A stretch of DNA of 64,000 bases from Erodium maritimum (taxonomy: Eukaryota; Streptophyta; Magnoliopsida; Geraniales; Geraniaceae): the NCBI GenBank assembly GCA_963921825.1, contig OY997589.1:248001-312000 (forward strand), written 5' to 3'. A program made the translations under genes and the position numbers. Of the stretch, positions 1 to 64,000 are shown piece by piece; the stretch's first letter is position 1; the number at the start of each line of letters is the position of its first letter. The notes beneath the pieces were generated by a model. The model worked only from the letters and a program-made list of their open reading frames with translations, was not told the DNA's origin and searched no databases.

Positions 1-979
1 ACCAGACACAAAGTCGGACAAGATTGCCAGTACACAAACGAAGATCCCAGCTTAATCAGACATGAGGCTCCTTTTCTTCTTTTTTCTTCCCAACAACCTC
101 CGACCTTGTCTGGTATCCTTACCCAAAGAAACAAATTCATCTTTTGTGAAGTCCGATAAGGCGGCACTCTTAGAAGAAAAACTTCGAGCCAAAATATTTT
201 GATTCGCACAAACATCAACAACCCTTTTGGATGAAGATATTCCCTGAAAGAAGAAGGCCTCCAAATAGACAATAAACCCCCGGACGCCCCTTCAGCAGGA
301 GAGAAAGCATGCTCCCAATTCCCACAAAACCACAGCTACGCAAATAAGCAGAAAAGAAAGATGAAATCTTCGTTTCTTGAAAACACAAAATCAGGGTGTG
401 CAAACTAATTTCATTTTTTTACAAAACAATTTAACAATTATACCATCAACCGTTAATATGCCATGTTTTCCCCTATTAATACTATAATGATATTCTTTTA
501 AGATTCATCTTTAGATGCATCACTAAAACTTGATTTATAATACAACTAAGAAATGAAATTAAAGATATCAAATCAACATTTAATAAATTTCTTGTTCTTT
601 CGTTTTACGTGACTATGACTTGATTTTTGTTTGTATCTAGCCTTACATTTCACCAAGGAAACTTGATTTGTGTCAACCAAGTATTTCATTCATCATGTGA
701 TCATAACTTGGTCATTTAGTTTTCAATGTAGTCTTTTGGAAAATCTATAAAGATGAGACAAACAAAATAGATTTTTTTTCGAACGCTCAAAACCAATGGC
801 TGAAAAGTCTTGTTTCAAGATAGGCTGCGCCAAGTTGTGCGCAAGCTGACAAGTTCTCTTCACTCTTCTGCAGTGAAACCTCCACGAACATTCCTGATGT
901 GTGACTGCGAAGCTTACCCTATAATTAGGTCCTTGATTCGGCTCCGAAGAAGTGCACTTGTTGATTCCTCGGAATAGAA
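1..979. other. Upstream flank of the NLR gene, no gene seen
   Basis: No convincing coding region is visible. Short open frames on the minus strand between 52 and 403 have no recognisable family. The stretch 420-780 is AT-rich. A TATA-like TATAAAG lies at 746-752, about 230 bases before the NLR start codon at 980, and could be its core promoter. That is inference only, because the transcript start is unknown. Confidence 0.4.
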
Positions 980-3900
980 ATGGAGCTGTTAATTCCCTTT
1001 GGCGTCGAGAAGGTCGGGAACTTGGTGATCGGGGAAGCGAAGATGCTGTTGGGAATGAAGGAGAAAGTGGAGGAGATGAAGGGTGAGTTACAGTGGATGG
1101 AGAGCTTCCTGGAAGAAGCGGATCACCATGTTACTTCGCAGTCTCAGCAACGACCGAGCCGACTTTTCAAGGAACGGGTTTCTGAAATCAGGGAAGCTAG
1201 ACTTGATGCCGAGGATGCTCTCGACACTTACATGGTAACCACTCTACTCTCTATGATCTATATCAGTATGTTACAGTCATATGTTTACTTGTATATTTAA
1301 GGAGCTCATGATTGTAGTGATGTTGTTCACCCGTATCTATAATATGTGCTCAAATGATAATTTTTAGAATATAATTATAATTGAGTCTTTAATTTTTAGT
1401 TTATTTTTAATAACGTGTATTATGGTTAATATCGGTTACAAATGACCAAAAGTCTTGGGCTCCAGAATATAGTCTAGATCCCTCTTAGGGTACCCAGCGC
1501 TCGTGGACCTATAGAAATAGTCTGCTTTGACATGACAGACAACAAAAAGAAATTGAGACTACGTCCGACTATCCCCAAAACAAGGGAAAAACAACAATCT
1601 GAAACCTGCAAACAAAAGCAGAAAAGGCAAAAAGCATGAAATAACGAAACAAACAATGCAATGGAACATCGAAACTACGGAGCCTTTGATGCCAAAACTC
1701 CTGAAACTCATAGCTTTCGTAGTAGGGTGTCCTCGTATTGTCGATCCGTCTTGATATATCGGGGTAACCCGATCTTGGGTGATGTGGAACAATACACATC
1801 CTATCGTCCCTCCTCCCGGATCCCAAATCCATTGACTATAGTGCTCCGAGACATTCTTCAATCGGTTCGTGCGGGTGTTCGGTTGAGAAACCTGTAGCTC
1901 ATGCTGGTTTTCGTTCGAACGCACACATCGGAAAAGCCACACCATGAACATGGCCATCGAACACTCCAAAAAACTTGCACAGCCTATTGCTCAAATAATA
2001 GTAGAAGGCGAAAGTGTGGTGACAGTAACGCGTACCTGGAGATTGATTCGGAACAACCCTAGAAGCTCAAAACTACAGTCTCTTATACTTGATGTACCTC
2101 GATTGACGATGAAGACGGTGGATAACCCCTTGACGGCAGCTAGGGTTTTTTCTCCACGGGAGCTTGGAATTACTTAAGCTTTTAGTTGAGCTGGTTTTCT
2201 AATATGGTATCAGAACTTGCTACCTCACAGACCCGAGTTCAAATCTCACTCCCTACAAAAATTCTAATATCTTCTCTGTTCATCAAGTTTGCGCAAAATG
2301 GACTATGCCCTTATCACTCTTCTCAATGGTGCTCATCTCCTCATCTAAATCATTCACCTCCAAATTCGTAAATGAGTTTGTCCGTGATAACACAGGTTAG
2401 AATACTTCAACTATCAGCTTAAGTTTTTAGTTGAGTTGGTTCTCTAATAATAACATATGGATTTATGTGGTTCTATGATTGATATCAAGTTACACAACTC
2501 GTAACGATTCAAGATTTATCGTTATATATATTTATAGGGGAAGACAACGAGTGAATACAAAAAATAGAGTTCTGCTAAACTATTTATGAATAAAATCAAA
2601 AGTCTACACGGAACAACTTCCTCTTAGGAAATCAACCATGAAATATTTACTCTTAATTATGTAACTTAATACGGTTTAATAAGGGTAAGAACATATTAGT
2701 TTAGATAGGTTTTTTCATTTGTAAATTTGAAACTCGGTTTTAAGCCTAGATTTTTTTAAGGAAAAACGACTAAAAAATCATTGGTTGTGATGGTTAGAAC
2801 AGTCATAATCAAGTTTTTTTTTTCTTTTTGAGTGCTATAAATAAATAAATAAATGTGCCTCATATATATGAGAGATTTATTAAGAGTCACACCGTTAACT
2901 GTGAATTATGAGAACCAATTCAATCCATTCATTTTATAAATAAACGTATGAGATGTAAAGTTGTAACATATTGACTGGATAAATAAAACAAAATACATTT
3001 GGTAGAAGTTTTTTTTTTGGTAAAATCGGAATAGTTATTTTTTTCTTGATCAATTCACTAATTTAATAATTCCTGCTTCGTTATTGCGCCAATTTTTTTT
3101 TTTACAATGGCTATCTATCAAGACCAGTGATGAATATATTTTGAAGCCCGAAAAAAATGACAATCAACAATTCATATTGAGGTGATAAAACTAATGTTCA
3201 GTGCTGATAAAACATGTATAAAATAAAAGTTATAAGAACATGTTTTTAGAGTGATAAAAATGCATGACATATATGATGATTTTCAGCACCTTACTACATG
3301 TGTTTTTATCTCTCTAGTACATGTGTTTATCATCTCATCACGTGCTTATTTACCTTAGTACATATGTTTTATCACCCCAATAATATTTTTATCAAACCAT
3401 TACTAGATTTTTATCAACTAATCACTTGTTTTTTTATCACCTCGGTATGTCTTTTATTTCCTCATCACATATTTTTTTATCATCGCAGTACATGTGTTTT
3501 ATTACACCATTACATGATTTTTATGAACTCAGTGCATGTTTTTTTATCACACATCATGACACATTTTATCAACTCAGTACATAATTACCTCATTACATGT
3601 GTTTTATCATTCTATTACATGATTTTTATCACTTCATCACTTGCTTTTTATCACCTCATTACATGTGTTTTATCACTCTATTACATGATTTTTATCACTT
3701 CATCACTCGTTTTTTATCACCTCATTACATGTGTTTTATCACCCTATCACATGTTTTTTTATCATCACGGTACATATTTTTTATCACACTATTACATAAT
3801 TTTTATCACCTCATTACAAGTTTTTTTATCACACACCATTACATGATTTTTATCACTTCATCACATGTTTTTATCTCCTCATTACATGTGTTTTATCACT

Positions 3901-6900
3901 TCATCACAAATTTTTTATCACATCTTTTTTGCATGTCTTTTTATCAACACTGAACATTACCTTTATCAGCCCCAGTATAAAAAAATTGTGTTTCAAAGTA
4001 TACTCGTCAGTGGTCTTGACAGATAGATCTTGAAAAAATAAAAATATGTGTGCAAGAACGAAGCTAATCAGAGTTCAAAGGAAGCGAGAATGATTGAATT
4101 AATGAATTGATCAAGAAAACATACACTTGTCCACGTGGCAATGGCACGCTTTTATTACAATTTTGTCCTTGCTTGACTGAGTGAGGATGAGTTGTTTCCT
4201 AACTTTGGATTATTTTTGGTATTGGGTTGACAATATTGAAACTTGGGGTGCTAAAATACAATATAAACTATAAGTATTTTGTTAGAAATTATGTCTAACT
4301 TAGAACCCTCTCGGCAATCCTTGGTTCGGAGACTAAGCGTTTTCAAACCTTGGAAGAATCTTAGCCACCCCTTTGCTTGGGACCTTCTTCCAACTTCGTT
4401 GCATCTCAACTCACCAGCGATCAAAATACAATAAAAAAAATGAGAAACTCTTCCAATGCTATTGCAATTGAAATATTCATTACGAAATTTTAGTTTCGTG
4501 ATTAAACAAAACAACAAGTAGAGTTGATTTTATATACCTTCCACATGAGGTTGTATTGTCTAGGTAATAACCCTCTCAATAATGGAAAACTACAACTTCA
4601 ACTTTATGTACTTAGTTCGAGCCTCTATTTAGTTTTTGAAAACGATATAGGGAAAATTATACATAACTGTATCTAGTTTGACACATTTTTCACTTTATCC
4701 TACATAATTAAAAAACGTTTGTTTACGATACACTGTGTTACATTTCACTTTTCTCTAACGTCGTTAATTTTTCATCAAAGGGATCTAAAAAGTCCAAAGT
4801 ACTACTCACTAACCAATCAAGTATTTGGTTCTCGAAAACCTAAAAACTATGAAATGTCCAAATTAACCCTCATTAATCTTCAAATCTTCAAACTTTGTCA
4901 TTAAATTACTTATTTTTACTGGTTTCGTCATTATAATTGTTTTTAATTAATTTTTTTCTTTAATCATGATTTTATTTTATTTGTAGTTTTTTTTAATATA
5001 AATTCTTTAAAATTTTCATTAAAAAAAGTTATCTTTGATTAATTTTCCAAATTTCTATAATTTCATCATTTTTTCATAAATTTATTTTTATTGGCGATTT
5101 TTTTTCATACTTTAATTTTCTTTAAATTTTTATTAAAATTTAATTAACTCTTCTATTTTAATTTCAGTAAGTTTCATTAAGTCTTTATTTTTTTACTAAG
5201 TCTTTATTTTAATTTCACTGGTTCTTTTGTTCAGTTATTAATATTTTTTTCTTTCACTAAGTCTAGTAAGCATATATCCCTATCCTCTCCAAAAAAATCC
5301 TCAAGAACCAAAAATCCTTAGATTTTCAAAATAACAATTTTGTACCGATTTTAGAAAGAAAAAAAAATCAAATTTTCTACAAAATCTAGATTGCTTCTCG
5401 GCCCAGAGAAAAGGGAGTAGAGTAACTTAGGGATATTGGTACTTTCCGGATAGAGAGGCAAAGTGGAATTAAGCAGGGCCAGTGATTGGATGGTCGGTCA
5501 TCCCATCATCACGCCCGTCTTTCGAGGTCGTCAGTCCTCTAAAGGTTCGATGCAAACGGAAGCTGAAGGCACCACAATCCGAAACAGCCTCGACCTCTCT
5601 AGCACAAACCACCATAGCCATCGTGGCTTTTTTCGTGGGTCTCACTACACCGATGTCGTCCCATTCTAAATCAAAACAGGGTCATCCAGTGAAAACCCTA
5701 AGTATTTCTTCGGCACCAAGCAACCCCTCGTTGCTTCCTTCTCTCACCCACAGAGACGGTCGTGAGTCTCTGAGATCTTTGAGAAGAATCTCTTCATAGA
5801 AAGAGGAGCCTATCGACCAGGGAACCTTGAGGAATGAGGCGTGGGCATCATTGTGTGTTCCGCTTCCATTCCCAAAGTCATACTGAGTTCCAGTGATTCC
5901 CTCTCTACAGTTTGTCCTTACGTCGACATGAGGTAAATCCGTTGGCCCCTTGAAAAATCCTAGCACTTGTTGTTTCGATACCACCAAGCCTGCATAGCTC
6001 TCCTATGGCCAGTCTCCAAGAGAGCCTCTCCACCCATTCTCTTGGGGAGGAGGAAAACATGGAGGTGCTGGTCTCCTACATACCCGTCCACCCATTGTAC
6101 TGGCTCGCCAATAGTACAGTATGGTCGGTAAATTACAGGCCCTACGACCCCCCGAAATAAAATCATGCTAAGGATCATTACCAAAGCGTGGAGATGGTTG
6201 GCATCGAGATTTCTTATCAAGGACATCGGGCCAGAGATTTTGGGCTTTTACTTTTAGTCTGAGGATGCTCGTACATGGGTCCGGGGTAACAATTATGGGA
6301 CCATATCCGGGTATCCCTCACTTATACCAAGGTACCCATATTTTGATTTAATTTTTGGAGGAGTTGGCATGTGGCTCGGGAATGCGACCGGGAGATGCCA
6401 GGCGTCCAACGCTTTGACACATCGTTGTTGGAATTCCAACAGTTGCCGAAGAGCAAATACTATGCGGTAGATTGGACAGTCAAGGAATCCTCGACAATTC
6501 CACCAAGTTTTTGGGGCTTTGACCCTGAACACTGTACCTAAGGATCTATTACATCGAGACAGATGCCCGATAGTAACCCCGAACACTATACTTAACGGTA
6601 TAGTGGAAAAGTTCGGCGATCCAGGCTGGAAAAACTAGGAAGTAGGCCAAGCCTCAGGAAGCAGGATGACCGACGTCGAGGACCTCGTGAAGATCAGGCG
6701 TGGGCTAGAAAGCAGGCTCGCTAGGAGGAATGATAGACAATCATGGCTTCAGGGACTTGCCTTGGGAGGGGTCTCTGGTGAAAGTCATTCCTCCCTATGT
6801 TACTGAGGAGTTCAGGTACAGTCGCACTTTACATGGAAGCATGCAGCGTTTAGGCAATACCTTGAGCAATATTCATCAATTTCATCATTTCTCTAACCCC

Positions 6901-9900
6901 CTTTCTATCTGCCTACATGACTTTTTCCAAACCGTTTATAACGGTCATATTGTCCTAGAGTTCTTTGTTCAAAGACTTTATGGGTTTTTTTTACATTTTA
7001 ATGACTCTCTTTTATTATTAGTAAAATATGCATCTTTTAGTATAAAAAAAATACTAACATAATTGGGTGGAACTTGGATAAAGTTGTTAGACGACCAACT
7101 CAACTAAAAGTTAAAGCTGATAGTTGAAAAGGCCAATTGTAGTTATATTTTAACACGCGACCTCTCGGACAAACTCGTTTACGGTTTGGAAGTGAATTAT
7201 TTAGAAGATGAGAGAAGCCTATTGAGAAGAGTGATAAAGGTTGTCCCATTTTTGGAAAAAATTGATAAATAGACAAGAAATTAGAAATTTTTGTAGAGAG
7301 TGGGGTTTGAACCTGGGTCCGTGAGGAATCAAACTCTGATACCATATTAGAGGACCAACTCAACTAAAAGCTAAAGCTGATAGTTGAAAAGCCCAATTAT
7401 AGTTATATTTTAACAAAAGTAATAGAAAATCTGTAATTCTCTAGAGTTATCTTAAATTTATCACATCCAAATTTGACATGAATAAATGTAAATCTCTAAA
7501 TATTTAGATTCGTATATATAATTTTACAAGATAAATCTTATCTATCGATAATGTTTTTCTAAAAATAAATCTTTACCGTCTAATTTAGATTTTAAGTATT
7601 ATAAATGGATGTTAAAGCTCATTTACTCGATATATTTTACTATGGTATTTCTGGATAAGAAAATCATTTATTTGCTTATAATATTCTTTTCGAAAAATAA
7701 AATATTGACTAAGTTTTTGTTTTACGTCCGAATAATCATTAAGCCGACCTTTTCTCCAGACGCTTTGTGCGATTTTTTTAAACAACTATTTGTGATTGAT
7801 AATTGTTATGGTTGGTAATCAAATGGTCATAAATGTTATGAAGGAACATAATTTTTTGAGAAATAAGTTTCAATTTGAGCATTATTTGTAGAAACAAACT
7901 TCATATCTATATATATCTAAACAGGCAAAACGTGCATTGAGAAAGAGAGGCGGAGTGGTCAACCGCTTTAAGAGATATGCTTGCATTCCAAAACATGGTA
8001 TGGATATTCGTGTCGTTGTATCAAAAATTGAAGCTGTCAAGTCCAGGTTATCAACTCTCCGGGAGAGAATGCAAACTTACAACATAAGAGAATTCAATGT
8101 TGGAGATTCTTCCTCTTACACAAAGTCATTATCAAGGCGATCTTATGGGCACATGACCGTTATAATGTTGTTGGGTTGGAGGAGAACATAAATGAAGTAG
8201 TTGGCTTCTTGATGAAAGAAGAAGAGGAAGGATGCAAAGTCATATCCATATATGGGATGGGAGGATTAGGAAAGACCACTCTTGCAAAAAAAGTGTACAA
8301 CGACAAAAGAGTCAAGGAACACTTTGACAAGTTTGCTTGGGTTTATGTATCTCAGCAATTCAAAAAAACAGATGTTTGGAAATTAACACTGAAACAACTT
8401 GCATTTGAAGGAGATCAACTCAATGATGTGCAGTTAGTTGAAAAATTACATCAAGTACAAAAGGATCACAAATGCCTAGTGGTTCTAGATGATATCTGGA
8501 GCATTGAAGGTTGGAAGGAGCTGCGTGATGGTTTTCTCCTGGAAGAAACAAGCCTCTGTAAAGTTGTATTCACAACCCGCAAGAAGGAAGTAGCTGATCA
8601 TGCTAATCGCAGAGGTGGCTACGGAGGATTGAAACCATTGAATGAAAACAACAGCTTGGAGTTGTTGAGAAAGATTGCATTAGAAGGAAAAGATCTCGAG
8701 TTTGCAGGTAATTATACTTTGTCACCGTCAGTAAATTGAGTAGTTTTTTTTTATCAGCAGATTTTTTTTTTATAAAAACCAAACAGCTACAAAGTGTAGC
8801 TGATGGTTAAGGGCAACCCCTCAAGTACCATTACAAACAACGGGTCTGGCCAACTTGGCTCAGCCTCAAAACAAACACCCAACTAGGGGTAACAAACCTA
8901 AACCGAGGTCTCAGTACCAAATAACGACAATTAGCAAACATTACAACACAAATGGGTCGAGCCCAACCAGAAACAACAGGCCCAACAGGGACAAACAGAG
9001 CACCAAGGCCCAAACTAAACCATCATCAACAATTAAACAAAAAACAGAGAAAGAGAACGAAACCCTAAACGACATCACCTCAACTCGAGTCTAGCGCCCA
9101 CCGAAGTCGTTCAGTAGCAGCGACCGCATCCAGCCCCGCACCGTCGTCCAGTCCCGCCCAGTCACCAGAACTCAACTTCTCAGCATGAAGCACCACAGCC
9201 ACAACCGACCGGAACAGGGATCACCACCGATCCAAACAAACCAGAGAGAAGAAGACGAGAACGAACAACCCAACGATCAAGATAGGGCAAGGGAACCAAA
9301 CCCGGCCACTCCGGCTAAACGAAGACAGTCCCAAAACAACACCATCAGTGACCCTCCACCTTCCAATCTCCAATCCCCAACTCTCTCAGCCCCAAGAAGA
9401 AGGTCCCAACTCTTTCCACAAGCTACACCGACCAACTACCCAGTACGCAAAGGTATGGGACATCTCTCCCTCACCCTGAGATACCGAGTCCAACCCCCGA
9501 TCCACTATCCACAACCTTCAATTCGCCATTAGGCAGTACCTAATAATGGCCAACACCAAACTATTGGGCCTCGAACTCAAATCGAGACGAGGGAAGGAAA
9601 GAAGGGATAGTTGTCACGCCCCAAATCCGGTGTTGACCGGACTCGAGACGTGACCTGAGTTGAAATAATTAAGAAAATAAATGATAAGTAAAGGTTCCAA
9701 AATCTCAATAAACTCCGTCAAAACGACATATCAGTAAATAGTTTAAAACAACGTGAGTCACAGCTCAACATAAATAGTCAAATAAAGTATGTCCAGCACA
9801 AGGGACCAACACAACTCTAGTGATAACCCGAAGAGTCCCAAAGCTCCCTAGCCTCGGCCTCTCTAGACATCTGGTACTCCTGTAAAACAGTTAGAAACCA

Positions 9901-12900
9901 AAGGGGGTGAGCTGACGCTCAGTAGGAAAAACCTTAATAACTCAACCCTTAAGTTTAAGATGAATTGTCTACGAATGTAGTCCGAACGACAGAACGATAT
10001 AATAAATAAGGAGGCGATAAAGAATCAGAAATAATTACAATAACGCAATAGTATCCAAGTGACAGGAATATAACTGGATTTATAATAAATGTTTCAAAAG
10101 ACGAATATTAGTACTGGGAAATATCAATATCTTGCCAACCCCTCGCTTTCTCAAGCCTCCGATCCGTGGATAGATTCTGGGATCACCTCGGTTCCCATAA
10201 TCCGATCTACTAGAGTATCCACATCATGTCAGATTTTCCCTCGGTCCAGAGGACGCACATGCGTTGGGGCACCAGAAACAATCCCAAATGGGCGCTTATC
10301 ATCGGGATTCCCAGAAATACCTCCAAAGGACCATATATCATAGGGAACCAAGGTAGTGCTCTATGGGGACGCACATCCTTGGGTGGAACCTTAGTAACCA
10401 TCTCTCAAGAAGTAACCCAAATAATATCCCGCAGGATCTACTCCTAATCGATCTATATCCCGCAGGATCTACCAATAATCAATAAATATCCCGCAGGATC
10501 TGCTCATAATCAATCTATGTATCCCGCAGGATCTGTCAATAATTAACTCTCGTAATATCGAATAACCAATGCCCTCAGGCGGATTACCCCCCCCCCCCCC
10601 CCCCCCCCCCCGGTGTAGTACCGAACCAAGCAAACAAACAGACAAACCAACAAACGAGCATACATTCAAGCATATGAATAAAGGAACAAGCATAAATGGG
10701 TCACCAATCAACACTCAACCGATCACACCTTCATCATAACCAAGACATCCAATACACTTCATACTTACCGTATACTTACCTGTCGCGAACCAGCGGTACA
10801 TCGATCACCTGATCGTGCCCCGTGGCACGACCAGTCATACTCAATCATCCGTTCAATCAACAATTATATCAACATAAGTACTCAATCAATCAAGTTCACA
10901 TTCAACAAATCAATCATCATGTGAACAACTAACTATCATTCAATCAAACGCGCTAATCTAGTTTCATTAGACTCTTAAGTTAACCGAGCAATTAGCAACC
11001 AAGCATGTGAACCTAGCACACAACTAATCCGAGAGCTCTTCACAGCCTCTCTACCAGTAAATCAATTTCCCAAGTATTGAAAGCACACTTCACTACTTGT
11101 CATCGTCCTAACATGCATACTAGACTCATCCATTTATTAGTAATTGAAATACGATTATTCTAGTTGTTCGCATCCTATAGGCAATTCTAGGACCTTTCCG
11201 ATTTTATTATCCTAATCATGCATTCTAAGCGGTAAATAAGTAATTAAGGCTTTCCCTACCTTGCGGTCTTCCTACGAACAAATACTCCTATCAACAGCTG
11301 TCCGGCTCGCCTCGTCACCTCGGCGAAGTCCCAGCTACGAATCTGGGTTTACACACAAACGATCCAAAATCAGATCGGGTCCAGATTACCCAGTTCTTTA
11401 AATAGTTTTTCATTTCCGTTGATTAAATCGTTTAATCCGATAAAAGTCCGACTTAGTCCCAAGTGTCGTTTTAAATCAGTTTTAAATTTAATTAAACGAA
11501 TCAGTCCCAAACGGTCCGTATCCGATCCAGTCCCGGAGTTAGGCCCGAGTCCGGACCCGAAGATCAGAGTCAGTCCGGGCCATGGCCCAGACCAGATTCG
11601 AGCCCAAGGCCCAAATCCTGTCAAGGCCGAGGCCCAGCTGAGCTCCGAGCCTGAGCCCAAGGTCTCGTCCTTGTCTGGTCTGAGCTGATGGCGGCGTTGG
11701 CTGAGTTCAGGTTTCCGGCGACTCCGGCGGCGGAGGCGTCAGGGTTTCGACAGCGGGTTCTCGGCGTCGGTTGGGTTGCCAGAGGTTCGGGACTCGACGG
11801 GGACGATAGTTGGGGCGAGGTCCGAACTTTCCCGGCCAGATCTGACGGCCAAAAGGCTCGCCGGCGACGCGAATCGTAGATCTGGAGCTCGGAGAGTTCC
11901 GACGACGCTCCCGACCCTCTCTGACCCCAAAAGAGCCCGAAGCTCTTCGAATCGAAGCGAGAAGAAAGGGAAAAAAAGGGAAGGACCGGTGAGGGACGAC
12001 TCACCGTTGAAACTCTGCCTGAATCAGGCACGGTGGGGTTCGTCTCGTCGGCGGCGGTCTCGAATCGAAGAGGAAGACGACGGGTGAAGGTGCTGGGTTT
12101 CTGGTACGACGGGTAGAAGAAGACGGAGAAGAAGGAGAAGGTGGTGGACGTGAGGTCGGAGAAGAAGAAGAGGTGGTGGCCGGGGGAAGGAGAGTGAGAA
12201 CGGCGGCGGGTTTCTGGGTCGTCGGGAGAGGAACGAGGTCTCGCCTCGGGAGTGGTGCGTGAAATGAAGCTGAAGCGGCGAGAGAGAGGCTTTAAAGGTA
12301 GGGTTTGGGGTATCCGGGCCTTGGGCCGATCCTGGTGCGCGCGAGTAACGGGCCTGGTCTGGCTCGGCCCAAAGCCGAGTCTGATCAGGCCCAAGCCTGA
12401 GTCCTCTTTTTTTTTTCTTTTTTTTTAATAAAAAACTCGATACAAAAACAACCCCCAAGTACCGGTTCGCACTTTAATACCCTTTTAACCAGACTGGGTT
12501 TTACAATAGTGAAGAGGAAGGGAAGGGTCAGATCAAAAGGAAAGGGAGTAGGAAGCAAGATCAGGTCTGTATCTCTCAGATCTCAATCGAGATCTCGTCG
12601 GTGGCCAACACCAACACGACGACCCGAGGGGAGAGGACCGAAGGCCATAGACAATCAGATCTGGAAGGTCGGAATAAAGAGATCAAAAAAAGTAACCCGA
12701 GAAGAGAAGAGGAGATGAAGCTACTGCCAAACCAGCGCCGACAACCCACAAAAGAGCCTCCATCCACAGCACCCGCTCTTCCAAAACCAAAGCCAAACGT
12801 GGCCATAACCCTCGTCGCTCCGACGAGGCCCGGATAAAACAGAGAAACCGGTGAGGAAGAAACGGATCTGAACCGGCGAGCCCCACCGCGAGAGATCGAG

Positions 12901-15608
12901 AGCCAGGAGAAGATAAAGTACCCAAACGACCAAAATGGACCTAAAACTCGTCATCCACGCCAGGGGGAAAAACGTCCCACCCGGATCGGAGCCGTCGCCG
13001 CCGAAGGGAGAGAGAGACCGCAACGTCAAAAGAGTGAGACGACAGGGAAGCGAGGGGAGCAAAAGGGTAAGAAGCAAAGGAGAAAACGAAGGGAAAGGAG
13101 GGTGCCGCCGTCAACCAACCAGCCACAAGAGTGAGGCACTACATTGCGACGAAGATGAGCTCAGATCTAGGGTTTTTTGTAAAGAGAGGCCAGAGAGAAA
13201 AAACTAGAGAGAGGAAGAAGAACCTTTTTTCATACTATCGATAATAAATTGAGTAGTTTGCTTCTTTCAACTGTAGACACATGTGTACTTACCCATACAT
13301 ATTAATCGGTCAATGAAAATTAGATATAGTAGAAACTCGTTAAATTAATATTCGATTATTTGTAAATATTCTAAGATAATATTTTTGTCTGATTCCGACT
13401 CGGTGATATGATGTTAAATTAATAATACAAATTAATAATTCTTTTAATTAATAAATTTTGATGGTTCCATGACTATATTAATTTATAGAGTTTCTAGTAT
13501 AAGTCACCTCTAATATTACATGATTGGATTTTGTTGTTCAAGTTATTGTAGTAAGTTATATATGTTGAGTTTACATTTTCTTATAACATGTCTAATTGTA
13601 TTATTCTAAAATAAACTAATATTCTTTATTTTAGTAAGCAAATGGAGGATCTACACATATTCTATATAAATAGAAGTTGAAGAATAATTTGTGTATCACT
13701 AATTTATTTTCTTAGTTATAGATTACATTCTCAATCCTTTACAGAAGCATGTGTAATCAATATAATCTGTTTCTTTTTTGGTGCATGTTTGTAGAGAAGA
13801 GGGCCTTGGAGGATTTGGAGAAAGGAATATTGAAACATTGTGGAGGTTTACCGTTGGCCATCATAGTGGTAGGTGGAGTTCTAGCAAGCAAGAACAACCT
13901 AAGAGAATGGCAGAGGGTTCACGACAACATCAATGCAATCTTACGAAGGGGAGAAGGCCACGACGAAGAACAAGGGTTAGGGGTACACCGTATCTTGGCT
14001 TACAGTTACTATGATTTGCCTTTGCAATTGAAGACTTGTTTCCTCTACATGTGTCAATTCCCGGAAGATTACGAGATAAAGACAAACATATTGATGCGAA
14101 TGTGGATGGCAGAAGGTTTCGTATCAGTGAAATGTGACGGGGAAGGGGAGGAAACAATGGAGGAACTGGTCGAGCGGTACTTGAACGAGTTGGTGGAGAG
14201 GTGCATGGTTGAAATTGGAGAAAGGGGCTCCACGGGAAGGATCCAGACATGTAGGCTTCACGATCTAATGCGAGATGTGTGCTTGTCTAAAGCTAAGGAG
14301 GAAAACCTCATTCATAACTACGAAAAGGAAGGAGCAGCGGCAGCCCCCAAAGATAAGATTCGTAGGCTCTCTTGGATAGAAGACGTGCAAGACGGTGTAA
14401 GTGTAACGATATCTTTATCCGGCTATGAAGAAAGTTCTCACCTCAGATCACTTATTTTACTCAACCGGAGGCACTTTTTCTTGTCCTGGGCCGCCCTCGC
14501 GCCGGTGCAGTTGGCTCATAGCTTCCAGTTGCTCAAAATGCTATTTCTTGAAGGGGTGTATATGGAGGAAGGCATATCAAAACAAATAGGGAAGTTGATA
14601 CACTTAAAATACTTGAGTCTGATAGGGAGCAATATATACGATTGGCCATCACTAGATAAGTTGGGATGCATGGAAATCCTTGACTTGCGAGTTGGGACTA
14701 TCCGAAAAAAGGAGAGTACACTAAATTTAGGTCAAATCTGGCTGATGAAATACTTGAGGCATCTCTACCTTCCAGGTTATGGTCAAGAATATTCAGCAAC
14801 CGGTGCAGACATTATGCAGATGGAGAGCAAGCCGAATGTTCAGACCCTCGTAAACTTTCCTCCTCCAAATTGTGGAGTAGAGGGAATTGTCAAGTTTCCC
14901 AACCTGAGAAGGTTAAAGATAATAAGGAGAAAAGGGTCATTGGTACTATTCGGGTTGGTGCTTCACCGCTTCGAAAGCTTCAGGATCGATAGCCTTCAAT
15001 CTCTTTCTCTAACATCAGCTTTTGGAGTTCCCTGTGAACCAGTGAACTTAGAGGTAGTGTTCGAGAGGTTTCCAAATATTTACAAGTTGGATTTTGAAGG
15101 TCCCATAGAGAAGTTCCCTCCGGTGAACCAATTCCCTACCAAACTCACCAATTTGAAGTTGGGAGTGTGTTGGATTGAAGATTCAAAACAGATAGAAACA
15201 ACACTAGGTAGTCTGCCTCACTTAACCAGACTCGTGTTGGGTGCTCGAGCGTTCGAGGGAGAGCGATTGTCTTTCAAGAAAGGAACGTTTCTTAAACTAG
15301 AATCCCTAGTACTTGAGGGCTTGTTTAAGTTGAAAAGCCTGACGGTGGAACAAGGAGCCATGCCCAAGCTTGAATACTTGAGGATTTTCTGCGGACTTAA
15401 TTTGGAGACAGTTCCACAAGGATTGAGATTTTTAGCTAACCTCAAGCAGCTAGCTATCTACACTAAGAGTAAATTGGCGGCAAGGCTTAAGGAAGGAGGA
15501 GCTGATTTTGATGCAGTTAAACATATTCCTTCTCGAGTTCTAATACCCTCGGAGGAAAATGATTCAGGTACTAAATATACAACTCTTCTTAATTTATTTG
15601 TAGTTTGA
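980..15608 (+). CDS. CC-NB-ARC-LRR (CNL) disease-resistance protein, three main exons, apparent frameshift
   Basis: Likely an intracellular immune receptor that senses pathogen effectors and signals through its ADP/ATP-switched NB-ARC domain. Exons by phase and GT/AG: 980-1234, 7925-8707, 13795-15608 (or to 15567 with a further exon at 15666-16036). Exon 1 encodes an Rx-type coiled coil (starts MELLIPFGVEKVGNLVI). Exon 2 has the P-loop GMGGLGKTTLAKKVYND, kinase-2 CLVVLDDIW (the W marks CNLs) and RNBS-B KVVFTTRKK. Exon 3 opens with CGGLPLAI, then CFLYMCQFPEDYEI (RNBS-D), an MHD-type motif LHDLMRD, and about 350 residues of irregular leucine-rich repeats. The frame changes at 8150-8157: RRSYGH continues as DRYNVVGLEEN only if two bases are extra or one is missing. 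The gene is therefore either a pseudogene or affected by a sequence error; both sides are otherwise open. The introns are unusually large (6.7 and 5.1 kb) because of insertions. Confidence 0.85.
1440..2170 (-). mobile_element. Degenerate copy of an A-tailed 0.8-kb retroposon family (copy 1)
   Basis: Read on the minus strand, this shares the WIWDPGGGT-encoding core (about 1,830) and the poly-T-rich opening (CCTAGC-type, about 2,140-2,160) with the better preserved copies at 28209-29026 and 31447-32256. Its 3' tail has decayed and no target duplication is visible. It lies in intron 1 of the NLR gene. The family relation is seen in the sequence; its assignment as a LINE-dependent non-autonomous retroposon is inferred from the other copies. 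Confidence 0.6.
2171..2452 (+). mobile_element. TRIM-like fossil, eroded
   Basis: A primer-binding-site-like TGGTATCAGAAC at about 2204 follows a short repeat (TTTAGTTGAGCTGGTTTTCT). A second copy of that repeat ends near 2450. The pieces match the complete element at 7085-7415, which lies in the opposite orientation. It is an old, incomplete copy in NLR intron 1. Confidence 0.6.
2453..3297. other. NLR intron 1, AT-rich, no feature recognised
   Basis: AT-rich sequence with short T and A runs and a few TAAA repeats (about 2840-2855). No coding potential or repeat family was recognised. Confidence 0.5.
3298..3953. repeat. Minisatellite of about 22-bp monomers with a 66-bp higher-order unit
   Basis: Variations on TTACATGTGTTTTATCAC repeat about 28-30 times. 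In the best conserved part, blocks starting near 3594, 3660 and 3726 repeat every 66 bases, which is three 22-base monomers with different inserts. The open frame across it (3298-3846) is a by-product of a period near a multiple of three. The array lies inside NLR intron 1. Confidence 0.85.
3954..5380. other. NLR intron 1, AT-rich, nothing recognised
   Basis: Mostly AT-rich. A T-rich block lies at 4920-5260. No gene or repeat family was recognised. Confidence 0.5.
5381..7079. other. Unrecognised GC-richer block in NLR intron 1, probably a decayed transposon
   Basis: The base composition from about 5395 to 6900 is clearly richer in GC than the surrounding intron, with scattered short open frames on both strands (for example 5482-5799 +, 5960-6226 -, 6730-7062 +). 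None matches a family I know. The composition and broken frames suggest an inserted, decayed element. No terminal repeats or target duplication were found. Confidence 0.35.
7085..7415 (-). mobile_element. Complete 331-bp TRIM (miniature LTR fossil) with 71-bp terminal repeats
   Basis: Two 71-base direct repeats, 7085-7155 and 7345-7415, start TG/end CA-like on the minus strand and differ at about five positions. Just inside the right repeat is the reverse complement of TGGTATCAGAG, a plant initiator-Met-tRNA primer site. The element is flanked by the 5-base duplication AAAGT (7080-7084 and 7416-7420). It has no coding capacity. It looks structurally whole for a TRIM. The divergence of its repeats suggests an old insertion. 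Confidence 0.9.
7421..7924. other. End of NLR intron 1
   Basis: AT-rich intron sequence ending in the acceptor ACAG at 7921-7924. Nothing else was recognised. Confidence 0.5.
10424..10545. repeat. Short tandem repeats in the solo LTR
   Basis: Four copies of ATCCCGCAGGATCT at spacings of about 33-36 bases. Each contains the inverted pair ATCC...GGAT and so can form a small hairpin. Confidence 0.8.
10587..10611. repeat. Poly-C tract, 25 bases
   Basis: An uninterrupted run of 25 C inside the solo LTR. Its length is likely to vary and is prone to sequencing error. Confidence 0.95.
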
Positions 15609-15665
15609 GATATACTCCATTCCATTTGTTTGTATAAATATACTAATTACTAAACACACAACAAG

Positions 15666-16310
15666 AAACAGCTACTTCTGCGACGCCAGGATCTAGTCCA
15701 AGAGTCGTTCTCCCACCGAAGCAAATGGCAGCCTCCTCGAGCACAGTTTCTGTGGAGATCTCTCAGGATATGCAGGAGAGTATGCAGGCGCAGATCCAGG
15801 AGCAAGTCAAGGAGGAGGTGGAGCGTCGTTTGAAGGAACGGGAACAGGAGGAAAAGATGATAGCAGCACAAGCGACCTTGGAGGCGGAGCGTCGTTTGAA
15901 GGAACGGGAGGAACGGTTGGAAGCAGCACAGGCGACCTTGGAAGAGCAGCTGAAAAGGGTCAACGACTTCATGTCTTTGTACGCCTCCAGTATGGTGCAT
16001 TTCCAACCTGATGGAGCAGGGCCGAGTAAACAATAACGGTTTTTACTGTGGCTTTTAATTTGTTTTGTATCTTTTGGATATTAAACTGTGAATTTCTGTG
16101 TATATGAAACTATCAATTGCTGTTTATGCTATTAATTTATGTACATTGTACATTTAGGTGTACGTTTTATAAGTATATATATAGTATCTTTTTCTGTGGC
16201 GTCATATATGCCAACGTAGAGGTTATGTTATAACAGAATCTACGACGCCTTGTATAACCGTCGTAGAGGTGAACCACGTCTACGACGTGAGGTTATGTAT
16301 GACATGCATC
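15666..16310 (+). mobile_element. CACTA (En/Spm) 3' remnant, possibly exonised onto the NLR gene
   Basis: An open frame 15666-16036 encodes a Glu/Lys/Arg/Gln-rich coiled coil (repeats of RRLKERE and AQATLE), of the kind found at the C-terminus of plant En/Spm-type transposon proteins. It is followed at 16190-16300 by several direct and inverted TCTACGACG motifs, like CACTA subterminal repeats. No TAGTG terminus or TIR partner is seen, so this is a fragment. A donor CAG|GTACTA at 15567/15568 in the last NLR exon and an acceptor ACAAG at 15661-15665 are in matching phase. Splicing would add about 120 residues to the receptor in place of a stop at 15606-15608. Confidence 0.5.
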
Positions 16311-17207
16311 AATAAGGAGTGTTCTTAGTTTGTTAATTACACTTCCATATTACAATTTCACACCCATATATATCTAATCACAAATACTATTCTTGCAGCA
16401 TTACAAATTTGCTGGTGTAATTGGTGCATGACTCTTGGTGAATGACATGTGAGAGATTACTTGAAGACTCTTGTTGTTGTTTGATTTGATGTCGTGTTGC
16501 CAATATCTATTACTCTGGTGTTACAAAATTGTTATTTTAAATCAAAAGTTCGAATTTTAGTAAATATGTCTTAACTAGATTAAGATGTTCTCGCTTTTTG
16601 TCCATAAACGTTTTTCTATTTTTATTTCGGATTCTTTTTTCTTAAAACGTTGTTTCAGATTCTTGATTGTTATTTATCGACTTAATTAAGGTGTCATTTC
16701 TTCTATACTCTTATTGATATAAACACGTGCGAAGAGACCATCCGTTGAATCCACACCAAGTTGCCAATGATGCTCGTCCAACCTATTTTAAATTTGGTCA
16801 AAACTTGAAAAAAGAATAATTGTAGGGCTTGATGGTGTACACGCCACGTGCAAAAGTCATAGCCGTCCATTAAATCGGGCCCACTTCTTTTTTAGATCAA
16901 GAATTCCATGAATGAGACAAGTCATCAGATCACACGGTAGAAATAGTGTGGATCTGAAAATTAAATACTCCCGACACTGACTAATAGTTAAAAGAAAATA
17001 ATAATAGTTTATGAGGGAAAATTAAATTATTATCATTTTTAGAATAATGTATACGTGTACCATAGATATTACATTTCGTCAAAAAAAAACATAGATATTA
17101 CATACTCATTAAAAGCCGTCAACTTGTGGTTTACATGTCGTATTAAAAGCTTTACATATATTTAGTGTTTCATATTTATCTACATTAATTCTTAAGCTTA
17201 GGCTTAT
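16311..17207. other. Intergenic, nothing recognised
   Basis: AT-rich sequence without coding potential or a recognised repeat. Confidence 0.5.
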
Positions 17208-17215
17208 TGACTTTT

Positions 17216-17610
17216 TTTTTTTTGAAACGAGTAAAAAGGGAAAATGTATTATTACAAAAAAATACATAATAAGGGTAAAAAATCTTGAGCTTCAAAATAA
17301 TGTCTGGAATGACAATAGTTAATCCGGTTTTCATGGACCCGACGAAAAAACCTATTTTGTTTCGTAGACACAACTTAAGGACATCTTCTTACCGACATTT
17401 CAAATAAACAAAACACATGACTAAAAATCCAAACGTATATCCAGATAAAATACTCCAAACTAAAAACAAAAGTACAATAAAATATGGAAATTTGATGCGC
17501 TGTTTTTCCTGTTGTCCCGAGACGCCTTGGGTCACGCCTCGACCGACGTTTAGGATTTTTCTAGGAGAGAGGAAAGCAGAGATCTCGTAGAAATAAATAG
17601 CCACGTTTAA
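17216..17610 (-). mobile_element. A-tailed retroposon, 5'-truncated (copy 2 of the 0.8-kb family)
   Basis: It opens on the plus strand with poly-T followed by GAAACGAGTA, as does the copy at 31447 (GAAACGGGTA). Both share the later blocks CATGGACCC and TTCGTRGRCACAA. A duplication of at least eight bases, TGACTTTT, lies at 17208-17215 and 17611-17618. Only the 3' half of the family is present. Confidence 0.7.
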
Positions 17611-17851
17611 TGACTTTTATTAACACAAACAGTTTATATTAAATTTTGTCGGTAAAAACAAATAGGTATCTATCATTTATACACATAAAACAATGATTTT
17701 TATTAAACCGTTCCTATGTAAGTTTTTGTATAAATTGATCTTTATCTTAAAGACTTGTTCTTGTAAGAAAAAAAAAAAATCGATGGACGAAAATAAATAA
17801 AAGTGGATATGTGTTTTTGTTGGGTATTTTGGAAACAAATAACTCTATTAA

Positions 17852-18169
17852 GAGCATCTCCAATGGTAAATCAATGCGTAGTGGTTTGAAGTCGTGGTCT
17901 AAATATATATTTTGTTTTTCTCTCTCCTCCAAACCACTATCTCCTACCCCTACACCTCCAATGGATAGATTAATAAGTACTAGTTTGGGTGTAGTAGTAA
18001 GAAAAAAATAGCCAAAAAATTACTTTTAGTCGACGATGGAACCGTGAGTAAATTCTGCCACAGCAAACATTCTCTCTCCGCAAGTATTATTATTTTAATG
18101 TTTCTCTTTCTTCAAAATTGATGTCACGACACGCCTGCTATGACAAAACCATTACCATTGAAGCTGCTC
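17852..18169. mobile_element. Tourist-like (PIF/Harbinger) MITE
   Basis: Terminal inverted repeats GAGCATCTCCAATGGTAA (left) and TTACCATTGAAGCTGCTC (right) are flanked by the 3-base duplication TAA at 17849-17851 and 18170-18172. GAGCATCTCCAATGG is a common terminus of such MITEs in dicots. It has no coding sequence. Confidence 0.85.
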
Positions 18170-18172
18170 TAA

Positions 18173-20162
18173 CGGGTAGTTTATATTAATAAAATTAAGA
18201 AAAGGAGTATTATTAAGATTATCCATAGATCTCACTCTTTTTAGAACCACTATATCTTACTTGATACGTTGAATAAATAAAATAATTTTCATTTACTTAT
18301 TTATTTGTATTCTTTACATTTTTTATTAATATTTCATACTGATAAAGATTAAACAATGCATGTATACATTTAATTGAGAAGGCGACACTGAGTGATGAGA
18401 GCTACAAAATGTCAATAATATCTGCTATATCCTACCAACATATTTGTTTTTATTTTCTTTTCAAAAATAAATTTCTATATTGAGAATAATATTTTTTTTG
18501 TATTTATATAAATGAGTGGGGCTGATAAAATTCAGGTGGGTAGCCCCACAAATCTTAGAATTGGTCATGCGTGTCCAATATGTAAATGTTGCAATAATCA
18601 CGATGTTATATATAATAGACACCTCATTATGTATAATAATTAAAAAGATATAAATTACTTTTTTTTTCTTTTTTCGATTTAGAGGTCGAGAGCATCACAC
18701 GAACGTCACACAATTACCAACTACTATCACCTAATTTCAATATCCATATTTTTAATGATTTAAATTGAGATCGTCAAATTTAAAGCGTATGAGTTATATT
18801 ATATATGTTGTGATGAAAATAATAAAAAATACGGTAAAACATTTATAGTCATCTGATAGTCACATATATTTGTATGCGATTTTTAAAAATTAACCGTTTT
18901 TAAATATTCTAATAATCGAATGTATAAGTGTATATATAGTTTACCCCCGCAGCTTTTTTAACGGCTACGAAGAGGCACAACACGCCTCAGCCATTTGTCT
19001 GCAACGTCCATATTAGCTGGCCTATGCAGATCGCATGATGCCATTTAGTTGATTAGTTAATTAATTAATTGATTGATTGTGATTCATATACTTATCTATA
19101 ATGTTTTTCTATTCACGCATGATCGATTGAATATTAACACTAGTATAAAATAATTGATCCATTTTTACTCACGTCATAAGAGTATGAATAAAGTCTTGGG
19201 CTTGAGTTAAAATTTTATTCATATTTGTTTGATTATAATTTATAATTGTTGCTTTTAATTTTTAGCTTTTCGAACGGTCCAAAGTGTATATAGTACCAAT
19301 AAGTCAATATCTATAAAGTTATCACTAATTACTATTACCTTTTAGGTAGAGTGAAGAGTTCCACTAAATTTTAGTTGGTATATCAACCACATAGTTTGAT
19401 TGATAACGGTCTTCGTGATTTAATTGAATTATATATTCAATTATCTAAAATACATTTTTATTTTTCAATAATCAATGTTTAATTTGTGTGGTTATATCAT
19501 ATTTGATTTTGTATTAACTTTATATTGCATAATGTCACTTTAAATATATAGTGACCTAACAAAAAGGAGAGACCCATAAGAAAGGGACAAGGTTTCTAAC
19601 CTTCTATAATGTGCTCCAATATACATTGGATAAATTATAATTTGTAAAAGCACTTCAATTCCTCACCATTTGAGTATTGATTAGGTGCTATTGCATGCCA
19701 CTAGGAAATAATATGGTAAACAAGCCTTTAATGGTCTATCTATGGCCCAAACCTTCATGAGATTCCTATAGCTTTAGGTAGGTTTTGAGAAAGTGTCACT
19801 ATAATATTTGATCCCATAAATTTCCATATATTATGATCATTATTATACAAAATAGACATAGCAAGACATGGTTATGTTATGTCCACCAAAATTTAAAATT
19901 TATTTATTTATTTATATGGTTTTGTATGGTTTGTAAACATCACTGTTATTTCACTATACACATTCATTAGGAAATGTGACTTGAACTTGCATGTTTTACC
20001 ACCAATTCTACAATGATATTGTCATCCATTAGGATAAAAAAAAATTGATACATGTTATACATTCAACATCATGATGTATAAAAACCATAATAAGTTTTAC
20101 TATACTCTTTAGAGAGTAGTTGTGAAAAGTCCGATTTGGCAAAAAAATGAGGTATATTCCTT
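18173..20162. other. Intergenic, AT-rich, nothing recognised
   Basis: No coding potential or repeat family was recognised. A few TA-rich simple stretches are present. Confidence 0.5.
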
Positions 20163-20170
20163 ATTATGAT

Positions 20171-20341
20171 CAGTGGCGGAGCCACATGGTGCCCGGGGGA
20201 GGGGGTTCGATTTTTTTTTCAAAAGTACCCTTTAATTGTTTCTAATTTCGTAGTTGTGCCTTCCTCAATTTTTTTACAGTCACGTATTGACACTGAAATT
20301 TTTTGGTGCCCCCCTCACTGGAAAAGCTAGCTCCGCCACTA
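20171..20341. mobile_element. hAT-like MITE, 171 bp
   Basis: Ends AGTGGCGGAGC and GCTCCGCCACT are inverted repeats. An 8-base duplication, ATTATGAT, flanks the element (20163-20170 and 20342-20349), as expected for hAT insertions. It has no coding sequence. Confidence 0.85.
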
Positions 20342-20349
20342 ATTATGAT

Positions 20350-21160
20350 GGTATAAAGAACGACGTCGATTGGTTGGTTCTAACCGAAATCTCGAGTTGT
20401 CTGGAGAAAAAAAGAAAAGAGAGCAGAGAAAAGAAGTTCATTGACAATCAAGAAAAAGTCGACAAAACTTCATTTTTTTATAACAATTTTTTTGGTTGAA
20501 CCGACTGGACAAAACTGAACACAAAAAAGAGCTCTTATTGTGATAATTAAACTTAATCATTCAAAATGGCAATTTAACCCTTTACTTAAAACAAAATTAG
20601 ATTCCAAAGCCTCAAACTCATACATTCACATGGAACCAAACATGCCTAAGCTTCTTATTACACACCTGTCTGTCTGATTCTAGATCTTGATCCACAAATC
20701 CCCCAATAGCCGTCTAATTTACAAAGACACGTCCCTTACAAACCGACGCTTTTCTTAAACAAAACAAAAAAACATTAACTTCTGTCTTAAAACAAATCAA
20801 TAAACCTTAACTTATGTCTGAAAGTTACAGCCCACGAGTCCATTAAACCCACAAACATCTCCTACTTTGTCCTAATTTGTCTCTTTCCTCTCCTTTTTGT
20901 TCCACCTTTAGCTTTCTCTCCGATTCTCTCTGTCTCAAAGTCAACTCATCGGACGGCTGCGAGGACCGTGTGGCCGAGCTTACGGTGGGACGCGAAGCAG
21001 AGGAGCTTCTTTCCGATACAGTTAATTTAGATTCCGGTTCTCTGTTCCCGATACAAAACCAATCAAAGTTCTAATTAAATGAAGCTACTATTCTTCCTCT
21101 CTGCTCTGTTTTGATTTTTTTTTCTCTATTTCTAGAGAGAGACGACGTCGTTTTGGTCTC
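20350..21160 (+). promoter_or_regulatory. Promoter/5' leader of the USP-kinase gene with a short upstream ORF
   Basis: No other gene is seen here. CT-rich leader-like sequence runs from about 20870. An ATG at 21079 opens an 11-codon frame ending at 21114, 46 bases before the main start at 21161, and may dampen translation if transcribed. The transcription start is unknown. Confidence 0.4.
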
Positions 21161-24100
21161 ATGACGGTCGACGCCGGAGGTGAGTGCGGCGGCGGCGGCG
21201 GGGCGGTGGTGCTGGTGGCGGTGAGGATGGACGCACAGAGCAGGGAGTTGCTGACGTGGGCTCTGGTGAAAGTGGCGGAGCCAGGCGACAGAGTAATCGC
21301 CATTCACGTCCTCGACATATCCACAGGTGAAGCTCGAAAAAGCTTTGATTTTTATGTCCAGTTTCGTTTTCTATAGGATTTTCTGTATCTGGGTTTGGAT
21401 TTTGAAGTGTTGATTTCGATTTTGTTTGGTGTTTTTAGAGAACAAATCGTCTATGATGTCGCTTGTGAAGACATTCGATTCGGTTTTGGCGGTCTATGAG
21501 GGTTTCTGCAACCTGAAACAGGTCGATTTCACTTGCTTTTTTGGTGGGTAGTGCTTGATTTTGTTGTTTGGTTGCTGAGAAAATGTGGGGTTTGGGTGGA
21601 ATTTGAATTTCCAGGTTGATTTGAAGCTCAAGGTGTGTAGAGGCTCATCGGTGCAGAAAACATTGGTGGAGGAGGCCAAAACCTACGCCGCCGCGAAGGT
21701 GATTGTGGGAACCTCCAAGATCACTCACTCTATTAGTCTTAGATCCTCAGTGTCTGTGGCTAAGTACTGTGCTAAGAAATTGTCAAAGCGTTTCTCAGTC
21801 TTTGCTGTTGAAAATGGCAAAGTAATGTTCCAGAGAGAAGCAATGGAGACTAATGTGAATCATCCACAAGGTTCGGGAAATGGGTTTTGTTAGAAATTTT
21901 GGTAATTGCGTGTTTCAGTTATAAATTTGATCTGAATCTCGTTCCTCTTGTCAATGTAGATGTAACTCAGAAGAAGAAGAATCATATGCATAAGTCAAAG
22001 TCAAAGAAGGAAAGAAATGGCTCCATTGGGGAAGCTCATACATTGGTGAATAATAAGAAAACCCGAAAGAAGAAGTGTATTAGTTGCGGTCCAGCATTGG
22101 GTTTAGGGGGTGATTGTGAATCTCGATCTGATGATGAGGGTAGGGATGATTCTTTGGCTCTGGTACCGGTTCAATCTCCAAGCTCAAATGTGAGTAAACC
22201 CGGTTGGCCTATTCTTCGGAAGGTGTTCTTGCCTAAGCCTCGTGATCCGGAGGAGAAGAAAAAGTCTGTGGTGGGAAGGGTGATGAGGTTACCGTTAAGG
22301 CATTGTTCATCATCATCAATTGTTTATCCGGATCAGAAACAGAATAGTCATGACCGTGATGAAGATCATCGTTGTGAGTTGAATGGAGAGAACGGTGCAA
22401 TTGTGTCTGTTGGGTTTGAAGATCGTCATTGTCCTCTTTCTCCTTCCAATGGCTCGAAGGGTCTTCCCAAAGAATTGGAAGGTCTACATGAGAAGTACTC
22501 AGCAACTTGCAGATTGTTCAGCTACCAAGAGCTTTCATGTGCCACATCTGGCTTCACATCTGGTTTGTATCTATCTATTCATCGTTCTAAGTTTGAATTT
22601 TTATTTCTTCAATATCGAGTCTTAAAGATGTGTGTTTCGTTCTTTCATCAGAGAATATGGTTGGTAAAGGGGGGAATAGCCATGTTTATCTGGGAAGTCT
22701 CCCGGACGGCAAAGAACTGGCAGTAAAAGTCTTGAAGCCATCTCAAGACGTAGTGAAAGAGTTTGTTCTTGAGATCGACGTTATTACAACCTTAAGTCAC
22801 AAGAACATTATCTCCTTATTCGGTTTCTGTTATGAGGACAATAATTTGCTCTTGGTTTACGACTTTTTGTCCAGAGGAAGCTTGGAAGACAACCTCCACG
22901 GTAAAATTCAATCCAATCCAACAACATCATGCTTTGTTGTCTTGTTCTAAAGTTGTTGATAGAGACTGGTTGTGAATGATTTAGGTGATAAGAAAGATGG
23001 AAACAAATTTGGTTGGGGTGAGAGATTTAAGGTTGCGGTTGGTGTAGCAGAGGCACTGGACTATTTGCATTGTCAACATATCATCCACAGAGATGTGAAA
23101 TCTTCAAACATACTTCTGTCTGATGATTTCGAGCCTCAGCTGTCTGATTTTGGACTTGCTAACTGGGTTTCGGTATCTTCTTCACCCGTTCCTTGCCCTG
23201 ATGTTGCAGGAACCTTTGGGTATGCTATGCAACTTGTTGAATCTGTAGCTGTAACTATGATGTGAACTCTATTTTTATGATATCCTTGTGTTACAGTTAC
23301 TTGGCTCCAGAATACTTCATGCATGGAAAAGTGAGTGACAAAGTGGATGTTTATGCATTTGGTGTTGTGGTACTTGAGCTTCTATCAGGTAGGAAGCCAA
23401 TCGACAGTAAGTGTCCCAAGGGCCATGAGAGCCTAGTGATGTGGGTAAGTTCTTGTGCTTGTTAATATGAAAAGGTAAGCTTGTTTAACACATAATATGG
23501 AAAGGGGGTGATTGCAAGAAAGTGCCCAAGGCATTCATTTTTTGCAACTTGTAGCCCTTTTCTCTGATAATTGCAAAAAATACCCTGAACTTGTCTTTCT
23601 GTTGCAATTTACATGAAAACGATGATTTTGCCCTTACAACTTAGAACTTTTTTAACTGCAAAAAAGTATCTTGAACTTGTCTTATTGTTGCTTGCAAGTT
23701 TGTACGGAAATGATGATTGTACCCTTCCAATTTATATTTTATCAATTTCAAAGAAGAGAATTACAAGTTGCAAAAAGTGAATACCTTTGCAATAATCCCT
23801 AATATGTATGATTTTCTAACGTCTAATTGTCCAGGCAAAGCCAATTCTGAAAGGTGGGGAGGTTTCTCAACTGCTAGATCCAAGCTTAGGCAGTGAAAAC
23901 GATCATGATCAAATAGAACGAATGGTCTTGGTTGCCACAATTTGCATTAGACCTGCACCCGAACAGAGGCCTCAAACCAGCACAGTGAGTTCTTTTCCTC
24001 GATTAAAGATCTTAGCTTTGAAATATTACCCTTATGGTGAAAATGGGTTTTTGTTGGTTACAGATTCTGAAGCTTCTCCAAGGCGATGAGGAGGTGATGG

Positions 24101-24282
24101 AATGGGCGAGGAAGGAAGTGAAAGCAGAGGAGGAAGTAGACAGTGAGTATGGTGAAGCTAACATTCAATCTCATCTCAACCTTGCATTGTCTGACTTGGA
24201 CGACGATAGTAGCCCTGACCAAAGCGTATCCATTGAAAACTACTTACAAGGGCGATGGAGCCGGACTTCAAGTTTCGATTAA
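21161..24282 (+). CDS. USP-domain receptor-like cytoplasmic Ser/Thr kinase
   Basis: Predicted to phosphorylate serine/threonine on cytosolic or plasma-membrane-associated targets. Nine exons with continuous phase: 21161-21326, 21439-21521, 21615-21870, 21960-22562, 22652-22900, 22985-23219, 23297-23444, 23835-23984, 24064-24282 (702 residues). Residues 1 to about 168 form a universal-stress-protein/adenine-nucleotide-hydrolase-like domain (starts with [16 protein letters not shown]). A basic, low-complexity linker follows. The kinase domain has the loop [12 protein letters not shown], lysine in LAVKVLK, catalytic [13 protein letters not shown] in LSDFGLA, and APE in YLAPEY, so it looks active. 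No signal peptide or transmembrane segment is visible. The architecture matches the Arabidopsis RLCK group that includes At5g63940. The start is the first ATG that opens into the USP domain. Confidence 0.92.
23500..23800. mobile_element. MITE-like insertion in intron 7 of the USP-kinase gene
   Basis: Imperfect inverted ends (about GGTGATTGCAAGAAAGTGCC on the left and its relative near 23765-23800) flank a body with two diverged direct copies of a block containing TTGAACTTGTCTT. AATATG occurs on both sides (23494-23499 and 23801-23806) and may be the target duplication. The superfamily is not assigned. Confidence 0.5.
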
Positions 24283-26029
24283 TCATTGTGAAACATATGT
24301 CTTTAACTTTGTTGTTGTAATTGTGTAGTGGTGTTGGAAGTGAGGCTGTTTTGTTGTTGTTTTGTGTTGTGGTCTGGGAAGAGAGGCTGTTTGCAAGTTT
24401 TGCCCCCTCCTTGGCTTCATGTGACTGTAATTAGAAAACTTCTAAAGAGTTGTTGATTGGCTAATGTTAGCATCTGTTGAACTTGTAAACCTTACCTTGT
24501 ACCTTGTTTTTGTGAACTTGTACACCTTACCTTGTACCTTGTATTTTACTTATAACCCTTTTCGTTTCTCTGTCCCTGTGTGTTACTTCATTGGTACTAT
24601 TGACCTTACCTTGTACTGTACTTGAATCCTTATCCATTATACATTGCTTTTCTTAATCAACTTTTCTTAATCAGATTATTCGTTTCTTCATTGGAACTTA
24701 TGTTTTGGATTCTTTTCTTGACTCCCACAACCTCTAAATATAATTCTTTTCTTGTATTGATCTAGACGAGTTTGAATTGCACGACATCTCAATATACATA
24801 TCTTTCTATTGATTTTTTGTCCTAATTGCACTTTGCAATGTATGATCCCTAGAGTCAATAACTTTTTTTAAACGAATTTCCATCGTGTATCTTTTTTTTC
24901 AGTGAACTCTACACCCATTTTTTTAAGGATTATCCTTACATCACTTCTCAATGAGCTTGTCATTTGTTTCTTAGCGTGATATCCTTGATAATTCTTTAAT
25001 ATGATATTAAAGTCTGATTTATCCCTCACTTACACCCTCATATCATCTTAATTTGATCCGATATCGTATGATTCTTAGGTCTGACACTCAGTTCTGACTT
25101 GTCTAAACTTAACCTACACATAGATGTAGTAAACACAATTAAGGGTATATGAGTCTTTCCAACCACACTTGAGTTCACATTCATAAGATTCTAGATGATG
25201 TCATGGCCTATGCCACCCTTCCTTCGTCATCTAGATGACCTCATATGTAGCTTAGTGTAAATTGTGTGTGGGTTTGGGGCTAAAAGGGTCATTTTTCACA
25301 CAAACAAAACACCCAACATTTTCAACATTTTCCATTTCTTGTCAAGGTGGGGTTTCTTTGATTTTCAAGAGTCAAAAAGGAAGAATTCAAATTACTTTTT
25401 TTGAAACCAAATAACCTAAAATCTTAATTTGCTACATATAGTCCAAAATTTAATGGGTAATTTACTAGAGAAAATGTACAAGGAGAGCCATTAGGTTAGA
25501 GATTAGATTAGAAATCATCAATGAACATGTGATATTTTATAAACATATAATTAAACGGGTAGAAGTTTATTTAATTTAACATGTGATATTAAATCACATG
25601 TCATCTAAAAACTTAAATCGATAAACAGACGTATAAATATATTATTCAGTCAAACATATAAATTTGTATCTTTTCAATATAGAGGGTTTTGAATTCTATC
25701 CTGAATAACTAAATATGTATTTATGTATTTATTACATCTGGGGTGTGCATTTTGATACTGGTGTCCTTATTTTTAAATAAAAAATTGAATATAAGGTGAT
25801 TACAAATTTGAATTTTAGTAACATATTTGTGTCGAAAATAGAAAATAACATAATTAATTTGTCATTTTCAAGTGGCCCATAATCTCCACATGGTATGAAT
25901 AAAATAACTAAGAAAATTAAATCGCTTTCACTCTTTGGCCCTTTAAGAGCAGAGACAGAGGCCACTCACTCTCGTGCCCTCAACAACAAAGAACACTCTC
26001 CCCTGCTCCGGCGAAACCAAGGCACGAGA
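24283..26029. other. 3' flank of the kinase gene and spacer
   Basis: It begins with the kinase 3' UTR, which has CCTTACCTTGTACCTTG repeated between about 24490 and 24620. The rest is AT-rich without recognised features. Confidence 0.5.
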
Positions 26030-26152
26030 ATGAGCAGCGCCGCCCCAGCACCGCCGCGTCCTCTCCCCACCTCCTTCACCAACCTCCCGCCCCGGCGAGG
26101 CCAAGTCCTCGAGAAGATCATCAAGGGTGGCTCTTCTTCGAAGAAGAAATAA
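26030..26152 (+). CDS. Possible small Pro/Lys-rich protein, 40 aa
   Basis: The frame MSSAAPAPPRPLPTSF... contains PPRRGQVLEKIIKG and ends in a Ser/Lys run before the stop. Its local composition is GC-rich and codon-like against AT-rich flanks. An upstream in-frame ATG exists at 25895, but the sequence between looks like a 5' leader. I do not recognise the family. It has no signal peptide or membrane segment. It could be a genuine microprotein gene or chance. Confidence 0.45.
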   Translation: MSSAAPAPPRPLPTSFTNLPPRRGQVLEKIIKGGSSSKKK

Positions 26153-27258
26153 GTAGTATGGTCTACAATTTTCCTCTCTTTTGTTTCATGTATATATAGA
26201 CATGTGTAATGGTCGGGTTCATTATAGTTTCAAAGTGTAAGTTATGGTATGTATATATAGAGTCGATCTATAAAGATCTGGTCGAACGTTGACGTGTATC
26301 GGTTATCAAAAATTACGATGAAATATGAAGAATACTCGACCCATGTATTTGAGTTTCGTATACTAAAGACTATGGTTGGATTTAGAGCTTTTTGATTGGA
26401 AATGAAACTAACCACGGACAATTGTTCTGGACTAACGAACGTTCTCAATTCAATAGACGAAATGGTAAAATATGTGGTTTTGACGTATTTTTGTGAACCG
26501 TCCACTTTTGGGTGAATGATTTATTGACGTATTTGAATTATGATGAAAGTATATTTAGTATGTTATTGTGTGGGTTAAAAACAAATCCTCCAAAAAGCTA
26601 GGTGGAAATGTGAAAATATTGCAAGGTTTTGACAACACTAACCATAATAGCATCAAAAACAAAGGTACATTTCTCATAAATGGGTAAGCAAGTTGCATAC
26701 TTTAAAAACAAAAATATAATTGTCAAGTGGAAATAGAGTCCAAATTCAATGTTGGAAAGGAAATACTTGACCTTAAAAGGCCCCCACACATACAAAATTA
26801 TATCTATATGTGGTCCTAAGCTAACATATTGTTCAATGAGTTGGGTGGGAGAGAAGGTCTTGTCCATTTCAATTCCACGAAAACAAATATATTCAATTTC
26901 TTGATCGAAGGATTGGTCCATTAAAGACTGTTAATTCATACGAATGCGATTGGTTTATTCAGTCTTCTGTAATGGTAGAATTGATTAGCGACACGATGTT
27001 TCATGCACGAGTGACAAAAGGTGAGCGAATTAAACAAGACGATAAATCATTTGCCCCAGAAATAGAGGATTAGCCAAAATTCACTTTTTTCATCGATTCG
27101 TCCATCGAGTTCTCTTTGCATTACAATTTACAGATATTATAAAATCCAAGTTTCCAATCCATCGTCAACCATCTTAATTTGATCTTCTACATATTTTCCA
27201 ACTTCAACTTTCAAAATCTCATGATATCTCTTGTTGTTGATCTTCAAATCTCATGACA
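26153..27258. other. Intergenic, nothing recognised
   Basis: AT-rich spacer with short open frames only. No repeat family was recognised. Confidence 0.5.
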
Positions 27259-27263
27259 TCTCT

Positions 27264-27525
27264 TGTTGAAGTATAAACTCACATCGACTAAATATAAGAA
27301 TAAAGAGCTACTTATAATAAACCCACATCGGAAAAATATAAAGATAAAGTGCTACTTATAAAGGCTATGGCCACACCCAACTAACAAGGTTAATCTTTTA
27401 GTTGTGGAAGCCCGACCCAATATAAGTGGCCAAAATTTACATGGTATCAGAGCTGGTTCGGCCCACGGCCCATTTGTCACCTTTTAATTGTGGAAGCTCA
27501 ACCATATAAGTGGCCAAAATTTACA
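27264..27525 (+). mobile_element. TRIM fossil, 262 bp
   Basis: A left terminal repeat of about 178 bases (27264-27441, starts TGTTGAAGTATA, ends AAATTTACA) is followed by the primer-site-like TGGTATCAGAGC at 27442. A shortened second repeat ends at 27525 with the same AAATTTACA. TCTCT flanks both sides (27259-27263 and 27526-27530). It has no coding sequence, is incomplete, and is related to the element at 29316-30378. Confidence 0.8.
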
Positions 27526-27530
27526 TCTCT

Positions 27531-28196
27531 TGTTGTTGAACTTCGAAAAAAAAACTCATTACAATTTCTAGTTTTTTTCTAGATTAATATTAAAAAGGTC
27601 ACATTAATCGATCTTATGTTGGGGATTAAGCTGCTGATAAATTAAATCTCAAATATAAAGTTTGGTTTTAGGAGAAAAACTTATTGTGGGTGTCAATTCA
27701 AAAGGTCGACCACAAGAATCAAAGTAGGTAGTGTAACGCACGCTCGTTAATGAATGACCCCACTAGCTTTGTTCTTATCCAAACCAAATCCACATAATAA
27801 ATAATAATTAATAGCATACTTTTTTTTAGTCCTTGCAGTTTTCATCTCAAAAGAGACTGATTCATAGCACATGTAGAACATAACTTGGGCTGATATAATC
27901 AAAATCTAACTATATAGCCATAGGTACATAGCTCAAGATCCAATTTCCTTGCCCTTAATAACTTGGGCTGGGCTTTAGCCCAAATAAGCAGATAGGCCCA
28001 ATAAATAATCACTATAGTATGATAAAATCCAATCTAATAAGAAGAAGAATGAGATGGACAGATGGTCAGTTTTCTAAAAAATAAAGAAAGAAAGAGATGG
28101 TCAAACTATGATTTTATGGGGATTTAGTGGTTCTCCACTATTTTCACATGCATAACAACATATAAATACCTTAATAACACAAATCTAACCTTAAAC
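27531..28196. other. Intergenic, nothing recognised
   Basis: AT-rich spacer without a coding or repeat signal. Confidence 0.5.
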
Positions 28197-28208
28197 TATG
28201 TGGAAACC

Positions 28209-29026
28209 AAACTTCAGGCGGCAGAGAGACCTAATTCTCTCTGCGCGCGGCCCTTCCCCACCATCCTCCATGGCAGCTCCCTGCCTCCACCATCGAAGCT
28301 CCGACTTCAAGGTTCTCCACTACCTCCAGGTGAGGTCCTTTCTACCCTACTTAAGGTCCACCGCCGCTGTCATCACCGTCCATTGCCGCCTACCAACCGC
28401 TCCCTCAACCCGCGTCCTGCTTCCCGGACGTCTCTCAGCCACCGTGACCCTCCTGCCATTCTCCGGGTTACGGGCGTCATGCGCCAACGCCGGCATGGGT
28501 CCGTCCCCTCGATGGATATGGGATGCGGGAGGAAGGACGATAAGCCGGGGTCTGCCTCCACGGCATCCGAAGTCGGGACCCTCGATCTCGAACAAACCGC
28601 TGCGGGTCGAAACGATGTTCTCGTCTTCCGCACTACTTCGAAAGATCCGGGCAAATCAAGACGAAGAATTGACGATACCAGATCGCTCCAATGGCACGGG
28701 GCCTAGAAGACCTGGCATCGCAGATTTGGTAGTTTGCTCTTTCGATCGTGTGCTAATTTTTTATCCTGTTTTAGGTCGAATAAATTATTGGTTATTCACT
28801 GTGCTAGGTCGAATAACCTTTTGGCTCACTAAGTTTAGGACTTTGGTTTGTTATTTCCTTGTAAGGTTGGATAGAGGAACTCTTGAGTTCGGATCTGCGA
28901 ATCAAAGCAGACTATGCGTATGGAACCATGTGCGCCCGACGGGCTACGACCGGTTGGGACAAAAAGCTGGTATCTGGGATTGTTATGTCCCTTCTTGTAA
29001 CTACCTCTTTCCCGTTTAAAAAAAAT
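28209..29026 (+). mobile_element. A-tailed 0.8-kb retroposon (copy 3, full length)
   Basis: A 12-base duplication, TATGTGGAAACC, flanks it at 28197-28208 and 29027-29038. The 3' end is TTTCCCGTTTAAAAAAAA, like plant LINE tails, suggesting mobilisation by LINE machinery. An open frame runs almost end to end (28198-29019, 273 residues), with RWIWDAGGRT and ALLRKIRANQDEELTIPDRS shared with the copy at 31447-32256. There are no reverse-transcriptase motifs and no clear tRNA-type A/B boxes. The family is unknown to me. Confidence 0.8.
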
Positions 29027-29315
29027 TATGTGGAAACCTCTTGTAACTTTTCATTCAACCCAAAACAAGCAGTGAAATATTCGAAATTTCCCGTCAATAT
29101 TGACGGTTTAAATCTCGATCAAGATATATTGTACATATGTTCCTACTCTTTTTACGGTCGATTTTAACTTGAATAATTAGTGTACCCTTTCTTGTAGACT
29201 AATATCAACGCTTAGTATTGTTTATCGAGAAGAAAATGCCCACATGCCTTTTAACCTAAAACGAAAGTATCACGGCATGAATTTCACTTGTATATTATAT
29301 ATTTTTACTTCATAT

Positions 29316-30378
29316 TGTTGAAGTATAGTCGCACATCTAATAGAAAAGAAAAGAAAATGACAACTTATAAAGGGTAATCTCACACATATCCAACAATGTT
29401 GACCTTTTAGTTGTGGAAGCTCAACCCGATATGAGTGATTAGTTTTAAATAAAAAATTATATGGTAACAGAACTGGTTCGAACCACAGCCCGTTTGTCAC
29501 CTCTACGGCTCCACCCTGTGGCCTCTGATCTATATGTGATGTCCAGTCCTACTATGATTCATGTGTAGATGTCAGGTTTTGTTATAAGCAACATGTAGGT
29601 GTTCATCCTTACACGGGGGGAGGTATAATTTCACATATAATAAAAATGAAGACAAAATAACTATTTTTTTCCCGCACTCAGTTTTCCTTTACCAAAATCG
29701 ATAACCCATTTCCGCCCAACACCAAGAAATGTTCCAAAGTGAGATGACCAGTATCTCTACTGAGCAGATGAGACTGTAAATACTAATACAGTCATATATG
29801 TCCTCCAAAAGCACGAGCTAGCAAAAAAATGAGACTTTGAAGCACGACATTGGAAGATGGGGAGGTCTGGAGGGAAGTAGAGCACCGAAAGTCGGAGATG
29901 TGACTCATACCAGGCCAAATCTATAAACAGAGAAGAAAGGCGAATGGTCTTTATCAGCACGAACAAGGAAGAGGCTGGACCAGACCAGCGTCGATCCACA
30001 CCTGGGCAAGTGAAAAAAAGCTTCTCACAACCGGATCTAAGAAAGTCGCCACCGTCGAATATGAGATAAAATCACCGAACTTCACCGTAGGATAACGGAG
30101 AAGAAGAAAGGAGGGAAGGAGGATCGGGAGAGCGAAGCCGCCACTAGTGAACCTTATGGTTGTGTAGACTAGGAGACCCCCCGGTAAAGGTTAGGGTAAT
30201 GAGCGATGGGGGAATAAGGAGGAAGAGAGGAAGGTTTTTTAGAGAGAGGTTAAAGACTCTCTCTAGAACGAAGTGATTGTTTGTTTCTTGGTAAAGTCAC
30301 ACTCAACTAACAAAATTGACCTTTTAGTTGTGGAAGTTCGGCCCGATATAAGTGGCCAGTTTTAAACAAAAATTTATG
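29316..30378 (+). mobile_element. TRIM fossil carrying an inserted LINE-like fragment
   Basis: The first terminal repeat is 29316-29461 (TGTTGAAGTATA...), followed by the primer-site-like TGGTAACAGAACTGG at 29462 and a short non-coding interior. A purine-rich tract precedes the second repeat at about 29617. The second repeat is interrupted from about 29655 to 30290 and resumes with TTTTAGTTGTGGAAG, ending near 30378. It belongs to the same family as 27264-27525. Confidence 0.7.
29655..30290 (-). mobile_element. LINE-like 5' region nested in the TRIM
   Basis: GC-richer sequence ends at the right with AGAGAGAGGTT and CTCTCTCTAGAA, resembling the 5' end of the element at 8747-13244. T-rich sequence lies at the left edge. 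The boundaries are approximate and no target duplication was confirmed. Confidence 0.4.
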
Positions 30379-30554
30379 AGGGTTAAATATAGAAACCTAC
30401 CCTTATATATTGGTCACGAACAATAAGCCACTTAAATTTAAAATTGTTAAATACATAACCTTATTTTGATCACATGACAATTACGTGCACATGTCATATG
30501 AATTGGTCACATATTACTTATATATATTTATGAATGAATCATACATCTTATGAA

Positions 30555-30730
30555 TTGGTCACATATTATTTATATTGTCATCCGTGATTAATAATTACAT
30601 TTGATTTAATTTACAATATTTACATGGTGTAAGCTAAACTCTTTGATCACATATTATTTATATTGTCATCCGTGATTAATAATTACATTTGATTTAATTT
30701 ACAATATTTACATGGTGTAAGCTAAACTCT
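30555..30730. repeat. 88-bp direct tandem duplication
   Basis: Two adjacent, practically identical 88-base units (about 30555-30642 and 30643-30730) contain TCACATATTATTTATATTG and end GTAAGCTAAACTCT. The near identity implies a recent slippage or replication event. The rest of 30379-31429 is AT-rich spacer with nothing recognised. Confidence 0.85.
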
Positions 30731-31446
30731 TAACCAAGCAGTAAAATCGGACATTAAATATTGCATAAGGAGAAAGTAAGCAAAATTGCTGCTAGAGAGT
30801 GACATATGAGGATTGCAACTTTTGACCAAAAATGGAGTGAAGTATGAAGTCTAGAAGACTTTCAAATGTATATGGAAGGTTGAATGAATCTATGCATAAT
30901 TGCATGATTGACCAAACTCTTTAAAAGGAGACACCCCCATCACCATCTCATTCTCTTTTGCCATTTCTATAATTCTACTTCTTTATTTATCTATTAATTA
31001 ATTAAATATTTTATCCACACAACCATCATCATCACCCCTCCAAATCAAACCTCCATTGCTCCACACCACATTTAATATTAATATGTTGACCAAACTTTTT
31101 CAAACACAACTATGCATCTTGCTTCATATTTGAACCGATATTAATTTGAGTTATAGTTAATGCAATGTAATTTAGGTTTTTAAATTAGAAAATAGAATAT
31201 AACATAAAGTTACATATTTTAATCCAAATCCATTGCTATTGTTGGATTAGAATGTAAAATAGATATCGAACTCTAAAAACACGATATATTGTAAAGCAAA
31301 CGTAAAATAAAAAAAATAAGAATTATCTTGAGTCATTAGGTTAAGTAGATTCAATGACCTATATTTTTTATAAGGAGGTGCTCAACAATAAAATAAAATT
31401 TTAAATTCTTCATATTTTTGGCTCATGTGAATCTTCTATTAAGTTT

Positions 31447-32256
31447 TTTTTGAAACGGGTAATCGGAGATTTTCATTAATACCAATAGGTAATCCAACAG
31501 GATGAGGCGTGACCGCCCCAGGTTCCAGATGTATGTCCGTGCCGACCGTAGCAAGCCCATCGCTCATGGACCCATAATAATAGCCCCCTTGGATTCGTGG
31601 GCACAAACTCAAGACAACTCCTTACCAACGTCTCAAAACAACGAGACTTGAAACGAAAAGTCCTAATCAATAGAATGTCTAACCAACAATTTATTCGACC
31701 TAAAACAGAATAAAAAACTAGCACACGATCGAAAGACCAAACTACCAAATCTGCGATGCCAGGTCTTCTATGCCCCGTGTCATTGGAGCGATCTGGTATC
31801 GTCAAATCTTCGTCTTGATTCGCCCGGATCTTTCGAAGTAGTGCGGGAGACGGGAGCAATGATTCAAGACCCCGACCTACCGTCCCTCCTCCCGGATCCC
31901 AGATCCATCTAGGGAGCAGGCCCATGCCGGCGAGGGGTGACCCTGGGGCGGTAAGCCGCTGCAGCTGGAAGATGGCGTGTGGAGCCCGTTTTCCGGATAA
32001 CGGCAGGGGGGCCACAGTGGCTACTGGCTCGAAGGCGGGGCCGGTCCGGTGACGCAGGAACGGTAGCGCGAGACGAGGGAGAGACCGTGGAACGGATTGA
32101 ACGATAGGCGGCAACATGTGGGGGTAGACCGGTTGCAAAAAAAGACAAAAACAAAAAAATAACACCCATAAATAGGTAGAGTGGACCCTGGTGGTTAGGG
32201 TAGAAGAGCGCTCTGCGCAGCCCCTAGGGTTTTTTTTCCTACTTGATGATATGATT
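31447..32256 (-). mobile_element. A-tailed 0.8-kb retroposon (copy 4, full length)
   Basis: A 17-base duplication, AATCTTCTATTAAGTTT, flanks it at 31430-31446 and 32257-32273. On the minus strand it ends with ATTACCCGTTTCAAAAAAAA. An open frame of about 270 residues (31476-32288) includes RWIWDPGGGTVGRGLE and ALLRKIRANQDEDLTIPDRS, in the same frame as copy 3. Confidence 0.85.
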
Positions 32257-32273
32257 AATCTTCTATTAAGTTT

Positions 32274-35200
32274 GTTCCAATATACCATTGAATTTTTGTT
32301 TTTATTTTAAGATTCAGTTTACATCAGATTATATACATTATATATCATTTGATAAGAATTTCGAATGTTTATCTAATCAAATTTTAACTATATTGGACCT
32401 TACATCAACATATAATAACAAATATCTCTTGTAACATATATTTTTGCATACATCAACATAATAGGAATCTTTTCAAGTCACACATTTCCTTGGAAAACAA
32501 TATATACTAATCTTATAAACTTTAGGGGTGAATAATAAGTATTGGGGGTAAATAGTATCTACATGCTAATTATTAGTTCATAAGGTGGGTCCAAATCTGA
32601 AAAGGTTTCTTATAATATTACCTAATCTCTTGCACTAATTAATTTTTTTTAGGTCTTATTATTGGATTAGAGATATTTTATTGATTAATGTCCATTGAAC
32701 ATCCACGAACGTGGCTGAAATTGGTCAAAGAAGCTGAATCTCTACTTGTTTTGTCTAAGTGGTTAATTCAAACTAATCTTTACCCATGCAAGTAATAAAT
32801 AGTATGATATGCATTCACATTCTATTCAATTTAAATTTTCATAGATAATATATTTATATCATTATATTGAATGATTTTTTTAATTAATTTTAACAAAAAA
32901 ATATAGATTGATGCTGGTAAATAATCGAACATACAAGAAACGTGTCACTTTATATATCTATCGACATGTGTATTTGACCTTTTTGTTTGCATACTAGGTT
33001 TGATTTCAAACTTCCACATATATACATAACTACAAAATTATCTTATCCTATTCGAGTCAAATAATTCTAATTCCATGACCATTTCAAAACCCACAAAGCT
33101 AAACGAAATTAGTCGGATAATTAATATTGCCTACAATATAGTTTAGAGAGGTTGGTGAATTTATCAGTCAAATTTAGGTTATGTTCTATGTAATACAAAG
33201 AAAAAGACAAGAATATGATTCTATTATGACATTACATTAATGTTTCCAATGCGCAAATCAATTCCTAGTTAGACTATTGTTTATTTATTTTTTCTAACTC
33301 TGATGTTCAATTCAAATTGGAGAAGATTTACTTTGTTTTGGGTCATATTGATGAGTTGATGGTGGAAACTAATTATTTATTACAACATCATTGGTTTCAC
33401 ACTAATGATTCGGGCTTAGAGCAACCATTTGTTAGGCAGCTTTTCGTAGATATTCATGAAGAAGTGTATATGTATTGTTTTTACACTTTATATGTCTTAT
33501 CCATAGAATAATATAGCATAGACCAAAGTAACATGTTCTCGAACAAAACCAAAAGCATATTCTTTGTCTGTAGTTGCATGATTTGTTTGGAAACGTAAAA
33601 TTAGGATGAATTGAATGAGATAAGAGCATCTTCGTAGAGGTAGTGTTAAGGGGACGTTAGAGTATCTTTGTTTGAGAGACGTTACTGTCTAAGTAGTGGT
33701 AGAACAGAGTACTGGTAGTGTTAAGTAGTGTCAACGATTGGAGAGGAGATGGCAGGGCAACGCTATGCGGGAGGGTAGCTCCCAAACGACGCAACAGATC
33801 AATGAAAAGCTATTTTAAAAAAACGGAATGAATGAAATTTGATTAGATAACTGATAAACTTATGGTTATAAAATAAAAAGTGTAGCTATATTTTCTCTTT
33901 CATGTTCTCTTTCATATGTGACAATATTGTTTCTCTCTCATCTCCTTCTATCTTGGTACAAATTAGATACAACTGGTATTGAGAATTTTCTTAACGGGGG
34001 TGGTATGGAGCTCGAGTAACATCAAGAGGAGCAGAGGACGCCAACTGATGGGGAAGACAATGTCGCTAGGGATAGTTACATTCGATCCTATCTCGTGTCT
34101 CATATTCACCCGAATCCCAACCCAAACACGAAAAAAAAACATATATGACCCGACCCGAAAGGAATATTTTGGTGGCATATAACATAAGGGATAGTTATTG
34201 TATCAACTATAACTTTATGTTTATTAAATATGCAACTATGTTACACAAAAGAATACACGTGAATGGCAAGCTTTATATTGGGGAGAGCCAAGTGCATGAA
34301 CTTTGAGATGTTTTGGGAAAACTTGCCTAACCTTCTTCAACTTTGGTAGTACAAACAAGAACATAAATTAACAATTTTGTATTTGGCCTAAAAACTATTT
34401 TGCTGACCGTCGCTAGCTTGTGTAGGGCACAGTGTGACATGATCAAAACTCAAGAGCAGACAAATAAGGGATAGAGAAATGGATAAATATTGATTATTTG
34501 TTGGTTAATTGTCTGATAATTTGTTCCTATACTCGGATACTGAGGTTTTTTTGTATAACAATGCTCTTTCATGTATCAGGTTTTTCTTTTGTCGGGATTG
34601 TTTTGAAACTGAACTATCATGTCAGTGCTCGTCTTTCAGGTCTATAGCTAGACCACCTTTACCTCATACTCTTCTTTTACCTCGTGAGAGGTTTCATTTT
34701 ATATATTTGCTTTGCTGATAAAAAAAACATGTGTATTGAGTAAAATATGTTTATAGACAAGGATGAATTCATGTTCAAGTCACCATGTGTTACATAGACC
34801 ATGAAAGACGCCAGTTACAATATCAACGGACAAAACATTCGTGAGAACAAGTACAATAGTGTCTTATTTAGATTGTTTTTGTCTGTTAAATTTATTGGTT
34901 GAGAAGTGAGAAATTAGAAAAGACCATACTATCATAAGGAAGGGGTTGTTCCGTAAGAATGTTACTGTTTGTTAATTATTTATATGTATTATTTAATTAA
35001 TTAAATACGACTTGTGTTAAAGATACATATAGATTATTGATTAAGAACATAGTTTCATTGCTATTAGCTTAGAAATACATTAGATTATGCATGTATATCT
35101 ACTTAATTTCATCACATTATTTATCCTCCACTCGATTTCCTCATTTACTCAAAATGAGGGAATGTGACACACGCCGATTAGTTGGGGAGGAATGGATATC

Positions 35201-35629
35201 GGGCCTCTAATCATTAGCGTGAGCCTCCTCTAGTATAGGCCTGACTCGATAACAGAGACCGACACTCTGTCTCCAATGGGCCAGTGTGTTAGAAAATAAG
35301 TCCAAGAAATGAGAAGAAAAAAACTACATATCTGAATAAAAACAAGATTGCCAATGAGTTGAAGACGAAATCAAAATTATCGGCATTGAATAGGAAGACC
35401 TAAAAGAATAATTACATATGAATCATGGTGTTTTATGTTCCATTAAGTGATATTATATACTTCATAAGTATAGGTAAAAAAATAAGAATACTCTCATATA
35501 TGTGTTGCTCATGTACATTATACATAGTACAATATTTTGACATCAACCCATTCGAAGTTAAACATCAGTTCACATGTCCTGGTAAAACCACTACATCCTC
35601 GGACAAACACTGTCGGAAAATCATCAAGC
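32274..35629. other. Intergenic AT-rich spacer
   Basis: No gene was recognised. The segment 34505-34728 ends TTTGCTGATAAAAAAAA and looks like a 5'-truncated plant LINE 3' end, but no target duplication was found. Short open frames at 33317-33511 and 35425-35658 have no family match. Confidence 0.45.
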
Positions 35630-35790
35630 TGACGTCACTCCAAGGTTCATGCTCATGACATGGCCGCCATGGCCCACCACCACGAGTGAGTGTCTTTGAC
35701 TCACGTGCAACAACGACCCAATGATTCAAACTGCCACATCGGATCAATTTATTTATTACATCCCTCCACTACTCACAACACTATATATAT
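35630..35790 (+). promoter_or_regulatory. ERF gene promoter with bZIP, GCC, W-box, G-box and TATA motifs
   Basis: In order: TGACGTCA (TGA/bZIP palindrome) at 35630-35637, GCCGCC (GCC-box core, bound by ERFs) at 35663-35668, TTGAC (W-box core) at 35696-35700, CACGTG (G-box) at 35702-35707, and TATATATAT at 35782-35790. The motifs are seen directly; their use in stress- or jasmonate-linked control is inferred from the ERF1-type gene downstream. Confidence 0.55.
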
Positions 35791-36036
35791 AGCTCCTCAC
35801 CACCTTTTTCAAACTACGAACTTCATATCAACACAGACCAAAGACCACACTCAACCTCAAAGACCACCAAAGATCTCACACAAATATTCAAACCCCAAAA
35901 CCCATCACCAAAGATCCAATTTTTACACAAAATCCTCTTCTTAATCCCAATTTTCTCCACAACCCATTGTCAAGATTCAAGTTTTGATCAAAACCCAGAT
36001 CCCATTTCTTCGATTTCGATCCAAAATCGAAAAAAA

Positions 36037-36747
36037 ATGGATTCTTTCTCCTTTTTGGACCAGTATTCTCATTACCCAGAACCTGAGTTTCCATTCGAAT
36101 CTCGAGAATGGAACGACAACCACAACAGTTACTACCCAGAACCCGAATTCTCATTCGAATCCCGAGAATGGAACAACAACAGTAACAACAACAACCAATC
36201 ACTAATCTCATTCTCCACAAACTCCTCGTCCTCCTCGGCCAAAGCCGACGACGACGCCAGCTCGGTAGCCGAGGAGACGGAGGCGGAGACCTCCTACAGG
36301 GGCGTCAGGCGGCGGCCGTGGGGGAAGTACGCGGCGGAGATAAGGGACTCGACGAGGAACGGCGTTCGAGTCTGGATCGGGACGTTCGACACCGCCGAGG
36401 AGGCGGCTCTGGCGTACGACCAAGCCGCATTCGCGCTCAAGGGCTCGTTGGCCACCATGAACTTCCCGGCTCAGGTGGTCTACGACTCGCTCCGGGCGAT
36501 GGATTACGGGTACGAGGAGGGCTCTTCGCCGGTGATGGAGCTGAAGAAGAGGCACTCCCTGAACCGGAAGTCGGAGAGCCGGCGGAGGAGAGGAGGGAGA
36601 GGGAAGAAGGTGTCTGAACAAGACAATAATCATGGTAATAATTTTGACGATAACAATGTGGTAGTTTTCGAAGATTTGGGACAAGATTATCTGGAGGAGC
36701 TTCTCGGGATGTCTCATGATAGTACTGGTTTTGCGAGTAATTACTGA
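36037..36747 (+). CDS. AP2/ERF transcription factor, group IX (ERF1-like), intronless
   Basis: A 236-residue nuclear DNA-binding regulator expected to bind GCC-box promoters in ethylene/jasmonate and defence responses. The single AP2 domain covers about residues 86-144 ([18 protein letters not shown] ... [17 protein letters not shown]), with the Ala/Asp pair typical of ERF rather than DREB. A basic patch ([11 protein letters not shown]) follows and can serve as nuclear localisation signal. The C-terminal acidic motif [16 protein letters not shown] matches the CMIX-type activation motif of the ERF1/ORA59 group. The N-terminus repeats YPEPEF-FESREWN twice, an internal duplication of about 16 residues. 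The start is the first ATG of the frame, about 250 bases after the TATA box. Confidence 0.93.
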
Positions 36748-36850
36748 TCTGCCCCCTGCTGATCTTGTCGGCGTGCCACGTAGGATTTAAAGTTTTGACT
36801 TCTTTTTTTGTCTTTGTTTATGACTAGTGTAAGGGGTAGCAAAATCCTGA

Positions 36851-37195
36851 GCTCGACAAGGATCTGATTGTTTCGAATAGGGAGGTTTTAATGACGTCAG
36901 GTGGGGTCGGGGTGAGTATCGCCCGTCCTGCTTTGTCACTTGTAATATAATCAAATTATGTATATGGTATCATTATGATTTTTCATATTTTCCCTTATTT
37001 GATTATAATATAACAAAAATAATAATAGGAATAAAACAGAAAAAAATGTTGGTCATCGTAAAAAAGGATTTGATTATTTTGATTTGAGAAGTTTTAATGA
37101 CGTCAAGTGGGCTCGGGGTGAGTATCGTCCGTAACGTTGTGTCACTTGTAATATAATGAAATTGTGTATATGATATTGTTCTAATCATTCTTATT
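36851..37195. repeat. Tandem duplication (period 206 bp) downstream of the ERF gene
   Basis: A block with TTTTAATGACGTCA, CGGGGTGAGTATCG and TTGTCACTTGTAATATAAT occurs at about 36851-36985 and again at 37057-37195. Each copy holds one TGACGTCA palindrome (36892-36899 and 37098-37105). It may include the ERF 3' UTR. Confidence 0.8.
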
Positions 37196-38250
37196 ATTTC
37201 ATTAATTGGTTGTATTATTTCTTTTGACAGTTTAATTGGTAGTAATATAATAAGTAATAAAAAAATGTGATCATCATGATTTTATTTTTGTATATGGAAA
37301 GAGAGAGCCAGGTCAGCATGAACTGAGTGCCACGTGGATTAGTTGGATATGGGGAAAATCTGAGTTGAAAGTGTATCTGAATTTTTGTATGTTCTTTGGT
37401 CTTCCTTTGAATTTCTCTGTGTGAAGATGTTTGACATTCCACACCAAAAAGCACACACAACATGCCTTTACCAAATTTTATATGATCTTAGTGATTTGAT
37501 TGTTCATCATGACCTTGTCTCTTAATCCATGACTAATACTTTTTGTATTAACTCATATCGAAAGTCTTCACAAACTTCATTTTTTCTCACTTGATTGTTT
37601 TTTGTTCAACTTTGTTTTACTCGCAGCTTAAATTCGATTGAAAGTGTGTTTGATTCGGGATATTATATAATGTTACGTTTTTAGCAGAAAACAATAACTT
37701 CGGTTGAATAATATTGACATTTGTTACCTTTGTTTTAAGGAAGGTGTTTTGTGAGAAACTTTGATGATAAACGAAAGATGACAATTAATTTTGCAAAAAC
37801 AAACTGACGGTTTAAGTATTATTTAACTAAAACTATTATTTCGTACTAAAAAATGCGACATTAGGAGTGTATTTGAAAGAAATAAAAAAGAAACATAAAA
37901 CGTTTCTACTAAAAAAAGTCGTTCAACGGGGCATACACGTGTGATTCTACATGAACACCTGACTTATTCAATTTGAAGTAATTTATTTGAACGACTAATA
38001 CAAAACAAGAGAAATTTACAGAAATGGATTCAAATAAAAGAAAAATCCATTACTACACTACACAGAGACTCGAGAGCTTCCCAGTTCCTACCATCTACAG
38101 TTGTTTTTCTTTCTCAGAGTTAGTAAACGAAACTGTAAACTGTGTTTTGATATGTATTGACTTTACATGTTAAAACTCTCGTTTTGTTTTTGCTCCCTAA
38201 AGAACTTCAATATAGCCACATTCGGTCTACAAACACATAATGCTCGAAAA
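37196..38250. other. Intergenic between ERF and PHD genes
   Basis: AT-rich spacer. No gene or repeat was recognised. Confidence 0.5.
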
Positions 38251-41200
38251 CTACCCGCCCTTACGCGAGTCTCTGTTAGCCAGTATCCGCCTCCGCTTGT
38301 ACACATTCTCGTATTTTTGCACATCGTCTTCCTCGCAGCTGTCCAAGATATTCTCTTTGCCAGTCTTCGGTTTGCGCTTGCACCCCAAACCGCGGTGGTA
38401 CCTATTCCCGTTGTGTTCCTGCATGTGTATGGGAAAACGAATGACACACGAGTATTGGTAAGTCGATATGCATTGATGATGATGAGTTATACACAAGTCT
38501 TACCCGGGATGTATTGGTTGATGCGTTTCTCTCGGGCGCTTGAGGAGCTCCATCGATATCTATGACAAAGGAAACGAGAGTATAAAAGGGATTGATCAAC
38601 CTACTTGAAGGTTTAAGTCCCAGGAATGGAGTCACTGAAGTCTTATTTCTCTCAACATTTTGTTGGGCCTCTTTGGGTTTCTCTCTGTACCGTCGGTTGG
38701 GCCTCTTTGATCTCTCACCAACTCTTGTTGAATCAAGTGACAAAAATAGACCTCCCTTCTACATAAGGGTTGTCTTGAGCCTAAATTGGCCTAGAAAAAT
38801 ACTTTAACTCGGGTCCATGAGATGAAACCTAGGTTCAAGTCCTGGTAACGGTGTCTCTGAAGCCTTATTTCTCCCAATTTCAGTTGGGCCTCTTTTGGCT
38901 TCTCTCCAATTTCGGCTTTGATCTCTCACCAACTCTTGCTGGGTCAAGTGGCAAAATTAAACCTCCCTTCTACATAAGAGGTGGTCGTGACCCCAAATCG
39001 ACCCAGAAAAATACTTGAACTTGGATCCATGAGATGAGACCAGGGTTTAAGTCCTGGTAACAGAATCTCTGAAGCCTTATTTCTCTGCAACTCGGCCCCC
39101 TTTGGGCTACTCTCTCCAACTTCGGTTGGGTTGCATTGTTCTCTCACCAACTCTGGTTGGGTCAAGTGACAAAACTAGACCTCCCTTCTACATAAGAGTT
39201 ATTGAGCCCAAACCGACCTAGAAAAATACTTGAACTTAGGTCTCCGAGATGAGGTAAGGGTTCAAGTCCAGGGAACGGTATCTTTGAAGCCTTATTTCTT
39301 TCTAACTTCAGTTGAGCCTCTTTGGGATTCACTCTCCAACTTCAGTTAGGCCTCTTTGATCCCTCACCCACTCTTGTTAGGTCAAGTGGCAAAAATACAC
39401 TTCCCTTCTACATAAGGGGGGGTCTTGAGCCCAAGTCTTGATACATTTAGTTAACTGCTGATCGAAAAACCTAGAAAAGTACTTTTAGAGTGTGTTTTGT
39501 AGCTATGTACCAGTTGTTTCATTTGTTATACTGGGTTTTGAGAGAAGCTTCTGGAACATCACAGTGCCTTGAAATACCAAGAATGGGTAACTCAAGAGCT
39601 GCAGCCTTTCAGAACGTGACATCTCTGAGAAGCCGAAGGAACCCTCCCATGTTTGCCTCAGCTGAGATATAGCTGGCAAAACTAGTCTCTCGACTCCTAT
39701 TCGATTAAGCAGCTGCAAATCAGTAGCACAAATGCACAATGAGATTCAATAACAGAATGGAGTATTGAAGGAGAGAAAGTTAAAGGATGATTACCTTCTC
39801 CAGCTCGTGCACGAGAATCCGACACATGCCCTGACGACGATATTTGAAATCAGTTGCAATTAAAGGCATCTCAGCAGCACTTTTTCCATGAATCCTGGAA
39901 GCGACAGCACAAAATTCAAATTGTTTGAATGCAAATCTATAAAACTGAAGTCCTGAAAAGATCACAGAATAAAAGAGATGAAACGACAAATACCTGACTG
40001 TGGCTACGCATACAAGCTCATCATCTTTTTGCAAAACCATTACATAAAATCCACGGAAATCCAACCTTTTTAGCTTTGACCTGAATACATAAAGAGAAGG
40101 ATTTGAAAACCATCCTCAAACTTTGGACAAGACAGTGTAGGAATAATTTAACAAGTCATTGTGTCGAGTCTGAAACAACATTGATGCAACACAACTATTG
40201 CTCAGAACTCAATTTAACAGTCATGACCCATATATGCCACAGGCTTGATACTGAGCTTTCTACTCAAAATACACCAAAAAACTTGTTCATTAATGAAAAA
40301 AAGAACATAGAATAAGTCTTAGCTCATAATTCTTAGTGCCTGTTTGGCCGAGCTTCTTCAACAGCTTTTACAGCACAGAAGCTAAAGATTGTTTGACAAT
40401 TAGTCATAATGCATCAGGATGGTCAACTATGGTAATATCCTTCAAAATTATTCTTGTAACACTTTAATATTGTCACTAATCAACTATCAAGCCTAAGCTC
40501 TCATATGTTTTTCCTCTCAGCAATACTGCTGCCAACCAGGTTTGGTCACGGGCCAATTAGGGACAGTACTAAGCTATCTTATGTACTAATCATCAAAATC
40601 AATAGTACAACTTCTATTGTAATTCGACAAAGATATTTGATGAAATTGAAATTTCATCATATTGGTGACAGTGGAGGCCCATATAGTCTTATAGATCCAA
40701 AACCAAAAGTAGAAGCTATGAATTGAAAATTTCCAGTTAGGCAGCAGCTGGAAGCTATTTCATGAATCAAATGAATATTTTCTCATATTCTTTTCGGTAA
40801 ACTTCACTGCAACAAACTTTACCCATTTCTAGTAGCATTACTGCTTTAAAATACATTTATTTGATGCAGGAATATATATATCCACAATGAATTTCTAATG
40901 AACCTTCAACCTTAAAGCTACTACATGTATTCTGAGCATATTTAAACTCTATTCATTGATGGCGAAACGGAAAAAAAAAACACCTTAAGTTCTCATTTCA
41001 GTTTTCAATTTTTGGTAAATTGAGAAAACAAATTTCAAGTATGCATAGTTAGAGAATCCTTACATTGAGCTAAAAACAATATCGCTTGACAGATCCCTCC
41101 CAGAATGGGGCTCAACGGTGGGCTCAAAACAGTCATGTATAACACCAAGAGCACGGACCAACTTCTTCCGTGTATCAATCCTAGAACCGCGCGAAATGTT

Positions 41201-44200
41201 GCAATCCTTCTGAATTGATGTTAAGAGAGTCCACGTTAAGCCATCCACAGCAGTAGGATTTGATATTCCCAATAGTTGATGAAGGTGGGAATATATCTGA
41301 AAGCAGTACAGAAATTACTACATGGTCATAAGACTCATAACAATGCTAGAATGACAAGAAAAGCCTGTTTTGAAGGCATGAAAACAAATACAGACAAAAA
41401 TCTGTTGTACAGTATGACAACAGACATCAGATATACAGTGAAGGTGCATATCCAGGCTTCATCAAATTAGATGAGCGTACGTGCGTAAGAGAGAGAGAGA
41501 GTCACTGCCAAGGTAACCAAAACATGCAAAATTATAAAATGTTTTGCAGAATCCAAACAGAACTTAGATGAATAATGGTAGTAGCATCAGCTCTACACAA
41601 TGGCACTAGATTGGCATATTTACCAGTACAAATGCCACACTAAGAGAAGATTATAAATAATGTATTAAAGAAGAATGTAAGGAACTCCTCAAACACATTT
41701 TTCTCATCCCTCCCTTCATCATCAAGACAGACTAAAAGACATATACCTTATGACAAGCATCACTGCAAAAACTTTCTGCTGAATTAAGCCCCGCATTAAT
41801 CAAGCAAACCACATGACCTACAAAACAAATTTAAAAAATGTTTGAATCTGCAAACTAAAGAAAGATAGGAGAGCACTACATGATAAAATGTAAGGAATTC
41901 TTGTCAACCAAACTTACATATGCGGTTGCACTGAGAGCAAGCCTTCGCAAACCGATTGTTTTTACTATTGCAATATCTCGACCCACATAAGCCACAGCGA
42001 CAAGATGGACAAAACCATCTTTCTTCAGGAATAACCTGAAAATCCCCCAACATTTATCAGAATGAACTGCAGAATATATTTCATTTTCCACACCGATAAC
42101 GATTGGAAAAGTATGAAAAACAAACATTGTCAAGCATAAAACACTAATTAATGAAAAGCATAGCCAAATGATCTATGAAACACACTTCAAAATAAAGAAA
42201 TTTAGCAAAATGCAACTATAAAAGTTTTTGTTTATCACAAAACAATACAATACCAAGCCAAAACAAACAAAATGATATGGTGACAGTAATTAGCTACCAG
42301 TGCCCTTTTCCTTACATGAAGAGTAACTGGCATCAATGAAAATCTCTCCCTCAACCCACACTAATAAGAATTTTACAAATCAATTATACGTGCTAAAGTA
42401 ATGATTCAAGGAGAGATAGGAATGCCATACCAGATTCCTTTAGGAGTTTATTGTCCTAAAAGAGTGTTTCACAGCATATGAGATATAGGAAATGGACAGG
42501 GAATACAGAAAGATCCAAGAAAAGGGACTCTATTTGATACCTTTTTCAGTAGAGAAACCCTCAGTAGGCATTTGCTGGTACTTATGGAATAATAGTAATG
42601 ACAAGTTGCTATTTGCTCATTAACTTGCATGAATTATATTAACACTCAAACAAAAAGCACTATTGCCCTTCCATACTTCTTTGCTAGTTTGAGACTATCC
42701 AAAAAGATTTACCATCTTGTTTATGAGACTAAATATTCTTGCGAGCAAGGACTGTACTTATCAATGATTAGGAACAAATGCATTCAGGAAAAGGGAAATA
42801 AAGAACAGAACAAGGAGCTTTAAGTTTCGGTGCCAAGGTATCAAAACCACCAATAACTTTTTGGAAAGCTCTTCTCAATAAACACAATCAAACATGAGAT
42901 ATAACATTAAAATATCTTCACTAATCAGAATATCTACAAAGATGAATTTTCTGTTTTACAAGAAACATAGGTTCATATGAACAATGAATCACACAATTCA
43001 AGACACATTAAAACCAAACGTCCAAAACAACGTGCCATAAATATTGATATGGAGAATTTCAACCCAGAACCAAATCAGGTCCAGAGATGTATAAAAATAC
43101 CTAAGTGAGGAATCTTCCACACAATGGACAGCAGTTTCATATGAACTTAAATACAACAAATAACAAAGATGGTGCCAAATAAGTCTGCCAGTCTAACTAA
43201 GATACACATCAAATCATGCTATCCCCGAATAAGTAGGAGACTAGTATTTTGTTTCAGCCAGTAGAAAGTAAAATTAAATTCATATACATATTACTATGCA
43301 GTACTAACATCAACAGCAAGCCAAGTTTGAAATTTTAACTGGAACAGACATGAATGATAAATGAAGGAAAAACACACCTTGAGGTCTATACAAGACATAT
43401 GGTAAGAGCATGGGCAGCAACCACAAAAGATAAGATCTTCCCCATAGTGACAAACAATGCATATTGTGTCCCTTAGTCGGTTGCGACTGATCCCCTTTCC
43501 CTTAAGCTTCCAAGGACTAGACACCATATCTTTGAGGTTGACATTTTGACCATAGTTTTCAACAGGCAGCGCTGAATGATGACCACTAGTAGATACTTCA
43601 TCCAGTGCATTTGTAGCATCTGACTTCTGCTTTTCCTCCTTTGAAATACACTTAATATTTGACTTGTATGGCTGAAATCTGTTTGAAACCCTTCTTTTTA
43701 TGTTCGAACGTTTCCTTTGGGTGGTGAAAAAAAGGGCAGCCCTTCTGCTCCTCAACTTTTCGGTGTAGGTGGGAATTATTAAATTACTCCTTAAAACAGT
43801 CAGACTCTTTTGAGAACTAGAAGCACCAAGAGGTAACTTGCTTTTCTTTCGTTTTTTGAATCTTTTATTCTGCACTAGTTGACTGTTATGAGCACGAGAC
43901 TGTCCCGAAACAATTTCCTTCTTTCTTGAAGAATAACATGGGACCTTCTTAGGATCATCCTGGCACACAAGGGGTGGTCCTGACTTTCCTACATATTCTA
44001 TCTTGCTTGACTGATTTTGGGTGGGAAGAGAAACAGGATGTACTTTGTTATTTTGAGCACAGTAATCACTGGGGAGCTGATCATGTTCACCTTCCACATG
44101 AGCATTACCCTCTGCCACAAAAGCCTCTGCTGTTACCTGTTCTTCCTGAAGAGTACTATTATCAACTCCATTTATATCAGGGTCCTGTTGCTGCTTTAGT

Positions 44201-45657
44201 TTATTTTCTGACCTCAAAGACCATTTCTTTCGTTTGGGTTCACCAAGTCTGTTTCTTTCTTCTTCCATATGCTTTGGTTCAACATTATCCAGAGAATCAT
44301 TATTTGTGCCCACAAAAGCATCTGATAAATGATTGATCAATTCAGACTGCTGATAATCTTCAGATCCATTTCCTTTCTTTCTAACTTTAAGAGCTCGAAT
44401 TCTGCGATTAGAAAGATTCTTACGACTTGATTTAACTGCAATTACATAGATAGTGTCCATGTAGTACTTCCTCCATAAACTCGGAATGCCACATGTCCAC
44501 TCTGCAATCATTTTTACAAACCCATAATTCTGTCTCAAATAAGACCAAACCTTCTTTACATAACCAGATAAGTGTTGTCCTCTTTCGAGCTCCTTAATTA
44601 TCTCCACCAAAACCCAGACACCACGATCTGTCCAAGTACCCATGAATTCATCCCATACACGACTTAACCGTAATTGAGTTACACTAAACTTTCCTTCATC
44701 AGCCTCATCTGGGAAAAAGACTGATCGTTCATTTGCATCATCATCATTGTCCAGAATTACACCTTCCCACCACGCATCGTCGATCCAAACATCAACACAA
44801 ACCCCAAAATGTAACTTAGACCCACATTGTTCTGGTTCATATGGGGGAGGCAGAGGTCGAATATGCCCACGATAGGTTGGTGAGACATAGCGCCGCTGAT
44901 GGAGGCCCTCAACTGCATTCGAGACGGAAATCGATTCGATAAGCATCAAATCACCAGTCTCAGCCAAAAGCTCATCATATTCAACGGAGCGACACAAGTA
45001 TGAGACACCAACAACCACTCCAGAGTACCACGACCCTCGCAGCCCTTTATCAAATTGCCGCACCTAGAAATTAACAAAAATATTGCCATCAATCTAATAT
45101 ACAACCCTAAGGTACCTAAAATAATGGTATAGAACTTCAATGTATAGAGGGAGACATCCAAATTAACCATTCAAATACAAATACAAAAAATCGATCAACA
45201 AGCACTCCCAAAATTAAACTCGTTCATAATTTGAACTCAATTTCCCCAACATTACTCATCAGGATCCCCAAAACACATCAAACAGAATTTAAGCATTCAA
45301 AGCACGTTGCAATTCAATTTCCGTGTACCAATACCAGAAACTCGTCGCCCAATAGACAGACTTCACTATCCCGACCACAAATCGACCAGACTCGCATACG
45401 ACCAGAAGAATTTTATCAACTAAAACGCGACACACTGTTTAAATCAGATACCAAATCCATATTTTCCACGTGATAATGGACCAAGACAAGCAAATCCAGA
45501 ATCAAAAATTCAAAATCACCAATCTACAATACACTCCCTCACTTCTCGATTTCCCGAGAACCAAACAGAATCTACCAGAAACACACACAGCCGATCAAAA
45601 ATTGAAATGTCCACCTACCTCAACCTTCTCGTTGAGAAGCAGCTTCTTCTGATTCAT
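38251..45657 (-). CDS. Agenet-PHD-GNAT chromatin protein (IDM1-like family)
   Basis: Probable nuclear histone acetyltransferase of the family that includes Arabidopsis IDM1, which links chromatin reading to active DNA demethylation. Exons on the minus strand, phase-consistent: 45619-45657, 43378-45063, 41918-42035, 41747-41817, 41064-41296, 39994-40080, 39795-39894, 39511-39712, 38504-38559, 38251-38418 (919 residues). A shorter form stops at 39503 if the last two exons are not used. The N-terminus is Agenet/Tudor-like (VRQFDKGLRGSWYSGVVVG, then VDVWIDDAWWEGVI). A basic middle follows. A PHD finger starts at about residue 548 (CIVCHYGEDLIFCGCC) and continues into exon 3 (WFCPSCRCGLC). The GNAT fold follows at about 700-810 with FYVMVLQKDDELVCVATVR and the acetyl-CoA loop YRRQGMCRILV. 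The tail is basic. It lies head-to-head with POLD1. Confidence 0.88.
38580..39430. repeat. Four tandem units of about 210-220 bp in the last-but-one PHD-gene intron
   Basis: Landmarks such as CTTCTACATAAG recur at about 38757, 38968, 39186 and 39407. Each unit also holds GGTTCAAGTCC-like sequence (similar to a tRNA B box) and CTCACCAACTCTTG. The units have diverged moderately, so the array is not new. If the two last PHD exons are real, the whole array is intronic. Confidence 0.85.
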
Positions 45658-46152
45658 GGAGCTATTAGAGATGCCAAATTGGCCTCTTCTTCTTCAGGCG
45701 AGTCCACAGCCGGTGACCTCGAACTCTCTCTTCTTCTTCTTCGTCGTCGTCGGAGAGAGAAACTCAACACTCAAATTGAGGAGCGGACAGAAACTGTGCG
45801 CGATATTAAAACAAAAATGGAAATAAAAATAAAATAGGGCTCTGATTGGGAGGACTGATTCTCTGGTGGCGACGCACTGTCTTATCATGGACGCGTGGAA
45901 CCTCTTTGCGTGTAGTGAACTAGCGCCGATTGGGTGACGTAAGCAGAAGGATCTGGGCCGTTGAAGTTTTAATCAAGGGGCGGGTGTAGGGAGTCTTTGC
46001 TGGGCAGGACTGTATGTTGTTTTCCCCTGGAAATGCCTTTACCGATTTGAATTTTGAATTTTCGGATTATTTATTTTATTTATATATCGATTCTCTCTCG
46101 CTCTGAAGACCTCAGAAATCTGGCGGGAATGTAGTTTTACTCTCAGAGACAA
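45658..46152. promoter_or_regulatory. Shared head-to-head promoter of PHD gene (-) and POLD1 (+), with E2F-like site
   Basis: The two start codons are 495 bases apart on opposite strands. GGCGGGAA at 46122-46129 (reverse complement TTCCCGCC) fits the E2F consensus and sits 23 bases before the POLD1 ATG, fitting an S-phase gene. A TA-rich block (TTTATATATCGA) at about 46079-46090 may be a core promoter. Confidence 0.6.
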
Positions 46153-49100
46153 ATGGAGAAGAGCAACGGCGACTCCAGGAAGCGGCCGCCGCCGACGGCG
46201 GCGCCGTCTCCGCATGCTCCGCAGCCAAAGCACCAGGCGATCTCGGGCGCAGACGATGGATTCGTCCGCAACATCGAGGAGCGTCACGGCCTCGCCAAGC
46301 GCCTCTCCAGATGGAAGCGCCCGGCGCTGTCCGGCGAGTACCTGTCGCAGTCCCGGAGTGTGGGTGAGTTCTGCTAGACATTGCTCAGTTTGTGAACTCT
46401 GTGACTAGGGTTTGTTGTGGTATTTGATGGATTTGTGTTTCTGGGGGTTTTCAGTTTTTCAGAAATTGGAGATTGATGATATAATTGGGGAGAGCCATCG
46501 AGAGCTGTTGCCGGATTCGTCAGGGCCTGCTGCTATTATCAGGATATTTGGAGTAACAGAAGAAGGTGATGGCCGTTGGAATATTTTAATCTTTGCTTTT
46601 ACAAATCCAAAGTTGTGATTTTTAGAGCTTTTATTGCTGATGCTTCCTTTGTAACTGATTCATTAAAGGACACTTTTTAATCTCTTCTATAAGTTTCTGA
46701 CTATTATATGAGTAGTTTCTGAATGGCATCCAATAGAGTGAGGTCCCGATATACATATTCTAAGCACAAGCATAGTTTTTGTGACCACGTGGCCTAAGTA
46801 TATTAAGTGCAAAGAAGTTATGTTTATTCATTGTTACGACAAGAGTTTATATTTTCCTTGGAAGTTTAACAGCTGGGAAATGTTGTTGGTTACGTTTATG
46901 ACAATAGCTGGTCTTGTAGTAAGGATCACTGTGTTACGGATTTTACTTCTTTGGAATAGTAAGTTCGAGACCATTTTCAGTAATACGAAGGTGTTCTTGG
47001 AACTACAGGTTACGTAAATACAATCTAATGTTTCCTTGGCTATTTACCAGGACATAGTGTTTGCTGCAATGTTCATGGGTTTGAGCCATATTTCTACACC
47101 AGTTGTCCTTCAGGAATGGATCCTGATGATATCTCCCGTATTCATCAAACTCTCGAGGTACTTTGCTTCAGAATCAGCTGCTGATTATTATTTTTTATAT
47201 GAGTAAGTTGCCTTTAACTAAGTTAGTCACTCATCTTGTGCCTGGTGATTGATTTAGTGGAGGATGAGGGAGGTGAACAGGAACAATAATGCACCAAAGT
47301 TTGTCCAACGTATTGAACTGGTGCAGAAAAGGGGCATTATGCATTATCAGCAGCATGCTTCACATCCATTTCTAAAAATTGTAGTTGCATTGCCTACAAT
47401 GGTGGCCAGCTGTCGCGGTAAACTTCAAAATTACTTACTATGCAAACCTTCTTCTCTTGCCTTAACGGGTTGCTCCTATTCATTGTATGGTTTATAATAT
47501 TTAGATTAACTGCATCATGGTAACATACATGATCGAAAGGATATTTTGGACTAAGTATTTAGTTTGCATTACCTATACGTGCAATATTTTTTCTTTGTTG
47601 TATATTGCTCCTAAGTCCAAAGTATTGTGGTGGAGTTTATCTAGAGTTTTGTTTATAATGCCAACATTTTGATACTGACAGGTATTCTTGATAGAGGCAT
47701 GCAAATTGATGGAGTTGGTATGAAGAGCTTCATGACATATGAAAGCAATGTTCCTTATGCTCTCCGTTTCATGATTGATTGCGATGTTGTTGGTGGCAAC
47801 TGGATTGAAGTACCTGCTGGAAAGTATAAGAAGGCGGCAAAGATCATGTCTTATTGCCAATTAGAATTCGATTGCCTGTATCCTAATTTTATATATGAGG
47901 TAATTTAGACATCCTATAAAAAGGTGTACATGTTATTCATATTGAAGTCTCTCCATGGGTAAAATCTTCCTTGACAAGATTTGTCAGGTATTCAGAATTG
48001 ATCAGCCATGCTCCTGTAGGAGAATTCTCAAAAATGGCTCCATTTCGAATATTGAGTTTTGACATTGAGTGTGCTGGTCGTAAAGGTCATTTTCCTAAGG
48101 CTACCCATGATCCTGTTATCCAGGTATTTTTTTTGTAACTTCTCTATCCTAAAATTCAGTGGTATAAGTAGTCAATTTGTTTCGCTGTTTCTGAAGTTGG
48201 AATTCTCTTTCGTTCTAGGTGGCCAATCTACTAACCCTGCATGGAGAAGAAAACCAACCATTTCTGCGTAATGTGATGACCCTAAATTCATGTGCCCCAA
48301 TAGTGGGGGTAGCTGTGATGTCTTTTGATACAGAAAGAGAAGTCTTGCTTGCTTGGAGGGTATTAATTTTTCTTCTTCATATGCTCTTCTTTGCATAACA
48401 AAAAAGTTTCATGTAAATGAAGAATACAAAACTTAGTACCTTTCCAGCTTGATCAACCATTAATTAGCAGACTTCATTGATAATATATGGAAACATATAT
48501 CTACTTATGAATGTTTCTAGTCTTAGTAGCTGTTTCTTTTTCAGGATTTTATCCGTGAAGTAGACCCTGATATTATTATTGGTTATAACATCTGCAAATT
48601 CGACTTGCCATATCTTATCGAGGTAATTTTATCGAAGATTCTTTTCCTTGAAGCCTGTGTTCTGTCACAGTCGAAAAATTTACTTGGTCTTCCAATAATG
48701 TACTTCCCACCCATGATCCTGACTTTTCTCTCCGTAAGGGAATTGCTGAGATTTCCTTTTGGTGTGTGCCTATATTGTTGAATTAATATTATGTCCTGAA
48801 CCTTTGGTTTACAGAGGGCTCAAGCCTTGGGAATAGCAGAATTTCCTTTATTTGGCCGCATTAGAAACAGCAGGGTCTGTGTTAAACATACAACATTTTC
48901 TTCAAGGTAATGTATAACGATGTTTCAATAGCAGACCAGTCATGGAACTATCATATCGATTTCTCCATTAGTTTACATCTACATTTGCATAACTGACACC
49001 CATATGACACTTCTCTTCCACTGAATATGTTTTCCTTCTCGTTTATGTCTTCTTATCTAATCTTATCAGCTTCTTTTGAATATTTGAATTATGGGTATTG

Positions 49101-50500
49101 TTTGAATGCAGACGGAATGGAACAAGGGAGAGTAAAGAAGTGTCTATTGAAGGAAGAGTTCAATTTGATTTGTTTCAGGTTTTGCCTGAAAGACATGTTT
49201 GCTTAAGTAACTCTATATTGTTGTATGTGACATATTTTTCCAGTATAATTTTAGGAATATATAACTTGTTCTGTTTTTTATTGCAGGTTATTTGGCGTGA
49301 TTACAAATTAAGTTCTTATTCATTGAATTCTGTTTCAGAGCACTTTCTTTCTGAGCAGGTAAAGTTTAGCATATCTTTTTTGGTGGTTTTGAACTACTTA
49401 AGAAGATATCATTGCTTTATGGGAAATAAAAAGCACTGGCGGATTATTAAAGCTCCTCCCTAAGTAATTGTTGTCATGCTAATTTTTACATTTTTAGTGA
49501 ATAAAACTATACATGTGCCTTCAAAGTAGTTTTTTGTTATACAACTGCCCCCAAAGGCAACTTATCCCTAAATGACTTTTTATTTTCTTGAGTGAGCTAT
49601 TTCTTATGTTTGTTATGGACACAATTCGAGCTTTGTGCAGAAAGAGGATGTCCACCATTCAATAATATCTGATCTTCAGAATGGGAATTCAGAAACTAGA
49701 AGGCGTCTTGCTGTATATTGTCTAAAGGTGTGTATATATTTATTTCTGTTCCCTGCCTTCCTAAAACTTTGTATGAGCTCCTTCAAACAAATCTTAGACT
49801 CAATTTTGCATACCTGGATCTCTTTCTTCTTCAGGATGCTTATCTCCCTCAAAGGCTCTTAGAAAAGTTGATGGTAATTTACAACTATGTGGAGATGGCT
49901 CAAGTGACAGGTGTTCCTATCTCTTTCCTTCTTTCCAGAGGGCAAAGCATTAAGGTTGGTATTATGCTTTTTTGCTCATGAATTTCCCGAATGATTGGGC
50001 ATTCTGAAATTTAGAATAATGAGTTGTTGTGTTAGGAACTTTCTCAACGTCTTAGGAAAGCAAAACAGAAGAACCTTGTCGTACCAAATGTCGATCAGGT
50101 TGGATCAGAACAAGGGACATATAAAGGTGCCAGGGTAATTTCGGTAATTTCTTCTGCTAAGTGAAGTATTTATAATCATAAGATATGGTGGATGAGTGCA
50201 TGTCTTTGCTTTTTGAGTTCATATACCGGGTGTTATATATTTAGATTTGTACAGCATTCTGTAAGTTCCTTCCACTTTTTTATGGCTTTTATGTGTATGG
50301 AACTTGAAGTTCTGTGTCGTCCTGAATCCCATGTTCGATATTTGAAATAATTCTTTTAATCACATATTAATCCAGAATAATAATATTCAAAGTTCTGTGA
50401 TCCAAAGCTTTCATCGTACTTCAGCTTTTCACGTTCTTGATGTAACCACTTGCAGGTTTTGGTACCCAGTGGTGGATTCTATGAAAAAATATTGCAAAAA
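46153..50500 (+). CDS. POLD1: DNA polymerase delta catalytic subunit, N-terminal half only
   Basis: Replicative polymerase with 3'-5' proofreading. Exons: 46153-46363, 46455-46565, 47051-47157, 47258-47417, 47682-47877, 47988-48123, 48219-48359, 48545-48622, 48815-48906, 49112-49178, 49287-49358, 49641-49727, 49835-49954, 50036-50134, then a partial exon from 50456. These give 559 residues plus about 11, against roughly 1,100 in the family. It carries the PolB N-terminal region and the complete exonuclease core: Exo [11 protein letters not shown], Exo [14 protein letters not shown], Exo III YCLKDAYLP. The match to plant POLD1 is close throughout (for example [27 protein letters not shown]). 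The last exon reads [11 protein letters not shown], where the family has VLEARTGFYEKPIATLDF, and then breaks. The polymerase motifs, thumb and zinc fingers are absent from the window. Either the gene is truncated here, or the assembly is wrong. Confidence 0.92.
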
Positions 50501-50504
50501 TTGA

Positions 50505-50845
50505 CTTCTTTCTCGAAGGATAACACAGGACCTTCTTAGGATCATCCTGGCACACAAGGGGTGGCCCTGACTTTACTACATGTTCTATCTTGCTTGACTG
50601 GTTTTGGGTGGGAAGAGAAACAGGGTGTACTTTTGTATTTTGAGCACTGTAATTAATCACTGGGGAGCTGATCATGTTCACCTGCCACATGAGCATTACC
50701 CTCTGCCACAAAAGCCTTTGCTGTTACCTGTTTTTCATGAAGAGTACTATTATCAACTCCATTTATATCAGGGTCCTGTTGCTGCTTTAGTTTATTTTTC
50801 GTTTGGGTTCACCAAGTCTGTTTCTGTCTTCTTCCATATGCTTGG
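50505..50845 (-). pseudogene. Duplicated fragment of the PHD gene's large exon
   Basis: This matches about 43915-44280 in the same orientation, with a high proportion of identical bases, one internal deletion of about 20 bases and scattered changes (for example GACCTTCTTAGGATCATCC in both). It has no start, PHD or GNAT part. It follows directly on the POLD1 break, with a short shared string (CTTCTTTC) at the junction. Confidence 0.85.
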
Positions 50846-50865
50846 GGAAAAAACAAAAGGTCATT

Positions 50866-51215
50866 AGCGGGTATATTTTTGTATTTTTCCCTAACAACAA
50901 CTTCAAGACTCCTAAAAGCAGAATTTGAAACTGAAACCCAATATTTACTCCAGCACTTAAACCCTTCCTCCCTAATAGTCATAAACTTCGAATTGTCATC
51001 ATCAACCTTGTAAATCCCCACAAGATAGAAACTTGACACAACTCTGTTCAAGATAAAATGCTCAAAATCACATCTCCAATCTCCATACCCCAACAATTCA
51101 TAAGTACTCATAACAACCCCAATACCAGTCGGCCATACAATCATTTCATAAGTTTGTGCTGTTAATTTGGAAGAGCATAACTTTAATTGCATCAATGTTA
51201 CTGATAGATATAACA
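50866..51215 (-). CDS. Unrecognised exon-like open frame
   Basis: On the minus strand an open frame (within 50809-51216) reads like real protein: TYEMIVWPTGIGVV, YGDWRCDFEHFILNRVVSS, EGFKCWSKYWVSVSNS, LEVVVREKYKNIP. I cannot name the family. It has no full gene context here. Its 3'-side portion as drawn on the plus strand (51029-51215) is repeated in each unit of the copia array. It may be a captured host-gene exon. Confidence 0.45.
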
Positions 51216-54200
51216 TATTTACTGTTACATCTCAACACTCAGGTTTTGAGATGTAACAGTACTAGTGAGCTTTATCCAGTCACTTCGTCCGTGTCTCTTG
51301 GTTCTCCCTCAGCTTTCACTGCTTTGTCTCCTCAGATTTGGCATTCCCGTTTGGGTCATCCTGGTGATCCGGTCTTCTCTTCTCTTCGTAGTCAAAATTT
51401 GATATCTTGTTCATCAAACAATAAACTGCCTGTTTGTCATTCTTGTGTTTTTGGCAAACATATTAAGTTGCCTTTTGTTTCTTCATTAAACACTACTCAT
51501 GCACCATTTGATATTATTCATGCTGATTTATGGACTACTCCTGTGTTAAGTATTGCTGGTCACCGTTATTACTTATTGCTTCTTGATGATTATACCAATT
51601 TTTTGTGGACTTTTCCTTTGGGTGCTAAATCGCAAGTCTTTTCAATATTTACTATGTTCATTGCTTACGTTCGCACTCAATTCAATTGTTCAATAAAAAG
51701 TTTTCAATGTGATAACGGAAAAGAATTTGATAACTCATCATTTCATCAGTTTTGTGTTACAACAGGAATGGTTTTTCGATTTTCATGTCCTAATACATCC
51801 TCTCAAAATGGTCGTGCAGAACGTAAAATACGTACTGTTAATAATATGGTTCGTACTTTGCTGTTTCATGCACATCTTCCCTCATCTTTTTGGCATCATG
51901 CCCTGCACATGTCCACCTACCTTCACAATGTTCTTCCTTCAAAATTACTGAATTTTTCCTCTCCAACTCAACTACTTTTTCATCGTACCCCCTCTTATCA
52001 TCATCTCCGAACATTTGGTTGTCTATGTTTCCCACTACTTCCCTCTAATACAATTCATAAGTTACAGTCTCGATCACGACCTTGTGTTTTTCTGGGTTAC
52101 CCTTCTCAGCATAGAGGATACAAATGTTTTGATATTGCTAATAACAAAATCATAATATGTAGACATGTTGTCTTTGATGAATCGGCTTTTCCCTATTCTT
52201 CGATTTCTAACCATAATTCTGCAGAATACTCCTTTTTGGATGATCTTTCGCCTTCCCTGCAGCTCCACTATCAACTCAATCATTCACACCCTGCAGCTCC
52301 CAGCACCGGTTCATCCTTCACCCCGGCCAGCCCATCTGTGTCTTCGCCTACCCAGTCCAGACAACCAGTCTCATCCACACCTGCTGGGCCCACAAGTCCC
52401 AGTCGGTCCAACCAGCTCGTGAGCCCAACCTCCATCTCACCCAGCCGACCCAGCTTGGTCCCCTCGGATCCGCCGTTGCCTACAACTCCACATCCCTCAC
52501 CAGTCCAGATCAATCCCCGTCCACCGCCACAGGTTCATCCTATGACCACCAGAAGCCGGACTGGTAATCTCAAACCTAAAGTCCTTTTTAATCTTCATTC
52601 TACCCTAGAACCATCCCCTATCCCGAAAAACCCTAAGCTTGCTCTAGATGACCCTAACTGGAAACTAGCAATACTTGACGAGTTTGAGGCTTTAATTAAC
52701 AATAAGACGTGGGAGTTAGTTCCTCGTCCTCCTAATACTAATGTGATTCGGTCTATGTGGGTTTTTCGTCATAAAAAACGGTCCGACGGTTCTTTTGAGC
52801 GGTATAAGGCTCGTCTTGTAGGTGATGGACGTTCTCAGCAGGTTGGCGTAGATTGTGACGAAACGTTCAGCCCAATGGTGAAACCGGCATCCATCCGCAC
52901 AGTGCTCAGCCTTGCAGTATCGCGTTCTTGGCCCATTCATCAGCTGGACGTCAAGAACGCTTTTCTGCATGGTCATCTTCAGGAGACAGTTTATATGCAT
53001 CAGCCAATGGGTTTTCGCAGTTCCTCCCACCCAGATCATGTGTGCTTATTGAAGCGCTCCCTCTATGGCTTGAAGCAAGCTCCTCGTGCCTGGTACCAGC
53101 GTTTCACAGACTTTGTGTCTACCATCGGCTTCACCCACAGCAAGTCTGATCACTCGTTGTTCGTTTATCGTCAGGGGTCCAACATCGCATATCTCCTCCT
53201 CTACGTGGACGACATCATTCTCACCACCTCGAGTGATGCTCTTCGCTGCTCTATTATGGATGCTTTGGACTCTGAGTTCGCGATGAAGGATCTCGGCCCG
53301 CTGTCATTTTTCTTGGGTATTTCTGTTTCCCGACACTCTGATGGGATGTTTCTATCTCAACGGAAGTATGCTGAAGATATTATCCACAGAGCTGGTATGA
53401 GTTCGTGTTCTCCATCTGCAACGCCCGTGGACACCAAGGCCAAAGTGAGTGCAGACTCCGGTCCTCCATTTGCTAATCCCACACTCTATCACAGTTTGGC
53501 TGGTGCATTGCAATACCTCACATTCACTCGTCCGGACATTTCATATGCTGTCCAGCAGATATGCCTTCACATGCATGACCCTCAGGACACCCACATGGGG
53601 GCGCTTAAGTGCATTATTCGCTACATACAGGGCACTCTGCATTTGGGTCTTCATTTGTACTCATCGAGCAATACTGACATGGTTGCTTATACGGACGCTG
53701 ATTGGGCTGGATGTCCTGACACTCGACGTTCCACATCGGGGTACTGTTTCTTCTTGGGCGATAATCTCATCTCCTGGTCTTCCAAGCGACAACCTACCAT
53801 TTCTCGATCGAGCACTGAGGCTGAGTACAGGGGTGTTGCGAACGTTGTTTCTGAATCTTGTTGGATACGTAACCTCCTTTTGGAACTACATTGTCCTTTA
53901 TCCAGATCCACCCTGGTGTACTACGACAATGTCAGTGCCATTTACTTATCCGGCAACCCGGTTCAGCATCAACGTACAAAACACATCGAGCTCGATATCC
54001 ATTTTGTCCGCGAGAAGGTTGCTAAAGGGCATATTCGAGTTCTTCATGTCCCTTCCAGGTCTCAGATAGCAGACATTTTTACGAAGGGACTCCCACATGT
54101 TCTTTTCTCTGATTTCAGGTCCAGTCTGAACGTCCTGCCTCCTCCCGTTCTGACTGCAGGGGCGTGATAGATATATTTGATATGTTCAGTTTGTAATTCA

Positions 54201-54298
54201 AATGTATCTAATCCTATACTGGATAACATATTTACATGTATTTAACACATTGACGTTAATGAGAAAAGGGCAACGAATCCTATTCCAACAGTTACCTC
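51029..54298 (+). mobile_element. Copia-derived tandem array, unit 1 (3,270 bp)
   Basis: The unit has about 190 bases of the exon-like host sequence, a fold-back, then a Ty1/copia pol segment in one open frame (51156-54167). The domains in order are GAG-pre-integrase, integrase core, a Pro/Ser-rich spacer, reverse transcriptase and RNase H. The style of the RNase H part suggests the Ale/Retrofit lineage (inference). LTR-like sequence starting TGATAGATATA follows at about 54165. No gag or paired LTRs are present, so this is an incomplete fossil. Its left edge is continuous with unique host-like sequence. Confidence 0.9.
51220..51261. repeat. 16-bp fold-back at the host/copia junction, repeated in every unit
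   Basis: TACTGTTACATCTCAA (51220-51235) and its perfect reverse complement (51246-51261) enclose a 10-base loop. The same hairpin recurs 3,270 bases apart near 54490, 57760 and 61030. Confidence 0.9.
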
Positions 54299-57200
54299 AA
54301 ACTTGACACAACTCTGTTCAAGATAAAATGCTCAAAATCACATCTCCAATCTCCATACCCCAACAATTCATAAGTACTCATAACAACCCCAATACCAGTC
54401 GGCCATACAATCATTTCATAAGTTTGTGCTGTTAATTTGGAAGAGCATAACTTTAATTGCATCAATGTTACTGATAGATATAACATATTTACTGTTACAT
54501 CTCAACACTCAGGTTTTGAGATGTAACAGTACTAGTGAGCTTTATCCAGTCACTTCGTCCGTGTCTCTTGGTTCTCCCTCAGCTTTCACTGCTTTGTCTC
54601 CTCAGATTTGGCATTCCCGTTTGGGTCATCCTGGTGATCCGGTCTTCTCTTCTCTTCGTAGTCAAAATTTGATATCTTGTTCATCAAACAATAAACTGCC
54701 TGTTTGTCATTCTTGTGTTTTTGGCAAACATATTAAGTTGCCTTTTGTTTCTTCATTAAACACTACTCATGCACCATTTGATATTATTCATGCTGATTTA
54801 TGGACTACTCCTGTGTTAAGTATTGCTGGTCACCGTTATTACTTATTGCTTCTTGATGATTATACCAATTTTTTGTGGACTTTTCCTTTGGGTGCTAAAT
54901 CGCAAGTCTTTTCAATATTTACTATGTTCATTGCTTACGTTCGCACTCAATTCAATTGTTCAATAAAAAGTTTTCAATGTGATAACGGAAAAGAATTTGA
55001 TAACTCATCATTTCATCAGTTTTGTGTTACAACAGGAATGGTTTTTCGATTTTCATGTCCTAATACATCCTCTCAAAATGGTCGTGCAGAACGTAAAATA
55101 CGTACTGTTAATAATATGGTTCGTACTTTGCTGTTTCATGCACATCTTCCCTCATCTTTTTGGCATCATGCCCTGCACATGTCCACCTACCTTCACAATG
55201 TTCTTCCTTCAAAATTACTGAATTTTTCCTCTCCAACTCAACTACTTTTTCATCGTACCCCCTCTTATCATCATCTCCGAACATTTGGTTGTCTATGTTT
55301 CCCACTACTTCCCTCTAATACAATTCATAAGTTACAGTCTCGATCACGACCTTGTGTTTTTCTGGGTTACCCTTCTCAGCATAGAGGATACAAATGTTTT
55401 GATATTGCTAATAACAAAATCATAATATGTAGACATGTTGTCTTTGATGAATCGGCTTTTCCCTATTCTTCGATTTCTAACCATAATTCTGCAGAATACT
55501 CCTTTTTGGATGATCTTTCGCCTTCCCTGCAGCTCCACTATCAACTCAATCATTCACACCCTGCAGCTCCCAGCACCGGTTCATCCTTCACCCCGGCCAG
55601 CCCATCTGTGTCTTCGCCTACCCAGTCCAGACAACCAGTCTCATCCACACCTGCTGGGCCCACAAGTCCCAGTCGGTCCAACCAGCTCGTGAGCCCAACC
55701 TCCATCTCACCCAGCCGACCCAGCTTGGTCCCCTCGGATCCGCCGTTGCCTACAACTCCACATCCCTCACCAGTCCAGATCAATCCCCGTCCACCGCCAC
55801 AGGTTCATCCTATGACCACCAGAAGCCGGACTGGTAATCTCAAACCTAAAGTCCTTTTTAATCTTCATTCTACCCTAGAACCATCCCCTATCCCGAAAAA
55901 CCCTAAGCTTGCTCTAGATGACCCTAACTGGAAACTAGCAATACTTGACGAGTTTGAGGCTTTAATTAACAATAAGACGTGGGAGTTAGTTCCTCGTCCT
56001 CCTAATACTAATGTGATTCGGTCTATGTGGGTTTTTCGTCATAAAAAACGGTCCGACGGTTCTTTTGAGCGGTATAAGGCTCGTCTTGTAGGTGATGGAC
56101 GTTCTCAGCAGGTTGGCGTAGATTGTGACGAAACGTTCAGCCCAATGGTGAAACCGGCATCCATCCGCACAGTGCTCAGCCTTGCAGTATCGCGTTCTTG
56201 GCCCATTCATCAGCTGGACGTCAAGAACGCTTTTCTGCATGGTCATCTTCAGGAGACAGTTTATATGCATCAGCCAATGGGTTTTCGCAGTTCCTCCCAC
56301 CCAGATCATGTGTGCTTATTGAAGCGCTCCCTCTATGGCTTGAAGCAAGCTCCTCGTGCCTGGTACCAGCGTTTCACAGACTTTGTGTCTACCATCGGCT
56401 TCACCCACAGCAAGTCTGATCACTCGTTGTTCGTTTATCGTCAGGGGTCCAACATCGCATATCTCCTCCTCTACGTGGACGACATCATTCTCACCACCTC
56501 GAGTGATGCTCTTCGCTGCTCTATTATGGATGCTTTGGACTCTGAGTTCGCGATGAAGGATCTCGGCCCGCTGTCATTTTTCTTGGGTATTTCTGTTTCC
56601 CGACACTCTGATGGGATGTTTCTATCTCAACGGAAGTATGCTGAAGATATTATCCACAGAGCTGGTATGAGTTCGTGTTCTCCATCTGCAACGCCCGTGG
56701 ACACCAAGGCCAAAGTGAGTGCAGACTCCGGTCCTCCATTTGCTAATCCCACACTCTATCACAGTTTGGCTGGTGCATTGCAATACCTCACATTCACTCG
56801 TCCGGACATTTCATATGCTGTCCAGCAGATATGCCTTCACATGCATGACCCTCAGGACACCCACATGGGGGCGCTTAAGTGCATTATTCGCTACATACAG
56901 GGCACTCTGCATTTGGGTCTTCATTTGTACTCATCGAGCAATACTGACATGGTTGCTTATACGGACGCTGATTGGGCTGGATGTCCTGACACTCGACGTT
57001 CCACATCGGGGTACTGTTTCTTCTTGGGCGATAATCTCATCTCCTGGTCTTCCAAGCGACAACCTACCATTTCTCGATCGAGCACTGAGGCTGAGTACAG
57101 GGGTGTTGCGAACGTTGTTTCTGAATCTTGTTGGATACGTAACCTCCTTTTGGAACTACATTGTCCTTTATCCAGATCCACCCTGGTGTACTACGACAAT

Positions 57201-57568
57201 GTCAGTGCCATTTACTTATCCGGCAACCCGGTTCAGCATCAACGTACAAAACACATCGAGCTCGATATCCATTTTGTCCGCGAGAAGGTTGCTAAAGGGC
57301 ATATTCGAGTTCTTCATGTCCCTTCCAGGTCTCAGATAGCAGACATTTTTACGAAGGGACTCCCACATGTTCTTTTCTCTGATTTCAGGTCCAGTCTGAA
57401 CGTCCTGCCTCCTCCCGTTCTGACTGCAGGGGCGTGATAGATATATTTGATATGTTCAGTTTGTAATTCAAATGTATCTAATCCTATACTGGATAACATA
57501 TTTACATGTATTTAACACATTGACGTTAATGAGAAAAGGGCAACGAATCCTATTCCAACAGTTACCTC
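54299..57568 (+). mobile_element. Copia-derived tandem array, unit 2 (3,270 bp)
   Basis: A head-to-tail repeat of unit 1. The translated pol frame (54426-57437) is identical to unit 1, and I see no base differences by eye. The join to unit 1 reads GTTACCTC then AAACTTGACAC, a junction absent from the array's left edge. Confidence 0.9.
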
Positions 57569-60500
57569 AAACTTGACACAACTCTGTTCAAGATAAAATG
57601 CTCAAAATCACATCTCCAATCTCCATACCCCAACAATTCATAAGTACTCATAACAACCCCAATACCAGTCGGCCATACAATCATTTCATAAGTTTGTGCT
57701 GTTAATTTGGAAGAGCATAACTTTAATTGCATCAATGTTACTGATAGATATAACATATTTACTGTTACATCTCAACACTCAGGTTTTGAGATGTAACAGT
57801 ACTAGTGAGCTTTATCCAGTCACTTCGTCCGTGTCTCTTGGTTCTCCCTCAGCTTTCACTGCTTTGTCTCCTCAGATTTGGCATTCCCGTTTGGGTCATC
57901 CTGGTGATCCGGTCTTCTCTTCTCTTCGTAGTCAAAATTTGATATCTTGTTCATCAAACAATAAACTGCCTGTTTGTCATTCTTGTGTTTTTGGCAAACA
58001 TATTAAGTTGCCTTTTGTTTCTTCATTAAACACTACTCATGCACCATTTGATATTATTCATGCTGATTTATGGACTACTCCTGTGTTAAGTATTGCTGGT
58101 CACCGTTATTACTTATTGCTTCTTGATGATTATACCAATTTTTTGTGGACTTTTCCTTTGGGTGCTAAATCGCAAGTCTTTTCAATATTTACTATGTTCA
58201 TTGCTTACGTTCGCACTCAATTCAATTGTTCAATAAAAAGTTTTCAATGTGATAACGGAAAAGAATTTGATAACTCATCATTTCATCAGTTTTGTGTTAC
58301 AACAGGAATGGTTTTTCGATTTTCATGTCCTAATACATCCTCTCAAAATGGTCGTGCAGAACGTAAAATACGTACTGTTAATAATATGGTTCGTACTTTG
58401 CTGTTTCATGCACATCTTCCCTCATCTTTTTGGCATCATGCCCTGCACATGTCCACCTACCTTCACAATGTTCTTCCTTCAAAATTACTGAATTTTTCCT
58501 CTCCAACTCAACTACTTTTTCATCGTACCCCCTCTTATCATCATCTCCGAACATTTGGTTGTCTATGTTTCCCACTACTTCCCTCTAATACAATTCATAA
58601 GTTACAGTCTCGATCACGACCTTGTGTTTTTCTGGGTTACCCTTCTCAGCATAGAGGATACAAATGTTTTGATATTGCTAATAACAAAATCATAATATGT
58701 AGACATGTTGTCTTTGATGAATCGGCTTTTCCCTATTCTTCGATTTCTAACCATAATTCTGCAGAATACTCCTTTTTGGATGATCTTTCGCCTTCCCTGC
58801 AGCTCCACTATCAACTCAATCATTCACACCCTGCAGCTCCCAGCACCGGTTCATCCTTCACCCCGGCCAGCCCATCTGTGTCTTCGCCTACCCAGTCCAG
58901 ACAACCAGTCTCATCCACACCTGCTGGGCCCACAAGTCCCAGTCGGTCCAACCAGCTCGTGAGCCCAACCTCCATCTCACCCAGCCGACCCAGCTTGGTC
59001 CCCTCGGATCCGCCGTTGCCTACAACTCCACATCCCTCACCAGTCCAGATCAATCCCCGTCCACCGCCACAGGTTCATCCTATGACCACCAGAAGCCGGA
59101 CTGGTAATCTCAAACCTAAAGTCCTTTTTAATCTTCATTCTACCCTAGAACCATCCCCTATCCCGAAAAACCCTAAGCTTGCTCTAGATGACCCTAACTG
59201 GAAACTAGCAATACTTGACGAGTTTGAGGCTTTAATTAACAATAAGACGTGGGAGTTAGTTCCTCGTCCTCCTAATACTAATGTGATTCGGTCTATGTGG
59301 GTTTTTCGTCATAAAAAACGGTCCGACGGTTCTTTTGAGCGGTATAAGGCTCGTCTTGTAGGTGATGGACGTTCTCAGCAGGTTGGCGTAGATTGTGACG
59401 AAACGTTCAGCCCAATGGTGAAACCGGCATCCATCCGCACAGTGCTCAGCCTTGCAGTATCGCGTTCTTGGCCCATTCATCAGCTGGACGTCAAGAACGC
59501 TTTTCTGCATGGTCATCTTCAGGAGACAGTTTATATGCATCAGCCAATGGGTTTTCGCAGTTCCTCCCACCCAGATCATGTGTGCTTATTGAAGCGCTCC
59601 CTCTATGGCTTGAAGCAAGCTCCTCGTGCCTGGTACCAGCGTTTCACAGACTTTGTGTCTACCATCGGCTTCACCCACAGCAAGTCTGATCACTCGTTGT
59701 TCGTTTATCGTCAGGGGTCCAACATCGCATATCTCCTCCTCTACGTGGACGACATCATTCTCACCACCTCGAGTGATGCTCTTCGCTGCTCTATTATGGA
59801 TGCTTTGGACTCTGAGTTCGCGATGAAGGATCTCGGCCCGCTGTCATTTTTCTTGGGTATTTCTGTTTCCCGACACTCTGATGGGATGTTTCTATCTCAA
59901 CGGAAGTATGCTGAAGATATTATCCACAGAGCTGGTATGAGTTCGTGTTCTCCATCTGCAACGCCCGTGGACACCAAGGCCAAAGTGAGTGCAGACTCCG
60001 GTCCTCCATTTGCTAATCCCACACTCTATCACAGTTTGGCTGGTGCATTGCAATACCTCACATTCACTCGTCCGGACATTTCATATGCTGTCCAGCAGAT
60101 ATGCCTTCACATGCATGACCCTCAGGACACCCACATGGGGGCGCTTAAGTGCATTATTCGCTACATACAGGGCACTCTGCATTTGGGTCTTCATTTGTAC
60201 TCATCGAGCAATACTGACATGGTTGCTTATACGGACGCTGATTGGGCTGGATGTCCTGACACTCGACGTTCCACATCGGGGTACTGTTTCTTCTTGGGCG
60301 ATAATCTCATCTCCTGGTCTTCCAAGCGACAACCTACCATTTCTCGATCGAGCACTGAGGCTGAGTACAGGGGTGTTGCGAACGTTGTTTCTGAATCTTG
60401 TTGGATACGTAACCTCCTTTTGGAACTACATTGTCCTTTATCCAGATCCACCCTGGTGTACTACGACAATGTCAGTGCCATTTACTTATCCGGCAACCCG

Positions 60501-60838
60501 GTTCAGCATCAACGTACAAAACACATCGAGCTCGATATCCATTTTGTCCGCGAGAAGGTTGCTAAAGGGCATATTCGAGTTCTTCATGTCCCTTCCAGGT
60601 CTCAGATAGCAGACATTTTTACGAAGGGACTCCCACATGTTCTTTTCTCTGATTTCAGGTCCAGTCTGAACGTCCTGCCTCCTCCCGTTCTGACTGCAGG
60701 GGCGTGATAGATATATTTGATATGTTCAGTTTGTAATTCAAATGTATCTAATCCTATACTGGATAACATATTTACATGTATTTAACACATTGACGTTAAT
60801 GAGAAAAGGGCAACGAATCCTATTCCAACAGTTACCTC
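57569..60838 (+). mobile_element. Copia-derived tandem array, unit 3 (3,270 bp)
   Basis: The third head-to-tail unit, with its pol frame at 57696-60707, apparently identical to units 1 and 2. Confidence 0.9.
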
Positions 60839-63800
60839 AAACTTGACACAACTCTGTTCAAGATAAAATGCTCAAAATCACATCTCCAATCTCCATACCC
60901 CAACAATTCATAAGTACTCATAACAACCCCAATACCAGTCGGCCATACAATCATTTCATAAGTTTGTGCTGTTAATTTGGAAGAGCATAACTTTAATTGC
61001 ATCAATGTTACTGATAGATATAACATATTTACTGTTACATCTCAACACTCAGGTTTTGAGATGTAACAGTACTAGTGAGCTTTATCCAGTCACTTCGTCC
61101 GTGTCTCTTGGTTCTCCCTCAGCTTTCACTGCTTTGTCTCCTCAGATTTGGCATTCCCGTTTGGGTCATCCTGGTGATCCGGTCTTCTCTTCTCTTCGTA
61201 GTCAAAATTTGATATCTTGTTCATCAAACAATAAACTGCCTGTTTGTCATTCTTGTGTTTTTGGCAAACATATTAAGTTGCCTTTTGTTTCTTCATTAAA
61301 CACTACTCATGCACCATTTGATATTATTCATGCTGATTTATGGACTACTCCTGTGTTAAGTATTGCTGGTCACCGTTATTACTTATTGCTTCTTGATGAT
61401 TATACCAATTTTTTGTGGACTTTTCCTTTGGGTGCTAAATCGCAAGTCTTTTCAATATTTACTATGTTCATTGCTTACGTTCGCACTCAATTCAATTGTT
61501 CAATAAAAAGTTTTCAATGTGATAACGGAAAAGAATTTGATAACTCATCATTTCATCAGTTTTGTGTTACAACAGGAATGGTTTTTCGATTTTCATGTCC
61601 TAATACATCCTCTCAAAATGGTCGTGCAGAACGTAAAATACGTACTGTTAATAATATGGTTCGTACTTTGCTGTTTCATGCACATCTTCCCTCATCTTTT
61701 TGGCATCATGCCCTGCACATGTCCACCTACCTTCACAATGTTCTTCCTTCAAAATTACTGAATTTTTCCTCTCCAACTCAACTACTTTTTCATCGTACCC
61801 CCTCTTATCATCATCTCCGAACATTTGGTTGTCTATGTTTCCCACTACTTCCCTCTAATACAATTCATAAGTTACAGTCTCGATCACGACCTTGTGTTTT
61901 TCTGGGTTACCCTTCTCAGCATAGAGGATACAAATGTTTTGATATTGCTAATAACAAAATCATAATATGTAGACATGTTGTCTTTGATGAATCGGCTTTT
62001 CCCTATTCTTCGATTTCTAACCATAATTCTGCAGAATACTCCTTTTTGGATGATCTTTCGCCTTCCCTGCAGCTCCACTATCAACTCAATCATTCACACC
62101 CTGCAGCTCCCAGCACCGGTTCATCCTTCACCCCGGCCAGCCCATCTGTGTCTTCGCCTACCCAGTCCAGACAACCAGTCTCATCCACACCTGCTGGGCC
62201 CACAAGTCCCAGTCGGTCCAACCAGCTCGTGAGCCCAACCTCCATCTCACCCAGCCGACCCAGCTTGGTCCCCTCGGATCCGCCGTTGCCTACAACTCCA
62301 CATCCCTCACCAGTCCAGATCAATCCCCGTCCACCGCCACAGGTTCATCCTATGACCACCAGAAGCCGGACTGGTAATCTCAAACCTAAAGTCCTTTTTA
62401 ATCTTCATTCTACCCTAGAACCATCCCCTATCCCGAAAAACCCTAAGCTTGCTCTAGATGACCCTAACTGGAAACTAGCAATACTTGACGAGTTTGAGGC
62501 TTTAATTAACAATAAGACGTGGGAGTTAGTTCCTCGTCCTCCTAATACTAATGTGATTCGGTCTATGTGGGTTTTTCGTCATAAAAAACGGTCCGACGGT
62601 TCTTTTGAGCGGTATAAGGCTCGTCTTGTAGGTGATGGACGTTCTCAGCAGGTTGGCGTAGATTGTGACGAAACGTTCAGCCCAATGGTGAAACCGGCAT
62701 CCATCCGCACAGTGCTCAGCCTTGCAGTATCGCGTTCTTGGCCCATTCATCAGCTGGACGTCAAGAACGCTTTTCTGCATGGTCATCTTCAGGAGACAGT
62801 TTATATGCATCAGCCAATGGGTTTTCGCAGTTCCTCCCACCCAGATCATGTGTGCTTATTGAAGCGCTCCCTCTATGGCTTGAAGCAAGCTCCTCGTGCC
62901 TGGTACCAGCGTTTCACAGACTTTGTGTCTACCATCGGCTTCACCCACAGCAAGTCTGATCACTCGTTGTTCGTTTATCGTCAGGGGTCCAACATCGCAT
63001 ATCTCCTCCTCTACGTGGACGACATCATTCTCACCACCTCGAGTGATGCTCTTCGCTGCTCTATTATGGATGCTTTGGACTCTGAGTTCGCGATGAAGGA
63101 TCTCGGCCCGCTGTCATTTTTCTTGGGTATTTCTGTTTCCCGACACTCTGATGGGATGTTTCTATCTCAACGGAAGTATGCTGAAGATATTATCCACAGA
63201 GCTGGTATGAGTTCGTGTTCTCCATCTGCAACGCCCGTGGACACCAAGGCCAAAGTGAGTGCAGACTCCGGTCCTCCATTTGCTAATCCCACACTCTATC
63301 ACAGTTTGGCTGGTGCATTGCAATACCTCACATTCACTCGTCCGGACATTTCATATGCTGTCCAGCAGATATGCCTTCACATGCATGACCCTCAGGACAC
63401 CCACATGGGGGCGCTTAAGTGCATTATTCGCTACATACAGGGCACTCTGCATTTGGGTCTTCATTTGTACTCATCGAGCAATACTGACATGGTTGCTTAT
63501 ACGGACGCTGATTGGGCTGGATGTCCTGACACTCGACGTTCCACATCGGGGTACTGTTTCTTCTTGGGCGATAATCTCATCTCCTGGTCTTCCAAGCGAC
63601 AACCTACCATTTCTCGATCGAGCACTGAGGCTGAGTACAGGGGTGTTGCGAACGTTGTTTCTGAATCTTGTTGGATACGTAACCTCCTTTTGGAACTACA
63701 TTGTCCTTTATCCAGATCCACCCTGGTGTACTACGACAATGTCAGTGCCATTTACTTATCCGGCAACCCGGTTCAGCATCAACGTACAAAACACATCGAG

Positions 63801-64000
63801 CTCGATATCCATTTTGTCCGCGAGAAGGTTGCTAAAGGGCATATTCGAGTTCTTCATGTCCCTTCCAGGTCTCAGATAGCAGACATTTTTACGAAGGGAC
63901 TCCCACATGTTCTTTTCTCTGATTTCAGGTCCAGTCTGAACGTCCTGCCTCCTCCCGTTCTGACTGCAGGGGCGTGATAGATATATTTGATATGTTCAGT
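60839..64000 (+). mobile_element. Copia-derived tandem array, unit 4 (cut by window end)
   Basis: The fourth unit, with its pol frame at 60966-63977. The window ends within the LTR-like part, 108 bases short of a full unit, so the array may continue beyond it. Confidence 0.9.

Follow-up and report, generated by a model that had tools for sequence, protein, structure and literature searches.

The right-hand part of the window, by which we mean the whole analysed stretch of 64,000 nucleotides (C2:248001-312000, in a 763-Mb genome of 40 contigs), raises the question of how a copia retrotransposon and a piece of host sequence came to be repeated together, head to tail, in perfect copies at a single locus. 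The window was compared with itself at an offset of 3270 bases and identical runs of at least 30 bases were listed, which gave one unbroken run. With the neighbouring DNA attached, the 3270-bp period was exact and free of mismatches from 51029 to 64245 (13,217 bp). The four 3,270-bp units which a first-pass annotation of the letters had placed at 51029, 54299, 57569 and 60839 were thus recovered at the same positions. The array crosses the window end; unit 4 ends at 64108 (C2:312108), 108 bases outside, and a fifth host copy without copia begins at 64109 and is followed by native host sequence. In the array, copia is present four times and the host segment five times (h1 to h5), the copy number being that given by the assembly. 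At the left edge native host sequence runs into h1, and at the right edge h5 runs into native host sequence.

One unit consists of 173 bp of host sequence, a Ty1/copia remnant of 3,089 bp, a second GTTAC and CTC. The host part had been put at about 190 bases per unit and is shorter, 173 bp plus the 3-bp CTC tail. The features of the array in window coordinates are as follows.

51029..51201, no strand assigned: host segment h1, 173 bp, joined without a break to native host sequence on the left; alignments to the host paralogues L024 and L025 run through the boundary at 51029.
51197-51201, no strand assigned: left target-site duplication GTTAC, the final 5 bases of h1.
51202..54290, plus strand: 5'-deleted Ty1/copia element, copy 1, 3,089 bp.
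51202..51222, plus strand: 5' LTR remnant, 21 bp, LTR bases 1-8 joined to 59-71 (numbering of the relative L028), read from the sequence.
51223..51235, minus strand: 13 bp of internal sequence (element 1991-2003, L028 numbering) copied in inverted orientation, forming a foldback with the following bases.
51114..54167, plus strand: 1017-codon open frame encoding the domains gag_pre-integrs, rve, SH3_retrovirus and RVT_2, starting inside the host segment.
54165..54290, plus strand: complete 3' LTR, 126 bp, TGATAG...CCAACA, present also as both LTRs of relatives.
54291..54298, no strand assigned: right target-site duplication GTTAC and host tail CTC, followed by the CTC/AAACTTG junction, at which the host segment begins anew.
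54299..57568, plus strand: unit 2, identical to unit 1.
57569..60838, plus strand: unit 3, identical to unit 1.
60839..64000, plus strand: unit 4, identical, running onward to C2:312108 and then into the copia-free host copy 5 and native host sequence (L010:109 onward).

The element was classified by its domains and ends. A 975-residue piece of the pol frame gave Pfam matches in the order gag_pre-integrs, rve, SH3_retrovirus, RVT_2, which is the copia order, with the integrase before an RVT_2-type reverse transcriptase as in Ty1/copia. Only part of an LTR had been assigned to each unit; the 3' LTR is in fact complete (unit positions 3137-3262) and bounded by TG..CA, and it is the 5' side of the array unit that is reduced to the 21-bp remnant. 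The lineage may be Ale, judged from the short LTR and the size. The element lacks LTR bases 9-58 as well as about 1.9 kb (L028 bases 72-1980), and its internal sequence restarts at L028 position 1981. Most of the 5' LTR is gone and the primer site and gag side are deleted in all four units, and the array element is a deletion derivative, not a complete autonomous Ty1/copia element. A probe for the deletion junction gave eight matches, four of them full-length and all in the array; the other four were short reverse-strand matches to the array's own foldback. A dispersed family of the deleted form was considered and found unsupported, the 5' junction being full-length in the array alone.

An in-frame ATG just upstream of the element (in AATGTTACTGATAG) reads across the foldback junction into the pol frame in each unit, as seen by eye. 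That the pol frame opens in the host segment with an in-frame ATG is probably a coincidence. The array element carries ten private changes (three synonymous, six non-synonymous and one non-coding), among which there was no sign of constraint on the pol frame; the frame is probably open owing to the youth of the copy.

GTTAC flanks the element of each unit on both sides as a 5-bp target-site duplication. Relatives were sought with the whole unit, which gave at least 66 matches (39 of 1,529 candidates scored; the array itself not among the matches listed), and ten were fetched. LTR pairs were found in 10/10 by self-comparison, and perfect 5-bp target duplications in 10/10 by eye from the printed ends. 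Because the array element is bounded by TG..CA and flanked by a perfect 5-bp target duplication, ordinary retrotransposition is the simplest account of how the copia part landed. In view of the perfect duplication, the idea that the element was brought in by a circle or a duplication instead was rejected. The first-pass annotation had denied that ordinary retrotransposition formed the unit; this fits the amplification step and does not apply to the arrival of the copia element. Template switching during reverse transcription is proposed, in the part of the source used here, to generate complex elements (PMC1950507), and it leaves the host part of the unit unexplained. One of the relatives, L033 (G000:C1:123683600-123693500), contains an internal direct duplication of 1,208 bp with 99.3% identity at 3113-5524 of the reverse-complemented locus.

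The five host copies were compared with each other and with paralogues elsewhere in the genome. Copies h1 to h4 are identical. Copy h5, without element, differs from them at positions 138, 162 and 172, i.e. at 3/176 bases or 1.7% (95% interval 0.35-5.0%), and also at 174-175, where copies 1-4 already read LTR. All three differences lie within the last 39 bp (chance about 0.011, calculated post hoc), and the first 137 bp show zero differences across all five copies. The host segment gave 19 matches, 14 of them elsewhere, and the joined flanks of the array were aligned with three of these paralogues. In L024 the left flank, the segment and the right flank aligned in one piece at 79.7% with 8 gap openings, and at 90.3% further on. 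In L025 a gap-free alignment at 90.9% covered the left flank plus 153 bp from the start of the segment, and part of the right flank further along matched at 82.1%. L026 aligned from segment base 7 into the right flank at 84.4% with 11 gap openings; its alignment to the joined flanks contained no match to the left flank. Judged by these alignments, the unrearranged locus most likely held one uninterrupted host segment. Since the paralogues show such an uninterrupted segment, the precursor of the array was probably host-copia-host.

Position 138 is T in the array copies and C in 3/3 paralogues; position 172 is split among them. A difference between the host copies that predated the insertion (A in the target-site duplications versus G in h5) was also considered and set aside, for this base cannot be polarised because the paralogues split, with A in L024 and L026 and G in L025. 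The host breakpoints CTCAAGCTTG and TAGAAACTTG have AA in common and, after one mismatch, CTTG (compared by eye). In the Pfam search, no family was found for the right-hand host part or the L024 frame, and the left host part gave a single match, to SWT1_3rd, below the cut-off (E 0.074). The effect of the insertion on the host gene-like sequence was probably interruption only.

The sequence directly shows the anatomy of the unit, the target-site duplication, the colinearity with an empty site, the two edges of the array and the identity of its units. The following course of events is proposed, of which we infer both the order and crossing over as the expansion step. A full Ty1/copia element would have inserted into host gene-like sequence by ordinary retrotransposition and left the GTTAC duplication. 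A template-switch or break-repair deletion would have removed most of the 5' LTR, the primer site and the gag side, with the foldback remaining. Most simply, this deletion preceded the amplification, because the full deletion junction matches only at the four array units. The insertion would then have stood between two direct 176-bp host copies; one of them contained the element, 3 bp from its right end, and the other was empty. The flanking copy may have come from an earlier 176-bp tandem duplication joined at the short AA / AAnCTTG match, or from an unequal join of the inserted allele with an empty allele. Finally, host-copia-host would have become (host-copia)4-host, very recently, by unequal homologous exchange between the host repeats.

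Insertion, flanking duplication and subsequent unequal exchange between host repeats are, in our judgement, the probable explanation of the array. As expected for such an exchange, four elements are accompanied by n+1 = 5 host copies, and the outer flanks are native and colinear with the unrearranged locus. The copia-free copy h5 at the right edge suggests that host repeats on either side of a single copia copy exchanged unequally. A probe for the element-to-host junction between units gave four full-length matches among the 30 listed, at C2:302240, 305510, 308780 and 312050. These are the four junctions, that at the right edge included, which (host-copia)4-host requires. At the left edge of the array the match started only from query base 60. 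The first-pass annotation had correctly stated that the inter-unit junction is absent there; the right edge, beyond its view, has one. Against unequal exchange counts the shortness of the repeat that has to pair, with about 137 bp identical and 176 bp with 3 differences. Because the first 137 bp of the five host copies are identical, no marker is available to locate the crossover. The differences of h5 in the last 39 bp fit an exchange within the first 137 bp and also fit the integration of a circle.

Such a circle, which the first-pass annotation had also named, was weighed as a rival. An extrachromosomal circle of host segment and copia, closed at CTC/AAACTTG and perhaps multimerised by rolling replication, could have entered an empty-site host segment by a single crossover; the locus would then, in the boldest reading, be the reintegration of a multimer into the empty allele, caught in the act. 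A single crossover predicts the arrangement A-(h-copia)n-h-B, in which the empty chromosome supplies the last h, and h5 is indeed empty, with its differences from h1 to h4 confined to the right end; insertion of one multimer would moreover provide four identical units in a single step. However, an excised circle and a surviving empty allele would be required, the same end product can be reached without a circle, and a full-length junction outside the array was not among the 30 matches listed. The circle route, in this boldest reading too, is regarded as rather unlikely.

An assembly error is considered unlikely as well. In that case the real unit number of the host-copia-host locus would be lower or higher, and its four perfect copies would have been created by the assembler or by polishing. 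A one-unit locus already contains every junction of the array and could be multiplied by a loop in the assembly graph, and perfect identity can also be a product of consensus polishing. On the other side, the assembly consists of 40 contigs, with C1-C9 at 62.6-158.6 Mb, which suggests long reads, and reads of at least 15 kb would cross the 13.2-kb array. The 19 host-segment, 8 deletion-junction and 30 inter-unit-junction matches listed are all on C1-C9, with no leftover contig among them, and no N occurs in the 164 kb around the array. Six contigs other than C1-C9 were looked at and measured 16.6-118 kb. The first 120 bases of C9 and C7 (L038, L046) are N, C2 and C8 differ in this, and the N stretches may be scaffold gaps.

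It is likewise unlikely that replication-based amplification (slippage or break-induced replication via the host repeat) took the place of meiotic unequal crossing over, for although the foldback deletion at 51223-51235 suggests that repair of the template-switch type acted on this copy, and perfect identity among units suits one copying burst, the foldback is common to all units and most simply older than the amplification, and the array itself holds nothing that separates replication from crossing over.

Ages were estimated for both the element, which is a young insertion, and the expansion of the array. The nearest relative of the array element is L027, with 1.06% difference. Against nine relatives (the outlier L036, diverged by 20%, was left out), ten private substitutions were counted in 2,919 sites, and the terminal branch was 0.0045. 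With a substitution rate of 7e-9 per site per year, the split of the array element from the sampled relatives dates to roughly 0.6 million years ago, and the insertion is younger. Because there is no difference in 4 x 3270 bases, a simultaneous expansion is bounded at about 33,000 years at this rate or 18,000 years at the alternative rate of 1.3e-8, both being general background values; the bound would not hold under gene conversion or consensus polishing. A very recent head-to-tail amplification, as first proposed, fits the perfect identity of the units.

The array was compared with known systems as far as these are described in the parts of the sources used here. Rice, Arabidopsis, almond and cotton are described as frequently carrying tandem LTR-retrotransposons, which in rice are highly polymorphic; these mostly show high identity, their copy number is polymorphic between accessions, and recombination is one of the origins considered (PMC11899658). 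The present array resembles them in its head-to-tail copies at one locus and its 5-bp target-site duplications. In contrast, their copies have internal LTRs in common (LTR-IN-LTR-IN-LTR), the rice examples belong mostly to gypsy, and for the two loci studied the authors prefer one insertion event as the origin (PMC11899658). Here the host segment is the shared repeat, each unit has its own pair of target-site duplications, and the element is a copia with hardly any 5' LTR left. A tandem element sharing one internal LTR was accordingly rejected as a class for this array, in which 176 bp of host sequence lie between units and each element has its own duplications.

The Cassandra and Wukong TRIMs also form tandem arrays of LTR elements, but these elements are short, non-coding and arranged in LTR-sharing units (PMC7215508, PMC4528315). 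Changes in the size of Cassandra arrays (PMC7215508) and the arrangement of Wukong (PMC4528315) are attributed to unequal crossing over, and the formation of Cassandra arrays is further traced to RNA structure and to reverse transcription (PMC7215508). The parts of these two sources used here contain no mention of a host spacer in the arrays. Maize P1-wr, with eleven head-to-tail repeats of 12 kb at one locus, is likewise attributed to unequal crossing over; it is, however, a gene array with polymorphic units, whereas the array described here is perfect, has 3.27-kb units and contains a retroelement (PMC2686159). In satellites derived from LTR-retrotransposons, retrotransposon sequence has similarly turned into a tandem repeat, but they expand from short arrays inside elements, and here the unit joins element and host at one locus in four units (PMC7004042). 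Satellite DNA as a class, with long arrays commonly at several loci, was rejected for the present array of four units at one locus, the junction probes being full-length only there.

An array spaced by host DNA was not found among the titles and abstract openings listed by searches of the literature on tandem retrotransposon arrays, which does not prove its absence. The array is real in the assembly, is well explained by known processes, and is a clean case of the birth of an array in which insertion, deletion, flanking duplication and amplification each left a readable junction. Its unusual point is amplification via a host repeat and not via the LTR. It illustrates how one LTR-retrotransposon insertion beside a short repeat of host DNA can give rise to a tandem array.

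The neighbourhood of the array was also inspected. The next gene rightward (L010:3080-3699) encodes a family B DNA polymerase (DNA_pol_B_exo1), which we take to be the delta catalytic subunit; its likely start codon, at L010:1463, is separated from the last host copy by about 1.2 kb. To the left of the array, an open frame of 589 codons with an Agenet domain lies at 43297-45063 on the minus strand. Three further tandem repeats were noted in the window: an array of 212-bp units at 38705-39434 (3.4 copies, 76% matches), an 88-bp unit present twice at 30555-30731 (98% matches), and about 30 copies of a degenerate 22-bp repeat at 3276-3921.
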